From the NCBI GenBank assembly GCA_003999685.1, contig CP021223.1:2294001-2358000 (forward strand): a DNA stretch of 64,000 nucleotides, written 5' to 3'. Each line of letters starts with the position of its first letter. Position 1 is the stretch's first letter. The DNA comes from Taiwanofungus camphoratus (taxonomy: Eukaryota; Basidiomycota; Agaricomycetes; Polyporales; Taiwanofungaceae). A program made the position numbers and the translations under genes. Shown in pieces: positions 1-64,000 of this stretch. Under the pieces are notes generated by a model. The model saw only the letters and a list, made by a program, of their open reading frames with translations. It made no database searches and was not told where the DNA came from.

Positions 1-5
1 GGTAA

Positions 6-481
6 TGAAACAATTTCTATTTCTTATCATTACCACGGTCATTGATTACGCATGGACTATTACTATACGGGCCCCGGATCGGCCCCGCTCACGCATAGGA
101 CTCTGACTCATATCCGGGCCGTTTACCACATTCCTCATTACTCACACATATTGCTAATACGCCCGGATCGTACCACTTTCTGTTTATCTATAGTTGTACC
201 ACACTTCGGACCTCCTGCCCTAGAGTAGTTCTTGGTCCGTGCTCAGTATACGTACTTGTATATATAGCATGTACTTTAGTTAGGTCGGACCTTAAGTCTG
301 ATCTGGTTACCATTATATTCGTGTCTTGTATCCTCTTGCTCACGTCTGAGTGATACTCGCTCGAGTCTACGGACTTCACGACACTCGGTCTATATCGACC
401 ATAAGACCTCGCCACCTCCTATCGTGGTCAGGCCCTCACGTGTGAGGCAACATCTAGGATCCGAGATACCAATTTGTATCA
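6..481 (+). mobile_element. LTR copy A of the gypsy-type fossil
   Basis: Starts with TGAAACAATTTC and ends with TTGTATCA. It matches the solo LTR at 4957-5499, which has the cleaner ends TGATACAA and TTGTATCA, so the three stretches form one LTR family. Shared landmarks include the block around GGACTCTGACTCATATC and a TATA-like stretch near 250-265. It sits at the window edge and directly abuts copy B. Confidence 0.65.
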
Positions 482-893
482 ATGGGCCCCAGACAGGCCC
501 TGCTTACTCACGGACACTGACTCATATCAGGCCCTGCTTGCACATTCCGTCTTACGCATATGTATTGCTAATACGGCCTGATGACTCATATCGCCTTACT
601 TACAATTACTCATGCTGTTTCTTAGATCACATGCCATGGTCCGTGTGCAGAGTAGGATATGTATATAAGGCCCTGTACTTTGTAGGTCAGACCTTAAGTT
701 CAATCTGGTTACCAGAATTCTAGTAATCCAATACTTGTATCTTGCGACCTCTCACTTCGTACCTGAAGTACTCGCTTGACTCTTATCGACTTCACTTGAG
801 AGGACAATGTATCGTCTTTAAGTCCTCACTACCACTATCGTAGTCAGGCCCTCACGTTCGAGGCTTCACGGTCATTGATACCAGCTTGTATCA
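482..893 (+). mobile_element. LTR copy B (partial), tandem to copy A
   Basis: About 410 bases with the same landmarks as copies A and C, ending in TTGTATCA at 886-893. It begins directly after the end of copy A and represents only part of the LTR. The internal region of the fossil follows. Back-to-back LTRs are usually left by recombination between LTRs of neighbouring copies. Confidence 0.6.
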
Positions 894-1198
894 AAAGATC
901 GAACTTACGCTAAGTTGCCCCTAGTCTTATCTAGTAGGGCTAACCGTTAGACATCACATCTACCATCGAGACAGTTGACCCCACTGTTTGGGGCTTACCG
1001 ACACAAATAAATGACATGCCACTTCTGTACAATCATTTTCATTGGACTTTTGTTGATCAGAACCTCAATCTGATCTACCTGAACTTCCCACTCACATGGG
1101 CAGGGACAATTTTGGCTCAACAAGCACAGGAGAAATTAGCCTCCTATTACAGATGAAACCCTCTGCCAGATGGGAGAGACCCAGCTGGTTTCTTTCCT

Positions 1199-2319
1199 GT
1201 GTTGATACCCTCGACATCGTTGATAGCCACCCCGACTACCTCTACCTTCCCATCACTTCTCTCTACACCCGTAACTCCCACCACTCCCATTACAATGGCT
1301 ACTATCACAACAATGACTAGGATGGAGCTTGAGGTGCTCATAGTGCATCTCTCAGTGCAACAGCAACAGAAGAGTCGACCTCTTAGGCTTGACATTCCTG
1401 CACCGGATTCATTCACTGGGCAAGGATAAGATCTGGAGTGTTTCCTCCAGTGGGTGAAGCACTATCTTACTGCTACCAACAATCAAGGGATAAGCAATGA
1501 CGCAAAGATCACTTACACGGTAGCTCTCATGAAAGGAGGGCAGGATGCACGTATCTGGCACAATACATTTTATGAACGGGCCGTGGGAGGGCATGCTCCC
1601 TACGCTAGCTGGAACGTATTCAAGGTGAGTTTGCGACTCACGATCCCTGAGCACGAAGGAGTCCAGAGAGCTCATCAAGTGCTAATGGAGTTGCTGGCCA
1701 AGCAACTAAACAAGAAGACCAAGGTCAGTACAAGGAAATGTACATGGAGAGGTTCTGACTCCTGGCAGAGAAGGCCAAGTTAAAGGATGCCTTCATAGGC
1801 CTCAATGGCCAACGCATCGAGAACAACTACCCCACATTGCGGGCAATCTTCATCAAGGGTCTGGACTGCCAGATCTATACAACACTCGCAGGCCGCACTA
1901 ATATAGAGCGACCCAATTCCATGGAAAAATGGTACACTGATGTCCTTCACCTCGATGCCGTCTATCAAGAGATTGATCAAACCCTCTTCACTACCACTGA
2001 CGTCGACTACGGCGAACCCATGGAAGTGGACACACTTACCACCCCACATCTCACACCATTCACCAAGAAATGGGAGGACAGTTGCAGCCTGAACGAGAAG
2101 GAAAGAAAGTACCACATAGACAATTGTCTGTGTTTCTACTGCCACAAGAGAGGACACTCAATGTGTAGATGTCAGAAGAAGATGGCCAAGACAGACCAGC
2201 GGAGCACTTCGAAGGAACCTGAGGTGCGACCTCTGATGGACTTTCACTCCTACATCAAGACACTCTCATCAGATGAGAAGAGGGCAATGTTCAAGGAGTT
2301 AGGAACAGAGGATTTTTAA
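1199..2319 (+). mobile_element. gag-like region of the gypsy-type fossil
   Basis: Fossil gag. A Thr/Pro/Ser-rich leader is followed by a retrotransposon gag core (about 1400-1700), then a region ending in a nucleocapsid-type CCHC zinc knuckle at 2131-2172 and an acidic tail. In the family, gag forms the particle shell and the knuckle binds RNA. The region is broken and no product is expected. Confidence 0.75.
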
Positions 2320-3593
2320 AGGGGCAGGGTGAGCCAACACAACCACTGCCCATATCCATTTCACTGTCCCATTGATAGGTCCGGTACAACTCCATGCTCC
2401 AAATTTGTGTATTTTCGGTCTTCTGCCTCTTTCTTGAAATGTACTGCCGAGTTTTGGAACTCCAAATGTTGTAACAAGGACTGAGAGCTCTATTCTATCA
2501 CTAGGGAGTGCCCTAACTCGGAAGGCAGGTGTGCTACATGTGTCTACTCATGCCTTGGCAAGCCGGCCTTTCTATCTGGAAAGAACAATGGGATTTCTGA
2601 TGATAAAAGGTCTGACTGACACTCTGGAAGTCCTGTTGAAGAGAAGTGGTCCCTCATGCTCTAGAATGCACACCAGCAGCCTCCCCTAGCCTCCTCCTGA
2701 CCTCTGACAAGCCTGGGCCTTTGATTGAGATCAACCGAGAAAAGCCACTTCAGTTTTCAGTCTTTGGTCCTCGGTTCTGATTCTCGGTCTCTCAGTCCGA
2801 AGTCCTGGCCTTTTGTTCATGACGTCCATATGATCCCTTGGTATTGCCTAGACCCCCTATGCATCGGCTTGACAGTTCAGCACTCCTAGATCCCTGTTCC
2901 TCTCAAGGTCTGGTTAGATAGCCCATCTTCCATATGATGATCTCTAGATAAGCATCCCTCACCTTGTGCCATTCCCCAGTAACCTTTCTACCGCATTCAG
3001 TGTCCCTGTTTCATGTCCTACTTCAGTTTAGTTCCCCATGTGGTATGCTGATCGGATCCTAGATTTTACAATTTTTGGTTTGTTTTCAGTTTCTTCAGTT
3101 TTATTTTGCATAAGATACTTTGACACCACAGACCCCTTATGTAGTCTCCTGTACCTACCAGATGACAGAGAAGATATGCGCTCCTGTCTTGTCTCACAGA
3201 ATCTACAGACTTGTCCCCCAGAGTACAGATTTGGGCTTCCCCTGCTCTAAGGCTTCTCTACAGTCTGACAAGGTTCCCCTCCATTGTATCTATGCATTTC
3301 ATCAGTCAGCAGTCCTATTATATCGTATATCGCAGCAGTCCTACGTCCTCTACATCCTACGTATCTGAAGTTGGAGTAACTTCAGTCTGAGTAACCAGCC
3401 CCCTCCTCCTTCTCATCTGGCGTGCCTCCACCCTCGTTATACCCCATAGGCACATGTTGCGCACAGTTCAGTCTATCAGTTATCACCTATGCCAGCTCTA
3501 TGTCCCATTCCTACGCCAGCAGCCCTCTGCAGTATCCCCTCTTCTGCTTACATTGGTTTTTGGTTTATCTTTCAGTCCTTGGTTTACCATCGG

Positions 3594-5908
3594 TGATGAG
3601 TCCCGTAGCCTCCTGGGCCCCGAATCACGATTTCAGGAGCTTTCTAATCCCCCAACCGACCACTCTAAGACTCTTCTACAGCCTACGACAGGAGGGATAG
3701 GTTCCTATAATATTCCTAACGCCCCCTTTCCTTCCTAAACCCTCCTAACACCCTACAAAGTCTTGCGAAGTCACATGAGGTGCTACGAGGTTTCGAATGC
3801 TAGACGCGAAGTCCCTAACTCCTGCTAAGTCCACTATTGGACACTGCCGACCCTCCCATACTGTTCCATTGGATCTAGGTCCTATCTACTACGTCACTCA
3901 TCCCGGGCTTAGCTAAGAAGTCTTAGCTAAGTCTCTCCTAGCTCTTGTGATTGCAGCTACCTCCAATAGGCTCCAAAACGGTCCGAAGTTCTGGAAGTTG
4001 GACTTAGGAAGCCTTGTGCACCCCCATGGGTCTCGATCCTATGCTATAAGGTCATTCTAGGGCATATCCATATGGCCCTCCACCCAGTTAGGACACCTCC
4101 TACCCCAATTAGGTCAAGTCCCGCTGCTAAGAACTTCGTGCGCTCTTAGCCCACTAAAATAGGTGATCACGGCGCATGGCTGCTCTCGGGTAGTCATCCC
4201 GCCCTCGTGAATGAAGTTGGTCACCTTTCTACCATACGTAGTTCCCCTGTTTCAGTTCCTAATTAGTTCCTATCCTCCTCATGTTCACTTCGGAGTCCAT
4301 GCGCTTTAGTACACATTTCGGACTCGTAAGGATCACTTCGTGCAAGAATAGTTCACCTCACGCTCCCCTATTTAGTCAGAGGTAGTTTACTATGTAAGAC
4401 AGAGACCCCTCAGTGCACGCTTCTCTCTTCGGAATACAAAGTTCCCCTGTAGCTCCGATCTCAGGAAAGCATCGCGAGTACAACCTTAGGAACGGTCCTA
4501 AGGCCCCTAAGTCTCCACCCCAGCTCCGTTTCAGTACCTTTGAACTACGTCTACGCTCGCGATATATCTACAAACCACGTCTACGCTTCCTGAACTATGC
4601 ACTACGATCTACGAAGTCGCCATGACTTCGCACCCTTCAGCACCTCTTATAGCACCTATCCGGTGGGCCTCCGCCTTAGTTATACCCTTAGGCTCACGTT
4701 GCGTCATCCCTATGTCCTACGAATAACCCTATGACTCCCCCATAGCCTTCATTACAGGCTATAGTACATCTCTCTACGCCCTCGAACTCTCCGACCCACA
4801 CCTCGAAGTCATCAGACACTTCAGAGCTTCCAGCAACCTCGTTCCCTCATTCCTATTCCAAGTATTAGCTCTCTGAACCATCCGACCTCTCCTACAAGTC
4901 TCCTACGCTAGCCAAACCTCGCCCACCTCGCTCTAACAAACCTCTAAGCCTTACGCTGATACAATTTCTTTTATTGCATATCTTATCGGTCGGACCTCGG
5001 ATCGGTCCCATGACCTTTCACTTCTAGGACAGGCCTCGGGTAGGCCCAGCTTCTTCGCACAGCATCGTGACTCATCGCTGCTTACGGTACGGGCCCCGGT
5101 TACTCATGGACTCTGACTCATATCGGGCCCCACTTACACTTTCCGTCTTACGCTTACTGATTGCTAATACGGCCCGATGACTCATATCGCCTTACTTACG
5201 CTTACTCATGCTGATTCCTAGACCACGTGCCATGGTCCGTGCGCAGAGTAGAATACGTATATAAGGCCCTGTACTTTGTAGGTTGGACCTTAAGTTCGAT
5301 CTGGTTACCAAGTAGCTAGTTACCACTAGCAATCTTATACTTGTATCTTGCGACCTCTCGCTTCGTACTTGAATACTCGCTCGACTCTATCGACTTCGCC
5401 CAGGAGGACATACGCAGTGTCCATAAAGCCTCGCTACTATCTCTAGTAGTCAGGTTCTCACATTCGAGGCTTTCCGGTCGTTGATACCAGTTTGTATCAT
5501 ACGCCCTTTAGCTAACTCTAGCTAAAAGGACTTCGCAGCAGTCTTGTACCCTCTGCTGCTTAGTAGAAATTATAGTCCATTGGCTTATTGCTCCCTAACT
5601 CTATACAGCCTACGAAGTCAGCTCGCGCGATTTAGCTAAAACTTTGAAGGACTTCGCAGAATCTCGAAGGACTTCGCGTACTTTGGAGGGCCTCACAAGG
5701 CCTTAGGGATTGTATAGCACTTAGGAACAAGATCCTGTTGTGCAGGACCCTTGACCCCTTACTCCCCTACTTACAAAAACAAGACATACAGGTTTCCCAG
5801 TATCATACAGGTTGTAGCTCCTACCTGCACATCCTCACCGTTATCATACTACCCCACAGCCACGTCACGGAGCACTCCCTAGGTACCAGGGTCCCCTAGG
5901 TTGTATCA
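3594..5908 (+). mobile_element. Nested LTR-like insertion (about 1.77 kb plus a further insertion)
   Basis: The related copy at 26051-27542 is uninterrupted here, which gives the empty site. The block starts TGATGAGTCC and ends CCTAGGTTGTATCA. It is flanked by TCGG on both sides (3590-3593 and 5909-5912), and the shared match can be stretched to ATCGGT. Its right end resembles the end of the LTR it entered (shared AAGATCCTGT block and CCTAG-TTGTATCA end), so both belong to related LTR families. Confidence 0.7.
4957..5499 (+). mobile_element. Solo LTR (543 bp) with perfect 5-bp target duplication
   Basis: Ends are exact inverted octamers TGATACAA (4957-4964) and TTGTATCA (5492-5499). They are flanked by a perfect five-base direct repeat TACGC (4952-4956 and 5500-5504). 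It has the same family as the LTRs at 6-893. It lies inside 3594-5908 and is therefore the youngest layer of the stack. Confidence 0.9.
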
Positions 5909-6254
5909 TCGGTTCGCCTCCAGTTTCCTTCAACCCCTTTGCACCTGGCTGGCATCCTACCAGCCTGCTGCCATTGGATTAGAAGACCACGCTCCTACCT
6001 TCCTGGGACTGTCCACACCTCAGCACAAGATCCTGTCGTACAGGATTCATTGGCCCCTTACTCCTCTGCACACATTAGACTTTTAGGCCCCTGACAGTGG
6101 TCTAGATAGGTTCTCTGTTGTGTCCCCTCACTTACCTTTCCCTCTGGTATCCTTCACAAGTACCACACCGCTTTAGCTTTTGCTACTCATCCAGGACGCA
6201 TCGAACCTACTCCCTAGGTTCACCCCACCGTTTAGGACTCCCTAGATTGTATCA

Positions 6255-6840
6255 CTGTGTTGTACTTGTAGTTCAGAATGACAGAGCCCTTCACATTTTG
6301 ATTACTGCAGGACGAAAAGACATTGAAGCATGCGTCTTCATTGATAGTGGTGCATCAGGAATATTCATACATCCCTGATTCATCAAGGAACACAAGTTAC
6401 GGACGAAGGCGCTACTGCACCCCATACCGGTGTTCAACGTGGACGGCACAGCCAACAAGCAAGTGCTCATACACAGGCAAGCCTTGCTGTTGTACAAAAT
6501 CAGAAATGAGCCCCGATTTGTCAAAGCATACATAGCCAGTATAGGGAACGAGGACATCATCTTCGGACATACCTGGCTCAAACTCGAGAACCCCAGTATC
6601 AACTGGAAGGGGGGTCGTGTGGAACTGAAGCACCACATGACTCTGGAAGAATCTCAAAAATGGAAAAAGGGGATCATTGTGCAACAAATCACGTGACTGG
6701 AGCTGAAGAAGCTCGCAGCACAGGAAAAGGAAGAAGCCCTGGACCTTGTGCTGGATTATAAAGTGGACTGGTCCACACCCCCATGTCCACAGGTAGCAGC
6801 ATTCCTTGCTGAACAAGACAAACGCCTATGGCAACAATGG
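6255..6840 (+). mobile_element. protease-like segment of the gypsy-type fossil
   Basis: Reads as a retropepsin-like domain with the IDSGAS motif near 6340, followed by the conserved later stretch ending in a GHTWLKLENP-type motif near 6565-6600. This motif is typical of fungal gypsy pol just before reverse transcriptase. Similarity fades by about 6840. Fossil; no product expected. Confidence 0.7.
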
Positions 6841-8821
6841 CAGCCCACTCATAGCTTCATTTTGAGCCATCAATCATGTTAATAGCTGCAATAGTTCTTG
6901 AGATATTTGAATTTAGCTGATTTGTCAAGTCATGACTGATAAGCTGACTAGTCACACACAAAAATATCATATTGTGAAAGAAGTATTGAGAGTTATAATA
7001 TAACAATATTATCAATGGATTCCTTGGCTAAAAAAGATAATAACTGCATGTTATTTTTATGTTCTAAGCTTCTAGATTGACAGACCTATGAATGTTTTTG
7101 TTTGTAGCTGCAGCTAAGCTGTGGCAACACTACCCAGGAGAGGGACTTAGGAGAGTCTAACCTTAGGCTGACCCTGCCCACCAGCAGCGAGTAATGCATC
7201 ACCTCTGCCAGACTCTGCAGTGCCAACAAGCTCATGGAGCAAGTGTGCATGAGGCTCTCTGCATGAGCCCTGCACACTCATTCTCACAACATACAACAAT
7301 GTCAGCACATCATATATAGTGTGTGACAACACGGGCAGCATGATGATAAGCCTTGCTGGAAGGTGAAGCATGAACCATGCCTGTATCGAGTATAGAAAGT
7401 AAACAAACTAACTCACCTGGCTCCGTGGGTCAGAGGAAGATGGGAGGTGTATATGGACTTACAATGCCAGAATGACAAGTTTTCAACCACGGAAATTCTC
7501 GGACACACCCGAGCCTACCCGAGCTTCATCATAATGGAATCACCATATCTGTGCATGGATACAATTACAAGCTGTCACGGAGTGAATGGAATATAAGCCA
7601 TGGGTCTCAGCCAATGGATTGTATTCCCTTCGCAGTATGGTAGCCTCATGTAAAAGCCAGCTGATCTTACATCCGCTTGTCTTGCACGGTCCGTTTTGCT
7701 GATGCATACCTTTCAACAGGAAATATGTACGCTATGCATTCTGCTTTCCACCCGCCAATCTGGAGGCCCTGCTTGCGGATATTTGAATACCTGAAAATAC
7801 GACTTGAACTTTAAAAGCTCTTTTGAGTGGTGTCTCTGCGTATCTGCGAGGGAGTGACTCCAGCTGTCTGGGTGAACCGCGGACCTGTGTTCGGGAATAA
7901 AGACTTCATCCACGATGACCCTCGATTGGGCCTCGGGGAGAGAGCTCGTGCTTTGAAGAAAGCGCTAGGTCTCGGGCTTCTCTTGGATTCCAAGTTACCC
8001 GCTGCTTGCACTTAGTATTTTCAAGCTGTGCAGGCGGTGATCGTATCAATCTGTAATCCACCAGGACTCTCCTGCTTGACAGCTCGACATGGCTCACGTG
8101 TTGTTCAACCATCTTGTTGTGGTAGCGAAACGGTAAGATGGCGGTAACAGATGCCGCCCAAGGTGATGGATGAGTCTTGTACATCATTTTTTCAACGAAT
8201 CGCAGTGCAGACAGGCTTGGCCAAGATATCATCTAATCTCCGAGGCCTTGCAGCCCTCCCCCTCTGTCTCGCGATGTCATCTGCTCACAAACTGATACGT
8301 TCATTCGCTCTTACACACTACCAGGTATGTTCAGTGACCACTTAGCCTCTGTTGCAGTGTCCAGCGCCTGTTCCTTACAGCTGATGTGATAACCGATAGG
8401 AGTGTCTGGCATACGCGGCAGGAACAGGCAATGAAACACATCAAACAAGAAATGCTGCTGATCGCGACGACAGTACAAGCGCTTGCGCATGCATGGACAG
8501 TACGATCAACGAGGCGCTGTCTCGACATCCTATCTGACGGCGGAGCACATAAAAGCAGATGATGTTCTTCGTGATTACCTCGCTCTCGGCCCTTCGTATT
8601 CAAAGCTTACGACTTCAAGCACAGGTACCGGCTAGTAAGTCTCAGACTTACTAATATAATTTGATCTCGTATACTAACGAGTTCGCTGTGGGGTAGCCTC
8701 GCTTGTTTTCTATTCGCATCTCTCTTTACGACTTCGTTCAACTTCGCTCCGCTCTAACGACTACTCTCCTGACATCCGTTAATTCACACCACTTCACCCT
8801 TACCCACGAAGTGTGCTCACG
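6841..8821. other. Intergenic, nothing recognised
   Basis: About 2 kb with only short open stretches on both strands, none with a recognisable domain or convincing exon chain. The first 250 bases are AT-rich. The stretch 8640-8821 upstream of the repeat-protein gene is the likely promoter of that gene. Confidence 0.5.
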
Positions 8822-9783
8822 ATGCGTGCCTCCGTCGCCCTCCTTGCCGTTGCCACTGCAGCCCCTGCGCTCGCAGCTCCTGTCGTGTCTATATCTCAGG
8901 CTGCCCAGACTGCTGCCTCCAGGTGCGTGCCGCTGATCGAATGCTTTATTTTACCTGCTGATCATGCTCTTCCTCTAGCGCTCCTGCATCATCATCTGGC
9001 ACCTCTGTCTCTAACGGCGCGCCAGGGGCTGAAGACATCACATTTGGCGATATCGTCTCTGGCTTGGTTAGCGCCGCGTCCCTCTTCCTCAAGCGTGAGA
9101 TGGAAGGACGTGAGATGGGCGAGGTGATAGCGCGTGCGGCGACGTCTACTTCTTCTGCGTCCCCCGCCACTGCCTCGGGCGCCGAGGATATTAGTTTCAG
9201 CGACATCCTCTCTGGCGTTGCGACTGCCGCTAGCCTCTTCTTCAAGCGGGAGGACATGGGCGAGCTGATGGCCCGCGCAACAATAACAACCACTTTCCCC
9301 GCGTCGCCTGCAACGGCTTCAGGCGCCCAGGCGATCAGTGTAGGCGATATTCTCTCTGGCGTCGCGACTGCGGCTAGTCTCTTCTTCAAGCGTGAGGACA
9401 TGGACGATTTGATGGCTCGCGCAGCGACTTCCACGTCCTCGGCGTTACCCGCCACTGCCTCGGGCGCAGAAGATCTTAGCTTCGGTGACGTCGTCTCTGG
9501 TCTGGCCACTGCCGCATCCCTTTTCTTCAAACGCGAAGAGTTGATGGCTCGTGACTTCGAAGAGGAGCTTGTTGCACGAATATTCGAAGAAGATGAAATC
9601 ATGGCACGTGATTTCGAAGATGAACTCATCGCTCGCGCACTCGAAGATGAGCTCATGGTGCGCGACGTCACCCCGTCTATGTCCTCGGGGAGCCAGGCTA
9701 TCAACTGGGGCCACGTTGCAGAGACAGCAGCGGGCCTTCTTCCATTGTTTTTCAAGCGTGATGGGTTGGCCGAGTTGGATTGA
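8822..9783 (+). CDS. Secreted repeat protein with Kex2-type Lys-Arg sites (candidate peptide precursor)
   Basis: Two exons (8822-8922 and 8979-9783) joined over a 56-base GT-AG intron give 301 residues. The N-terminus is a clear signal peptide (MRASVALLAVATAAPALA, cut before APV). Then come four repeats of about 48-50 residues. Each has a Ser/Thr/Ala-rich part, a core of the type GAEDISFSDILSG, and the block ATAASLFFKR. A fifth Lys-Arg site closes the C-terminal block (LLPLFFKR). Between repeats four and five lies an acidic stretch with about five short units of the form MARDFEEE. Lys-Arg after a hydrophobic repeat end is the layout of fungal Kex2-processed repeat proteins, which give pheromones, surface peptides or cyclic RiPPs. 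The family is not recognised. The first in-frame ATG that gives the signal peptide was chosen. No modification enzyme is seen next to it. Confidence 0.85.
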
Positions 9784-10203
9784 GTGAGAAATATTTTGTG
9801 GTATCTGTACCAAGTGGTTTGTCAGGCCTTGTAGTTTACGTAGTTGAACTTCACGAAATGCGATAGCTTTGATGGGGGCCTGAGGGCTATAATTTCTCGT
9901 GTGCGGCAAAGTGACTGCGGTTTCGAACATCGCTGGAAGCTGGCATCGATAAGAAAAATCGTTCAAGCAGAAGCATTTTCTAAGTAACTAAGCACGTGAA
10001 TGGGTAGTTATACGCAAAGCTACGCGAACTATCCGCTATCCACTTGCGACCAATTTAATCTCATTACTGTTGAAGTGAACAGTAAAATAATCTCCAATTA
10101 TCTCCGAGAAAAAGTCACGAAAGAAGGCGCAAACAAATACCAGAAAAGACAGTGTGATTTTACCGTGAAAGGTCTGATAACAAGTCCAATACTCTCCCAT
10201 TGA
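9784..10203. other. Intergenic between convergent genes, nothing recognised
   Basis: Space between the 3' ends of the repeat-protein gene and the F-box gene. It should hold both 3' UTRs. No domain, repeat or RNA gene is visible. Confidence 0.5.
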
Positions 10204-11437
10204 TCAGAAACCTCGCACTTGTAGTATGCGACGATTGAGATGGATATCAGGTAGCCGAGCCTGGATTATCGTTCGGGCTTCCCCGAGATCGAGTTCGCCT
10301 CGATGTATAAAAGTTACTGCTTCGAGACAACGGTATTTTTGGTGAGACAAGATCCACGCAATAATGTCCCATACAGGAAGTTGAAGCTGATTAGAATGAT
10401 ACAGCCATATGTCGAACACCAGTTGCGTGAGACGCGTTGACGCAACCTGGCAGAGGAACGCAGGTATCCAAAGCATCGCATAGTCTTGGAGATCGAGAAT
10501 TCTGATGTGCAAAGAGCGCAGTCCCGTATTATGCGATATGTTGATATAGTTACCTAAGGCTAAAGTATAACCGTCAGCGAACTTCCGGCTGAGAGGACAG
10601 TACAGACTTGCGTTGTTCGGTTCGATTATAATAAGGAATCTCACAGCCGAGTTTGAGATGCTCGAGGGAAGATCCAAGGCTGTGGAGGAATTTATTGACA
10701 TCCTCTGCTTGCGATCTGTTTGTCTGTAGAAATTCAACCCTTCGAAGGGAAGAACGACTCGAAGAGGTGGGTAATAGCCAAGAAAGAGCTGAAGTGTCGC
10801 AAAATCTGCCAATATATATGGAAGACAGCTCAAATTGTCGCCTACTTGCGCTGGGACGTTGTTTGCTCATAACAGAGGCCTGATTCTGTGGAAGGATGTT
10901 CTTCGAAGAAGCGGAGAGTCCATCTTTCCATTGAACTGAGTCAAGGGAAAGAGATGAAAGCCGGGGGAATACTGAAATGACAGATTCAAACTCTACGAAG
11001 TCGCAGAAATTGGCTGCGAAAAAGTGTAGGTGTTCAACTCGAGAAAAGCGTGCCAGAGCATTTAGGAACGCTCTATCTATGCGCATGTGATCCCATTCGA
11101 TGTGTTCAAACCGCAGTGTTTTGAGGCGGACAAGATGGTTTGCGAGCTTGGGGGCCACTCTTGGTACCCATACCACGCGGTCCCTCCGGCACCAGTTGTC
11201 GTATGCCTTGATACGGAGCTCCCGAACGAATGATGCAATACGAGGTGAGGATTCAATTAATTTGGAAAAGCGCAACAGGATATCCAAGTTCACGAGGGTA
11301 ACAGTATAAAAAAGATGAAGGCGGCTCGAACGTTCCCAAGAGTGACAAGTAAGAGAGCATGAGCGAAGAGTTGGTACGTCGGAATGATTGTGATCGAGGA
11401 TCTGGTCAATGATCTCCTGAGGAAACAGCGATGCCAT
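10204..11437 (-). CDS. F-box protein
   Basis: Two exons on the minus strand, 11437-10645 and 10559-10204, joined over an 85-base intron with donor GTGAGA, give 382 residues. The N-terminus MASLFPQEIIDQILDH followed by a Cys-Ser-Leu-Thr-Cys-His-Ser-Trp stretch is an F-box of the kind common in Agaricomycetes. The rest has leucine-rich, LRR-like segments (for example RLKTLRFEHIEW) as in other fungal F-box proteins. By family it should bind Skp1 and present a target to an SCF ubiquitin ligase; the target is unknown. A second in-frame ATG lies 15 bases upstream (11452). A broken copy lies at 42184-42722. Confidence 0.8.
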
Positions 11438-11657
11438 GATGCGTTGGAACATGTAGTCTGCAAAATGAGTATTTATACTGCCTCGCTTTGATTGCTGGTG
11501 GCCAAAGTGACTTACTGTGCCTCCCTAACGCTGCAAAGATCAAACTAGTGTAACAAACGCTTAGATCGTCAAAGATTTTCGAAATTTTACCGTGGCGTGT
11601 TTTGGAGGCATTCAAGGTGAAGTCACCTCATGCTTTAAATGACTGATAAATTGCAAT

Positions 11658-11857
11658 GCACCTGCAGTACAGCATGAATGGAGGCGAGTGTGATATTAGC
11701 AAACATGAGTAGTAATATCAGGAAACCTGAAGGCGCAGTTGCTGTATAGCTCGGAAGGCACCTGTGGTATAGCATGGATGCTGGTGGGTGTGATATTAGC
11801 GAACAAAAGAATAATATCCGGAAACCGGAAGGCGCACTTCTTGTACAGTTCCGAAAG
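11658..11857. repeat. Two tandem 100-bp units upstream of the F-box gene
   Basis: Two diverged direct copies of a 100-base unit (11658-11757 and 11758-11857), each starting GCACCTG and sharing GTGTGATATTAGC and GAAGGCGCA blocks. They lie about 220 bases upstream of the F-box start, in its likely promoter region. No coding content. Confidence 0.75.
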
Positions 11858-12527
11858 GCCTGGATGAAAGCAACAGAACTGGCCTCCTGTGAATACTATA
11901 CTTAAGTTCCCGTAGGGCTGGCTGTAGTCTCAAATACCATAATCGACTCATTGACTTCAATACCAGCTTCCAATGAGCCGCCCCGGTGCGCCTAGTACGT
12001 TGTTGCCACTCGCAGTTGCATCTTTGGCCACGATCGTCGATAACGTTAGAAGAAAGCACTGTATCCAAGCCACAGGCAAAGAGATACAAGGATTGAATTG
12101 CAGATCTACTTTGTATTTGTCGCATAAACCCGTACCAAGCAGTGCGATCAACTGCAGGCGTTTACAAAGCAAGCCTCCGTTCAAATGATCCTATATTTAG
12201 GCATCCTGCGGTCTTCTTGTCAGCTCTTTCGAGCCCAAGTCGCCCGCTTGGCTATCCACCTTTGCCGTGTGACAAACCTTCTTGCGCCACACACTGTACA
12301 ATGAGGTATTTTAACCAGTACTATTATTTGCAATATAAGATATGTACCCATATAGTGTTCATCCATCAGTGATGTCCTGCGCAGGAACTGTAAGTTATGT
12401 AAGTACCGGCCACCACGCCGACTCGGCCCAAGGCGCATCTACTTAATCAGATACGTTGATTGGATACTTAAAAACAGGATCTTCGCTGGGTTGGATAGAT
12501 AATAGAGTGTATTTGCATCCCAGTGTA

Positions 12528-12705
12528 CAGTCAACTCCCTCTTAACCCATACCCCTTCGGTGGAAGCTACGAGCTATGGGTTATCAGGGAGTATGGGTTA
12601 TGGGGAGACTACTACACCCCACAAAGCAATTTGGTGGATCGGAAAAGCTATGGGTTTAGAGGGAGTATAGGTTTTGAGAGGTATGGGTTAAGAGGGAGTT
12701 GACTG
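12528..12705. mobile_element. MITE, pogo/Tc1-mariner type (178 bp)
   Basis: Perfect 26-base inverted ends beginning CAGTCAACTCCCTCTTAACC (12528-12553 and 12680-12705) with TA on each side (12526-12527 and 12706-12707). The CAGT start and TA target duplication fit pogo-type elements. The interior is built from repeats of a TATGGGTTA-GGGAG motif. No coding capacity. The rest of 11438-13099 holds no recognised gene. Confidence 0.88.
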
Positions 12706-12882
12706 TACCAAATTTAGAAGTGGCGCTCAAGTTCAGACTGGAATGGGGTACCTTAATCAAACAAGCTGTCCGTGATACGAGTGCTGGCCAACGTCACTTG
12801 CGGTCGGTTCGCCAGTACGCTATATATCCCGTGATGCCCATTGGCTCCAAAAATCGCAGAACAACCGTCTAATACAAGCGGT

Positions 12883-14721
12883 GCTGATTTTCTCCTTAGG
12901 TCCGAGAATACGATGCTTTCTTATTTTCGATGACAATGAGGGGCAACTCCGAGATTACAGACTCAGTTGCCTTCGCAGTACAAGGCCAGTCTTCTAAATG
13001 TTTCAGCGAGGCGAAACACCAGATCTTTACGCTCCTTGCACAGATGGTTATGGATAGCACGGGAAGGACGTACCGAGCATAGCATACGTGCAGTTTGTTT
13101 CACCCTTGCTTGCTGTCAGGTGGGGACAATGAATCAGGTCGAGTTTGGGGTGATTGCTGAGACTTATATGAGGTTGCATACGGCACTAGATTAGCAAGGC
13201 GGATCGTTTTGAGCAGTTCTTCCGCAACAGCGATAGGGACACGCAGGGTACCAAGGGCGTCACATTTCCCTTGGTGCGGAGCCTGTCCCATTCTAGACAA
13301 GAGTTCCAAGCGGCGCCATCGGTCCATCCAGTCGAGAGCTTGGTTCTCAACATGCTGGGTATCACGAGATTCCTGCAGGACGGCCCGTGCTTTCCTCTCC
13401 TCCGCAGAGGAAGGATCAATGGTAGCTTCTACCCATTGCGCCACGAGTTCATCTGCTGCCGGTGGCACAGCGCGCACAACTGCCCAAAACTTTCTGACCT
13501 CTGCCTGAGCACGTTCATTGAGGTCAATGGAAAGGTTTCGAGGGAACTGGAGCATACGCTCCAAGCTATGGAAGACAATTTCAGCATGATTTACACACTT
13601 TGTTAGCCGCCATATATGCACTCACGATGGAAACGAAAGAGGCTTATCAGGATGAGCTGGCGGGGCTTCCGGAGTCACTTTGTGGGTACCAGGGAATAGA
13701 GTATACCCTTCGCCCGCTTTACCAGTGAAAAAGTCAAAGAACAGCCGATCGTTGTCATGCCGCCATGGCACTTCATCAACACTGCCTGGATAGTGCGCCT
13801 TGACCTGTGCGTTCGCACACGCCTGGAAGATTGCCGAAAAACTGCCAACTAACATAGATTTAACGTCTGGAGGGACGTCAACTGGTTCCGCCCCTCTGAA
13901 AAGCAGCTGGACCTGACAATAGAGGTCCTGCCTCAGTGATTTAAGATCATGATCAACCCTAGGCATGTTTTCCTGTCTTCCGTGAACACGGGATGAATAG
14001 AACACAGCAGTTCACTCACGACTTGGACCCATTCACGTGGCCACATGAACTCTGTTATCATCTTGTACTCGTCTTGCATAACCTGGTCACTAAGAACAGA
14101 TCTTGGTATTGCTTTTCGATCGAACAGCCAGTTGAATATAATTAAAGCATCGTTGTCTGCAGCTTTTCCGGCAAACCTACGAGTTCAAATGTGAGCATTG
14201 CTTCAGTAGGGATGTGGTGCTTTTACTAACTTGGAACATGAAAGACGTGTAGCCATCACAGGAGCGACAGCGCTGTTGGATCAATGATCAATCATCTGTA
14301 GCGGCATGGGAAAGGCCACTGTCATGACCGACCTGCTCCCGCCATCTCCATCTGATGCATTGATGCTCCTACAATGCGTTTGAGGATGAGTCATGTGTTG
14401 GAATATGAAACACCAGATCGCTTACGGAATAATTGAGTTTCTGAAGTCGCAGAATGCGGCGAAGATACTGCGTCCAATGGTTCCTTGCGGCTGATATATG
14501 ATCATATCAAGCCATGCCTCACGTGAGATAAAGGATACGCACGAGTTCGATGCCGATGTTAGTGTAGAGGATTTGGTAGACTTGGGAGCCATGCTTCCGA
14601 GTCTGCGAACGAAGTCAACTATGAGGAGGGAACGTCAAACTGAAGCTTACCCTTCAACAAATTTATGATCCCTCAATCCACATCGTGATTCTCTCACGGC
14701 GATCACGGACCAGTACCGCGG
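12883..14721. repeat. Segmental duplication, copy 1
   Basis: Matches 42742-44617 in direct orientation over the whole unknown gene plus flanks, with many substitutions and small indels. Together with the F-box homology (10885-11437 to 42184-42722) it shows that a larger block was duplicated. In copy 1 about 1.45 kb lies between the two homologous parts; in copy 2 only about 20 bases do. Confidence 0.85.
13100..14592 (-). CDS. Conserved hypothetical protein, copy 1 (five exons)
   Basis: Five exons on the minus strand: 14592-14426, 14368-14333, 14176-14020, 13972-13626 and 13565-13100. All joins keep frame and use GT-AG sites, giving 390 residues. The start MAPKSTKSS is the first ATG. No known domain is recognised. 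Visible features are a Trp-rich middle (FMWPREWV), a Pro/Asp-rich stretch after the GKAGEGYTL segment, and a helical C-terminal part with HSLERMLQFPRNLS-like sequence and a WRRLELL segment. A paralogue with the same exon layout lies at 42862-44483. Selection for protein sequence is suggested by both copies keeping frame in the last three exons despite many base changes. Confidence 0.8.
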
Positions 14722-14745
14722 ATGTCACTCTTTCTGTCACGCGAG

Positions 14746-14755
14746 ATCACGTGAT
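14746..14755. promoter_or_regulatory. Palindromic ATCACGTGAT upstream of the unknown gene
   Basis: A perfect 10-base palindrome with a CACGTG core, about 155 bases upstream of the start of the gene at 13100-14592. Such extended E-boxes are bound by basic helix-loop-helix factors in fungi. It lies just outside the duplicated block, so the second gene copy lacks it. A role in expression is inference. Confidence 0.35.
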
Positions 14756-15049
14756 GTAGTAGAATCTGGAGAAGACCCACCTTATTTATACGCAAGCACT
14801 TTTGTCGAGGATACAGCCTCAGATAATTCGTCATGCCTGGAACGATGTATTACATGTAATCGACAGCATATGAACAGGCAATTCTTGAATATACGTGATG
14901 CAAGAATGTAATGAAGCGACTTTACGACGTTGGAGACTGCCAGCATAGAAAACTCAGATGATACTCGCAAGAAACTGTGTGGTATATTCGGGCTGGTCCC
15001 AATGTGGCTAACAACATATCAAGATCAAGTCGATAACAACAAAATGAAG
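14756..15049. other. Intergenic, nothing recognised
   Basis: Between the start of the unknown gene and the 3' end of the hydrolase gene. No domain, repeat or RNA gene is visible apart from the palindrome just before it. Confidence 0.45.
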
Positions 15050-16579
15050 TCATTTACTCACGAAATGATTTGCTCCCTCCATCCTTCTTACATCCACTTT
15101 CCTCGCACCTTCCGGCCACGATTGACTGACCGACCTTGCCAAGTCCCACGCCGCGATCATAGTCTCTCCAACTGACATATCGCACCACACGAGCGTCGCG
15201 CGCAGGCGTGGCCATATTGTCGCATCCAAGAGGGCACGGCACTTATTTACCTCGTAGATGGTCTGATCAATGCTAATCATCGGTATGTACGAACGTGGAG
15301 CGCCGACCCAGTCGGTTGTCGCCGCGACCTCCGCAGCCGACATACGCGCAAGGGATGGCTGCTGGTTCAGCGGAGGGTTGGAAATTGGAGTCTGTGCAAG
15401 CCCGGCATAGAACTCGGCACGAGAAAGAGTGGCGAACGAGGAGAGGGCCGTCGGCATGTGGGCGTAGTAGCCTCCAGCCCAGCGGGAAAACTTCTCGCCT
15501 ATTTGCTCAGGAGGAATGGACGGGTCACGCAGAGGGCCATAAAGTTGGTCCAGAGAAGGGTGGGGCACGCCGAAGGCATGGTAGCAAGGGTCTGCGTGGG
15601 AAGGGTGACACTTGATTACTGTTCAGTCTGGTCATCTTTCATATAACGCACCATATATGACGATAGTTCGTAAGTACGCGTCCAACAACGTCCGACTCCT
15701 CTCTGCAATCGTGTCCGCGTGTGCAAGGAAGGAGAGTGTGGTGCAGTTTCCTGAGGACCACCCAAGTATGGACAGACCTCCAATGTCTTTATCACTACCA
15801 TCGTCCGTAGTCAAGACAGACACCGGTGGGATGGCCTCCGTCTCAATAAACCAAGTCAGGAATGCCGCAAGCTCTAGGCCTCGATCTTGAATCATGGATG
15901 CCTGAGTCTCCCTATCAGGGCTCATTAAAGCAGCGAGTTCAGGAGGGGAGAGGGGCGTTGAGCCAGGGTAGTCACGAAGTGTCACAGCGACAAGGCGGAT
16001 GTCGTTCGCCATGGAGAAAGCGAACATACGCCGGAAAATGGCTGAACAAAAATTATATCACGCCGTCAGTGAATGCATGTGCATAGACGAAAATTCGCTG
16101 GTAGAGTATAGGATCTTCTCCTGTTCGAAGGATTTGGACGTTAGACACCGTGCAAATGATCCGTTAGCGACGTCTCGCTCTGGAACACAGCCGCTAATTT
16201 TGTGAACACTAAGGATACAATCATATGGTCTACAGTAATAAAAGCCGTATCAATGCGACAACGCCTAGGATGAACGTGTGGCTTGACCAAGGATGATGTT
16301 TTGGATAGAATGATGTCCCTAAACCCGCGGAAGGCGGGTGCATGGAGCCGCATCCTACATAAATATGGCCACGACCCATAAACGAAAGCTTGTGGACAAT
16401 AGCACTGTCTCACTCGTGGCAAGGCATTGTGACTAGAATGAACGTAGTGGTTTATACTCACGAGCGTGGAAGACAGTGCCATGAATCAACACAAGTGTGA
16501 CATAGCTATCAGTGTCGGGAGCGCCGCTGTCCTCGTAGTACAGTTGCGTGCCATTGTCATTAACTGGGGCAAGAGGCAT
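15050..16579 (-). CDS. Alpha/beta hydrolase
   Basis: Three exons on the minus strand: 16579-16462, 16041-15652 and 15591-15050, giving 349 residues. The start is MPLAPVNDNGTQLYYEDSG. An LVLIHGT oxyanion-type motif lies near residue 30. The nucleophile elbow is G-W-S-S-G with Ser135. The C-terminal GANHF supplies a candidate catalytic His, and the Asp in LVWCDMS is a candidate acid. The length is normal for the family; the substrate cannot be told. The first intron is 420 bases, far longer than its neighbours, and contains nothing recognised. Similar hydrolases of fungi act on small esters, epoxides or lactones. Confidence 0.85.
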
Positions 16580-17471
16580 CGTATCAAGCAATGGAGAGCA
16601 GGATGCTGAACTCGGGAGGTGGATTGACCCATCATGTGCTGAAATCCGTGTACGAGAAATGCTGAACCGAGAATTGAATTGCCCTATCAAGGCCACCGAG
16701 CGTCTTCGTGAGTAAAAAATGCCTGTCTAATCACAAGATAGTTCGTACAAACACAGACCTCAGAATGAATGTTCCTGACAAACTTTCGTAATTGGAACGA
16801 TGAATAACAAGGAGCGCCATGGCCAGCAGAGCGTGAGTTCGAGCGAATTGCGGTCGAGTCGCAATATTAATGCAAGCCAGGAAACGCATACTTCAGAGCG
16901 TCTGACAAGCCGGGCAGGAACGCGGGATGCTGTACTCTCTCAGCGTAATCTCGACTGAGCTAGGCCTGAGGCACAAAAAAAACCTTACGATCACTGGTGG
17001 CCGGATCCTTGACCTAGGTGCACGCATGATGAGAATATTTGGAGTCTGAGCAGAATTGAAGCCAAGTTGGTTGCTCGACGTCGACCACTTACTTGACTCA
17101 TGATCATTACTTACATAAAAAACCGCAGAGCGGGAATGATCGATAAATTTATAAATAACCACACATCTCGCGCCGCTCTATCCTAAATAACTGATACATA
17201 CCGAGCTAGCGAAGGTTATAATCGACATGGCCACCTTTCTAGGGATCCTGGCGGGTCAACGAGGAGGAGTATCGTCTTGTCAGGAGGGCCAGAGCGCTGT
17301 CAATATGCTCCCGAACCCGGTCAGTGAATAGTTACCAGGGCGCATGGTAAGCACTCCGTTATCTTGCACGTCGATATCGGACCCGGCCTGTACCCACGAC
17401 CTCGGAATAGACGAACAGATACCACTGAGGCCCTCAGATACTCCATATCTCGGTCTTTGTCCCTCATCGAC
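16580..17471. other. Divergent intergenic region, likely promoters
   Basis: Lies between the start of the alpha/beta hydrolase (minus) and the start of the asparaginase-like gene (plus). It should hold both promoters. A TATA-like AT stretch (TTTATAAATAACC) lies near 17148. Nothing else is recognised. Confidence 0.4.
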
Positions 17472-18866
17472 ATGCCCTCTCGCATTTCGCTTTGCGACGA
17501 AAAGCAGGCTCTTCTGCCAAACAAGCCAGCGAGTTGCCATGCAAAGTCCAGGTACACTCTCGTGATTCATGGAGGTGCTGGCACGATGGACAAGGGCCGG
17601 TCGACGCCCGAGCTGCGAGTGCAATACAGAGCCGCACTGGGCAGGGCGTTGCTCGCAGGTTATGCTGTTCTCAGTGCAGGGGGTGAGGCAATGGACGCCG
17701 CCGTTGCAGCGGTTTCCTCTATGGAAGGTAGGTATCTGCCATTACATTGGAATACACTGAACTGGATCTGATCTACTTCAGACTGCCCGTTGTTCAATGC
17801 CGGTAAGGGCGCAGTGTTCAATGTCGCCGGTAAAGTACGTGCTTCAAGAGCGTCGACAGGCTTTTGCTGACGACCATCCATATACACGCATATCATAGAA
17901 TGAGCTCGAAACCTCGATCATGCTCTCAAATTCACCGTCCACACATCCTTCTATTCCCACCAGTCGGCGCGGCATCGGCCTCACCCTGCTCTCACACGCT
18001 CGCAACCCATCCCAGCTGGCCCGTGCTCTCTATCTTTCGCCAGGCACCGCACCACACACCATGTTCTCCGGGACCGCCGCAGAGGCCCTCGGTGAGGCGC
18101 TAAGTGTGCAGATGGTCGATGAGAGCTACTTCTGGACGGAACCACGATGGAGAGAGCACCGGCGCGGCCTGGGGTTGCCCGAGGAACCGCTGCCATATCC
18201 TGGTGGAGGTCAGGGCCGCGGCGAGGGCGTACCGAAGGAGCTGCTGGACCAGCTGCCGACAGGGACGGTCGGTGCTGTTGCGCTGGACGAGCGTGGCTGC
18301 ATCTGTGCGGTGACTTCCACGGGTGGGCGCACGAACAAGCTTGTGGGCCGCGTGGGCGACACGCCGCATATGGCGGCTGGGTTCTGGGCAGAGGAATGGC
18401 GTGTCAAGGGGTGGGCGAGACGAACGTTGAGGAAGCTTGTAGGAAAGGGCGAAACGGTTGCGGTTGGCGTGAGTGGTACGGGCGATGGAGATGTGAGCGT
18501 CTTATGTCTTATCACTTTCTCTGATCGCTAATGGCGCGTATCCGTCACGGTTAGTACTTCATCCGTCTAGCGACAGCTTCCACTATAGGACGGCGCATGA
18601 AATACTTGCACGAACCGCTTGCGAAGGCAGCCAAATACTGCGTTGAAGAGCTCCGCCATGACGGAGGGATAGGAGGTGTCATCGCACTCGACAATCAGGG
18701 CAATGGTATGCATCAGACGGTTCGTTCTCGTTTCGTTCAAACACTCACTCCTGTCTACCCCAATACAGTTGCAATGCCTCTGAATTGTTCCGGGATGTAT
18801 AGAGGTATCGTACGAGAAGATGGTGTCCTCAAAACGGCTATCTTCGATGACGATGAGCTGGAGTAG
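17472..18866 (+). CDS. Plant-type asparaginase / isoaspartyl peptidase / threonine aspartase (Ntn hydrolase)
   Basis: Five exons (17472-17727, 17782-17834, 17899-18492, 18555-18705 and 18769-18866) join in frame to 383 residues. The N-terminal VIHGGAGTMDKG, then LSAGGEAMDAAVAAV and CPLFNAGKGAVFNVAGK, are family signatures. The nucleophile is Thr226 in TGTVGAVALD; it is followed by the GGRTNKLVGRVGDTP substrate-binding segment. In this family the precursor cuts itself just before that Thr to give alpha and beta chains. The reaction is hydrolysis of Asn or isoaspartyl bonds. The region between NELETSIMLS and the Thr is of the fungal type. The start at 17472 is the first ATG in frame; a shorter N-terminus is possible. 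The gene looks intact. Confidence 0.9.
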
Positions 18867-19451
18867 GTATGAAGGCAGCCCTTCCCAAATCCCAAAAAAA
18901 TTCCTCGGTCGGAATGGCATTTGCGAGATTCCGCTAGTGAGAGACCACGGCATTACAGAGTGCGCCCCAGTGCAACACGCAGATCGCACGTGTCGCGACT
19001 ATTATGAGGTAACACGGGAGACGGCACACCATATCTCACCTTGAAATATGCTCGGCAAATACTATTGCATATTGTGACCAATGCTGAGAGCTTTATTCAC
19101 GCGGCATATGGTTCTGCAAACTCTAGATATGTAGATGAATATTCACGAGTCATAAATTCTAGGGTGCAATTTATAAATTCTTATTGTTCTAATATATAGC
19201 ATTTGCTGGTTCAAATATGTGAACACCTGATAGCGTTACACATATGGTAAATGTGGTGTTCAATATGGCATCGATCCATATGTTCTCCCAATTTTATAAA
19301 TATGCGAGCTTGGATTATTCTGAATTTGTCCACTCACTGATGTTAAGATATGCTACAACTAAATACATAAAGAGATATTATAAATGTGGATTTACATATG
19401 TCAGGGTGTGATAGTGATTGGCACATGCAGAATATGTAGACACTGCAAATT

Positions 19452-19491
19452 GAGCGGTCCACTGAGTGGTCCACTGAGCAGTCCGCTGAGG
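19452..19491. repeat. Subterminal 12-bp array, left
   Basis: Three tandem copies of a unit of the form GAGYRGTCCRCT followed by GAGG. The mirrored array is at 39484-39523. CACTA-type transposases bind repeated motifs close to the ends, so these are candidate transposase sites. Confidence 0.55.
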
Positions 19492-19832
19492 TTAACTTAA
19501 GAGGCCAAACCATGTTTTGCAAATGCACCAAATGGCTCTAAGTACAGTGCATTTTGTTCGCACGTCTAAAGCCATCGTTCTACAGGCCGGGAACTGGTTT
19601 TGCTGTAGTAGAGTGATCTTACCATGCAGCACTAGCCAGACAGAATCTACCAGGGGCACAAGCTGAAGCTCAAGCTCAAGTCTTGAAGCACAATCAACAC
19701 AGACAGAGATACATTTGCAGGTATAAATGTAAAAAGGGATACAGAGAACTACACTACATGCGGAAGCAACAGAGCATTTGTCAAAGCATGAGCACAACAT
19801 AAGAAAATGAGGGCAACCGGAAGACTATCTAT

Positions 19833-22456
19833 CTATCTCCTCCTGGGCTTTACCCTTGGATCAACAATCCATATCAGATTCCTTTGATCTTCCGGTATTT
19901 TCTGACGATTACCATCCACCTGCAACATCCACGGACCCTCTTGCCCAGAATTTTGACTACTTGTTGCCTTGCCTATTAATCCTGCATTGGGACCAGCGAT
20001 AGTGATTGCAAGGGCTCCAGCGCAAGCTGGAGAATGTTTCAAGTAGTGAGGGGGGACCCACAACAGCGTCACTGACAATCATGTCTTGAACTCAACAGCC
20101 ACCTTACCATCCCGGGGTAGAAGGCCAGGGACAGTGTTCACCCGCGTACCTTTGTGCCTGCCATCTTCGAAGCCCACAACACCCTGTTCTTTGTGGGGCT
20201 TGATATTGACGAGCTGCATCGGCACGACATACGTCTCTAGTGCGCCAGCAAATGTCGGCAGTAAGAGCCACTCTGCAGTTCCAGCTGCCAAAATATATAT
20301 CATTGTCGGTCAACATCTACACGAAACATCAGTACTCACGTGTGGGTACAAAATCCACAGGCACAACTGGTGTTTCTGGTGTCTGTTCGTGAAGTAATGA
20401 ATGCAAGTCTGATAAACCTGGCATTCGAGAGGATGGATCTCACACGAGATCAACGGCTGACACTGACAACGATTCAGTGGATGCTTCAAGTTCGAGGACA
20501 GAAGACTGGGGAGTGGAGGGGGGAGCAGGAGTAGAGGGCCGAGGAGTAGAGGGCCGAGGAGTGGAAGGCCCAGGGAATTGTGCCCCCACACCCTTAGACC
20601 TGATTTGAATTGATGGGTCGAGAGGGAGAAGTTGACCACCATGGGACCTGAGTGGATATACATCAGCATCCATTTCAATGTTAAAAGGGGGATACATATA
20701 CCAGAACGCTAGCTGCGAGAAAGAAAATGCATACAACTGTCCAACTGGTGTCACCATCTCAACGTCAATTGTCGAGACATTGACACTTTTAATGTATCCC
20801 AGATAGCCCTTGAACGGGCCTGAGATGATCTGGACCATCTGCATAATTCATGGATTATGCATCGGACGGTTAGAAAATAAGCGCATATTGCTCAGTACGC
20901 TCTCTGGATTCGCAAAAGTTAGTTGTGGGTCATGCCATGTAACGTCGTCTTGCAACACTTCGACCTGTGAGAATGAATGTCAGCAGTTATAGAAGGTTTC
21001 AAAAAAAAAGGCGCGCACTCTCATCTGTGTGACGCTCGGCGAATGTCAAGTCTGCCGTGCCTACAACTATGACGATACCCTCTTGCCCATACTGCGCACC
21101 TGCTTGTACTCTCACATTGTCGCCAACTTTGAAGTGGCACTGCAAGCATCCAAGAGGCACCGAAACAATGTCGACTGCAACATCTTCACCTCATATATTG
21201 ACCGTGTCCAGACCAATTTCCGCAATCCTGTCTGTTAGTGTCAAGATACGACCTTGAAGACCTGTCTGCTCGCTGGAAATGATTCTCACCCGATCTCTTT
21301 GAGCCATGGCTGCTTGAGAATTTGCAACAGCCAGCCTGCGCAACGCATCCCGGGATACAAACGAGGCTTGAGCAAAGACCATAAATTCCTCCTGACTTGC
21401 TTGAATGTCATGGATATGAAGCACTGTTGCCGGTTGGCAGAGTCTGATGAAACCATCCTAATATATGTCTCGACGGAAAGTATATTTCCCGCCACTCGCC
21501 AGCACCGTATTGTCACTGTGGATTTTCTGAGTTTCCTGTATGTCAAACAGAGCAGGAACAGGACAATCACGCTTACCACGTTTGCCCTGTTTCTGCTTTT
21601 GCCATGTGTGGGTGCTCAAACGCGGTACCATCCAAAGCTCAGTGTCTGACTCATTATCAACTGAAGTTACATACACAAGGTCACCTTTGTACCTGCCCCA
21701 CCGTACCCTGACCCAAGAATCTGATGGAACGTCGTGACGAGAGTACTGCATTTTCAACAATGCGGCCCATTCTTTCAATGGCACAATAGCATATTCACAG
21801 TTTGCAAGACAGGAACCCATAACGTCCAGAAGTGCCTTCTGGATTGTAGTGGCCTCCACATACAAGTGGCCAACTACGCCAGAGAGCATGAAAATTGATA
21901 TGATTGTGAACCGACACGAGGGAGTGAAGAAAGAGTTGAGGATGCATTGGAACGTGTCCTTCTCCATCCCGGGCTAGAAAACGAGTTAGTATGAGCAATA
22001 GAATCACTAAAGATAAACTTACCTTGACATTGATGATCCACAAGGAAGGATTATTCAGGGTTGGCAGAAGCGCATGCGAAGGAAGAGACTCCTCCACCCA
22101 CCATTGGAACGTTGCACGAAAAGTATGTCGATACCTCTCAACAAGTCGCTGTGTAAGAGCCTCCGCAGACTCCTCAAGAACCTCCCTACTTGCCAGCCTC
22201 CTCATCTCACTATATTCCGGGTCGATAGTACCATGATCAATAAAATCTGCAGTAAACCGCTAGATGATTATGTGTCTTGTAACGGGTTTAGGATTCACCA
22301 GTCTCATCCTCCTCTTCCTCGCTGGAGTCGCTGTTGTGCTTGTTCACCTGCGCTTTGACATCAAGAAAGCGTGAAGTTGAGTCCTAAGCAGTGACCATCA
22401 GTATATCGCGCCAGGATACCTGATGGACTCACCAATCTGGGTCTCTTATTAGACAT
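19833..22456 (-). pseudogene. Spt5-like gene, left-arm copy (NGN and KOW domains)
   Basis: Mirror copy of 36519-39142. It reads outward on the minus strand, starting MSNKRPRL at 22456. The NGN-like part (VVGHLYVEA and YAIVPLKEWAALL) and several KOW motifs (for example VQIISGPFKGYLGYI) match transcription elongation factor Spt5. It shares four in-frame stops with the right copy and has one more near 20440, where the right copy encodes Trp. Spt5 partners with Spt4 on RNA polymerase II; whether this mobile version ever did so is unknown. Confidence 0.75.
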
Positions 22457-23871
22457 TATGCTGACGAGACTTACAATGTGCGAAAAGGTGGAACAAGCGA
22501 CATTCATCAAGAATTGCATGCTACAAGTTTAGGGCAAGACAGTTCAACCACCTTACCATAAATAGTGAAAACCTGCCACCAGTTGAGAAGGAACTAGGTA
22601 GACATCGCCAAATTGGAGGCATTCAGTAGCAATGGTGCCGAAAAGGATGAAGATGCACCAGTAGACCCAACTCCCCATAGGGCATGAGAAGACCTCCAGA
22701 CCTCCAACGATGCAAGCATGAATTCACCATCTACAACATCAGCATTGAGCACCTGCAGGTTGGCATTGGCCATGGCACGACCCTGCCGTCAAACGATATC
22801 AGAGTGCCACAGACATTCATTGCTATGAATACATCTTACCATGTACTGAATTTATTACCTTTTATTATCTTTCACTAATGATTCTGGGTTGCTGAACTTT
22901 ATTAACTAACACTATTTCATTTCTAGCTACTTAAGAAGGAAAGTAATGGTATACCAAGGTGTTGTAGCGGACCGCTGGTGGCAGCGCCAAAGTGCCACCA
23001 TCAGCGGATGAGAGAGATAATGAGGAAAGGAAAGAAAAAGAGGAAGCACAATGTGCAAAGAACATGGTGACGAGTTTAGGGCAAGCAGAAGTGGCAAGCA
23101 CGTGCTCAGTGGCTGTCAAAAGTCATGCGCAAGCTGCTGGGTCAGCGCGCTGCGAGCGGCTGAGCACGTGTACGCCAGTGATACTTGCTCTAAATTTGCA
23201 ACTTCAAATACCCTTCCTCTCCTGCTTTTGTACTCTTTCTTCGATGTCTCGCATCATGTAGATAGTAACCACAATAAGTCTTATGATGATTTTAATTTAT
23301 AGTAGTTCATAAGTGTCTTTATAATGCAATAAGAAAAAAAAAAGAAAGCATCATAAAGTCGATGATAATCCGGTAGAAATGGTGATATAAAGGTATAGAA
23401 ACACAAAAAGTAGTTGTAAGTAGGCTGCTTCCAATGTAGGTGGTCTACTTGACTGAAACAGACAGCGGTCGCTGCAGGCCATGTAGAATTTTCTATAGAT
23501 TGGGCCTTGAGGTGTGGCTATGGCACGTGCGTGCACAACAATTGCAGTGGTCAATTGGAGGTTTTGATACTGGTGCGTATGTTTTTTTTGTCTGAATTCC
23601 AGATCTACTGAAGATTGACGTTCAGATGCTTGTACGCTTTTTTGTTTGGCGTATTTGAAGTTCGATCAAGCATTTGTCTCAATTGTGAGTCCTCTCGTGT
23701 TGTGTAGCCATGTCCATCATGCTGACAACGGTACCATTCTTTATTTTTCACTATTCTATGTCTGGTTGGTACATCCTTGCAGTCAAAAGGAGCAGGGTGG
23801 CAGGAAGCTGAAGTGTACCAGCTTCATCAACCTTGTACGCTACAAACGCTACAGTTTCTGATTGCATTGTC
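22457..23871. promoter_or_regulatory. Arm control region between Spt5-like and inner gene (left)
   Basis: Non-coding stretch from which the Spt5-like gene reads outward and the accessory gene reads inward, so it should hold a two-way promoter. Visible sites are an inverted pair of the 11-mer CACGTGCTCAG (23099-23109 and 23160-23170) and a hairpin-like AGCGGACCGCT near 22967, a motif that also occurs in the right subterminal array. A GC-rich 22960-23180 island stands in AT-rich surroundings. Confidence 0.5.
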
Positions 23872-25753
23872 ATGCCTAGTTCTTCATCTGAAACCATCGA
23901 ATCAGATTCAGATTACAATATGCATTCCGTCAGTCCTACAGTCCAAATTATGGCTGATGGATGGTATCATGTGGTATGTTTGGTATTTCGGTGTTTTCTT
24001 ATCATTATTAAGATCACTATCGCATCTTAGACACCTCCAAGTCGTGACTTAGCGGAAACGCAGCCTTCCATAAGTGTGACCGGGTGGCAGTCTTATGTGA
24101 TATGTTCATTTAATCAGAATACATGTGTTTTATTGATCAAGTAGTATCTCATCAGCCTGGGGATGATGTTCAGGTTGAAGGCAATAGTGAGTGGGAAAGG
24201 GACGAAGTAGATCGAGCTTTGGAAGGTTAGCCTCACTCACTGTAGGGAAGAAACCTCTTTAATTATTTCTATTAGAAGAACAGATTACAAGTGCAAGAGC
24301 TTTCAAAGAAGGGGTGTCTACAGTAAGCCAGTATGTATATCTATCCAACAATTAACTTGAAGCCATTCCAGGTGAGTTGCAATGCCCAGCAGAGCCCTTC
24401 AGAGGGATTGCAGCCTACAGCACCAAGTGTTGGTGTGTCAGTGAACAATGAGACTATGCTTCCTTCACTAGTTAATGGAGCGGAGACATATCCAATGATA
24501 TACCAGTGGGTGCGATCAGCAGCATCAGAAGCAGTAATAACGGGACTCCATGAGGCTGTCGCTTTATTTTGTGAAGAGACATGCAACAACGAGGAACAGC
24601 GGAGAGATCTAGAAGATGTACTCAATGCGGTAGGGCACACAATTTGCAAAGCAGTTGCCCACAAGCTACAGACCCTGATGGGTATGATGGTGATTCGGAG
24701 GACTTTGAAAAGGACATGGAGCTAGAGATGTGTTCAGTGTGGAAGAGGGGAGTCAAGCAGGGAAGGCGTACAACCAATATATTAAACGTGAGTGTGATCA
24801 CATTGCATATAGCCGTTCTTGATAATTGCATTTTGTAGGATCAATTTCGTGAATATTTGTGCATGAAAGGGGTACTGCCCACTTGTGATGCTTGTCCGTC
24901 TGATTGCATAGATATCACAGCGGTTGAGGCTTATGCTGCTGGTACGAGCGATGGGCCAGATATTGCTGCCCCCAGACTAGATTGGATGGTGAACTTCAAA
25001 TCATCATGGAACAGGGAGACAATACATATTTTATCAAAGGATTTCTTAAGGGAAGTCAAAGCAGGTGACCATAGGCCGTTGGAATATGATCCTGTGGAGA
25101 TGAAGCTGGAGAAGATGATGGCAAGCTGCCAATCTAAGTTGCAACAAGTCCGAATGGACTTCCTTGCCATTCATGGTCAGCAGGCGATGAAGTTGCAGCA
25201 GAAGAAGATGGATAGCAAAATTCAGGCGAGGAGGAACACTCGATGAAGTGGGGTGAGTTGATGAGGCGAAACAATGTATATAGCTAACTCGATGACCCTT
25301 CAGACCTATAATCATTGTTGCAACATTGTGGATGCCCATCAGACCACCGATTCGTCGATATGGGGTCATATCAGAACAATATTAAATATTTTAGATGTTG
25401 GAGGAATGAGTTCTGATCAGACCGATCCGGAAAGTGTGGGAGTAAGTATTCACAACAAAAAATTACGAAGGGTTCCTTTGGAATGGCAGAATGCAGAATT
25501 AACCACACTCTGAAAGCAGATAGATTCATATGGCGATTCATTGTTGTCACAGGGCCTGTTGCGGGGTAACAGGCCATATCCTCGATCTGTCGACCCAGCA
25601 GGTTTACCTTCATGTCGCCAGCCAATGTCCCACTTACCGGTTAATTTCTACAATGCGGAATGGTTGAAAGCTTGCTCCAAAAACCAGCGATTCAAATTAC
25701 ATCCGGGATCACCAGTCGCTATCCCTATGCTGGTAGGCATCAACCGTCAATAA
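23872..25753 (+). pseudogene. Accessory gene of the transposon, left side of the core
   Basis: Starts with MPSSSSETIESDSDYN in exon 23872-23973; the first 16 bases lie in the arm. Later exons are visible near 24120-24231, 24276-24320, 24362-24670, 24700-24790, 24838-25246 and 25300-25753, with short introns. The last part carries an acidic GGMSSDQTDPE segment and PMSHLPVNFYNAEWL. This C-terminal pattern (GMSSD, then LP-NFY--WL) is one I associate with proteins encoded in Agaricomycete Tnp2-type elements; the function is not known. One in-frame TGA lies at 25511-25513, inside an otherwise open last exon. Exon borders in the middle are uncertain. Confidence 0.55.
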
Positions 25754-26050
25754 CATTTCTTTGACTACTAATTGAATCGGTTGTAGTCAGAGCATAAAGT
25801 CTCTGAGTAGCTCTCTCCTCACTCATGCACTAGCATTGAATTTTGTAGCATTACTTTCAATTATAGTGCATGTACAAACTGTAACATAAATTATAGACTT
25901 GAAAGTGAACAAGTGGAAGTGAACACTACCTCTGTAGTGCCTGTCTCGGTGTCACTGCACAAAATAATCTGTCAGGATCAGTAATCCTGCATAAATACTA
26001 TTGTGAGTGGCTACTTTGAGTAAACCTAGCGGTATTTGATACTCACATGT
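25754..26050. other. Core spacer, AT-rich
   Basis: Between the end of the accessory gene and the solo LTR. AT-rich with no recognised feature. Confidence 0.4.
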
Positions 26051-27542
26051 TGATACGACCTAGAGAGTCCTGGACTGTGGGGATGAACCTAGGGAGTAGG
26101 TCTGACACGTCCCAATGAGTAGGGAGAGAGCTAAAGCAGTGGGGTACCTGTGAAGGATACCAGAGGGAAAGGTGAGTGAAGGGACACGACAGAGAAACTA
26201 CCTAGACCACTGTCAGGGGCCTAAAAGTCTAGTATGTGCAGAGAAGTAAGGGGCCAATGAATCCTGCACGACAGGATTTTATGCCGAGGTGCGGACAGTC
26301 CCAGGAAGGTAGGAGCGTGGTCTTCTAATCCAATGGCAGTGGGCTGGTTGAATGCCAGCCAGGTGCAAAGGAGTCGAAGGAACTGAGAGCGTACTGGTAG
26401 TGAACCGAGAACCAAAAGATAAATCGAAAACTGATGTAATCGGGATAGGGGATACTGCTGAGGGCTGATGTCGTAGAAATGGTACGTAGGGCTGGCGTAG
26501 GCGATGACTGATAGGCTAGACTGTGCGCTACACGTGCCTATGAGGTATAATGAGGGCGGAGGCATGCCAGATGAGGAGGAGGAGGGGGACTGGTTACTCA
26601 GACTGAAGTTACTCCAACTTCGGGAACGTAGGACATAGGCAACGTAGAACTGCTGCGATATACAATATAATAGGACTGCTGGCTGGCGATAGGCGTAGAT
26701 ATGATGTAGAGGAACCTTGTCAGACTGTAGGGAAGCCTTAGAGCAGGGGAAACCCAAATCTGAACTCTGGGGGACAAGTCTGTAGATTCTGCGAGACAAG
26801 ACGGGAGCACGTATCTTCCCTCTCGTCTGGTAGGTACAGGAGACTACATAAAGGGTCCATGGTGTCAAAGTATCTTATGCAAAATAAAACTGAAGAAATC
26901 GAAAACAAACCGAAAATCGTAAAATCTAGAATCCAATTCGCGTACCATATGGGGAACTAAACTGAAGTAGGACATGAAACAGGGACACTGAATGCGGTAG
27001 AAAGGTTACCGGGGAATGGCACAAGGTGAGGGATTCTTATCTAGAGATCATCATATGGAAGGTGGGCTATCTAATCAGGCCTTGGAGGGGAACAGGGATC
27101 TAAAAGTGTTGAACCGTCAAGCCGATGCATAGGTGGTCTAGGCCATACCAAGGGATCATATGGACGTCATGAACAAGAGGCCGGGATTCCGGACCGAGGG
27201 ACCGAGGACCAGAACCGAGGACCGAAGACTGATAACCGAAGGACTCGAGATCGATGACCGAAAACCGAAGACTGAAGGACTTTTGCTCAGTTTTCCTTGG
27301 CCAACAAGAAGGAAGAGTATGAGGGACTGCTCTGTGGGATAGAGGCTTCCGAGGTGCGCTGTAGAACTTCCGATATCTGAAGTCTAGATAATGATGTTTT
27401 GACGCATTGACTGGATTTCTCGGGTGGCATTATGATGCACGGATGGTGGGTCTTTGTCCTGATGATCTGTAGAGTAGTCTAGAAGCGCATATAAAACCGA
27501 AAATAGGTGCTTTCAGGGCACAGAGGAGTACCAGACTTATCA
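26051..27542 (-). mobile_element. Solo LTR (1.49 kb) inserted in the transposon core
   Basis: On the minus strand it starts TGATAAGTCTGG and ends CGTATCA. It is collinear with the + strand copy 2373-6254 once the nested block there is set aside. It lies between the convergent 3' ends of the accessory gene and the transposase. No coding part and no clear target duplication. A purine-rich minisatellite (units like GGACCGA) near 27190-27275 has more units than in the other copy. Confidence 0.85.
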
Positions 27543-27860
27543 GCGTTATAAAGGCTTAAAAACGTAGGTGTGAGCATCCCATTCTATCTGCACGGCATGA
27601 CATATTTGGTGGGAACAGGGGATGATTTCTGGCTTGTCGTGCAGTTTCTTCATCTATAGCGATGCACCGAAGTTGGGATAGGCTAGAAAAGAATTGGACA
27701 TGGTTGTTGGAATAGATAAGTAATGATGGATTGCAAGGAAAAAGTGTTCAGTTCTTGCATTCTCATTGAAGTCATGAGAGGGAGTTGAAAATATCTGACA
27801 TATCAATCCAGGGACCAGCTTTGTCTCCCTGCGTACGGCCTGAAAAAATACAACACTATT
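27543..27860. other. Core spacer, nothing recognised
   Basis: Between the solo LTR and the last recognisable transposase exon. It should contain the transposase 3' end. No repeat or domain is seen. Confidence 0.4.
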
Positions 27861-30800
27861 TCATTCAGTTGATTTATGGTCCACATACTGAACACCCCAA
27901 ATTGTATAGCGGCTGTAGGGGAAGGCGTTGCATGTGAGTGACCATCCCATCAGTTCTGATTGTATCATATTGGATATTGATGATAGAGAATCGTAGATGT
28001 CTTGATCTAGCAATATCAGTGTAGACCAGTTGATTTTAGTGGTTCTGGTCTTGGGGGGATGCGTTGGGTTATCAATGATATCTTGGCTAAAGGTGTGGAT
28101 ATCTGTCATCAGAGTATCACGTTTATCTGCTCCGTAACAAGCTTCAAGGATTGGTGTACAGTCTTGGAGAATCTTTGGACAGTCGTCGTGCTTTAGAAAC
28201 ATTTTGATGTTTGCCACCGTGCAGAAAGCCTCCAGCATAGTTTTTTCTAGTTGACCTGTGAATGACCATGTAAGTGTGGTTCATTTTTCTGGATCAATGC
28301 ACCGCTGACCTTGCTTATTGTTTGTGTTGACCTGTTGTAGCATTCCTATAACCCTCTCAAACAGAAACATCCACCACCTATGTACTGGTCTGAACCGAAG
28401 GAGACACTCCCTCAAATGTAAGGAGTTGTGATGGTTAGGTAAGAGTTGGACTCCGGGCTGCAGGTCAAGGAGAGTAGACAAGTATGCATGCATGTGTTGC
28501 ATATATTGTCCTTTGTGTTCCATGGATGTCTGATATGAGATTGCCTGTCACACTGCACATGTGAGAAGCATAGTGCTGTGAGCTAAGGAATGGCGGTGCG
28601 CTTCATGTGCAGGTAGGTCAGTCATACCATCTCTGTACCACCATTTTATCAAAGATACAGGTAGCTCGAATTCAACACCAGCCTTCCATTCGTCAGCCTT
28701 GAGTTTTCCGTGGGCTTTGGTACCAATGGTTGGGGGTGGGCCACTTGAGTATAGTGGTCTTGTGGTTCTTGCAACGTCGTCCTGAATGTGTTTCAAGTCC
28801 TTCTTCGTGAATACCACACTGGGTACGTCTTTGTTTACTGGACTGGACACCTGTGTCTCTGACGCATATTCACTGACAATGTCTTCTCCAATTAACATAA
28901 TGTTCAGGGAGCCCGCTTCTATGACAGCAGCAGTCGGAGCTGCTGTGTTTGCGCTGCTTGATGGTGGGTTTAATTGGGCCTGAGTGAGCAAGTAAGTATC
29001 CAAGGTGTTCTACGATATTCACTGCAGGTGGACTCACCAGCAACGTATCAACAATGGTCACCTTTTTCAATTTTTTAGTTGCTCCCCAAGTAAATTGATT
29101 GATTTGTCTTTCTTGGCAAACATGTCTCAACGCATGTTTTGAACATCTCAGAAGCTTCTTGGATATTGGATTGGATGCAAGAATTCAGTTCACCTTAGCA
29201 ATATCCTTGTCAGATGCGCTATCTGCTTCATTGTTGATGGCGTTGGCTTTCCATTCACCAACCGGTGATGCGCACTATAACACTCCAACCCCAACGGGGT
29301 ACGACCTAGAGAAGCTGGAAGGCTATAGAACTAGTTAGTGTGGAGGGGAGAGTCAGCAGCAAAGGGTTTCCGATCTCAAATGGGTCGAGAGATGTCTACG
29401 AAGGTCTTCGATGACCTTCGGTGTGTGTCGCGACTGCTTGATGTAGCTTTAATGCGCTACTATGCTGTACTATACTAAGGAGAGGCTTAAATGTGAGAAC
29501 TTAGCTGATACACAGCCCTTCAAAATACTGTAGAAGGCGGACTTGGGTTAGAGAGAGATGCTAGCGCAACCCTTCGATGTGGCTCGAAGGCGGACGTAAG
29601 ACTGAACGCAACTCTTCGACGGATGTCAAAGACAGACGAGACGCAACCCTTCAAAATACTGTAGAAGGCGGATAGTAGACGCAACTCTTTGAACGTAATC
29701 GAAGATGGAAGGACACAGTAGAACGCAGTAGGTGACTGAATCGAAGGTGCTCTTCTTGAGCTCTGCAGGATGGGGGAAAACTTCTCTGTCGTTCTGAGAC
29801 ACCATACATCGTGTTTATACTACTGTACTATAATGTAAGGCGCATCGGGAGTGGCATAGTATGAGTGGCATCCTAACTACTTGCATACTACGAACTACAG
29901 AGTGGCCTGTAGAGGGGGTGGCTACTTGTCGTCACTAGAAAGGCTGAAACAAAGGAACATACATGAAATATGCTAAGACAAGACCTGGGGCCGTAGCATT
30001 ATCGAGTACATCGAGTGGCGCGTTGTAGCAGATCGAGCGATATCGGAGTGGTGAGACCAGTCACGTGCGAGGACATTGAGTGGCAACTGCGTATGACGTA
30101 TTGTGCGTAGAGGGACCGGTACACCGAAACATCGGACCAGAACTGGTGGAGTGGCGGTGGCGTGATTCGAGGCTATCGGAGAGTCCTGCGGTGGCTTTTC
30201 GGGCTGTATCGGACGCGTCGAGTGGCGTCAAAGCCATGACTAAGGTCCTAGGGCTGAGTGAGGGCACTCTGCAGGGCCTAGAAGTGCCTGGTGCCTATCA
30301 CCGGTACATCCATGCCAAGGACTGTTCTGAAATAATACTGAGTAATGCCGAGAAACAGATTGTGCATTGAGTCTACAACAATGTATCTTGTTGGATCCCA
30401 GTAAGGTAGGCGCATGAGCTCAGACCATCAGACACCATTTTGCTTGACTAATCTTGCCTGTTGAGCCTTGGTACTAGCATCCCGCCACTGAGAAGCGGCA
30501 TGCCGCACTTCATCCCCATTTTTCATCACCCAGATAGGCATGTCAATATTGTTGATATCTTTTGATTTCAGATGACACCAAGCACAGAAACAAGTTGACC
30601 CATGACCTGCCATTCCACTAACTTTACATGCACCAGGCAGATCGGCCACAAGAGTTGCGATGGCTGATCGAGCCTTTCGACCATGAGGATGCAGGTAAGT
30701 TCTTGAATACCAGATACCTTGTTCTCATGAGGGCAACAGCTTATTCACCAGTGGCCGCAAGAAATGGTTAACCTCATCAAGAGACAGCTCTTTGGGTCCA

Positions 30801-32391
30801 GGAATGACTCCCATTAAGTAGAGATTCTCTGGCTTGAAGCGGAGGCTAGGTGGTAGGTTCAGGCATGACATAACAATTGACCCAGTAGAAGCTGATTTTC
30901 CTGCCACTTTATTGAGGTAGGGATTGAACCAATCCACAGAGAGGGACCACAGTAGCCATAGCTCGTCTCCAGGACCATCTCTGAATGGCTTTCCATTGTA
31001 AGTGAAATCCTGCACAGTTGAGCCATCGCTGATGTCAGATAGATTGTGCATGCTACAGATTTCATTACCCCTTTGCATGGCTGCCTCCATACCAGGGCGG
31101 CAGAGAAGGCTGCCGACAAAGACATCAAAGTCTTGTACAGCAAATGGCTGAAGAGGTGCACGGATAATTTCACCATCTAGAACTTGATGAGTCATCAAAG
31201 TGGTGTTGCAGGGTGCACTGGATGGATGGCATTGGTTTTGGCAGCGGGAAGGATATATGGGTAAGTGCCCATCATAAGATGGTTTGTAGGTACAACAGCA
31301 CTTTGGGCAGGCTGCCCATATGGTGATTGTTGGTTCCAGGTCGAACACTCACCTTACACTGTGAATATTGCAAGGAAAGGTATCCAGAAGCTTCTGCTCT
31401 TGATAGGTGGGTCCATTACCCTGTCCCAGCGCGCATGTTACCAACACCTTCAGCATTTGTAAGGTGAAGTTACAAGAGGTGCGTGTAACATGTCCAAGCA
31501 CATTCAGGACCAACACGATCCACATGGAGATGAGGAGGAGAGGGTTGATCTTATTCAATGGATGATTAAACCATTTGACTAGGTACGTCGATATCAATTT
31601 ACATTCATTTTCAATGATGGAAAGGCATACCTGTACTAACTTGAGCTGCAGATTCCACTGCTTCTTGGACCGGTTCATTGCCTGACACCTGGACTCTCCG
31701 CTTGCTAATATCCTTTAGATGATCATTCATGCGTTCCATCATAGCATCCCGAAGTAAGCACATTTCCATTCCTTCTTCTTCAGCATATGCTTCTCTGACA
31801 GTGGAGCAGGTAGATTTCAACCATTTCTCCTCTTTCTCCAGTGCCTCCAGTGTCGAAGAAGTGGCTTCACTTTCTATCACCGCAGCGAGCGCATCCTTGG
31901 TCAACTGTGCGGTGTTGTTGACATGCAACGAGACCTCGATGTCAAGTAAGTACAATTCTTTATACGTCATTTTGTTACGCTCTAATGTGGGCAGATAGTC
32001 CATTGGTTGCTGAGCTGGACAGGGGGATTTAATGACCAAATCATCGGTGACCAGAAATGGTTGACTCACTTGGATGCCTCTCTCACAAGGCATCACATGG
32101 TGAGCCTGTACAACCCTTGTTTTGCATGGTGATGTTGAAGACTCCTTTGGTAAGGTCATCAACAGCTGTATTGGGAGTTGTGTTGGTAAGTGTTTCTTGT
32201 GGCTGTGATAAATGTCCCTCATGCTGTTTCTGTAAAAAAGTCATAGTGAACACATCAGAAAACATAGGATTTACTGAGGTATGTACCATTTCATTGTCAC
32301 AACGTTGATGCTTTCGGTACTCATTGTATCCAATTAGTTTTCCCCCACACTTGTGCGACTTGCAATTGCATTTGGACTGACGCTGTGACAT
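27861..32391 (-). pseudogene. Tnp2-type (CACTA/Plavaka-like) transposase, decayed
   Basis: Minus-strand gene, interrupted by an insertion at 29266-30300. From the N-terminus: a Cys/His cluster (CNCKSHKCGG...HQRC) at 32391; an acidic helical region (31611-32222); a zinc-ribbon-like AACPKCCCTYKP near 31310; the core with DWFNPYLNK and GVIPGPKELS (30725-31000); VADLPGACKVSG with a following C-x2-C (30560-30660); DPTRYIVVDSMHNLFLG (about 30335-30400); the ADEW segment (28640-28720); and a C-terminal HRWWMFLFERV domain (28281-28523). These are the marks of Tnp2-family transposases of Agaricomycetes. In-frame stops are visible, for example near 29185 and 30430, so it is not functional. Confidence 0.85.
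29266..30300. mobile_element. LTR-like insertion (1035 bp) inside the transposase
   Basis: Ends TGATGCGCAC and GTGCCTATCA, flanked by CCGG on both sides (29262-29265 and 30301-30304). Transposase coding resumes on both sides of the site, as expected for an insertion with a 4-base duplication. It has no coding capacity. Part 29510-29700 is made of short hairpin repeats. It may be a solo LTR or a small terminal-repeat element; the TGAT...ATCA ends resemble those of the LTR at 3594-5908. Confidence 0.7.
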
Positions 32392-33518
32392 TTGTTGTTA
32401 GATACCTGGGATTTGGTGGATGTTCTCAATACACACGTTGTAGATAGCGTATTTTTTATATATGCAGCTTGACAACACAAATATGAAGCCCATATCCATT
32501 GTATTGTAGTACTTTGTAAGATACTAAAAATAAGGAATTTCTTGTATTCTAATGGATGTGCACTAAGTTGGTAGATGAATGACACCTGTTGTGCAGCCAA
32601 ATATGTTCTGTCACTCTAATGTGCAGGTTCTTCAACTCTGAAGACCAGTTACACTTTCATGCCCTGGAGAGCCTTCCTCAGAAGTCAATTAATAGCAGAA
32701 ACATAGAGTATATTTTTCAAGTTTCAGATTTTATGTTACATAAGGCTAATCGACTATGAGCAAGCTCTGGCAGGTTGTCAGGCCAACTCACATTGTTCAG
32801 AAAATGTCATAATCTACCGGACGATAGATAGTGAGATCTACATACACTCCCGACGCAACGCAGTGAGAAACCTACTATATCTTTAGTTGTGAAACCTGTA
32901 CATGACTCTGAAACACTGCAGTGAGACCTGCCCCTTTGGCAGTGAGATTTAGATTAGCTGTGATGGATGACCAGATCAGGCGAGCAGTACAAGTCAAAAG
33001 GGACAACTCGCAAAAAAATTTCCCTTCACTCTCTTGTCCAGTAAGGTCCTATCCAAGTCTTCCATCCAGCAGCTGACCATCGTCCACTGCTCGCTAGCTC
33101 GAGTTTTTTAGCTACCCACCTTCCCCCCTGATGTACAGTACAGAGCGATCAATAGAAATAATAGATAGTAACATAACCTGGTGGGCAGCAGCTGCCAGAC
33201 TGAGGGCTGTGCTCCTTATGGCAAGTATGGTGTAGCTGGGCTCAACTTCAGTCTGATGAACTTTGTGAAGTCGATTGGTATATTGTAGTGTGTATTGAAT
33301 TTGAGACTTATATTACATAACATAAGTCTAATCGACGACAAGTCAGCTCTATCTAGTAGCCGGGTAATCTCGCATTGCGTCAGTATATGTTTATATTGTA
33401 ATGTATAAGAAAATAAATCTATGTCGCAGGAAAGATCTACTAATCAACATTATAAGTTGAACTGTCCTCACTAACAGCACTATTTCCACTATCCACAGCC
33501 ACAGAGATTAAGACATCA
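32392..33518. other. Core spacer between transposase and WD40 gene
   Basis: No gene recognised. Contains the likely transposase promoter near 32400-32700. Two related stretches (about 32720-32830 and 33290-33410) share a TACATAA...CTAATCGAC motif in direct orientation, which may be remnants of another insertion. Confidence 0.4.
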
Positions 33519-35103
33519 TCAGTTTCGAACATTACCCCTACATTGGTGACCACTGCTTGTAGCAAGGGATAGATTTCTTGAAGGAAGTGCGCATTGAACA
33601 CATTGATCACAAAGGTTGTAACGATGACAGTCAGCAGAATTTGCCGTCAACCCATGGTACCATCTCTTGCGGCCTTCAAGGACAAGTCGGAAGACATGTT
33701 TGAATGCATGTTCTCGCTCTGCTGATGGAAGGTTATTCAATGCAATGTCAGTTTGAAAGCAGTTACTTGACTTACATATGACCATATCTTGATGTCGGCT
33801 TCTCCACTGGATGCTGCAGTGACGATTAAAACCCGATTGCTATCTGAATACATCTGTCCAGGATAAATAACTATCTATATTGTAGGATATTCAAACTGAA
33901 CTCACCTCTACCGTCTGCACCAGAGTTCCTGCTGCACAACAAGGAATGAGGTAGTGTTTGCATAGAATCATTTTTGAACTGACCACTGCCATGCATAAGG
34001 CTTTCCAAAAATTGACCATTTTCTCAGTCAAATACTCTAGCAAACCCATCATCTCCACCACACACCACGTGTGTAGCATCAACTGCCACTTGCATGGGAT
34101 AGTTGCGCTGAATTGCATACGGAAACGAGCAGATGCGTTCCATAGACGGAAAGCGATACTGGTCCATGCCATCACACAAATTGGAGATGAAAACCATGTT
34201 CTGATCTGCGGCCAATGTGGCCCACCCACTATGGCAGTTGTTGGCGTAAGTCTGCTGAACACAGCAATCAAATGTATACGTACATGCATGTAGGGATCTG
34301 CTTTGACCACTTCAGTGACCACAGTTCTATACTGTAACAGAAACTGTATGTCCAGACATCAGATACGACATCTTGTAACATAATGATAAAGGACCTACAT
34401 TTCATGTGACTCAAGATAGTACGTCGCTATACTGGCACCATCGTCACAGAAATGAATGTTCTTTTCTATATATGGATGACTAGGTGGCATCTCATTGAGC
34501 TTTTCCATTGTACCTAGAAATTAATACTTGTAAACGGAAAATACATCGATGTACTCAGCAAAAAATAATATGATCACTTACTGCTTGGAGTCAGCTTCCA
34601 TACCTCTGTTCCACTGCTGATGCTGGCTATCCTGCCATAATGAGAATCAAAATCAACATCCTTGACAGCGCCATTGTGTGCAGCAGTCAAGGAAAGGAAT
34701 TCAAACAATGCCTGTAATAAATGTAAGAATGGAATAAATCTGAAGCTCACAACGCACTGCGCTATCCCGACACTCATAAATATGTAAAGTCCCATCGACA
34801 CAGCCAAATACAAAGGCCGACTGGTTCTTGCCATGACCTAATTCTATCCAGACAATTGCACTGATAGGTCCGTGAAAAAGGCACTGGATTTCCTGTAACT
34901 TCTCGCCAGATTGAAGGTTCCAGATGACGAGCAAAGCATCATCTCCACTGCTAAGTAACAAGCTTCTGTCAGGGCTGATGAAAATAGAATTAGCATCTTT
35001 GTAGTGGTGCCTGAGGGAGTGAACTAATATGAACTAATCACAAGTGTCAGCAGAGCAAATTAAATTCGTGTGTAGCAAGTTGTACCAATGAAGAACTAGG
35101 CAT
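33519..35103 (-). CDS. WD40-repeat protein carried by the transposon
   Basis: Starts on the minus strand with a tiny exon, 35103-35086 (MPSSSL); its first 16 bases are in the arm repeat. A 52-base intron follows and exon 2 begins at 35033. WD40 blades are visible: SPDRSLLLSSGDDALLVIWN, then FVFGCVDGTLHIYE, AAHNGAVKDVDFDSHYGRIA, and VCGGDDGFARVFD. The C-terminal part (HAFKHVFRLVLEGRKRWYHG) is not a blade. WD40 propellers are binding platforms; the partner is unknown. At least five exons; internal borders are not all certain, and whether the frame is intact throughout was not established. Confidence 0.65.
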
Positions 35104-36518
35104 GACAATGCAATCAGAAACTGTAGCGTTTGTAGCGTACAAGGTTGATGAAGCTGGTACACTTCAGCTTCCTGCCACCCTGCTCCTTTTGACTGCAAGG
35201 ATGTACCAACCAGACATAGAATAGTGAAAAATAAAGAATGGTACCGTTGTCAGCATGATGGACATGGCTACACAACACGAGAGGACTCACAATTGAGACA
35301 AATGCTTGATCGAACTTCAAATACGCCAAACAAAAAAGCGTACAAGCATCTGAACGTCAATCTTCAGTAGATCTGGAATTCAGACAAAAAAAACATACGC
35401 ACCAGTATCAAAACCTCCAATTGACCACTGCAATTGTTGTGCACGCACGTGCCATAGCCACACCTCAAGGCCCAATCTATAGAAAATTCTACATGGCCTG
35501 CAGCGACCGCTGTCTGTTTCAGTCAAGTAGACCACCTACATTGGAAGCAGCCTACTTACAACTACTTTTTGTGTTTCTATACCTTTATATCACCATTTCT
35601 ACCGGATTATCATCGACTTTATGATGCTTTCTTTTTTTTTTCTTATTGCATTATAAAGACACTTATGAACTACTATAAATTAAAATCATCATAAGACTTA
35701 TTGTGGTTACTATCTACATGATGCGAGACATCGAAGAAAGAGTACAAAAGCAGGAGAGGAAGGGTATTTGAAGTTGCAAATTTAGAGCAAGTATCACTGG
35801 CGTACACGTGCTCAGCCGCTCGCAGCGCGCTGACCCAGCAGCTTGCGCATGACTTTTGACAGCCACTGAGCACGTGCTTGCCACTTCTGCTTGCCCTAAA
35901 CTCGTCACCATGTTCTTTGCACATTGTGCTTCCTCTTTTTCTTTCCTTTCCTCATTATCTCTCTCATCCGCTGATGGTGGCACTTTGGCGCTGCCACCAG
36001 CGGTCCGCTACAACACCTTGGTATACCATTACTTTCCTTCTTAAGTAGCTAGAAATGAAATAGTGTTAGTTAATAAAGTTCAGCAACCCAGAATCATTAG
36101 TGAAAGATAATAAAAGGTAATAAATTCAGTACATGGTAAGATGTATTCATAGCAATGAATGTCTGTGGCACTCTGATATCGTTTGACGGCAGGGTCGTGC
36201 CATGGCCAATGCCAACCTGCAGGTGCTCAATGCTGATGTTGTAGATGGTGAATTCATGCTTGCATCGTTGGAGGTCTGGAGGTCTTCTCATGCCCTATGG
36301 GGAGTTGGGTCTACTGGTGCATCTTCATCCTTTTCGGCACCATTGCTACTGAATGCCTCCAATTTGGCGATGTCTACCTAGTTCCTTCTCAACTGGTGGC
36401 AGGTTTTCACTATTTATGGTAAGGTGGTTGAACTGTCTTGCCCTAAACTTGTAGCATGCAATTCTTGATGAATGTCGCTTGTTCCACCTTTTCGCACATT
36501 GTAAGTCTCGTCAGCATA
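35104..36518. promoter_or_regulatory. Arm control region between WD40 and Spt5-like genes (right)
   Basis: Mirror of 22457-23871. Here the inward gene is the WD40 gene and the outward gene is the right Spt5-like copy. The CACGTG-containing inverted pair is at 35805-35815 and 35866-35876. Confidence 0.5.
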
Positions 36519-39142
36519 ATGTCTAATAAGAGACCCAGATTGGTGAGTCCATCAGGTATCCTGGCGCGATATACTGATGGTCACTGCTTAGGACTCAACT
36601 TCACGCTTTCTTGATGTCAAAGCGCAGGTGAACAAGCACAACAGCGACTCCAGCGAGGAAGAGGAGGATGAGACTGGTGAATCCTAAACCCGTTACAAGA
36701 CACATAATCATCTAGCGGTTTACTGCAGATTTTATTGATCATGGTACTATCGACCCGGAATATAGTGAGATGAGGAGGCTGGCAAGTAGGGAGGTTCTTG
36801 AGGAGTCTGCGGAGGCTCTTACACAGCGACTTGTTGAGAGGTATCGACATACTTTTCGTGCAACGTTCCAATGGTGGGTGGAGGAGTCTCTTCCTTCGCA
36901 TGCGCTTCTGCCAACCCTGAATAATCCTTCCTTGTGGATCATCAATGTCAAGGTAAGTTTATCTTTAGTGATTCTATTGCTCATACTAACTCGTTTTCTA
37001 GCCCGGGATGGAGAAGGACACGTTCCAATGCATCCTCAACTCTTTCTTCACTCCCTCGTGTCGGTTCACAATCATATCAATTTTCATGCTCTCTGGCGTA
37101 GTTGGCCACTTGTATGTGGAGGCCACTACAATCCAGAAGGCACTTCTGGACGTTATGGGTTCCTGTCTTGCAAACTGTGAATATGCTATTGTGCCATTGA
37201 AAGAATGGGCCGCATTGTTGAAAATGCAGTACTCTCGTCACGACGTTCCATCAGATTCTTGGGTCAGGGTACGGTGGGGCAGGTACAAAGGTGACCTTGT
37301 GTATGTAACTTCAGTTGATAATGAGTCAGACACTGAGCTTTGGATGGTACCGCGTTTGAGCACCCACACATGGCAAAAGCAGAAACAGGGCAAACGTGGT
37401 AAGCGTGATTGTCCTGTTCCTGCTCTGTTTGACATACAGGAAACTCAGAAAATCCACAGTGACAATACGGTGCTGGCGAGTGGCGGGAAATATACTTTCC
37501 GTCGAGACATATATTAGGATGGTTTCATCAGACTCTGCCAACCGGCAACAGTGCTTCATATCCATGACATTCAAGCAAGTCAGGAGGAATTTATGGTCTT
37601 TGCTCAAGCCTCGTTTGTATCCCGGGATGCGTTGCGCAGGCTGGCTGTTGCAAATTCTCAAGCAGCCATGGCTCAAAGAGATCGGGTGAGAATCATTTCC
37701 AGCGAGCAGACAGGTCTTCAAGGTCGTATCTTGACACTAACAGACAGGATTGCGGAAATTGGTCTGGACACGGTCAATATATGAGGTGAAGATGTTGCAG
37801 TCGACATTGTTTCGGTGCCTCTTGGATGCTTGCAGTGCCACTTCAAAGTTGGCGACAATGTGAGAGTACAAGCAGGTGCGCAGTATGGGCAAGAGGGTAT
37901 CGTCATAGTTGTAGGCACGGCAGACTTGACATTCGCCGAGCGTCACACAGATGAGAGTGCGCGCCTTTTTTTTTGAAACCTTCTATAACTGCTGACATTC
38001 ATTCTCACAGGTCGAAGTGTTGCAAGACGACGTTACATGGCATGACCCACAACTAACTTTTGCGAATCCAGAGAGCGTACTGAGCAATATGCGCTTATTT
38101 TCTAATCGTCCGATGCATAATCCATGAATTATGCAGATGGTCCAGATCATCTCAGGCCCGTTCAAGGGCTATCTGGGATACATTAAAAGTGTCAATGTCT
38201 CGACAATTGACGTTGAGATGGTGACACCAGTTGGACAGTTGTATGCATTTTCTTTCTCGCAGCTAGCGTTCTGGTATATGTATCCCCCTTTTAACATTGA
38301 AATGGATGCTGATGTATATCCGCTCAGGTCCCATGGTGGTCAACTTCTCCCTCTCGACCCATCAATTCAAATCAGGTCTAAGGGTGTGGGGGCACAATTC
38401 CCTGGGCCTTCCACTCCTCGGCCCTCTACTCCTCGGCCCTCTACTCCTGCTCCCCCCTCCACTCCCCAGTCTTCTGTCCTCGAACTTGAAGCATCCACTG
38501 AATCGTTGTCAGTGTCAGCCGTTGATCTCGTGTGGGATCCATCCTCTCGAATGCCAGGTTCATCAGACTTGCATTCATTACTTCACGAACAGACACCAGA
38601 AACACCAGTTGTGCCTGTGGATTTTGTACCCACACGTGAGTACTGATGTTTCGTGTAGATGTTGACCGACAATGATATATATTTTGGCAGCTGGAACTGC
38701 AGAGTGGCTCTTACTGCCGACATTTGCTGGCGCACTAGAGACGTATGTCGTGCCGATGCAGCTCGTCAATATCAAGCCCCACAAAGAACAGGGTGTTGTG
38801 GGCTTCGAAGATGGCAGGCACAAAGGTACGCGGGTGAACACTGTCCCTGGCCTTCTACCCCGGGATGGTAAGGTGGCTGTTGAGTTCAAGACATGATTGT
38901 CAGTGACGCTGTTGTGGGTCCCCTCTCACTACTTGAAACATTCTCCAGCTTGCGCTGGAGCCCTTGCAATCACTATCGCTGATCCCAATGCAGGATTAAT
39001 AGGCAAGGCAACAAGTAGTCAAAATTCTGGGCAAGAGGGTCCGTGGATGTTGCAGGTGGATGGTAATCGTCAGAAAATACCGGAAGATCAAAGGAATCTG
39101 ATATGGATTGTTGATCCAAGGGTAAAGCCCAGGAGGAGATAG
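36519..39142 (+). pseudogene. Spt5-like gene, right-arm copy (NGN and KOW domains)
   Basis: First exons are clean: 36519-36542 (MSNKRPRL), 36592-36676 (Ser/Glu-rich), 36729-36952, then 37002 onward. The acidic N-terminus, NGN-like domain (PSLWIINVK, VVGHLYVEA, YAIVPLKEWAALL) and KOW units (WVRVRWGRYKGDLVYV, RVRIISSEQTGLQGRIL, NVRVQAGAQYGQEGIVIV, VQIISGPFKGYLGYI, IADPNAGLIGKA) follow the order of Spt5, with a Ser-Thr-Pro-rich stretch between the last KOWs. The frame continues across TAG at 37515 and TGA at 37782, 38125 and 38894, all explainable as C-to-T changes. It is better preserved than the left copy by one stop. Confidence 0.78.
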
Positions 39143-39483
39143 ATAGATAGTCTTCCGGTTGCCCTCATTTTCTTATGTTGTGCTCATGCTTTGACAAATG
39201 CTCTGTTGCTTCCGCATGTAGTGTAGTTCTCTGTATCCCTTTTTACATTTATACCTGCAAATGTATCTCTGTCTGTGTTGATTGTGCTTCAAGACTTGAG
39301 CTTGAGCTTCAGCTTGTGCCCCTGGTAGATTCTGTCTGGCTAGTGCTGCATGGTAAGATCACTCTACTACAGCAAAACCAGTTCCCGGCCTGTAGAACGA
39401 TGGCTTTAGACGTGCGAACAAAATGCACTGTACTTAGAGCCATTTGGTGCATTTGCAAAACATGGTTTGGCCTCTTAAGTTAA

Positions 39484-39523
39484 CCTCAGCGGACCGCTCA
39501 GTGGACCACTCAGTGGACCGCTC
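39484..39523. repeat. Subterminal 12-bp array, right
   Basis: Mirror of 19452-19491, with the unit AGYGGACCRCTC in tandem. One base differs from the left array. Confidence 0.55.
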
Positions 39524-39945
39524 AATTTGCAGTGTCTACATATTCTGCATGTGCCAATCACTATCACACCCTGACATATGTAAATCCACATTTATAATAT
39601 CTCTTTATGTATTTAGTTGTAGCATATCTTAACATCAGTGAGTGGACAAATTCAGAATAATCCAAGCTATAAAATTGGGAGAACATATGGGTCGATGCCA
39701 TATTGAACACCACATTTACCATATGCGTAACGCTATCAGGTGTTCACATATTTGAACCAGCAAATGCTATATATTAGAACAATAAGAATTTATAAATTGC
39801 GCCCTAGAATTTATGACTTGTGAATATTCATCTACATATCTAGAGTTTGCAGAACCATATGCCGCGTGAATAAAGCTCTCAGCATTGGTCACAATATGCA
39901 ATAGTATTTGCCGAGCATATTTCAAGGTGAGATATGTCTCCCGTG

Positions 39946-40300
39946 ATATCGACATTCGACACCATTTTATTCGCGAACGGATCGTCTCTCACGAGATCGC
40001 CGTTCCCCACTGCGCATCCGAAGACAACTGCACGGATTTACTGACCAAGCCGCACGCTCGCGTTACACACGAGTCTCAGTGCCAGCGCCTTGGACTATCC
40101 GCGCGTTGAGGGGGAGTGTTGTGGAGACGATTATAAATACATTACTATAGAAAGTAATCTACTTACTAAGAAATCATGTACCTACTCGAATATTCGACAA
40201 GTGGAGCCCCGAACAGCTATAAAAGCTTGCACGGGCGCTCCGGCGGTAATGTAGCTTCTTTTCTCACGCAACGCTCTCCAGCGACACTCTCAAGAAAGCA
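39946..40300 (+). mobile_element. Ty1/copia fossil: RNase H tail, polypurine tract and start of 3' LTR
   Basis: The first part reads as the C-terminus of copia RNase H (DIDIRHHFIRERI, then DNCTDLLTKPH, then QRLGL). It ends at a GAGGGGGAG polypurine tract (40108-40116) directly followed by an LTR start TGTTGTGGAGACG at 40117. A TATAAAAG box lies at 40220. The LTR end is not found, so the right border is approximate. Broken remnant; it abuts the end of the large transposon. Confidence 0.75.
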
Positions 40301-40615
40301 GCGTCCTAATGAAAACACCGGAAAGGCGCCGTTCGTCGAGATGCGACGCCCAGAGCAGGCCTACTCCAAGGCGCCAACGGCAGTGCTGACAACACGCAAG
40401 ACACCGTCAGCGCTAGTCATTCTGGTGCTGATCAACTGCCCTCGAGAATACTAGCCTTTCTGCCAGACATAGCAGACAAGCTATTGTCTTCCACTTCGGG
40501 CGGTTTATCATCTCTATCACCCCAGCTTCAGCTCTTTCCTGTCCGTACGCATTCTCGTGCCGAGTCTGCTTTGTGCACCGAAGCTCGTGAGTTTAATTCA
40601 TCTGCGACGGTTGAT
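40301..40615. other. Upstream region of HbrB-like gene
   Basis: Likely promoter and 5' leader of the following gene, possibly overlapping the end of the copia LTR. An open stretch (40484-40666) runs into exon 1, so an upstream start at 40484 is a possible alternative. Confidence 0.4.
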
Positions 40616-42278
40616 ATGGCCGCAACGCCCGGCCAACAGTCCAAGGGGCATACTTCGCCGTCTAAGGTGAGCTTCTACCGCATCCGATATTCTTAGGGCA
40701 GGCGACAGCATTCTTGCCACGGGTCCTTCACATGTCGATGAGCCAGTATATTTCTCAGAGGCACATCCGCAGGCTATATGCCTGGCATGGACCTTGCCTT
40801 GACTTGATCTATTTCAATTTGTGTGATGAACACACTGGTACAATCGTATGTGAAAGATGTGTTGCTACTGTCTCACCGTCGTCTGCCGTGGGATTCTATC
40901 ATCAGGAAGCAATCTAAGTTCATCGCATCGCCTCTGCGTGATTGTATTCTACCCACTAGGCTTTGTCCTCTCGCACTTATGACTCCAAATTGGTGTCCCG
41001 CGAAATGCATCGCTTAGGCAATCTCGCGCACTTGCCCACGCTTCCCCCTTCGCTCACCGCGGCACAATCCACCGTTTCTCTTAACATGGCTCCAAGCACT
41101 GGAGGCAGCACATCGGGATCGTCCGACAATCCGTGGCAATCGCTTCATGTACATGTTCTCCCGTTATTCAACGGCGAACCTTTGCGAGTGCCAATGTGAG
41201 TACGAGTTGATATTCAAACACGGTTCACTAGAACGAGGTACAGCGAAGATCTCAATCAACTCGTCCGACACCACATCCAGATGGTCGTCTCATCAGCACC
41301 GTCCAAGGCGCTCGCTACCCTCGAACATGATGCGTCAGAGCTCATTGCGTCTGGAATGGTCACTCTCAATGCAAAATTGACAGGGATAGAGGATGAGAAG
41401 CTTGTAGTTCGGGTGGTTGAGTTGTGGGGTTTCTTCTGGGATCAAGTCTTGCCTTACGTCGAAGGAGTAAGTGGACTTCTTTCTCATGTTTATAGTGAGG
41501 GGTTATAATTGTGTCCAAAAGGCTTTGTTACCCCTGCAAACAGATCCACTGCTCTCATCACTGTATCGCATGCCCAAAGCGCACAAGTCATCAACGCCCA
41601 TCGCGGGCCAGACAGGAAAAGGCTCCATATCTTCACTCATGCTTCAGTCTACCACCCAGATAGATGTGCGCACGGTAGCATTGCAGTCGTTCCGCGATCG
41701 GATCATCCTGCCAGCATTCCCGCGCTTATATGCGCGACTAACCATGCCCAAGGAAGAGATGCTTCCGGAGAGCCTTCTATCCCATCAGCCGCGGTTACAG
41801 CAGATGTAAGCAGTCCTGTCTTCTGGACATTTTGCCATCTACCCCCTTTGTCTGATGTCTATATTTCGAAATTGTTCTCTCAAGGCTCCTTGTTTCCCAA
41901 CGTCCTCAGCGGCCGATTTCATTTTCTCTGACAGCGCCTCCTCCACAACCGAGCGCTGGGGAGGCAGCAGTCCAGTATCTTCTACGTGCCGTTCGTGCGC
42001 CGCTCCCACAGCTGTCACGTAATCGAGAGCTCTCAACTGGTGCCCCATCTTTCCTATCTGCTGGCGCGCCGCGTGACCGGCGCGGGCGAATTGCACAGAA
42101 ACATGATTTGCACGGAAGGCGGAGTAGTAGTGGAATCAGAGATTGCATTATGGTGCCGGATGACGAAGATGGTGAAGGTCAAGATGTAGAAGGATGTTCT
42201 TCGAAGAAGCGGCAAATACATCTTTCCATTGAACTGAGTCAAGAGAAAGAGATGAAAGCCAGGGGAATACCGAAATGA
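40616..42278 (+). CDS. hbrB: HbrB/Bit61-like TORC2 subunit with a replaced C-terminal tail
   Basis: Five exons (40616-40666, 40960-41195, 41244-41466, 41522-41805 and 41885-42278) give 395 residues. TYDSKLVSREMHRLG, then LHVHVLPLFNGEPLRVPIED, then LWGFFWDQVLPYVEG and DVRTVALQSFRDRIILPAFP are HbrB-domain signatures. HbrB/Bit61 (Protor-like) is a TORC2 subunit linked to hyphal branching and actin. The frame crosses the edge of the duplicated F-box block at about 42184. The last roughly 30 codons are antisense F-box sequence, with the stop at 42276. Intron 1 is unusually long (293 bases). Core domain intact; likely functional, with a novel tail. Confidence 0.85.
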
Positions 42279-42722
42279 CAGATTCAAACTCTACAAAGTT
42301 GCAGAAATTGGCTGTGAAAAAGTGTAGGTTTTCAACTCGAGAAAAGCGGGCGAGAGCATTTAGGAACGCTCTATCTATGCGCATGTGATTCCATTTGATA
42401 TGTTCAAACCACAGTGTTTTGAGGCGGACAAGCTTGGGGGCCACTCTTGGTACCCATACCACGTGGTCCCTCCGGCACCAGTTGTCATATGCCTTGATAT
42501 GGAGCTCTCGGATGAACGATGCGATACGAGATCAGGTTTCAATCAACTTGGGAAAGCGCAGTAGAATAACCAAGTTTACAGGGCAACAGTATAAAAAAGA
42601 TGAAGGCAGTTCAAACGCTCCCAAGAATGGCAAGTAAGAGAGCATGAGCGAAGAGTTGGTATGTCGGAATGATTGTGATCGAGGATTTGGTCAATGATCT
42701 CCTGAGGAAACGGCAATGCCAT
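42184..42722 (-). pseudogene. F-box gene fragment (copy of 10204-11437)
   Basis: Homologous to the 5' half of the F-box gene: MALPFPQEIIDQILDH start at 42722, F-box, then the RLKTLWFEHIKW region. The frame is lost after the YTVAL segment because of small indels and base changes, and the 3' half is absent. The 3' edge of the fragment is fused to the HbrB gene running the other way. Dead copy. Confidence 0.88.
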
Positions 42723-42741
42723 GACACAGCCATGCAATGTT

Positions 42742-44617
42742 GATTTTCTCCCTGGGTCTCAGAACATGCCACTCTCTCTGTTTTTCAATGAGAATCAAGG
42801 GCAGCTCCAAAATTGCAGACTTGAATGAATCTGACTTGACTTCGGCCATCCTCTAACAGTCTCAATGAGAAGAGACATACGCTCCTCGCACAAGGTTACA
42901 GACAGTACGGGAAGGACATGTCGTGCCAGCGACCATAGCATACGTATGGTTCATTCCCTTGGGTGTACTGGCACCTTGCTTGTTGTCAGGTGGGGATAAT
43001 GAATCAGGCCGAGATTGGGGTGAATGCTGAGATTCATATGAGGTTGCATACGGCGCTAGATTAGCAAGGTGGATTGTCTTGAGCAGCTCTTCCGCAGCAG
43101 CAATAGGGACACGCAGGGTACCAAGGGCGTCACATTTGCCTTGCTTCGGAGCCTGTCTCATTCTAGTCAAGAGTTCCAAGCGGCGCCATCGGACCATCCA
43201 GTCGTAAGCCTCGGCCACGACATACTGGCTATCCTTAACTTCCTGCCTGATGGCCAGCTGTCTCCGCTGTGCTGCCGTAGAAGGCCCAAGATTAGCTTCT
43301 GCCCATTGTGCTACTTGCTCATCTTTAATCACTTGTGTTGTCCGCACAAACCGCGCGAATTCAAAGGCCTCTGTTTCAGCGCTTTTATCGAGGTCAACGA
43401 AGATGTTTCGAGGAAACTGGAGCATGCGCTCCAAACTGTGCAACACAGCTTTAAGCATCAATGGAAACACCTTGTCAGCCACCATATATGCACTTACGAT
43501 GGAAACGGAAGAGGCTTATCAGGGTCGGCGGGCGGTGCCTCTGCAGTCACTTTGGGGGTACCAGGGGATAGAGTATACCCTTCTCCCGCTTTACCAGTGA
43601 AAAAGTCAAAGAACAGCCGACCGTTGTCATGCCGCCATGACACTTCAGCAACACTGCCTGGATAGTGGGCCTTGACTTGCGCATTCGCACATGCCTGGAA
43701 GATTGCCGAAAAGCTGCCAACTAACATGGATTTGACGTCAGGAGGGACGTCAACTAGTTCTTTTGCTCCTGTTCCCGCCTTTTTGAGATGTAGCCGAACC
43801 TGATCATAGAGGTCCTGCCTCAGTGATTCATGAGCAGAATCAACGGGAGACATGTCATCCTGTCTTTCATGAACACGGGATGGATATAACACAGCCGTTC
43901 ACTCACGACTTTGACCCATTCACGTGGCCACATGAACTCTGTTATCATTTTGTGCTCGTCTTGCACAACCTCGTCACTAAGAACAGATCTTAGTACTGCT
44001 TTTCGATCGAATAGCCAGTTCAATATAAGTAAAGCATCGTTGTCTGCAGCTTTTCTGGCGAAGCTATGAGCTCAAATGTGAGCACCGCTTCAGTAGAGAT
44101 GTGGTGCTTTTACTGACTCGGAGCATGACAAATGTTTAGGTATTTCAACTGAGCCAACCCTGTTGTCTCAATGATCAATTACTTGTAGCGGTGTAGAAAA
44201 CGCCACTGTCATGACTGACCTGCTCCCGCCATCTCCATCTGGTGCGTTGATGCTCCTATAATGTGTTTGAGGATTAGTCATGTGTTGGAATACGAAACAC
44301 CAGATCACTTACGGAATAGAGGATTGAGTTTCTGAAGTCGCAGAAGGTGGCGAAGATAGTGCGTCCAAGGATTTCTTGCGGCTGATTTATGACCATATCA
44401 AGCCATGCCTCACATGAAATAAAGGATACGCACGACTTAGATGCCGATGTTGGCGCAGAGGATTTGGTAGACTTGGGAGCCATGTTTCCGAATCTGTGAA
44501 CGAAGTCAAGTATGAGGAAAGAACGTCGAACTGAAGCTTACCCTTCAGCGGCTTTATGGCCTGATCCCTCGATCCACGCCAAGATTCTCTCACGACGATC
44601 ACGGACCAGTACCGCGG
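42742..44617. repeat. Segmental duplication, copy 2
   Basis: Direct copy of 12883-14721. The homology ends just past the CCGCGG at 44612-44617, so the upstream palindrome of copy 1 is missing. On the left it nearly touches the F-box fragment. Confidence 0.85.
42862..44483 (-). CDS. Conserved hypothetical protein, copy 2 (possible frameshift near exon 1)
   Basis: Same five-exon layout as copy 1: 44483-44313, 44255-44220, 44063-43907, 43859-43498 and 43435-42862. The C-terminus is 36 residues longer. Exons 3-5 join in frame. Exon 1 carries four extra bases just before its donor site, so with the same splice sites exons 1 and 2 no longer match the frame of exon 3. Either another splice choice rescues it or the gene is a recent pseudogene. 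No domain recognised. MAPKSTKSS start shared with copy 1. Confidence 0.65.
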
Positions 44618-44856
44618 TCAGTTTCTCAATACATGCGTCCAGACGCCATTGCAAGACCGATCCTTGTCGAATCTCATCTGAATCGGCGCTTGCCTCCCGG
44701 CACGCTGCGTTGCGGACTTCTGAAGCACAGTCTGCCAGGCATAGAAGATATCGACAGAGAGAAAGGGCTGCACACGGATCAGAAACATCGATGTCGGAGT
44801 ATTGTTCAATGCACCCTAGATGAACTTGAGGCTACATCATCTCTTCATAAGCAATT
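44484..44856. other. Intergenic, nothing recognised
   Basis: Holds the truncated upstream region of the duplicated gene (to 44617) and then about 240 bases of unknown sequence before the 3' end of the next gene. Confidence 0.4.
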
Positions 44857-46189
44857 TTAGTCCCGATCTGTGCCAATACTTACAAGGATCCTCCCCGAAT
44901 CAGATTGCTTGTCGAGCCATCCAAAATAGACACGAATGGAACTGCCAGTTTTGGAAAACGCGAGCCCGATAAGAGGCTCAGAGACTTGCCACACATGCCT
45001 CTGATAGAGCATGCTTGACATGTGGACCGGCAGGCTAGTCTCCTCAGCCATGCACAGAATTGGCAGCGCACTCGTCCTCGGCAACGGCTTCGACGTAGAA
45101 TAGGCCAGAACGTGTGCATCAAGCTCAGCACGGCAGCGCTGATCTTCTTCGGGCTCTTCTTCAGGCACTTCTACATAAACAGGCCGATTGCACATGGCCA
45201 TAAACGTGGACAGACCGGGTCCTGCAAAGGAACGTGGCTTGGACGATGAAGTCGAGGAAGTTTCTTTCTCGTCGCCGTGTTGGCCGTCGGTGCCTTCGCT
45301 ATGCTGTTTCTCGCCGCCGGAATGTTCAGGCGTTCCGTGGTCGTCTCCATTAGACTCTCCGCCACCAGATCCATTGCCATTGGTGCCCGCTGCATGACCA
45401 TTGGCATTGTTTGATTCGTGTGCCTCAGGCTCGTCGCCGTCAGGATGCAGACTGCACGATACTTCCATACCAACTGAAACCATGAGAGGCACCCTAATAT
45501 CCATTTGCATGTATTTCAACAGAGGGCTGAACATGCCCGTTCCATGTCGAGGAAGAGCGACACATGCATCCTCGCTGTCGACCAAGGCAATTGTCACCAA
45601 CAGAGTGAGAGCGGATTCAAACATCACAAGAACAACTTGAAACTCACTCGACCAGATAATGATTCGAAACAGGGCACATGGCGTTACGCACCATGACAGC
45701 CAGAAAAGACTCCTTCGAGCTCGACTTGTTGCACAGATAATCCGAGATAATAGCATTCCTCAAAGAAACGCAATCGCTGAGGGTGGTGTTGAACACGTCA
45801 CGCAGACGCTGATCTATCTGACTCTCTGGTTCATTTTCGGGAAGGACATTCGCACTCGAATCCGGGGCCTGCAGCTCATGTAGTAGTGGTTGTACCCGAC
45901 GATCGACAGGTGGATATGGTCCCTAGAGACACAAATTCAAACGAAAACATTACTGCAACTGCACGTCACTTACATTCTTCACCCATGAGGGTAGCCGGAA
46001 AGCACTTTGAAGACGTGCGCCACATTCCCTGACGTTAAGCGGCCATGTCTCACCGTCCTCGCTATGGTTGTGATATACAACGTCGTCCTTGAGCAGCTGA
46101 ACATACGCAGAGTATGTCATGAGCGAATCAATTTTGATCCAATAGAGACTGCGGAAGGAGAACTTTGCGTCAAAGGTAGGCCAACTCAA
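44857..46189 (-). CDS. Hypothetical protein, multi-exon
   Basis: Minus-strand gene; the family is not recognised. A clear exon encodes WPTFDAKFSFRSLYWIKID and ends RLPSWVKN at about 45974. A 50-base intron follows, then an exon beginning GPYPPVDRRVQPLLHELQA at about 45922. The long last exon has a Gly/Asn/Ser/Glu-rich low-complexity stretch (about 45200-45440) and a conserved-looking tail with AEETSLPVHMSSMLYQRH and VYFGWLD. The first exon and ATG are unresolved; an acceptor CTAG just upstream of 46204 suggests a small upstream exon. Confidence 0.6.
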
Positions 46190-46204
46190 CGTAGCAAGAA
46201 ACGC

Positions 46205-46814
46205 GTGCTAGTTGCAAGTTCGATCGCGTCGCAATCATGCACATGCGGGCGCTTAAACATGCCCTTCCTTGAAGTTCAGACTCGCATGCCACCCGAGTCG
46301 TCCTCTTCCCCCGTCTAGATTGACCATCACTGAAAAGATTCCGCGTGCATGTTCTGGCCTTGTTTTTCATTTTCCACAGTCACCCCGAGTCATCTCGAGT
46401 CACCATCCCGAATTTGATCCTCGTTGCTCGCCCATGTTGATATAGCTCCGAGCCAAGATAGTTAGTCTCGAAATCGGAAGCTGTCTCTCTCGATGAGGCC
46501 TTGAGGTATCTTCGTGCCTGTAAAACTGTACGATAGAACTTGTATCTCTTTTCTGATGGAATGGTCGCCTTACTTTTTACTAACGTTATTCATCGCTTGT
46601 GAGAGATTTTCACTGTTTCTGACGATGCACGAAGTGACTGCACCTGCCTTTACAAGGTGCGTTGATTCAGAAGGCACGCGACTTGTCTTCTCGCAAACTT
46701 ACTCAGTAAGTGTCGATTTGAAATGTGATAGAATGCTCTTGGATGTTTGGCATCCTCAGAATCACTCCTCTGGGCCCACCATTGAGAAAATATGCCAATA
46801 CTCTCACAAAGTAT
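46205..46814. other. Intergenic, nothing recognised
   Basis: Presumed promoter and first exon of the hypothetical gene on the left, then unknown sequence up to the Qri7-like pseudogene. No repeat or RNA gene is seen. Confidence 0.4.
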
Positions 46815-48360
46815 TGTCCATTCACCATCCTCACTATCAAGTCTTCCGCAGATGATACTTATGCTGCAGTTGTCACCTCCGAACGCCAGATCCTATCCAA
46901 TGTTGTTGTGAGGCAGGATTCTTAGTGAGCAGTGTCTGCAACAATAAGCTTTGTTCCCAGTGGAATGAATTCTTGTGTTTGACTTCTAGTCATGAGTCCT
47001 ACGGAGGCATTTATTCGTATGTTGCCATTGAGGCTCATCAGCAGAATATGGTGAGTCTTGTTCATTTCTTTTATGCTATACCTGTTCATCTCTATTCCTC
47101 AGCCAGCTACTGTCTGGAGAGCTTTGACAGAGGCAAAAGTGTCTGTAGATGATGTAGATGGCATTGCTTTCACCAGAGGGCCTGGTAAGTGTAGATTCTC
47201 GTCCAGATTGTTTCAGACCTGTCTGCTTTGACTACCACTATTGGCAGTGGGATATGCAAGAACATCGAGAAATCATTAAGCGATCTTAGTAGCCAGTACT
47301 CATTGTTCAACCTTTACCAAGGTATTGATGGTTGCCTCAGTGTTGGTTCAAATGCAGCCAAGACCCTGGCAACAGCTCTCAACAAACCTCTTGTTGGTGT
47401 GCATCACATGGTCAGCCAGTCTAATATTATGGACCTGCTCATCTGACTCCTGTTTGTTCTTAAGTGGCAAGCATATGCCCTAACATCATTTTTCACCATG
47501 TCTGGTGACGTGCTCTTCATGTTTCCTTTTTTCACGCTCCTTGTCTTGGATGGACACACTCCCACTGCTTGCAACCAACTCACAGACCTTCCGCATACTG
47601 ACAACAATGTTGAACGAGAGCATTGGCCAGGCCTTCAATAAGGTCTCTTGGATGCTGACACTTCCATGGTCAGTGCACAGGCCCAGCACCACCCTTGAGC
47701 AGTTCTGTGTGACACAACCCTCACCTGGTGCTCATGAGGATGGGCACATGAGTGCGCCACACATCCCACTGCCTATGCATAAGAGGCTGGTGTTCTCATA
47801 CACTGGCCTGCACTCAAGCATAGAGCGCTTCCTGCATGCGCAGAATGGTGTTGTCGATGAACAGACCAAGCATGCGCTCATATACGTGTTCCAAAAGGCC
47901 GCTGTGGCTCAACTTGAAGAGAAACTGGCTCTTGGGCTGCAAAAATGCCAGTGTTAGGGTGTTGAGATCCAGCATGTTGTTGTGAGTGGAGGATTGGTGA
48001 GTAATTCATTCCTGAGGGAAAGGTACTACTGTGCATATGATGCTAAAGACACAGTCCTGGTTTGACAACTCATTGGATGCAGGCTACACATTTGTCTTGA
48101 TAAGACTAGCCCAGACAAAGATGTTTTTCTCATGTTTCCTCCTCTCTTGTTGTGTATCGGTGCGACTACTCTCTCTTGTCCAATTCAACTGTTACTCATC
48201 CATCTCAGAGATAACGCAGCAATGATTGCTTGGGCCTCCATGGACCACTTTTTGAGTAGTTATGCCGATGACTACACCATAGAACTGTGTTCAAGATGAG
48301 ACATAGAAGAATTGACCACGCATATTGAGAGAATTTAAAGCCTATGCAGAGACAATCTGG
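46815..48360 (+). pseudogene. Qri7/Kae1-type tRNA threonylcarbamoyltransferase pseudogene
   Basis: Scattered blocks in order match mitochondrial Qri7 (OSGEPL1), which adds the threonylcarbamoyl group to A37 of ANN-decoding tRNAs. They include SADDTYAAVVTS (family: SCDDT), ESYGGIYSYVAIEAHQQNM, DDVDGIAFTRGPG, GSNAAKTLATALNKPLVGVHHM with the metal-binding HxxxH region, ESIGQAFNKVSWML, SAPHIPLPMHKRLVFSYTGL, VVVSGGLVSNSFL and MIAWASMDHFL. Introns are kept (for example after HQQNM), so it arose by DNA duplication and not from mRNA. Frames shift and stops occur throughout. The working gene must lie elsewhere. Confidence 0.88.
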
Positions 48361-49927
48361 GCCAATGAGAGACTGGAAGATTGCTGCAAGGGGCAGCACA
48401 GAATATGGCACTGCCTCAAAGCCTGGCATTGGGTGTTCCTGATCTGAAAACTTGATCAGATGTCAATTTTTGATTGTGCGCTGTTCTCTGTCAATATATT
48501 AATACAGTTATGAGTGAATCATGCTATTCCATCAGCTCCTTCATGATCTGTGATGACTTGATAATTTTTGGGTGCTCTATTGTCAGTGTCTGTTTACGGT
48601 ATTGACAGATAAACTATATTGTGAAAGTATACCCCCATTTTCTCTCAGTACCTCCCCCAAGAGTGGTAGCAATCTTGTAGCATATTGTATGTCTTCCGAG
48701 TCTGCTCTCATGACATTTGTTCACACTTTACAGAGTTGCAATCATGTCGGACAGTAATAGCTCGCCAAAGTCAAACACGGAATCACTTTCGTGGCTGTAG
48801 AAGCTATCACATGCCACTGCTTGCTCGACAGACATAGTGTGTCATACCTTACTTGCTGCAATATTAGCGGCTAGGGGATGCATCAACGAGCTATCAAACA
48901 GTGGTAGATTGGAGGATTTTAAACAATGCATTGGTGGTGAAGGCAGAAAGGACGGTGAGGGGAAACTGCTTTCTGGAACAATGTTCTGGCTGTACCCAAC
49001 AGGTCTGTATGGCCTGTATCACAAGACCGAGGAGGGCAGTGTCTAGCAGCATGGCTTGCTGTTCATGGTAGAATGCAAAGTGCATGTCTCAGATGTGATG
49101 CAGGCAGTGAAGAGAGCACCAATGATGGACGCAATCACACATGTACATATTGCAGCGGCACATTGAGCAGTGGGTCTGATACATCAGTATAAAATGAGGT
49201 GCACAGACCTGTCTATGGTCCGTCCATGCTTGTGGAAAGTCTGAGGTGACAAACAACTGAAATCATTGTGCATTAAGACATGCTGGACATCAAGCATAGA
49301 CTCTTTTCCATGCATTGCCTGTAGCTTATGATAGGACTCAGAGCAACGATGAAGCCCCCATTTGCAACAGAAAACTGCAAGTGCTTGAAACTTCAGAGGT
49401 AAGATGGAGCGACCACCCACATAATATATGGTTTTCAGAATAGGTTGAAGTGGATGCTCAATGTAGTTCGCAGTTTCTTGATTGATGTTTTTATATGATA
49501 TATCCGATCACTATGACAATCTTGGGCATTGAGCCCACAGGTCTGGATAAAAAGTATGGTCATGGCATCGGGGGAAGAGCGCAAAGTCAGTCAGGTGGCA
49601 GTGGATGCTGACAATGTACCAGAGCATAGAGGGCCTAGTTTACATGAGGTGGAGATGAGGTTTGGATGTGGGCAGCACGCTCACTAGCAGGTGTAGCGTA
49701 AACCGAGTGTGTATTGAGTATGGAAAATTGACTCACCTGCCATGGTCTCTGATGCCGAGCACATCTCCACTGATCCTGTACAGCATACACACAAAGTTTT
49801 TCAGGGCACCAGTGAGCATGATTGGGGGTATGAGAGAAGGCAGGAGAGCCTGTGTGAGGCTGAGTGGTGAATGTGAAGCAGGGGTCTCAAGCACTAGCAG
49901 TGGGCTGCACGAGCACCGGGATTGGAC
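48361..49927. other. Gene-free stretch, nothing recognised
   Basis: About 1.57 kb with only short open stretches and no domain. The AT-rich part 48480-48740 follows the pseudogene. A motif near 49690-49740 (GAGTATGGAAAATTGACTCACC) weakly resembles 7390-7420, which may mark an old dispersed repeat. Confidence 0.4.
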
Positions 49928-50297
49928 AGGCCCCCGGAAACTTCACTAGAGGTTTATCCGCCGAAGCCCCAGATTTCGGCCTCAAATATGCAATGTTAAG
50001 GGTGTGAAATATGCAATATTGGACAAGGGTAGTCACAGTGTCACGATTTGTTGCTCTATGTCACATGCATTGTCACGCTAGTTTTGAACGTTCAGTGGCA
50101 CAGCGAAAAATGTTCCCTACTAATAGCAACCGGGTATGGGTCTGGTTGGCAAGACTGGCCCTGAAATATGCTATATTCAGTTAAGGATTGGTCCCTTCGG
50201 GCCCCGAAATATGCAATGTCGGACAGGGAAAGTGTGGTTTTCGGCCCCTCAAAAATGCTATAAACGGATAAACCTCTAGTGAAGTTTCCGGGGGCCT
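49928..50297. mobile_element. MITE, hAT-like (370 bp), perfect ends
   Basis: Inverted ends of 33 bases are identical (49928-49960 and 50265-50297), beginning AGGCCCCCGGAAACTTCAC. They are flanked by the perfect 8-base repeat GATTGGAC (49920-49927 and 50298-50305). An 8-base duplication and a (C)AGG start fit the hAT superfamily. The interior has about five copies of AAATATGCAAT-like words. No coding capacity. Perfect ends and duplication point to a very recent insertion. Confidence 0.93.
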
Positions 50298-50528
50298 GAT
50301 TGGACTTGTAGGCACAACTTCTGCCACTAATAAACCGTACACAGTAATGGACACAGAGCAAGACAGCAAGTGCAGTACAAGCAGGTCCTGACCGGTTTCG
50401 CACGAGATATTGCAATGGTTATTCTGCTGGTTCTCAAACACAATTCTACCGGTGTTTAGGGGGCTGTTTCAGAGCCTTACTTTATCCATTCAGTCATCAT
50501 GATAGAAACATAAGTCAGGATTCGAGTT
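50298..50528. other. 3' flank of RDH54
   Basis: Short space between the MITE and the stop codon of the RDH54 gene; it should hold the 3' UTR. Nothing else is seen. Confidence 0.4.
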
Positions 50529-53500
50529 TTATTCCTCATCGTCGCCCGACTTCTCTATATCTTCCAAAATCGACTTCGAGCTACGCTCAAAGAGGAAACA
50601 TACAGTACCTCCTGGTACCCGATCGACCGTCAGCGGAGGGGCATCCGCAGTCAGAACATTCTCGAGATCCACTGCTTCCAAGAAAGTGTCAAGTCGTGAC
50701 TGTTTTGGGGATGCAGGCTTTTGCTGGACTTCATGCGTATAGAGCAAGTCAGCCAAGATCTCGTCCTGCACACGATCGCGTGCATCACGTTTGAGACAAT
50801 TGACATGCGTCCATTGACCCAACGCCGCCAATTGAGCCTTCCTCTGCTTGATGTACTGGCGCCATATCATTCTGTATCAATTTGTCATCAAATAAGATCT
50901 GCAGAGCTGCTTACAGATCGGTCCAACTTCTCGATTTGTTCTGGCTTCACTTGCGAAGCAACGACAAAACTCGTCTGGCCTCCGCCAGTGTCGTTGTCAT
51001 CATCTAACTCCTCACCTAGGTCGTTCAAACTGCTGAGAACCGTTGATTCTTTGAAATCGCAGCAAGAACACTCAAGAAGATCATGAGTGTTGCAAGCTGT
51101 ATGAGGATGTATAGTGAAGATATCCCGCAACTGTAATAAAGATTAGTTTCACGATTTCATAACGAACCTAGCAAGCATTTACGTCTTTGCGAGTGAACGA
51201 GTCAGAGTTGGACTCTGACGGTCCCTAAACGACATATAAGTTCGAGGCATGTCGCAGGAGAAAAATACTTTACGTTGCCCATCAAAGCTACATGCAAAGA
51301 GGTCAGCTGAAATTAATTCTCGTCCTGTACGAAACTGCTTACAGTCACTGAGCCCTAACTTAGTGACCTGACGTTGATATATTTTCTCTACAAGGCCATA
51401 AGGTAGCTATTCTTTGCACAAGGAACAGCCGATCACTGACCGTCGATTGTACCGGCAGTCAAGAAGCGATATATGAATACTGGCCGTTTCTGACCGTCGC
51501 TGGGAACCTCAGAGATGAGCTATGGCTTATGACTCACACATTTGGTTACATACCGATGGATTCGAGCCATGGACTGAAGATCATGGCTAATGCAAATATC
51601 AGTAGCTACTCAATACCCACACATGGGGGGCGTACCTTGGATTCCAATCGGAGTCTATAAGACATAATCGTGAGGCACCGATGAGGTTCAAACCTACGCC
51701 TCCTGCTTTCGAACTAAGTAAGAAAAGAACTATCATTTCCATTAGACAATATAAACGCGCATCATGACATACAAGACCCACATCGTTTCGACTGGGGAGA
51801 TTTATTGAATTCGTTAACATATTCCTGCCTCTTTGGAGCAGGAGTCTGACTATTGCCGCTGTCAATATACGCATTGTTGATCGTAATTCACGACTGACCC
51901 GTCTAGTCGGTGGTAAGTATATGATTTCTTTTTGCAAAAAGCTTCTATGATGTTCAAGGTGGAAGTATAATGTGACACAATGATGCATTTTTCCTCCGTA
52001 TTCTGCTCGAAATTGAATGAGTGTTGAAACGATGTTACTATAGGAATACTAGATATTATTAACCTTATATAGAGATCGAAGTAAATTGGCTAATGCCGTC
52101 AACTTGCCTGCAGTTATAAATTAGAAGTGGGATTCTAGTAATATCACACAGCGGTAGCCATACCGCTTAGAGAGACATCCTCTACATGTGCTCGTTCAGG
52201 CAACAATTTAAGAGCTTCTTCCACGGCATAATACTTGATTTTGTCTCCGTTTTGACCGGATCTATTTTTTGCCCGGTCTATTGTTGCTTTGAGGAGTATA
52301 GGGCTATTGCTAATCTTCGTGAGAATGTTGATCAGAGCCAGTGATTCGGCTGTAGACTTCCTGACGAGGTTATCCAGTTTTTCTGCCGTCAAAATCTTTT
52401 GAAAAATGGAGAGCTGCAGCCTCGTAGGGGTAACAAAGACAACATATTCATCTGCCAGAAAGACTCACTACCACAAAGGACTCAAGCGAATAGAAATGAC
52501 TGACGTTTGGGGGGCAAATACTGCTTCAAGATGCTTGCGTCTCTTCTCAGCACAAAGCTTCGGGCAACCGCGGCCAACTGAGGCCATCAGCCAATTCAGT
52601 TCGATAGTTTCTAGAATTGGTGGTGCGTACCTGCGCTGATCGAGACTCACCGATCTCGATCTCTTTCGCCGAACATCCAGGCGCACGGCTCTTCAAGATT
52701 GGTGTCTCATAAACTCGGCGGAAGGTGTTGTAATCATCTAGTGCTGGCTGAGGATTCCCATCATGTAGGCCAGTAGCTAGAACACCTACCAAGCAGGCCA
52801 GGATTGCAAAAGTCGGCCTGCATAATCGCTATGAACGTCTTGCACAGGAAAATATAATAAACATGACGAACGTCCTTACCATCGCGTGAAATTCACCCAA
52901 GTCGTTCTGTATCGGAGTTCCCGAAAGGATGATTCGTCTGGGCGTCCTGAGTGCCTCAAACATAGTGGATGTCTTGTTATTAGCAGACTTCAGCCTATGA
53001 CCTGGAATCGCGACACTGAGCAAATGGCGGCGGAATGGCAACACAATTAATATGACCTTCGTCACAGATTATTAGTCCGATAGGTGGGCTAGCTATTCGC
53101 TCAATAAAAAGTCTTAGGAATGTATTGATGCTTACTTGCAGTACGCCAAATCAGTACTGTAGCGATATGCTAAATGAGCGCTCCCGGTCTCGTAGTGACG
53201 AATGTAAAAAATTACATAATAGTCCTGAGACGTTCATAACCGATGATCAGCACTTGATGGATCTTCCTGAAGCTAAAGTATCAGACCAAGGACCATCTAA
53301 GGAATAACGTCTATGACTCACGAGTTGATAAACTGCTTGATCATGTTCTTGTCCTTATCTCCCGCAAAAATGCCTATTCTGTCCTTGCCGAGCCTGTACG
53401 TGACATCAGAATGTACGGCAGACAGGTGACATACGAAATGTCCAACCATTTGTGGAATTCATTTTTCCAATTCTGTGGTCCGAACTCTGGTAAAACTTTC

Positions 53501-55499
53501 CTGGTTTCCATTGACTATAAGACCCACGCTAATCAAAGTGACTGGGCAGACAATTAGTATCTTGCCAACTACCGGCCCAGCCCCGGCGTATGGATTTTGT
53601 TCTGTACCAAGGTTTAGTGACAACGTCAACGATGAGATCTGCTCATTTCAACAAAAATACCCACTAAGCAAAGTCCAACAGAGCGTAATTGTCTGGAACG
53701 AGCCGAGTAAACTAGCGTATATGGATAGATCAGGACATGGAACCGTACTTGCAAAGTTTTTCCCATACCCCTGCAAGTACGAAAGTATTTTTCATCGCTG
53801 TGACCCGAGAACTGTACTGCAGGAGGTACGTACATCTCGTCCGCCAATATGCAACCTTGTCCCTCATGTTTTCTCAGACCCATAACACATTCGTAGAGGA
53901 ATCTGACACCTTGTGAGAATGAGCATAAATCAGCCTGTCAAGGCTCTTGGCAGCTAACTCATGGGATCCAGACCTTCTATCTGGTAGGGCCGAAGGCGTC
54001 TTGCTAGAATGGGATCAATAACTACAGCTACGACGGGCAAATTCCTGCCGCACAGAATCGTGTGCATGATGGATCAGTACGTAGAAGAAAGGATAGGAGT
54101 AGTCACACTTCTTGTTGAACTTCGATGCCTGTTCCTTCGTGGGTGCTTTCATGACAACCGCTCCTTCAGCGCTGGGATCATGCCTAGAGATAGACCCACT
54201 TGATAAGAAGACGCACTCCATTATCGTAAGACACTTACAATGGACCCCTTGACTTCGGTTTGGGTGGTGGTTGCCCATAAAAAGATGTAGGAGGGATGAA
54301 TTTTCTGAGAGATGAGGTTGAGGCATCTTTCGCATCATTTCCATCGTTCTTGTGCCTGGCCTGCAGTAAGAAAGATGACTGTTCTGGTGGCATGAGAGGG
54401 CTACTTGGCTCAGCCTCTAGGTCAGGCTCGACAGATAACCCAGTGATTGTGGGAAATTCGAACTTGGAGATCTGGCTATCAAGTTCAATCTCTCTGCCGC
54501 CGATGCAAGTTGAATATCCACTATAGAGTGGGAGACCGTCCCATTTCTTATTTCCGAGACTTTGATGACTCATGTGATCAGTCCAATTGCTGGACAAAAG
54601 GCACCATGACCTTACATTACGCCACTTTCCGATACGAAAGTGAATGTGTCTCCTTGGAGCATGATAAATGCATCACCATCCCATGTCTTATGCTTCTTCT
54701 GTTGGGGTTTGCGCCTATATGCGTGTCAAGGAGAAGACATATAATCCTTGGTCATTACTCACCAATTTGTTGTCCAATACGACTCTTGCACTTGCATTTG
54801 TGAGGCGGGCTTGCCTCCAGCGGATAATAAATTGACGGGTTCCAATTGTATGCTTGATTTTCCGGACGGCTTGTCTGATGCAATCGTAGGAGACCTGAAG
54901 GAATTCAGAGCTTTTGGCCTAAGCGGTATGAATTGCTTTGACGACGCGCCGGAGCTGATCGGTACCGAAGACGAGGAGAAAGTACCCTTTCCAAAACATG
55001 ATCCAGAGAGGAAGTCTGAACGCTGGATAGCGTGGTCTATTTCAAGCTCTTTACTTCCCACAGTGAAATTGGTTCCTTCAACAATTTTATGGAGACCTTC
55101 AATGTCGTTAGGCTTTCCAGACGCAAATCTCACAAGATACATCAGCCAAAGATAAGAGCAGGATGATAATAGTAGTATACATACGGTTTTCCGTCAGTGT
55201 CATGCAATATGCAGCGATTCCCATTGACTACCAACACGCCATCGCCGTCCCAAGTCTTGTGTTTCTTGTACTGAGGGTTTCTCCTAATCATCCAAGGCGT
55301 CAAGACAGCACTATCGCTCAAGGGTTCATTCTTACCACTGCACCATCCAATACTGTTCTCTGGTCGATTGACCACCAGTCTCCGTCCTCGAAGTGTGGTC
55401 ATCAAGTGCCTGTCTTTTTCGATCTGCAAAATTGGGGTCGTGAACATCCGACTTGCGTTTCGGGCTTAAAATGGCTTGTGGGTTTTCGAACGCGGGCAT
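50529..55499 (-). CDS. RDH54: RDH54/RAD54B-type DNA translocase (Swi2/Snf2)
   Basis: Minus-strand gene with many short introns, starting [17 protein letters not shown] at 55499. The N-terminus has two related modules: YWMVQW joined to [19 protein letters not shown], and later YWTTNW joined to [17 protein letters not shown]. Then [18 protein letters not shown], then the Snf2 motor: CILADEM joined to GMGKTLQ (motif I), PIGLIICDE joined to GHRLKS (motif II), [20 protein letters not shown] (motif III) and [19 protein letters not shown] with DSDWNP (motifs V-VI). The C-terminal ETSDDEE-like tail ends at 50529. Rdh54 remodels Rad51 and Dmc1 filaments in recombination and meiosis. Exon joins checked here keep frame; not every exon was resolved. 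Confidence 0.9.
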
Positions 55500-56135
55500 G
55501 GTTATGTCATGTAGAAGTTTGTCGGTCGGTGCAAGTGGCAAGAGAATGGAGAATAGTGACGGAGTGGTGACAGTAGGTTGTGACGCAACGCGACAACCCA
55601 ACGTGTAACATCACATGATCGCGGCACGGGTTTCGAGTTTTGGAGATCACGTCCTATGTCAAAATTCAAATTGACTTAGATGGATGTGATGTTGAGGACG
55701 CAAAGCTAATAAAAGAAGGGAGGTGAGGTCTTATAGCCTCGTAAGCACTGATTTTTTGGTGGACCGCGAGTGAGCCAGTACTCGATTCCGACTTCCAATT
55801 GACTTTAGACTGCTTCTCATCCCCTTGCAGCATTATTATCAACCCATACGCTCTTTCATGCTCATTCATGAAGTGTATCCATGTAAGATCCAACCGAGCA
55901 ATTAGTTACTTCATCAAAATTTGTAATGTCAGAGTAATGATGAATAAATGAACATAAATGTTTACTAGACATGCAAGGATGAAACGTATCGGGTCGCTTT
56001 AAGGTAGAAGTTACGAAAATCAATGGTCCAGGAATGACACGTTAATCGTGTATTTGCTGCCTGGCACAGGATGACCTCCATAACCCAAAGGCCGTTATGA
56101 AGGATTACTACATTCACAGAGTTTAAGGAAGTGGA
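55500..56135. other. RDH54 upstream region and amidohydrolase 3' flank
   Basis: Likely promoter of RDH54 (near 55500-55700, with ACATCACATGATCGCG) and the 3' UTR of the amidohydrolase. No gene or repeat is seen. Confidence 0.45.
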
Positions 56136-58840
56136 CTAGAGTTGTCCATACACCGGCTTGCCATCAATCACAGTAGAGACGACTTTGGTGTCCAATATGT
56201 TATCTATGGGAACGGTCATGATGTCCTGAGATAGCACAACAAAATCTGCATGCTTTCCAGGTTGGATGGATCCAAGTTTGTCTTCGGTGAACGATGCATA
56301 CGCCGGATCGATTGTCATGCCTGACGGTGCAAAGCTGGTCAGCCTTGCAAAATGTGACGAAACTGCATACAGGCAGGGACGCAAACACACCTCTCAACAC
56401 CTCTTCTCGGGTCATTCGCTGCTCAGGAAACCTAATATTCGGACCTTAAATTACTCATGCACGCAAGGGTGAAACGCACTCACCAGCCTCCTGGCCCATG
56501 AGGCGAGGTTCCATCTAGCGAGACTCGAGTGACGGCAGCGTAGTAGCTCGCGAGCGGGTTGATGTCCTCAACTGGAAAGTCTGAACCAAGAGTGACTCTG
56601 GCACCGTGGTCGATGATGCTCCGAAAGGCATACAGCCCTTTGACACGCTCGGGGCCCTTTTCACACTTAGCAACAATGAAACATGTGTTCGAAAGACAAT
56701 TTCACTTACTAGACGCTCTTCAGCAAACCACATATCGCTTATCCTGCAGTGATGGATGCATTAGCCTGAACCCATGGTGAGGACCATGCTAGAACGTACG
56801 CATGAGTGGGCTGGATACTAGCAATGACTGCTCATGACATCAACAAGACATCAGGGGCAGAGGCGAATAGCCTACCTCCGAGGTCCCCGAAACGGGCCAT
56901 ATCCGCCGTCGTCAATAGTTGTGCATGTTCGAGGCGCGGCCGCAGAGCACTAACGTTAGCTTCTGCCAAAGCTGCCTCAAAGGCGTCTAAAACAACGCCA
57001 TTTGCACGATCACCGATCGCATGAACGTTCTGATGTCATGCATTGGGCACAAGCATGAAAAGAATTGTGACTGACAGAACACGCACCACCTGCCATCCGT
57101 CTCGCATGAATTTAGGGATAACGATATTGAGAACTTCAGAAGGAACACGCATGAATCCACGCGTTGATGGATTATCGTGATACGGTTCATAAAGCTGTCG
57201 CATAGGTCGGTGAAATTTCCTCATTGGAAAAGCGCACTACATACTGCTGCTCCGCCAGACCTCAACGCACCTGTCATAAACCAGTTAAAATTGATAGGAT
57301 CGAGAAATTTTGGATAACTACGTACCATCTGCAAAGATCTTGATGCTTCGAGCAGTGAGTCTGTCGTTACCTGCGCCGATAATCTTTGCGCAGCGGTCTC
57401 CCCAGTACTCCGCATTTTCATCAAAGTATGTCATCCCGTAGATGCGAATCTATGACGTTCAGGATGAGAAAAGAACAAATAGCTGACATGCAATACATAC
57501 TGGTAAGTTGCCTTCGTCCGCTTGCCTGCTCAAGCGTTAGTTTCTTTTCTTTCTCCCAATCAACTTACTAACTTTTTAAAGAATTCCAGAGAGATCGGAT
57601 TGAACCCTGCATCATGGATGGTAGTCAAACCATGAGCATGTGCATCTCGGACTGTCGCATTGAAGCGTTTTTCCAGCGTTTTGTGAGTGGGAGGGGGACG
57701 CTTGACCAGGTCTTGCGCATTGTCAAGGAATACTCCTAAGCCCAAATAGATCAGCAAATGTGCTAAGAGCGCCCAAAGGGGAAGAAAATGCCTGTGGGTT
57801 CGCCCGCGGAGTCGCGCAAGATGACTCCGCCTTCGACCGCCTGTGGTAATGGCTTGATAGCTTCAAGCACCTTGGAGGAGACCCACAGGGCATGTCCATC
57901 TTTGCTTTGAAGAACGATTAGACGACCGGCAACCTCAGGATCTTCTTCCAGTTGTACCTATGGGTTGAATGTTCCCATGAGCTGACTATATGCGGCTTAC
58001 AAATGCAAAAAACACGAACGTAAGTGGGCCATTCCGTGTTCGGCCATTTTGTGTGGTCCCAGCCCCAGCCTTCAACGTATTGAGACCTGTCGTCACGGAT
58101 TTCTGGATCTGAAAGTATAAATTCCTTGACACGCCTTACGGTCTCTGCTTCGAAGTCAAATGAATTTTCATTACATTATATCAGTACTCACCGTCTGCGT
58201 TTTGTGTTCCTTCTAGAGGCATCTGCTTTGTTGCGCCATATTCCAGAATGTGTGCGTGCGAATCTTTTGTTATTCATAAGAGAACACTAGTCACCTTGAA
58301 ACACATTGCTTTTGAAACTACGACCTACCTGTAAGACCAGGAACAATAACATGACCAGGTTTGATGTAATGGACTGGAAGTGGCGAATCCACAACATCTT
58401 TAGCAATATTCAAGTTCTGAGATATGAGAGCCCGACGGTTCCAGCGGTCTGTAACGTCCTCTGCAGGACAGTGAATGTGAGATAAATGTCATGACGGCGC
58501 ATTAGGACCTACCTAACGATCCTGTGTCTACAAAATGAGAGCGATGAACAACTAGACATTGCACTTGCGGGTTAGCATCATCCACTGTGTAAATACTAGC
58601 GCTTTTAGGAGAGCAGAGCGCGTAGGCATCCGGAAGAATGCTAGGTCTTCGGAGGCGAATGTATATGAATATCGCAATCACCAAAGAAGCCAACAATATA
58701 TATATATGGCTGCCCGCCGCGGGGGCACTAGCAGTGATGTGCGACCTCGCGGTGTTTCGGGGAGCGCTTGCGCCTTGCTTCTCTTCTCCCTCATGTGACG
58801 CCTGACGTCTCCGTAGATTCGAGACGTCGGAGCGGGGCAT
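56136..58840 (-). CDS. YtcJ-type metal-dependent amidohydrolase (Amidohydrolase_3) with membrane anchor
   Basis: Minus-strand gene starting MPRSDVSNLRRRQ at 58840, with about ten short introns. The N-terminal part has one hydrophobic segment (IYILLASLVIAIFIYI), so the enzyme is probably membrane-anchored. The family order is visible: YTVDDANP-type entry, DAHAHGLTTIHDAG (metal/His motif), ADGALRSGG-type strand, VHAIGDRAN, RLEHAQLLT, SIQPTHASDMW, TLGSDFPVEDINP (metal Asp), and the C-terminal DKLGSIQPGKHADFVVLS that closes the small beta domain. The family hydrolyses amide or ester bonds in varied substrates; the substrate cannot be told. Not every exon was fixed. Confidence 0.85.
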
Positions 58841-59552
58841 GTTTAAGAATCAAGATGGTGGGAGAGACATGAGTAGCGAGGCCTATAAGTACGCGTACGG
58901 TGACATGAAATTCAAGCCAGGTCCACAATTTCACCTCGGACCTGACGAATTTCTGGAAAATAATTAAACGTACTATGTCTCAACTTAACATCCTCAGGCT
59001 GCCGAAGCAAGCATGGCGCTACACAACGTTTCCATCGGATCAAAATTCTCTTGTCGTCTCGACGCCGACAACGCGTACTGACCTAGCGCCAGACTAAACT
59101 GCTATGGACAGTTAGATCATTCAGATTTATACCCCTATCTCTTTTGGCGCCCGGGAGAAGAGGTGTTCCTTACCTATTTTAGCCAACCTGCTGTACCTCC
59201 CCATATTATGTTGTACATACATTGAATGAAAGCAGTCAGGAAAGGGCAAACAGTCCAGATTTCCAGATGATATGTATTGACTGAGCTGTCAAGATGCACA
59301 CTACGACATGCAGGCTTTGCCCGAGCGTTTCTTCAGGGGTGCTTACATAGCATGCTGTCTGCGTCCATACATTCATGTTTTGTATACCTCACGTATTTGG
59401 AAATGTTAGATACCTATTCAGAACCTTGTCACATGCCTCGGCATGTGCCACGTCGCGTTTCAGCCTGCGGAATGGGCGTCAAGGTCATGAATGAGATATT
59501 CCGCACTGTTTTAGCGTGAATACTAGCTTGCACTGGGACCAGCTCACCCAAG
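58841..59552. promoter_or_regulatory. Divergent promoter region, amidohydrolase and HRD1
   Basis: Starts of the two genes face away from each other across about 700 bases. It should hold both promoters. No specific site is convincing. Confidence 0.4.
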
Positions 59553-62500
59553 ATGCCAATTCACGATGTACTGCGTCAGAGAATGCAACCTCTCACTTCC
59601 GCCGTAACTTCCAACAGGATCTTGCTGTACTCTGTGTTCAGCACCTTTGCTGTTATAGCCACCATCGCAAATGCCTGTCGGAGCTACAGTAATTTTTACT
59701 CTGTAGCTATTTATCTCTCCAGAAGCAGTCGCAGCGTATTGGTTAGTGTCTCCTTGCTATACTTCCAAGTGCGTTTGTCACTTCGTCCACTTTAGGTATT
59801 GGCAAATTTCGGATTTTTATTTGCGCTGTTATGTGGCCGAATCCTCCAACGACTCTTCTTTGGACCCTTACAGCCCCGTGAAGTCGAGGTACCTGTGCCT
59901 CCTGTCACATTGGGAATATCATTGCTAATGCTGATGCTTCTCCCAGCGGCTATATGACCAGACATGGATCTTTGTCACAGAATCCTTGCTAGCATTTACA
60001 ATCTTCCGGGATGACTTCGACATTCCTTTCGTCCTTATGTTTGGATTCTTGCTCTTCATAAAATGTTTCCACTGGCTTATGGCCGACCGTGTGGAGACGG
60101 TATGTACTATTCCGATTATCATCGGTGCTTATGAATTTCAAGTATTCTCAGATGGACCAAACTACGTATCCGGGGCCGCCCACTCTATTCCATATCCGAA
60201 TGAATTTACTCTTCGGTCTGTTATGGAGTGTTGATGTCGTCGTGTTTGCTTTTGCCGTAGAGAGCACGTTGTCCAATGGGGTAGGCGGAATGGTGTTGTT
60301 CGCAAGTGAGGTGAACAAGCTTCTCGGTTGCATCCGTGGAATCCTCATTTTGAGTTTTCTTAGTATGCCATTCTCATGGCCAGCGCTTTGAATGCAATGG
60401 CAAGATATGTCCTTTCTGTTCTCGATTACCGACGCGCGCGGACTCGAGGTGGAGAAAATGCTCCTCCAATGGAAAATAAGAGCATGTATGTATTTTATAT
60501 CGAGCTAGTCACCGGTGCGCTGTGTCGTTTCTCCTTCAATCCGCCGTTTTTCATATTCATTATCGAGAAGATTTTCTCAAGCTCGCTACATATCTAACCT
60601 TCTTCATGATCATTCTCACATTCTATGGCCTACCGATAAACATCATTCGTGATGTCTATTTAACGGCCCGTTCCTTCATCACTCGCTTGCGAGCCCTCAT
60701 TCGATATCACAACGCCACCCGAGATATGGATCGCAGGTATCCGAATGCCACGGAAGCAGAGTTGTCAGAAATTTCCGATCGGACATGCATCATCTGTCGC
60801 GAAGAAATGGTTTTCCAGATCCTTCAGCAGCAGGCCGGTACTGGGCAAGGCGAGGCAATGGGCGAAGGTCAGGCTCCACAGCAAGACGGACCTAACATAA
60901 CGCCCAAAAAGCTTCCCTGCGGACATATATTCCATTTTCAATGTCTTCGCTCGTGGTTGGAACGACAGCAGAGCTGTCCCACATGGTCAGTCCATATCCG
61001 TTTATATTAGTTATACCGCGTTATTTACATGGATCAGTCGTCGTACGGTGCTGGAGACAAGCGCGTCAAATCAAGCTCAAGCACAAGGACGCCCAGAGGG
61101 TGCGCGTGCGCCTGCCCCGCAACCAGGCGCCGGGCCACCAGGAGGACAGCAAGCTGCAGGAGGCCCGATCGGTTGGCTAGGTCGTCTTCTCGGTATCCAA
61201 CAGCCTCTTGTCCCTGCCCAATTTGCACATGGGCAGTTCTTACCGCCCGGTGGCTTGCCTCAACAACAGCCAGCTAACATCGCAGCCTGGGCACCTGGAC
61301 AACCCCCTCCTCCGCCGTTCTTCTACCAAATGCAATACCCGCAGTATCCACCACAACCCCAATTTTTGCAGCAACCACCAGCCTTCAGGGGGTTTTATGG
61401 GCCAGGCGGCGTATGGCAACCATGGGGATTCGATCCTCGATTTGGACAAGCGTTGCAACAACATCCGGTACAACAACCAAATGGTGCAATGTCAAACTCC
61501 GCTGCGACAACACCGGAAGAAACTGCGTTCACCCAAGTTGCATCTGCTCCTCCGGTGCCGAATCCCACTTCGGCTACCTCTAATTCTGCGTCTGAGCATC
61601 CTTCCACTCCTAGGGATGCTGCAGCCCTTGCTGCTCTACAAAGATCGAACTCATCACGCACTGCGGTCTCCGCAGATGATGCTCGGAATTCTTCAAGACC
61701 TCCTGTTCCTATGTCAGAAACTGCCACGAATGTTGCTAGTGTTGGAAGCTCTTCGACAAATCACAGAAACACGACTGCATCCGATACTACCACGTTACCT
61801 TCATCCTCTGTTCCCTTACCCTCTTCTATGGCTGCAAATGGGGCCGGTGCGACAAGCTCACAACCGCCGAATCCCCTTGACATGCGGCCAGAAGTTCCAC
61901 CTCTGGTTCCCCTGTATGACTTCGGATCACTAGCTCACGCAACTCGCTCGTCAGCCTTCACGCCACCTTACAGCCATGCGCAGTTTTTCCGTGGCCCTCC
62001 GAATGCAAGGCCTCAAGGACAACCTCAACCAGGGAGCATGCGACCGTCAGCATCCTCTCAGCCAGGGCCTTCGCGGTATGTGCGTGGCCCATCGACAACA
62101 GCGAATAACCGTCCACCGTTGTCGCAGCTGCCCTCGATACTAACGGACGAGCAGCTCTCGCGACTCGATCGACTAACCCGTGATGCGATTGACGAGCGTC
62201 TGCGGGTGCTCGAAGGCGTCTCCGGAGCAGTATATCGATGCATCGAAGAACTGACGAGGGCTAGGAGCATTATACCTGCGGCCACTGCTGCGGCCGCGCA
62301 AAGCCAAGGACAAGAACGGATGACTTCGAGAGCTGCGCCTGTCAGCTCATCTGCTCCTGATCCTGGTGCGTCTAGTTCTGGGAGTGCTGAAACTGTCAAG
62401 AAAGCCACAGACAATTTGGCGCCAACAGCTGCAACCGCTTCTAGCTCGTTCGACACGGAGATGCCCGATAACAGCGGGTTGTCAGAGGGATACAGTGATG

Positions 62501-62592
62501 TGGTTCAGGAGTCTGAAAGTGGGTCTTCGTCCGGTTCTAGTTCAATGCCACAAGAGAAAGCTCCTCATGCGACAGTGGAGACTGTTGATTAA
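59553..62592 (+). CDS. HRD1: HRD1/synoviolin-type RING E3 ubiquitin ligase (ERAD)
   Basis: Seven exons (59553-59741, 59796-59888, 59947-60099, 60152-60310, 60364-60514, 60568-60985 and 61038-62592), all joins in frame, 905 residues. The N-terminal 270 residues hold several membrane segments with the family signature NFYSVAIYLSRSS. The RING-H2 domain (about residues 322-388) has C-x2-C (CIIC), CGHIFHFQC and CPTC; the last Cys codon is split by intron 6. The long cytosolic tail is Pro/Gln- then Ser/Thr-rich and disordered. Hrd1 is the core channel and ligase of ER-associated degradation. The start was chosen for the match to family N-termini (RILLYSVFSTFAV follows). Intact. Confidence 0.95.
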
Positions 62593-62733
62593 TCATTAAC
62601 CCTGCATAAGTACCTTATGTTCCGTGTGTAATACGTCTCGCGCGTCAACAGGGGATCAAATACTGGCTCTGTAGTCCCATCATACAATGTGTAACAGTAG
62701 TCTTGAACACGGATTTATTTACGACCGTGATGA

Positions 62734-63598
62734 TCATGCTGTCGTAGCACGACTTGACAATAAGGCGTCTGCTCTGCGACGTACAAGGTCGGCATCAACC
62801 AAGGTCCGGTCCACTTTTGAGTAGAAGGCCTTGAAAATAACACCTAGGACCTTCCGCGAGTTCATGTCATCCGCGATGTCGGGCTGCTCCGAAAGTATCG
62901 CACGCAGTACTCGATCTATCTCTGCTTCAGGAAGGAGAGGAGGGAGAAAGGCTTGCAAAAGCTCTGCTTCCCGCGTCTCTTTCGCGGCCAGATCAGGGCG
63001 AGACGCTTTCTGGAAGTCGGAAGCAGCATCCGTCTGTGCGTGGAATCATGCGATGGTATGCTTAACTCCCAGCTATGACTCGATTATGTGAGAAAGCAAA
63101 CTTGCCCGTCGAACTGCTGCTTTCCTTATAATGGAAGCAATAACCGGAGACGATACAGGCTGAGTATGGCCAGGGGCCTTGTCTGCGGCGTATATCTCAG
63201 CTAGAATAGACTGTTGATGTTTCAGGTATTATGAATGACGATTGTAAACCTGTGGTCCGGAAACGATATACGCACTCGGATAGTCGTGGACTTCAGCGTA
63301 TCTTTATTCTGTTGACTCTTGCTCACTGAGTCAAAGGCCACGCTTACGGCAGCGATTACTCACCTTCATAGCAGATTTTAGTTCAGACAGTAGCCGCATG
63401 CGAACATCTGGGAATACAGCCAATCCAGTAGGTGTGCTCGGTAAGAGAGGTTGACATACCGCTGACACCGGGGGCCGTAGCGGAAAAAGACCGCCAAGAA
63501 AAAACCACATGCTGCCTGGAAGTGGTACGCACCACAAAGGTACTAGGACAGAAGAGTGATGTGAACATTTGAGAGTACTGTAACGATGATAAAAGCAT
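62734..63598 (-). CDS. AIM41: AIM41/Yqey-like mitochondrial protein
   Basis: Five exons on the minus strand: 63598-63460, 63407-63364, 63308-63276, 63210-63106 and 63033-62734, giving 206 residues. The N-terminus MLLSSLQYSQMFTSLF with later RTTSRQ and WRSFSA looks like a mitochondrial presequence. DVRMRLLSELKSAMK, then STTIRSILAEIYAADKA, then AFLPPLLPEAEIDRVL and KVLGVIFKAFYSKVD are marks of the Yqey/GatB-like domain. The intron after RKAAVRR uses a GC-AG pair (donor GCAAGT). It converges with HRD1, with 141 bases between the stops. Aim41 affects mitochondrial inheritance in yeast; its biochemical role is unclear. Confidence 0.9.
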
Positions 63599-64000
63599 GA
63601 CTGGCGCCAAGGGGCAGGCAAAAATCAGATTTTCGACACGAGGTCAGAAATCCCGGTTAAGCACCCCCCCCCGTGGGAGCTTCCCACGCACCATATTTGG
63701 AAGGCACCTTCCATAATGGGATGTATCCCGTGGGTGCGTGTCATTCTGCACGTGATTACTGTCACATACATGTCACAGTTATGACAAGTGTAACTCTATG
63801 AGTTACCTTACCATATATGGCAGCATACCGACATCTCAGTATGGTCATTAACACCAATGACTTGGGAGGGCTCCAAAATCAGGAAAGAAGCTTAGTTACA
63901 GTATGTATTGCTTATTTTGAGTGTCTATATCATAGTTGTACCACATTCTAGCCCATTTAATACCTGGGAGAAATTACAGCTAACTGGTAAGAAATCCTGG
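63599..64000. other. Right edge: hairpin-rich sequence, no gene
   Basis: Upstream of AIM41. A run of nine or more C at 63664 is followed by small hairpins: GTGGGA-loop-TCCCAC (63673-63687), GGAAGG-loop-CCTTCC (63699-63712), and a long-range pair CCCACGCACC with GGGTGCGTG (63683-63739). This may be an end of a mobile element that continues past the window. Confidence 0.4.

Follow-up and report, generated by a model that had tools for sequence, protein, structure and literature searches.

EnSpm/CACTA transposons have short terminal repeats and many dispersed subterminal motifs. In fungi, CAC..GTG termini and 3-bp target-site duplications are given as consistent features of EnSpm elements, and accessory genes (TET/JBP) occur in fungal EnSpm/CACTA elements (PMC12730594). 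Terminal inverted repeats reach up to 1,735 bp in Tetris of Drosophila, and a proposed route to foldback elements is that terminal repeats grow longer (PMC4079207). A locus of Caenorhabditis elegans has 2,207-bp inverted arms of 99.7% identity, a 126-bp spacer and paralogous gene pairs, and the human Y palindromes are cited in the same paper as inverted repeats kept alike by conversion (PMC1803023).

Here we describe a palindrome in which two inverted arms (19013-23887 and 35088-39945, neither assigned a strand) enclose a core of 11,200 nt within a 64-kb window, the whole stretch of DNA that was analysed. The right arm is an inverted copy of the left, and the two pair in a block of 4,581 nt (19307-23887 with 35088-39668) and another of 269 nt (19030-19298 with 39668-39936). 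Compared by BLAST over 4,858 columns, the arms are 99.588% identical, with 11 mismatches and 9 gap positions, which bears out an earlier, sequence-only reading that they match almost base for base. The pairing rule given in that reading, i with 58975-i, holds for the inner 4,581 nt but fails further out, where it becomes 58966-i outside a 9-nt indel and 58958-i for the last 10 nt. At its outer end the left arm has CACGGGAGAC (19013-19022), followed by an 8-nt stretch absent from the right arm; the right arm has GTCTCCCGTG at the mirror position (39936-39945), so that the terminal sequence prolongs the arm match beyond this left-only indel. Inverted arms of this length are far beyond chance.

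In total, 11 substitutions and two small indels distinguish the arms, and all of these are confined to the outer 1.86 kb. The inner 3.0 kb of the left arm (20870..23887, without strand) is identical to 35088-38105 in the arm alignment. Each arm also carries a tandem array of a 12-bp unit (3.3 copies; 19451..19490 on the plus strand, mirrored at 39485-39524), about 440 nt from the arm end; the 12-bp subterminal arrays reported earlier are present, but as just one short tandem array per arm. By BLAST the arms match only each other, and no third copy was found in the 64-kb window. Nor does the window contain a further exact CACGGGAGAC that could represent an original right end elsewhere. Six 10-mers with one mismatch to this sequence were found on either strand, two of which are mirror images within the arms.

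The core encodes a Tnp2-type transposase, as had been proposed. The gene (27864..32240, minus strand, limits set by eye) matches PF02992 at about 30950-30556 with E = 4.8e-10 (39.4 bits) and 1.7e-11 (44.2 bits), above the cut-off of 28.6 bits, and its part below 29009 was included on account of its position and of a weak match to the C-terminal DUF4218 (E = 0.14). In-frame stops stand at 30727, 30430, 28550 and 28283 in the two stretches counted. A WD40-like gene (33440..35103, minus strand, limits by eye) is found next to the right arm and belongs to the core rather than to the arms; its Pfam WD40 match (E = 0.0012) is under the curated cut-off, several other beta-propeller families match it too, and an in-frame stop was seen by eye. 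On the opposite side of the core, a gene adjoining the left arm (23872..25246, plus strand) has its apparent ATG and first 16 nt in the arm and the rest in the core. No Pfam match to this gene reached the cut-off, and by position only it is a candidate for a TnpA-like accessory protein. The Pfam frame scans covered the core except the minus strand of 24015-25200 and the plus strand of 33793-35087.

Two additional features of the core were observed. The transposase gene has a probable 1.03-kb insert (29267-30299) between a pair of ACCGGT sequences; as an insertion signature this pair was rejected, being no better than chance, with an estimated ~10 six-base matches expected in the positions scanned. 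A further repeat of ~1.2 kb inside the core (26051..27241, without strand) is 87-88% like an inverted copy in the left flank (2748-6254), which is split by ~2.3 kb of other sequence.

Within each arm, an Spt5-like gene sits on the outward-running strand. The left copy (20446..22340, minus strand, limits set by eye) has NGN and KOW motifs; in a six-frame scan of the left arm, KOW5 (1.1e-6) and KOW1 (1.1e-4) were above the Pfam cut-offs and NGN (0.004) was below. Solved Spt5 chains are the top structure matches for this gene. Its in-frame stops at 21460, 21193 and 20850 recur as the same three stops (37515, 37782 and 38125) in the mirror copy (36635..38529, plus strand). The earlier claim of a whole gene in each arm is thus right as to the presence of an Spt5-like gene, but that gene is interrupted by three in-frame stops common to both arms. 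Similarly, the Spt5-like and WD40 genes described as captured both exist, but capture itself is unproven, the closest solved Spt5 being distant (best E = 9e-10).

Given stops in both the Spt5-like gene and the transposase, the element appears dead. The counts of stops and of codons one transition from a stop are 3 and 45 for the Spt5-like gene, and 2 and 25 and 2 and 29 for the transposase. Across the Spt5-like and tnp2 frames read, stops account for 7 of the 106 codons (6.6%) at or one transition from a stop, in reading frames set by hand, where an overlooked intron could hide a stop. TGA makes up six of the seven in-frame stops; its reassignment is an unlikely cause of them. Differences between the arms amount to 11 positions over 2 x 2,214 C/G sites, or 0.25%. 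In this rough comparison, a gap of some 25-fold between the stop fraction and arm divergence indicates that most of the decay had taken place before the arms grew alike. Since an older palindrome undergoing conversion would look no different, lateness is established for the identity of the arms and not for their inverted structure.

The pattern of the arm differences points to how this identity may have been maintained. All 11 substitutions are transitions, five of them at CpG (P = 0.008), and CpG observed/expected is 0.54-0.67 in the left arm and core versus 0.82-0.83 in the flanks. The inner part of the arm offers 1,368 C/G sites and the outer part 846, yet every substitution is in the outer part (P = 2.5e-5 if uniform). 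This restriction of transitions to the outer 1.86 kb suggests conversion over the inner 3.0 kb, which is a simple reading of the uneven divergence; uneven methylation would be a rival cause of the contrast between outer and inner parts. Arms more alike than their age, together with a patch of perfect identity, are found here, as is looked for in a repeat kept alike by conversion.

The element has CAC..GTG termini, with CACGGGAGAC at 19013 and GTCTCCCGTG ending at 39945, and the earlier suggestion of a CAC start fitting CACTA-like ends is sound for both sides. TAA stands before the left end and ATA after the right end, and no target-site duplication is visible at either outer end, whether in these bases or in an offset scan. 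The scan, allowing offsets of about a dozen bases for words of 4-11 bases, yielded one match, TATG, which was rejected as a target duplication because it is only a displaced 4-mer. A later deletion at one flank would likewise erase a 3-bp target-site duplication. Beyond the ends, neither BLAST nor the offset scan matched the left flank to the right.

Judged by their sequences, the two flanks look of different origin. To the left is an asparaginase gene (PF01112; 17556..18866, plus strand) whose last exon and stop were placed by eye, the apparent stop falling 146 bp before the element. To the right, 39949..40097 (plus strand) reads as the last ~50 codons of a Ty1/copia pol, presumably so from its motif, cut by the element's right end; this copia-like tail had no PDB match and no Pfam match. 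A host gene with an HbrB domain (PF08539, E = 4.9e-28) lies beyond it at 41122..41728 on the plus strand. After a plain insertion into copia, the remainder of pol should stand immediately to the left of the element in the same orientation, yet a plus-strand scan of 16501-19502 shows asparaginase only. With the stops, the lack of a target duplication, the unlike flanks and the late identity of the arms, a working palindromic transposon that moves as a 20.9-kb unit is not supported.

Further out, direct paralogous segments that are 83-89% identical (10887-14721 and 42185-44617) flank the element, and the first of these includes a weak match of F-box type that falls short of the cut-off (E = 0.0013). 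A long open frame at 60901-62589 spans 563 aa from stop to stop, or 514 aa from a GTG, and matched nothing in Pfam at E up to 0.1.

Precise terminal ends with unlike flanks at both outer joints would also be expected if a transposase acting in trans had paired the ends of two nearby copies and so produced a mirrored structure, by reversed-ends or sister-chromatid transposition as in maize Ac/Ds. According to excerpts of the maize work, such events yield flanking inverted duplications and deletions, but their breakpoints carry 8-bp target duplications (PMC3744419), and none is present here. Additionally, the inner joint at 35087/35088 is not at a terminal repeat. We consider alternative transposition very improbable as the origin of this locus.

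At the inner joints, 23887/23888 and 35087/35088, each arm closes with the same 16 nt, ATGCCTAGTTCTTCAT, containing a common ATG (23872 on the left, 35103 on the right). From the left joint, the frame continues into an acidic first exon and then a probable 57-nt intron with a GTATGT donor. At the right joint, the next two bases complete the sixth codon of the WD40-like gene, whose apparent first exon, ATGCCTAGTTCTTCATTG, begins in the right arm; a putative 52-nt intron with a weak GTACAA donor and a TTAG acceptor follows, and beyond it the WD40 frame is open in phase. Both arm-adjoining core genes seem to start within the arms, at the same ATG, and if both gene-start readings hold, the arms would give promoter and start codon to two different genes. 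This apparent common start for two unrelated genes is the strangest feature of the locus, one recognised post hoc.

Misjoins are known to arise at long inverted repeats, and the disagreement between left and right flanks would fit an assembly artefact in which an arm was wrongly attached, for example where two element copies or haplotypes were joined through a common arm. However, the arms are separated by 11 transitions and two short indels, the indels not being homopolymer runs, which suggests that two distinct copies do exist somewhere. Both inner joints also enter core sequence that BLAST found nowhere else in the window, and an apparently in-frame gene start crosses each of them. An artefact of this kind seems to us improbable.

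We lean, if only slightly, towards reading the locus as a dead EnSpm/CACTA (tnp2) relic, probably from a basidiomycete, whose ends were made into the same 4.85-kb arm by late recombination. A mushroom-type basidiomycete is suggested by the gene content of the window, its splice signals and its small introns. The most likely route to mirrored ends, and the one we favour, is a fusion of two inverted copies. In this scenario, two inverted copies of the element would have lain near each other, the first next to the asparaginase gene and the second within a copia element. Through a deletion, one copy's WD40-like gene may then have become fused to the start region of the left gene in the other copy, with loss of the right ends, of the copia element's 5' part and of the intervening DNA. 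One such deletion would account for the unlike flanks, the absent duplication, the truncation of the copia gene and the sharpness of the palindrome's centre. Neither parent structure is seen in the 64-kb window.

Two points complicate this fusion. Random breakage would not be expected to hit the opening codons of two different genes; had the two start regions shared homology beforehand, they could have recombined in the ordinary way as direct repeats, and this would account for a joint at the ATG. Moreover, a two-copy fusion alone does not restrict the differences to the outer part of the arms, and conversion must be added: it would afterwards have kept the inner 3.0 kb identical as the outer parts gathered C:G to T:A changes. 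A variant in which one end was converted onto the other within a single element, anchored at the terminal repeat and the start region, is nearly as good and requires a separate deletion at the left flank.

The same inner and outer boundaries bear on a different possibility, that the arms are ancestral. This copy would then be a dead member of a family with long, gene-bearing terminal arms that evolve in concert by gene conversion, and besides its Spt5-like gene each arm would contain a promoter and the opening codons for a different core gene. On the outer side homology ends at CACGGGAGAC, and on the inner side no more than 16 nt from a shared ATG, at two different genes, as such a family would have it; an inner 3.0 kb free of differences next to an outer part that has diverged is consistent with a conversion tract. 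Long gene-pair inverted repeats have also been long kept alike in Caenorhabditis, according to an excerpt of that study (PMC1803023). However, the target duplication is absent and the flanks are unlike at this copy, and, since stops interrupt the gene in the arms, they are not at present maintained by its function. The viral and prokaryotic collections contained no other copy, which weighs little. We regard an ancestral family as possible but doubtful. A self-mirroring fungal EnSpm family, in which converted arms drive an unknown gene and the WD40-like gene from the same promoter and ATG, is in our view unlikely.

Searches for protein relatives gave 3, 5, 16 and 10 pattern matches in viral contigs and 38 in prokaryote contigs, none of them confirmed. 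As the collections searched were viral and prokaryotic, not fungal, absence there says little. One viral contig found with an arm-end DNA pattern (L001) was dismissed as chance, since its sole match in the window was 17 nt long (E = 0.17) and lay elsewhere. Among the matches listed in the open-access literature, by titles and the starts of abstracts, no such gene-armed transposon was found. If the arms are ancestral, the locus would represent an architecture in which two genes are driven from mirrored copies of one start region, for which those matches held no description.

Compared with known systems, this locus resembles the EnSpm/CACTA (CMC) elements of fungi in its tnp2-type transposase and CAC..GTG ends, as these are described in the excerpted account (PMC12730594). 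It differs from them in its 4.85-kb gene-holding arms with one short tandem array each, in showing no 3-bp target-site duplication and in having a transposase with stops. Very long terminal inverted repeats, a trait of foldback elements and of Galileo and Tetris in Drosophila, are present here as well. In contrast, those elements are assigned to other superfamilies (P, Mutator); complete copies of Tetris show target duplications, and its arms contain tandem repeats. The excerpts of the Galileo and Tetris accounts examined mention no protein gene in the arms, whereas the arms here hold an Spt5-like gene. The gene-pair repeats of C. elegans likewise have long inverted arms involving genes, but the present case is a dead transposon that has terminal ends and whose core spans 11.2 kb. 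The rearrangements of maize Ac/Ds alternative transposition share with it a start exactly at transposon ends (PMC3744419, in excerpt). By transposase and ends, the placement of this element is with EnSpm/CACTA, and its resemblance to foldback elements is in form only. If it is a relic, it offers a clear snapshot of recombination turning a cut-and-paste transposon into a long-armed palindrome.
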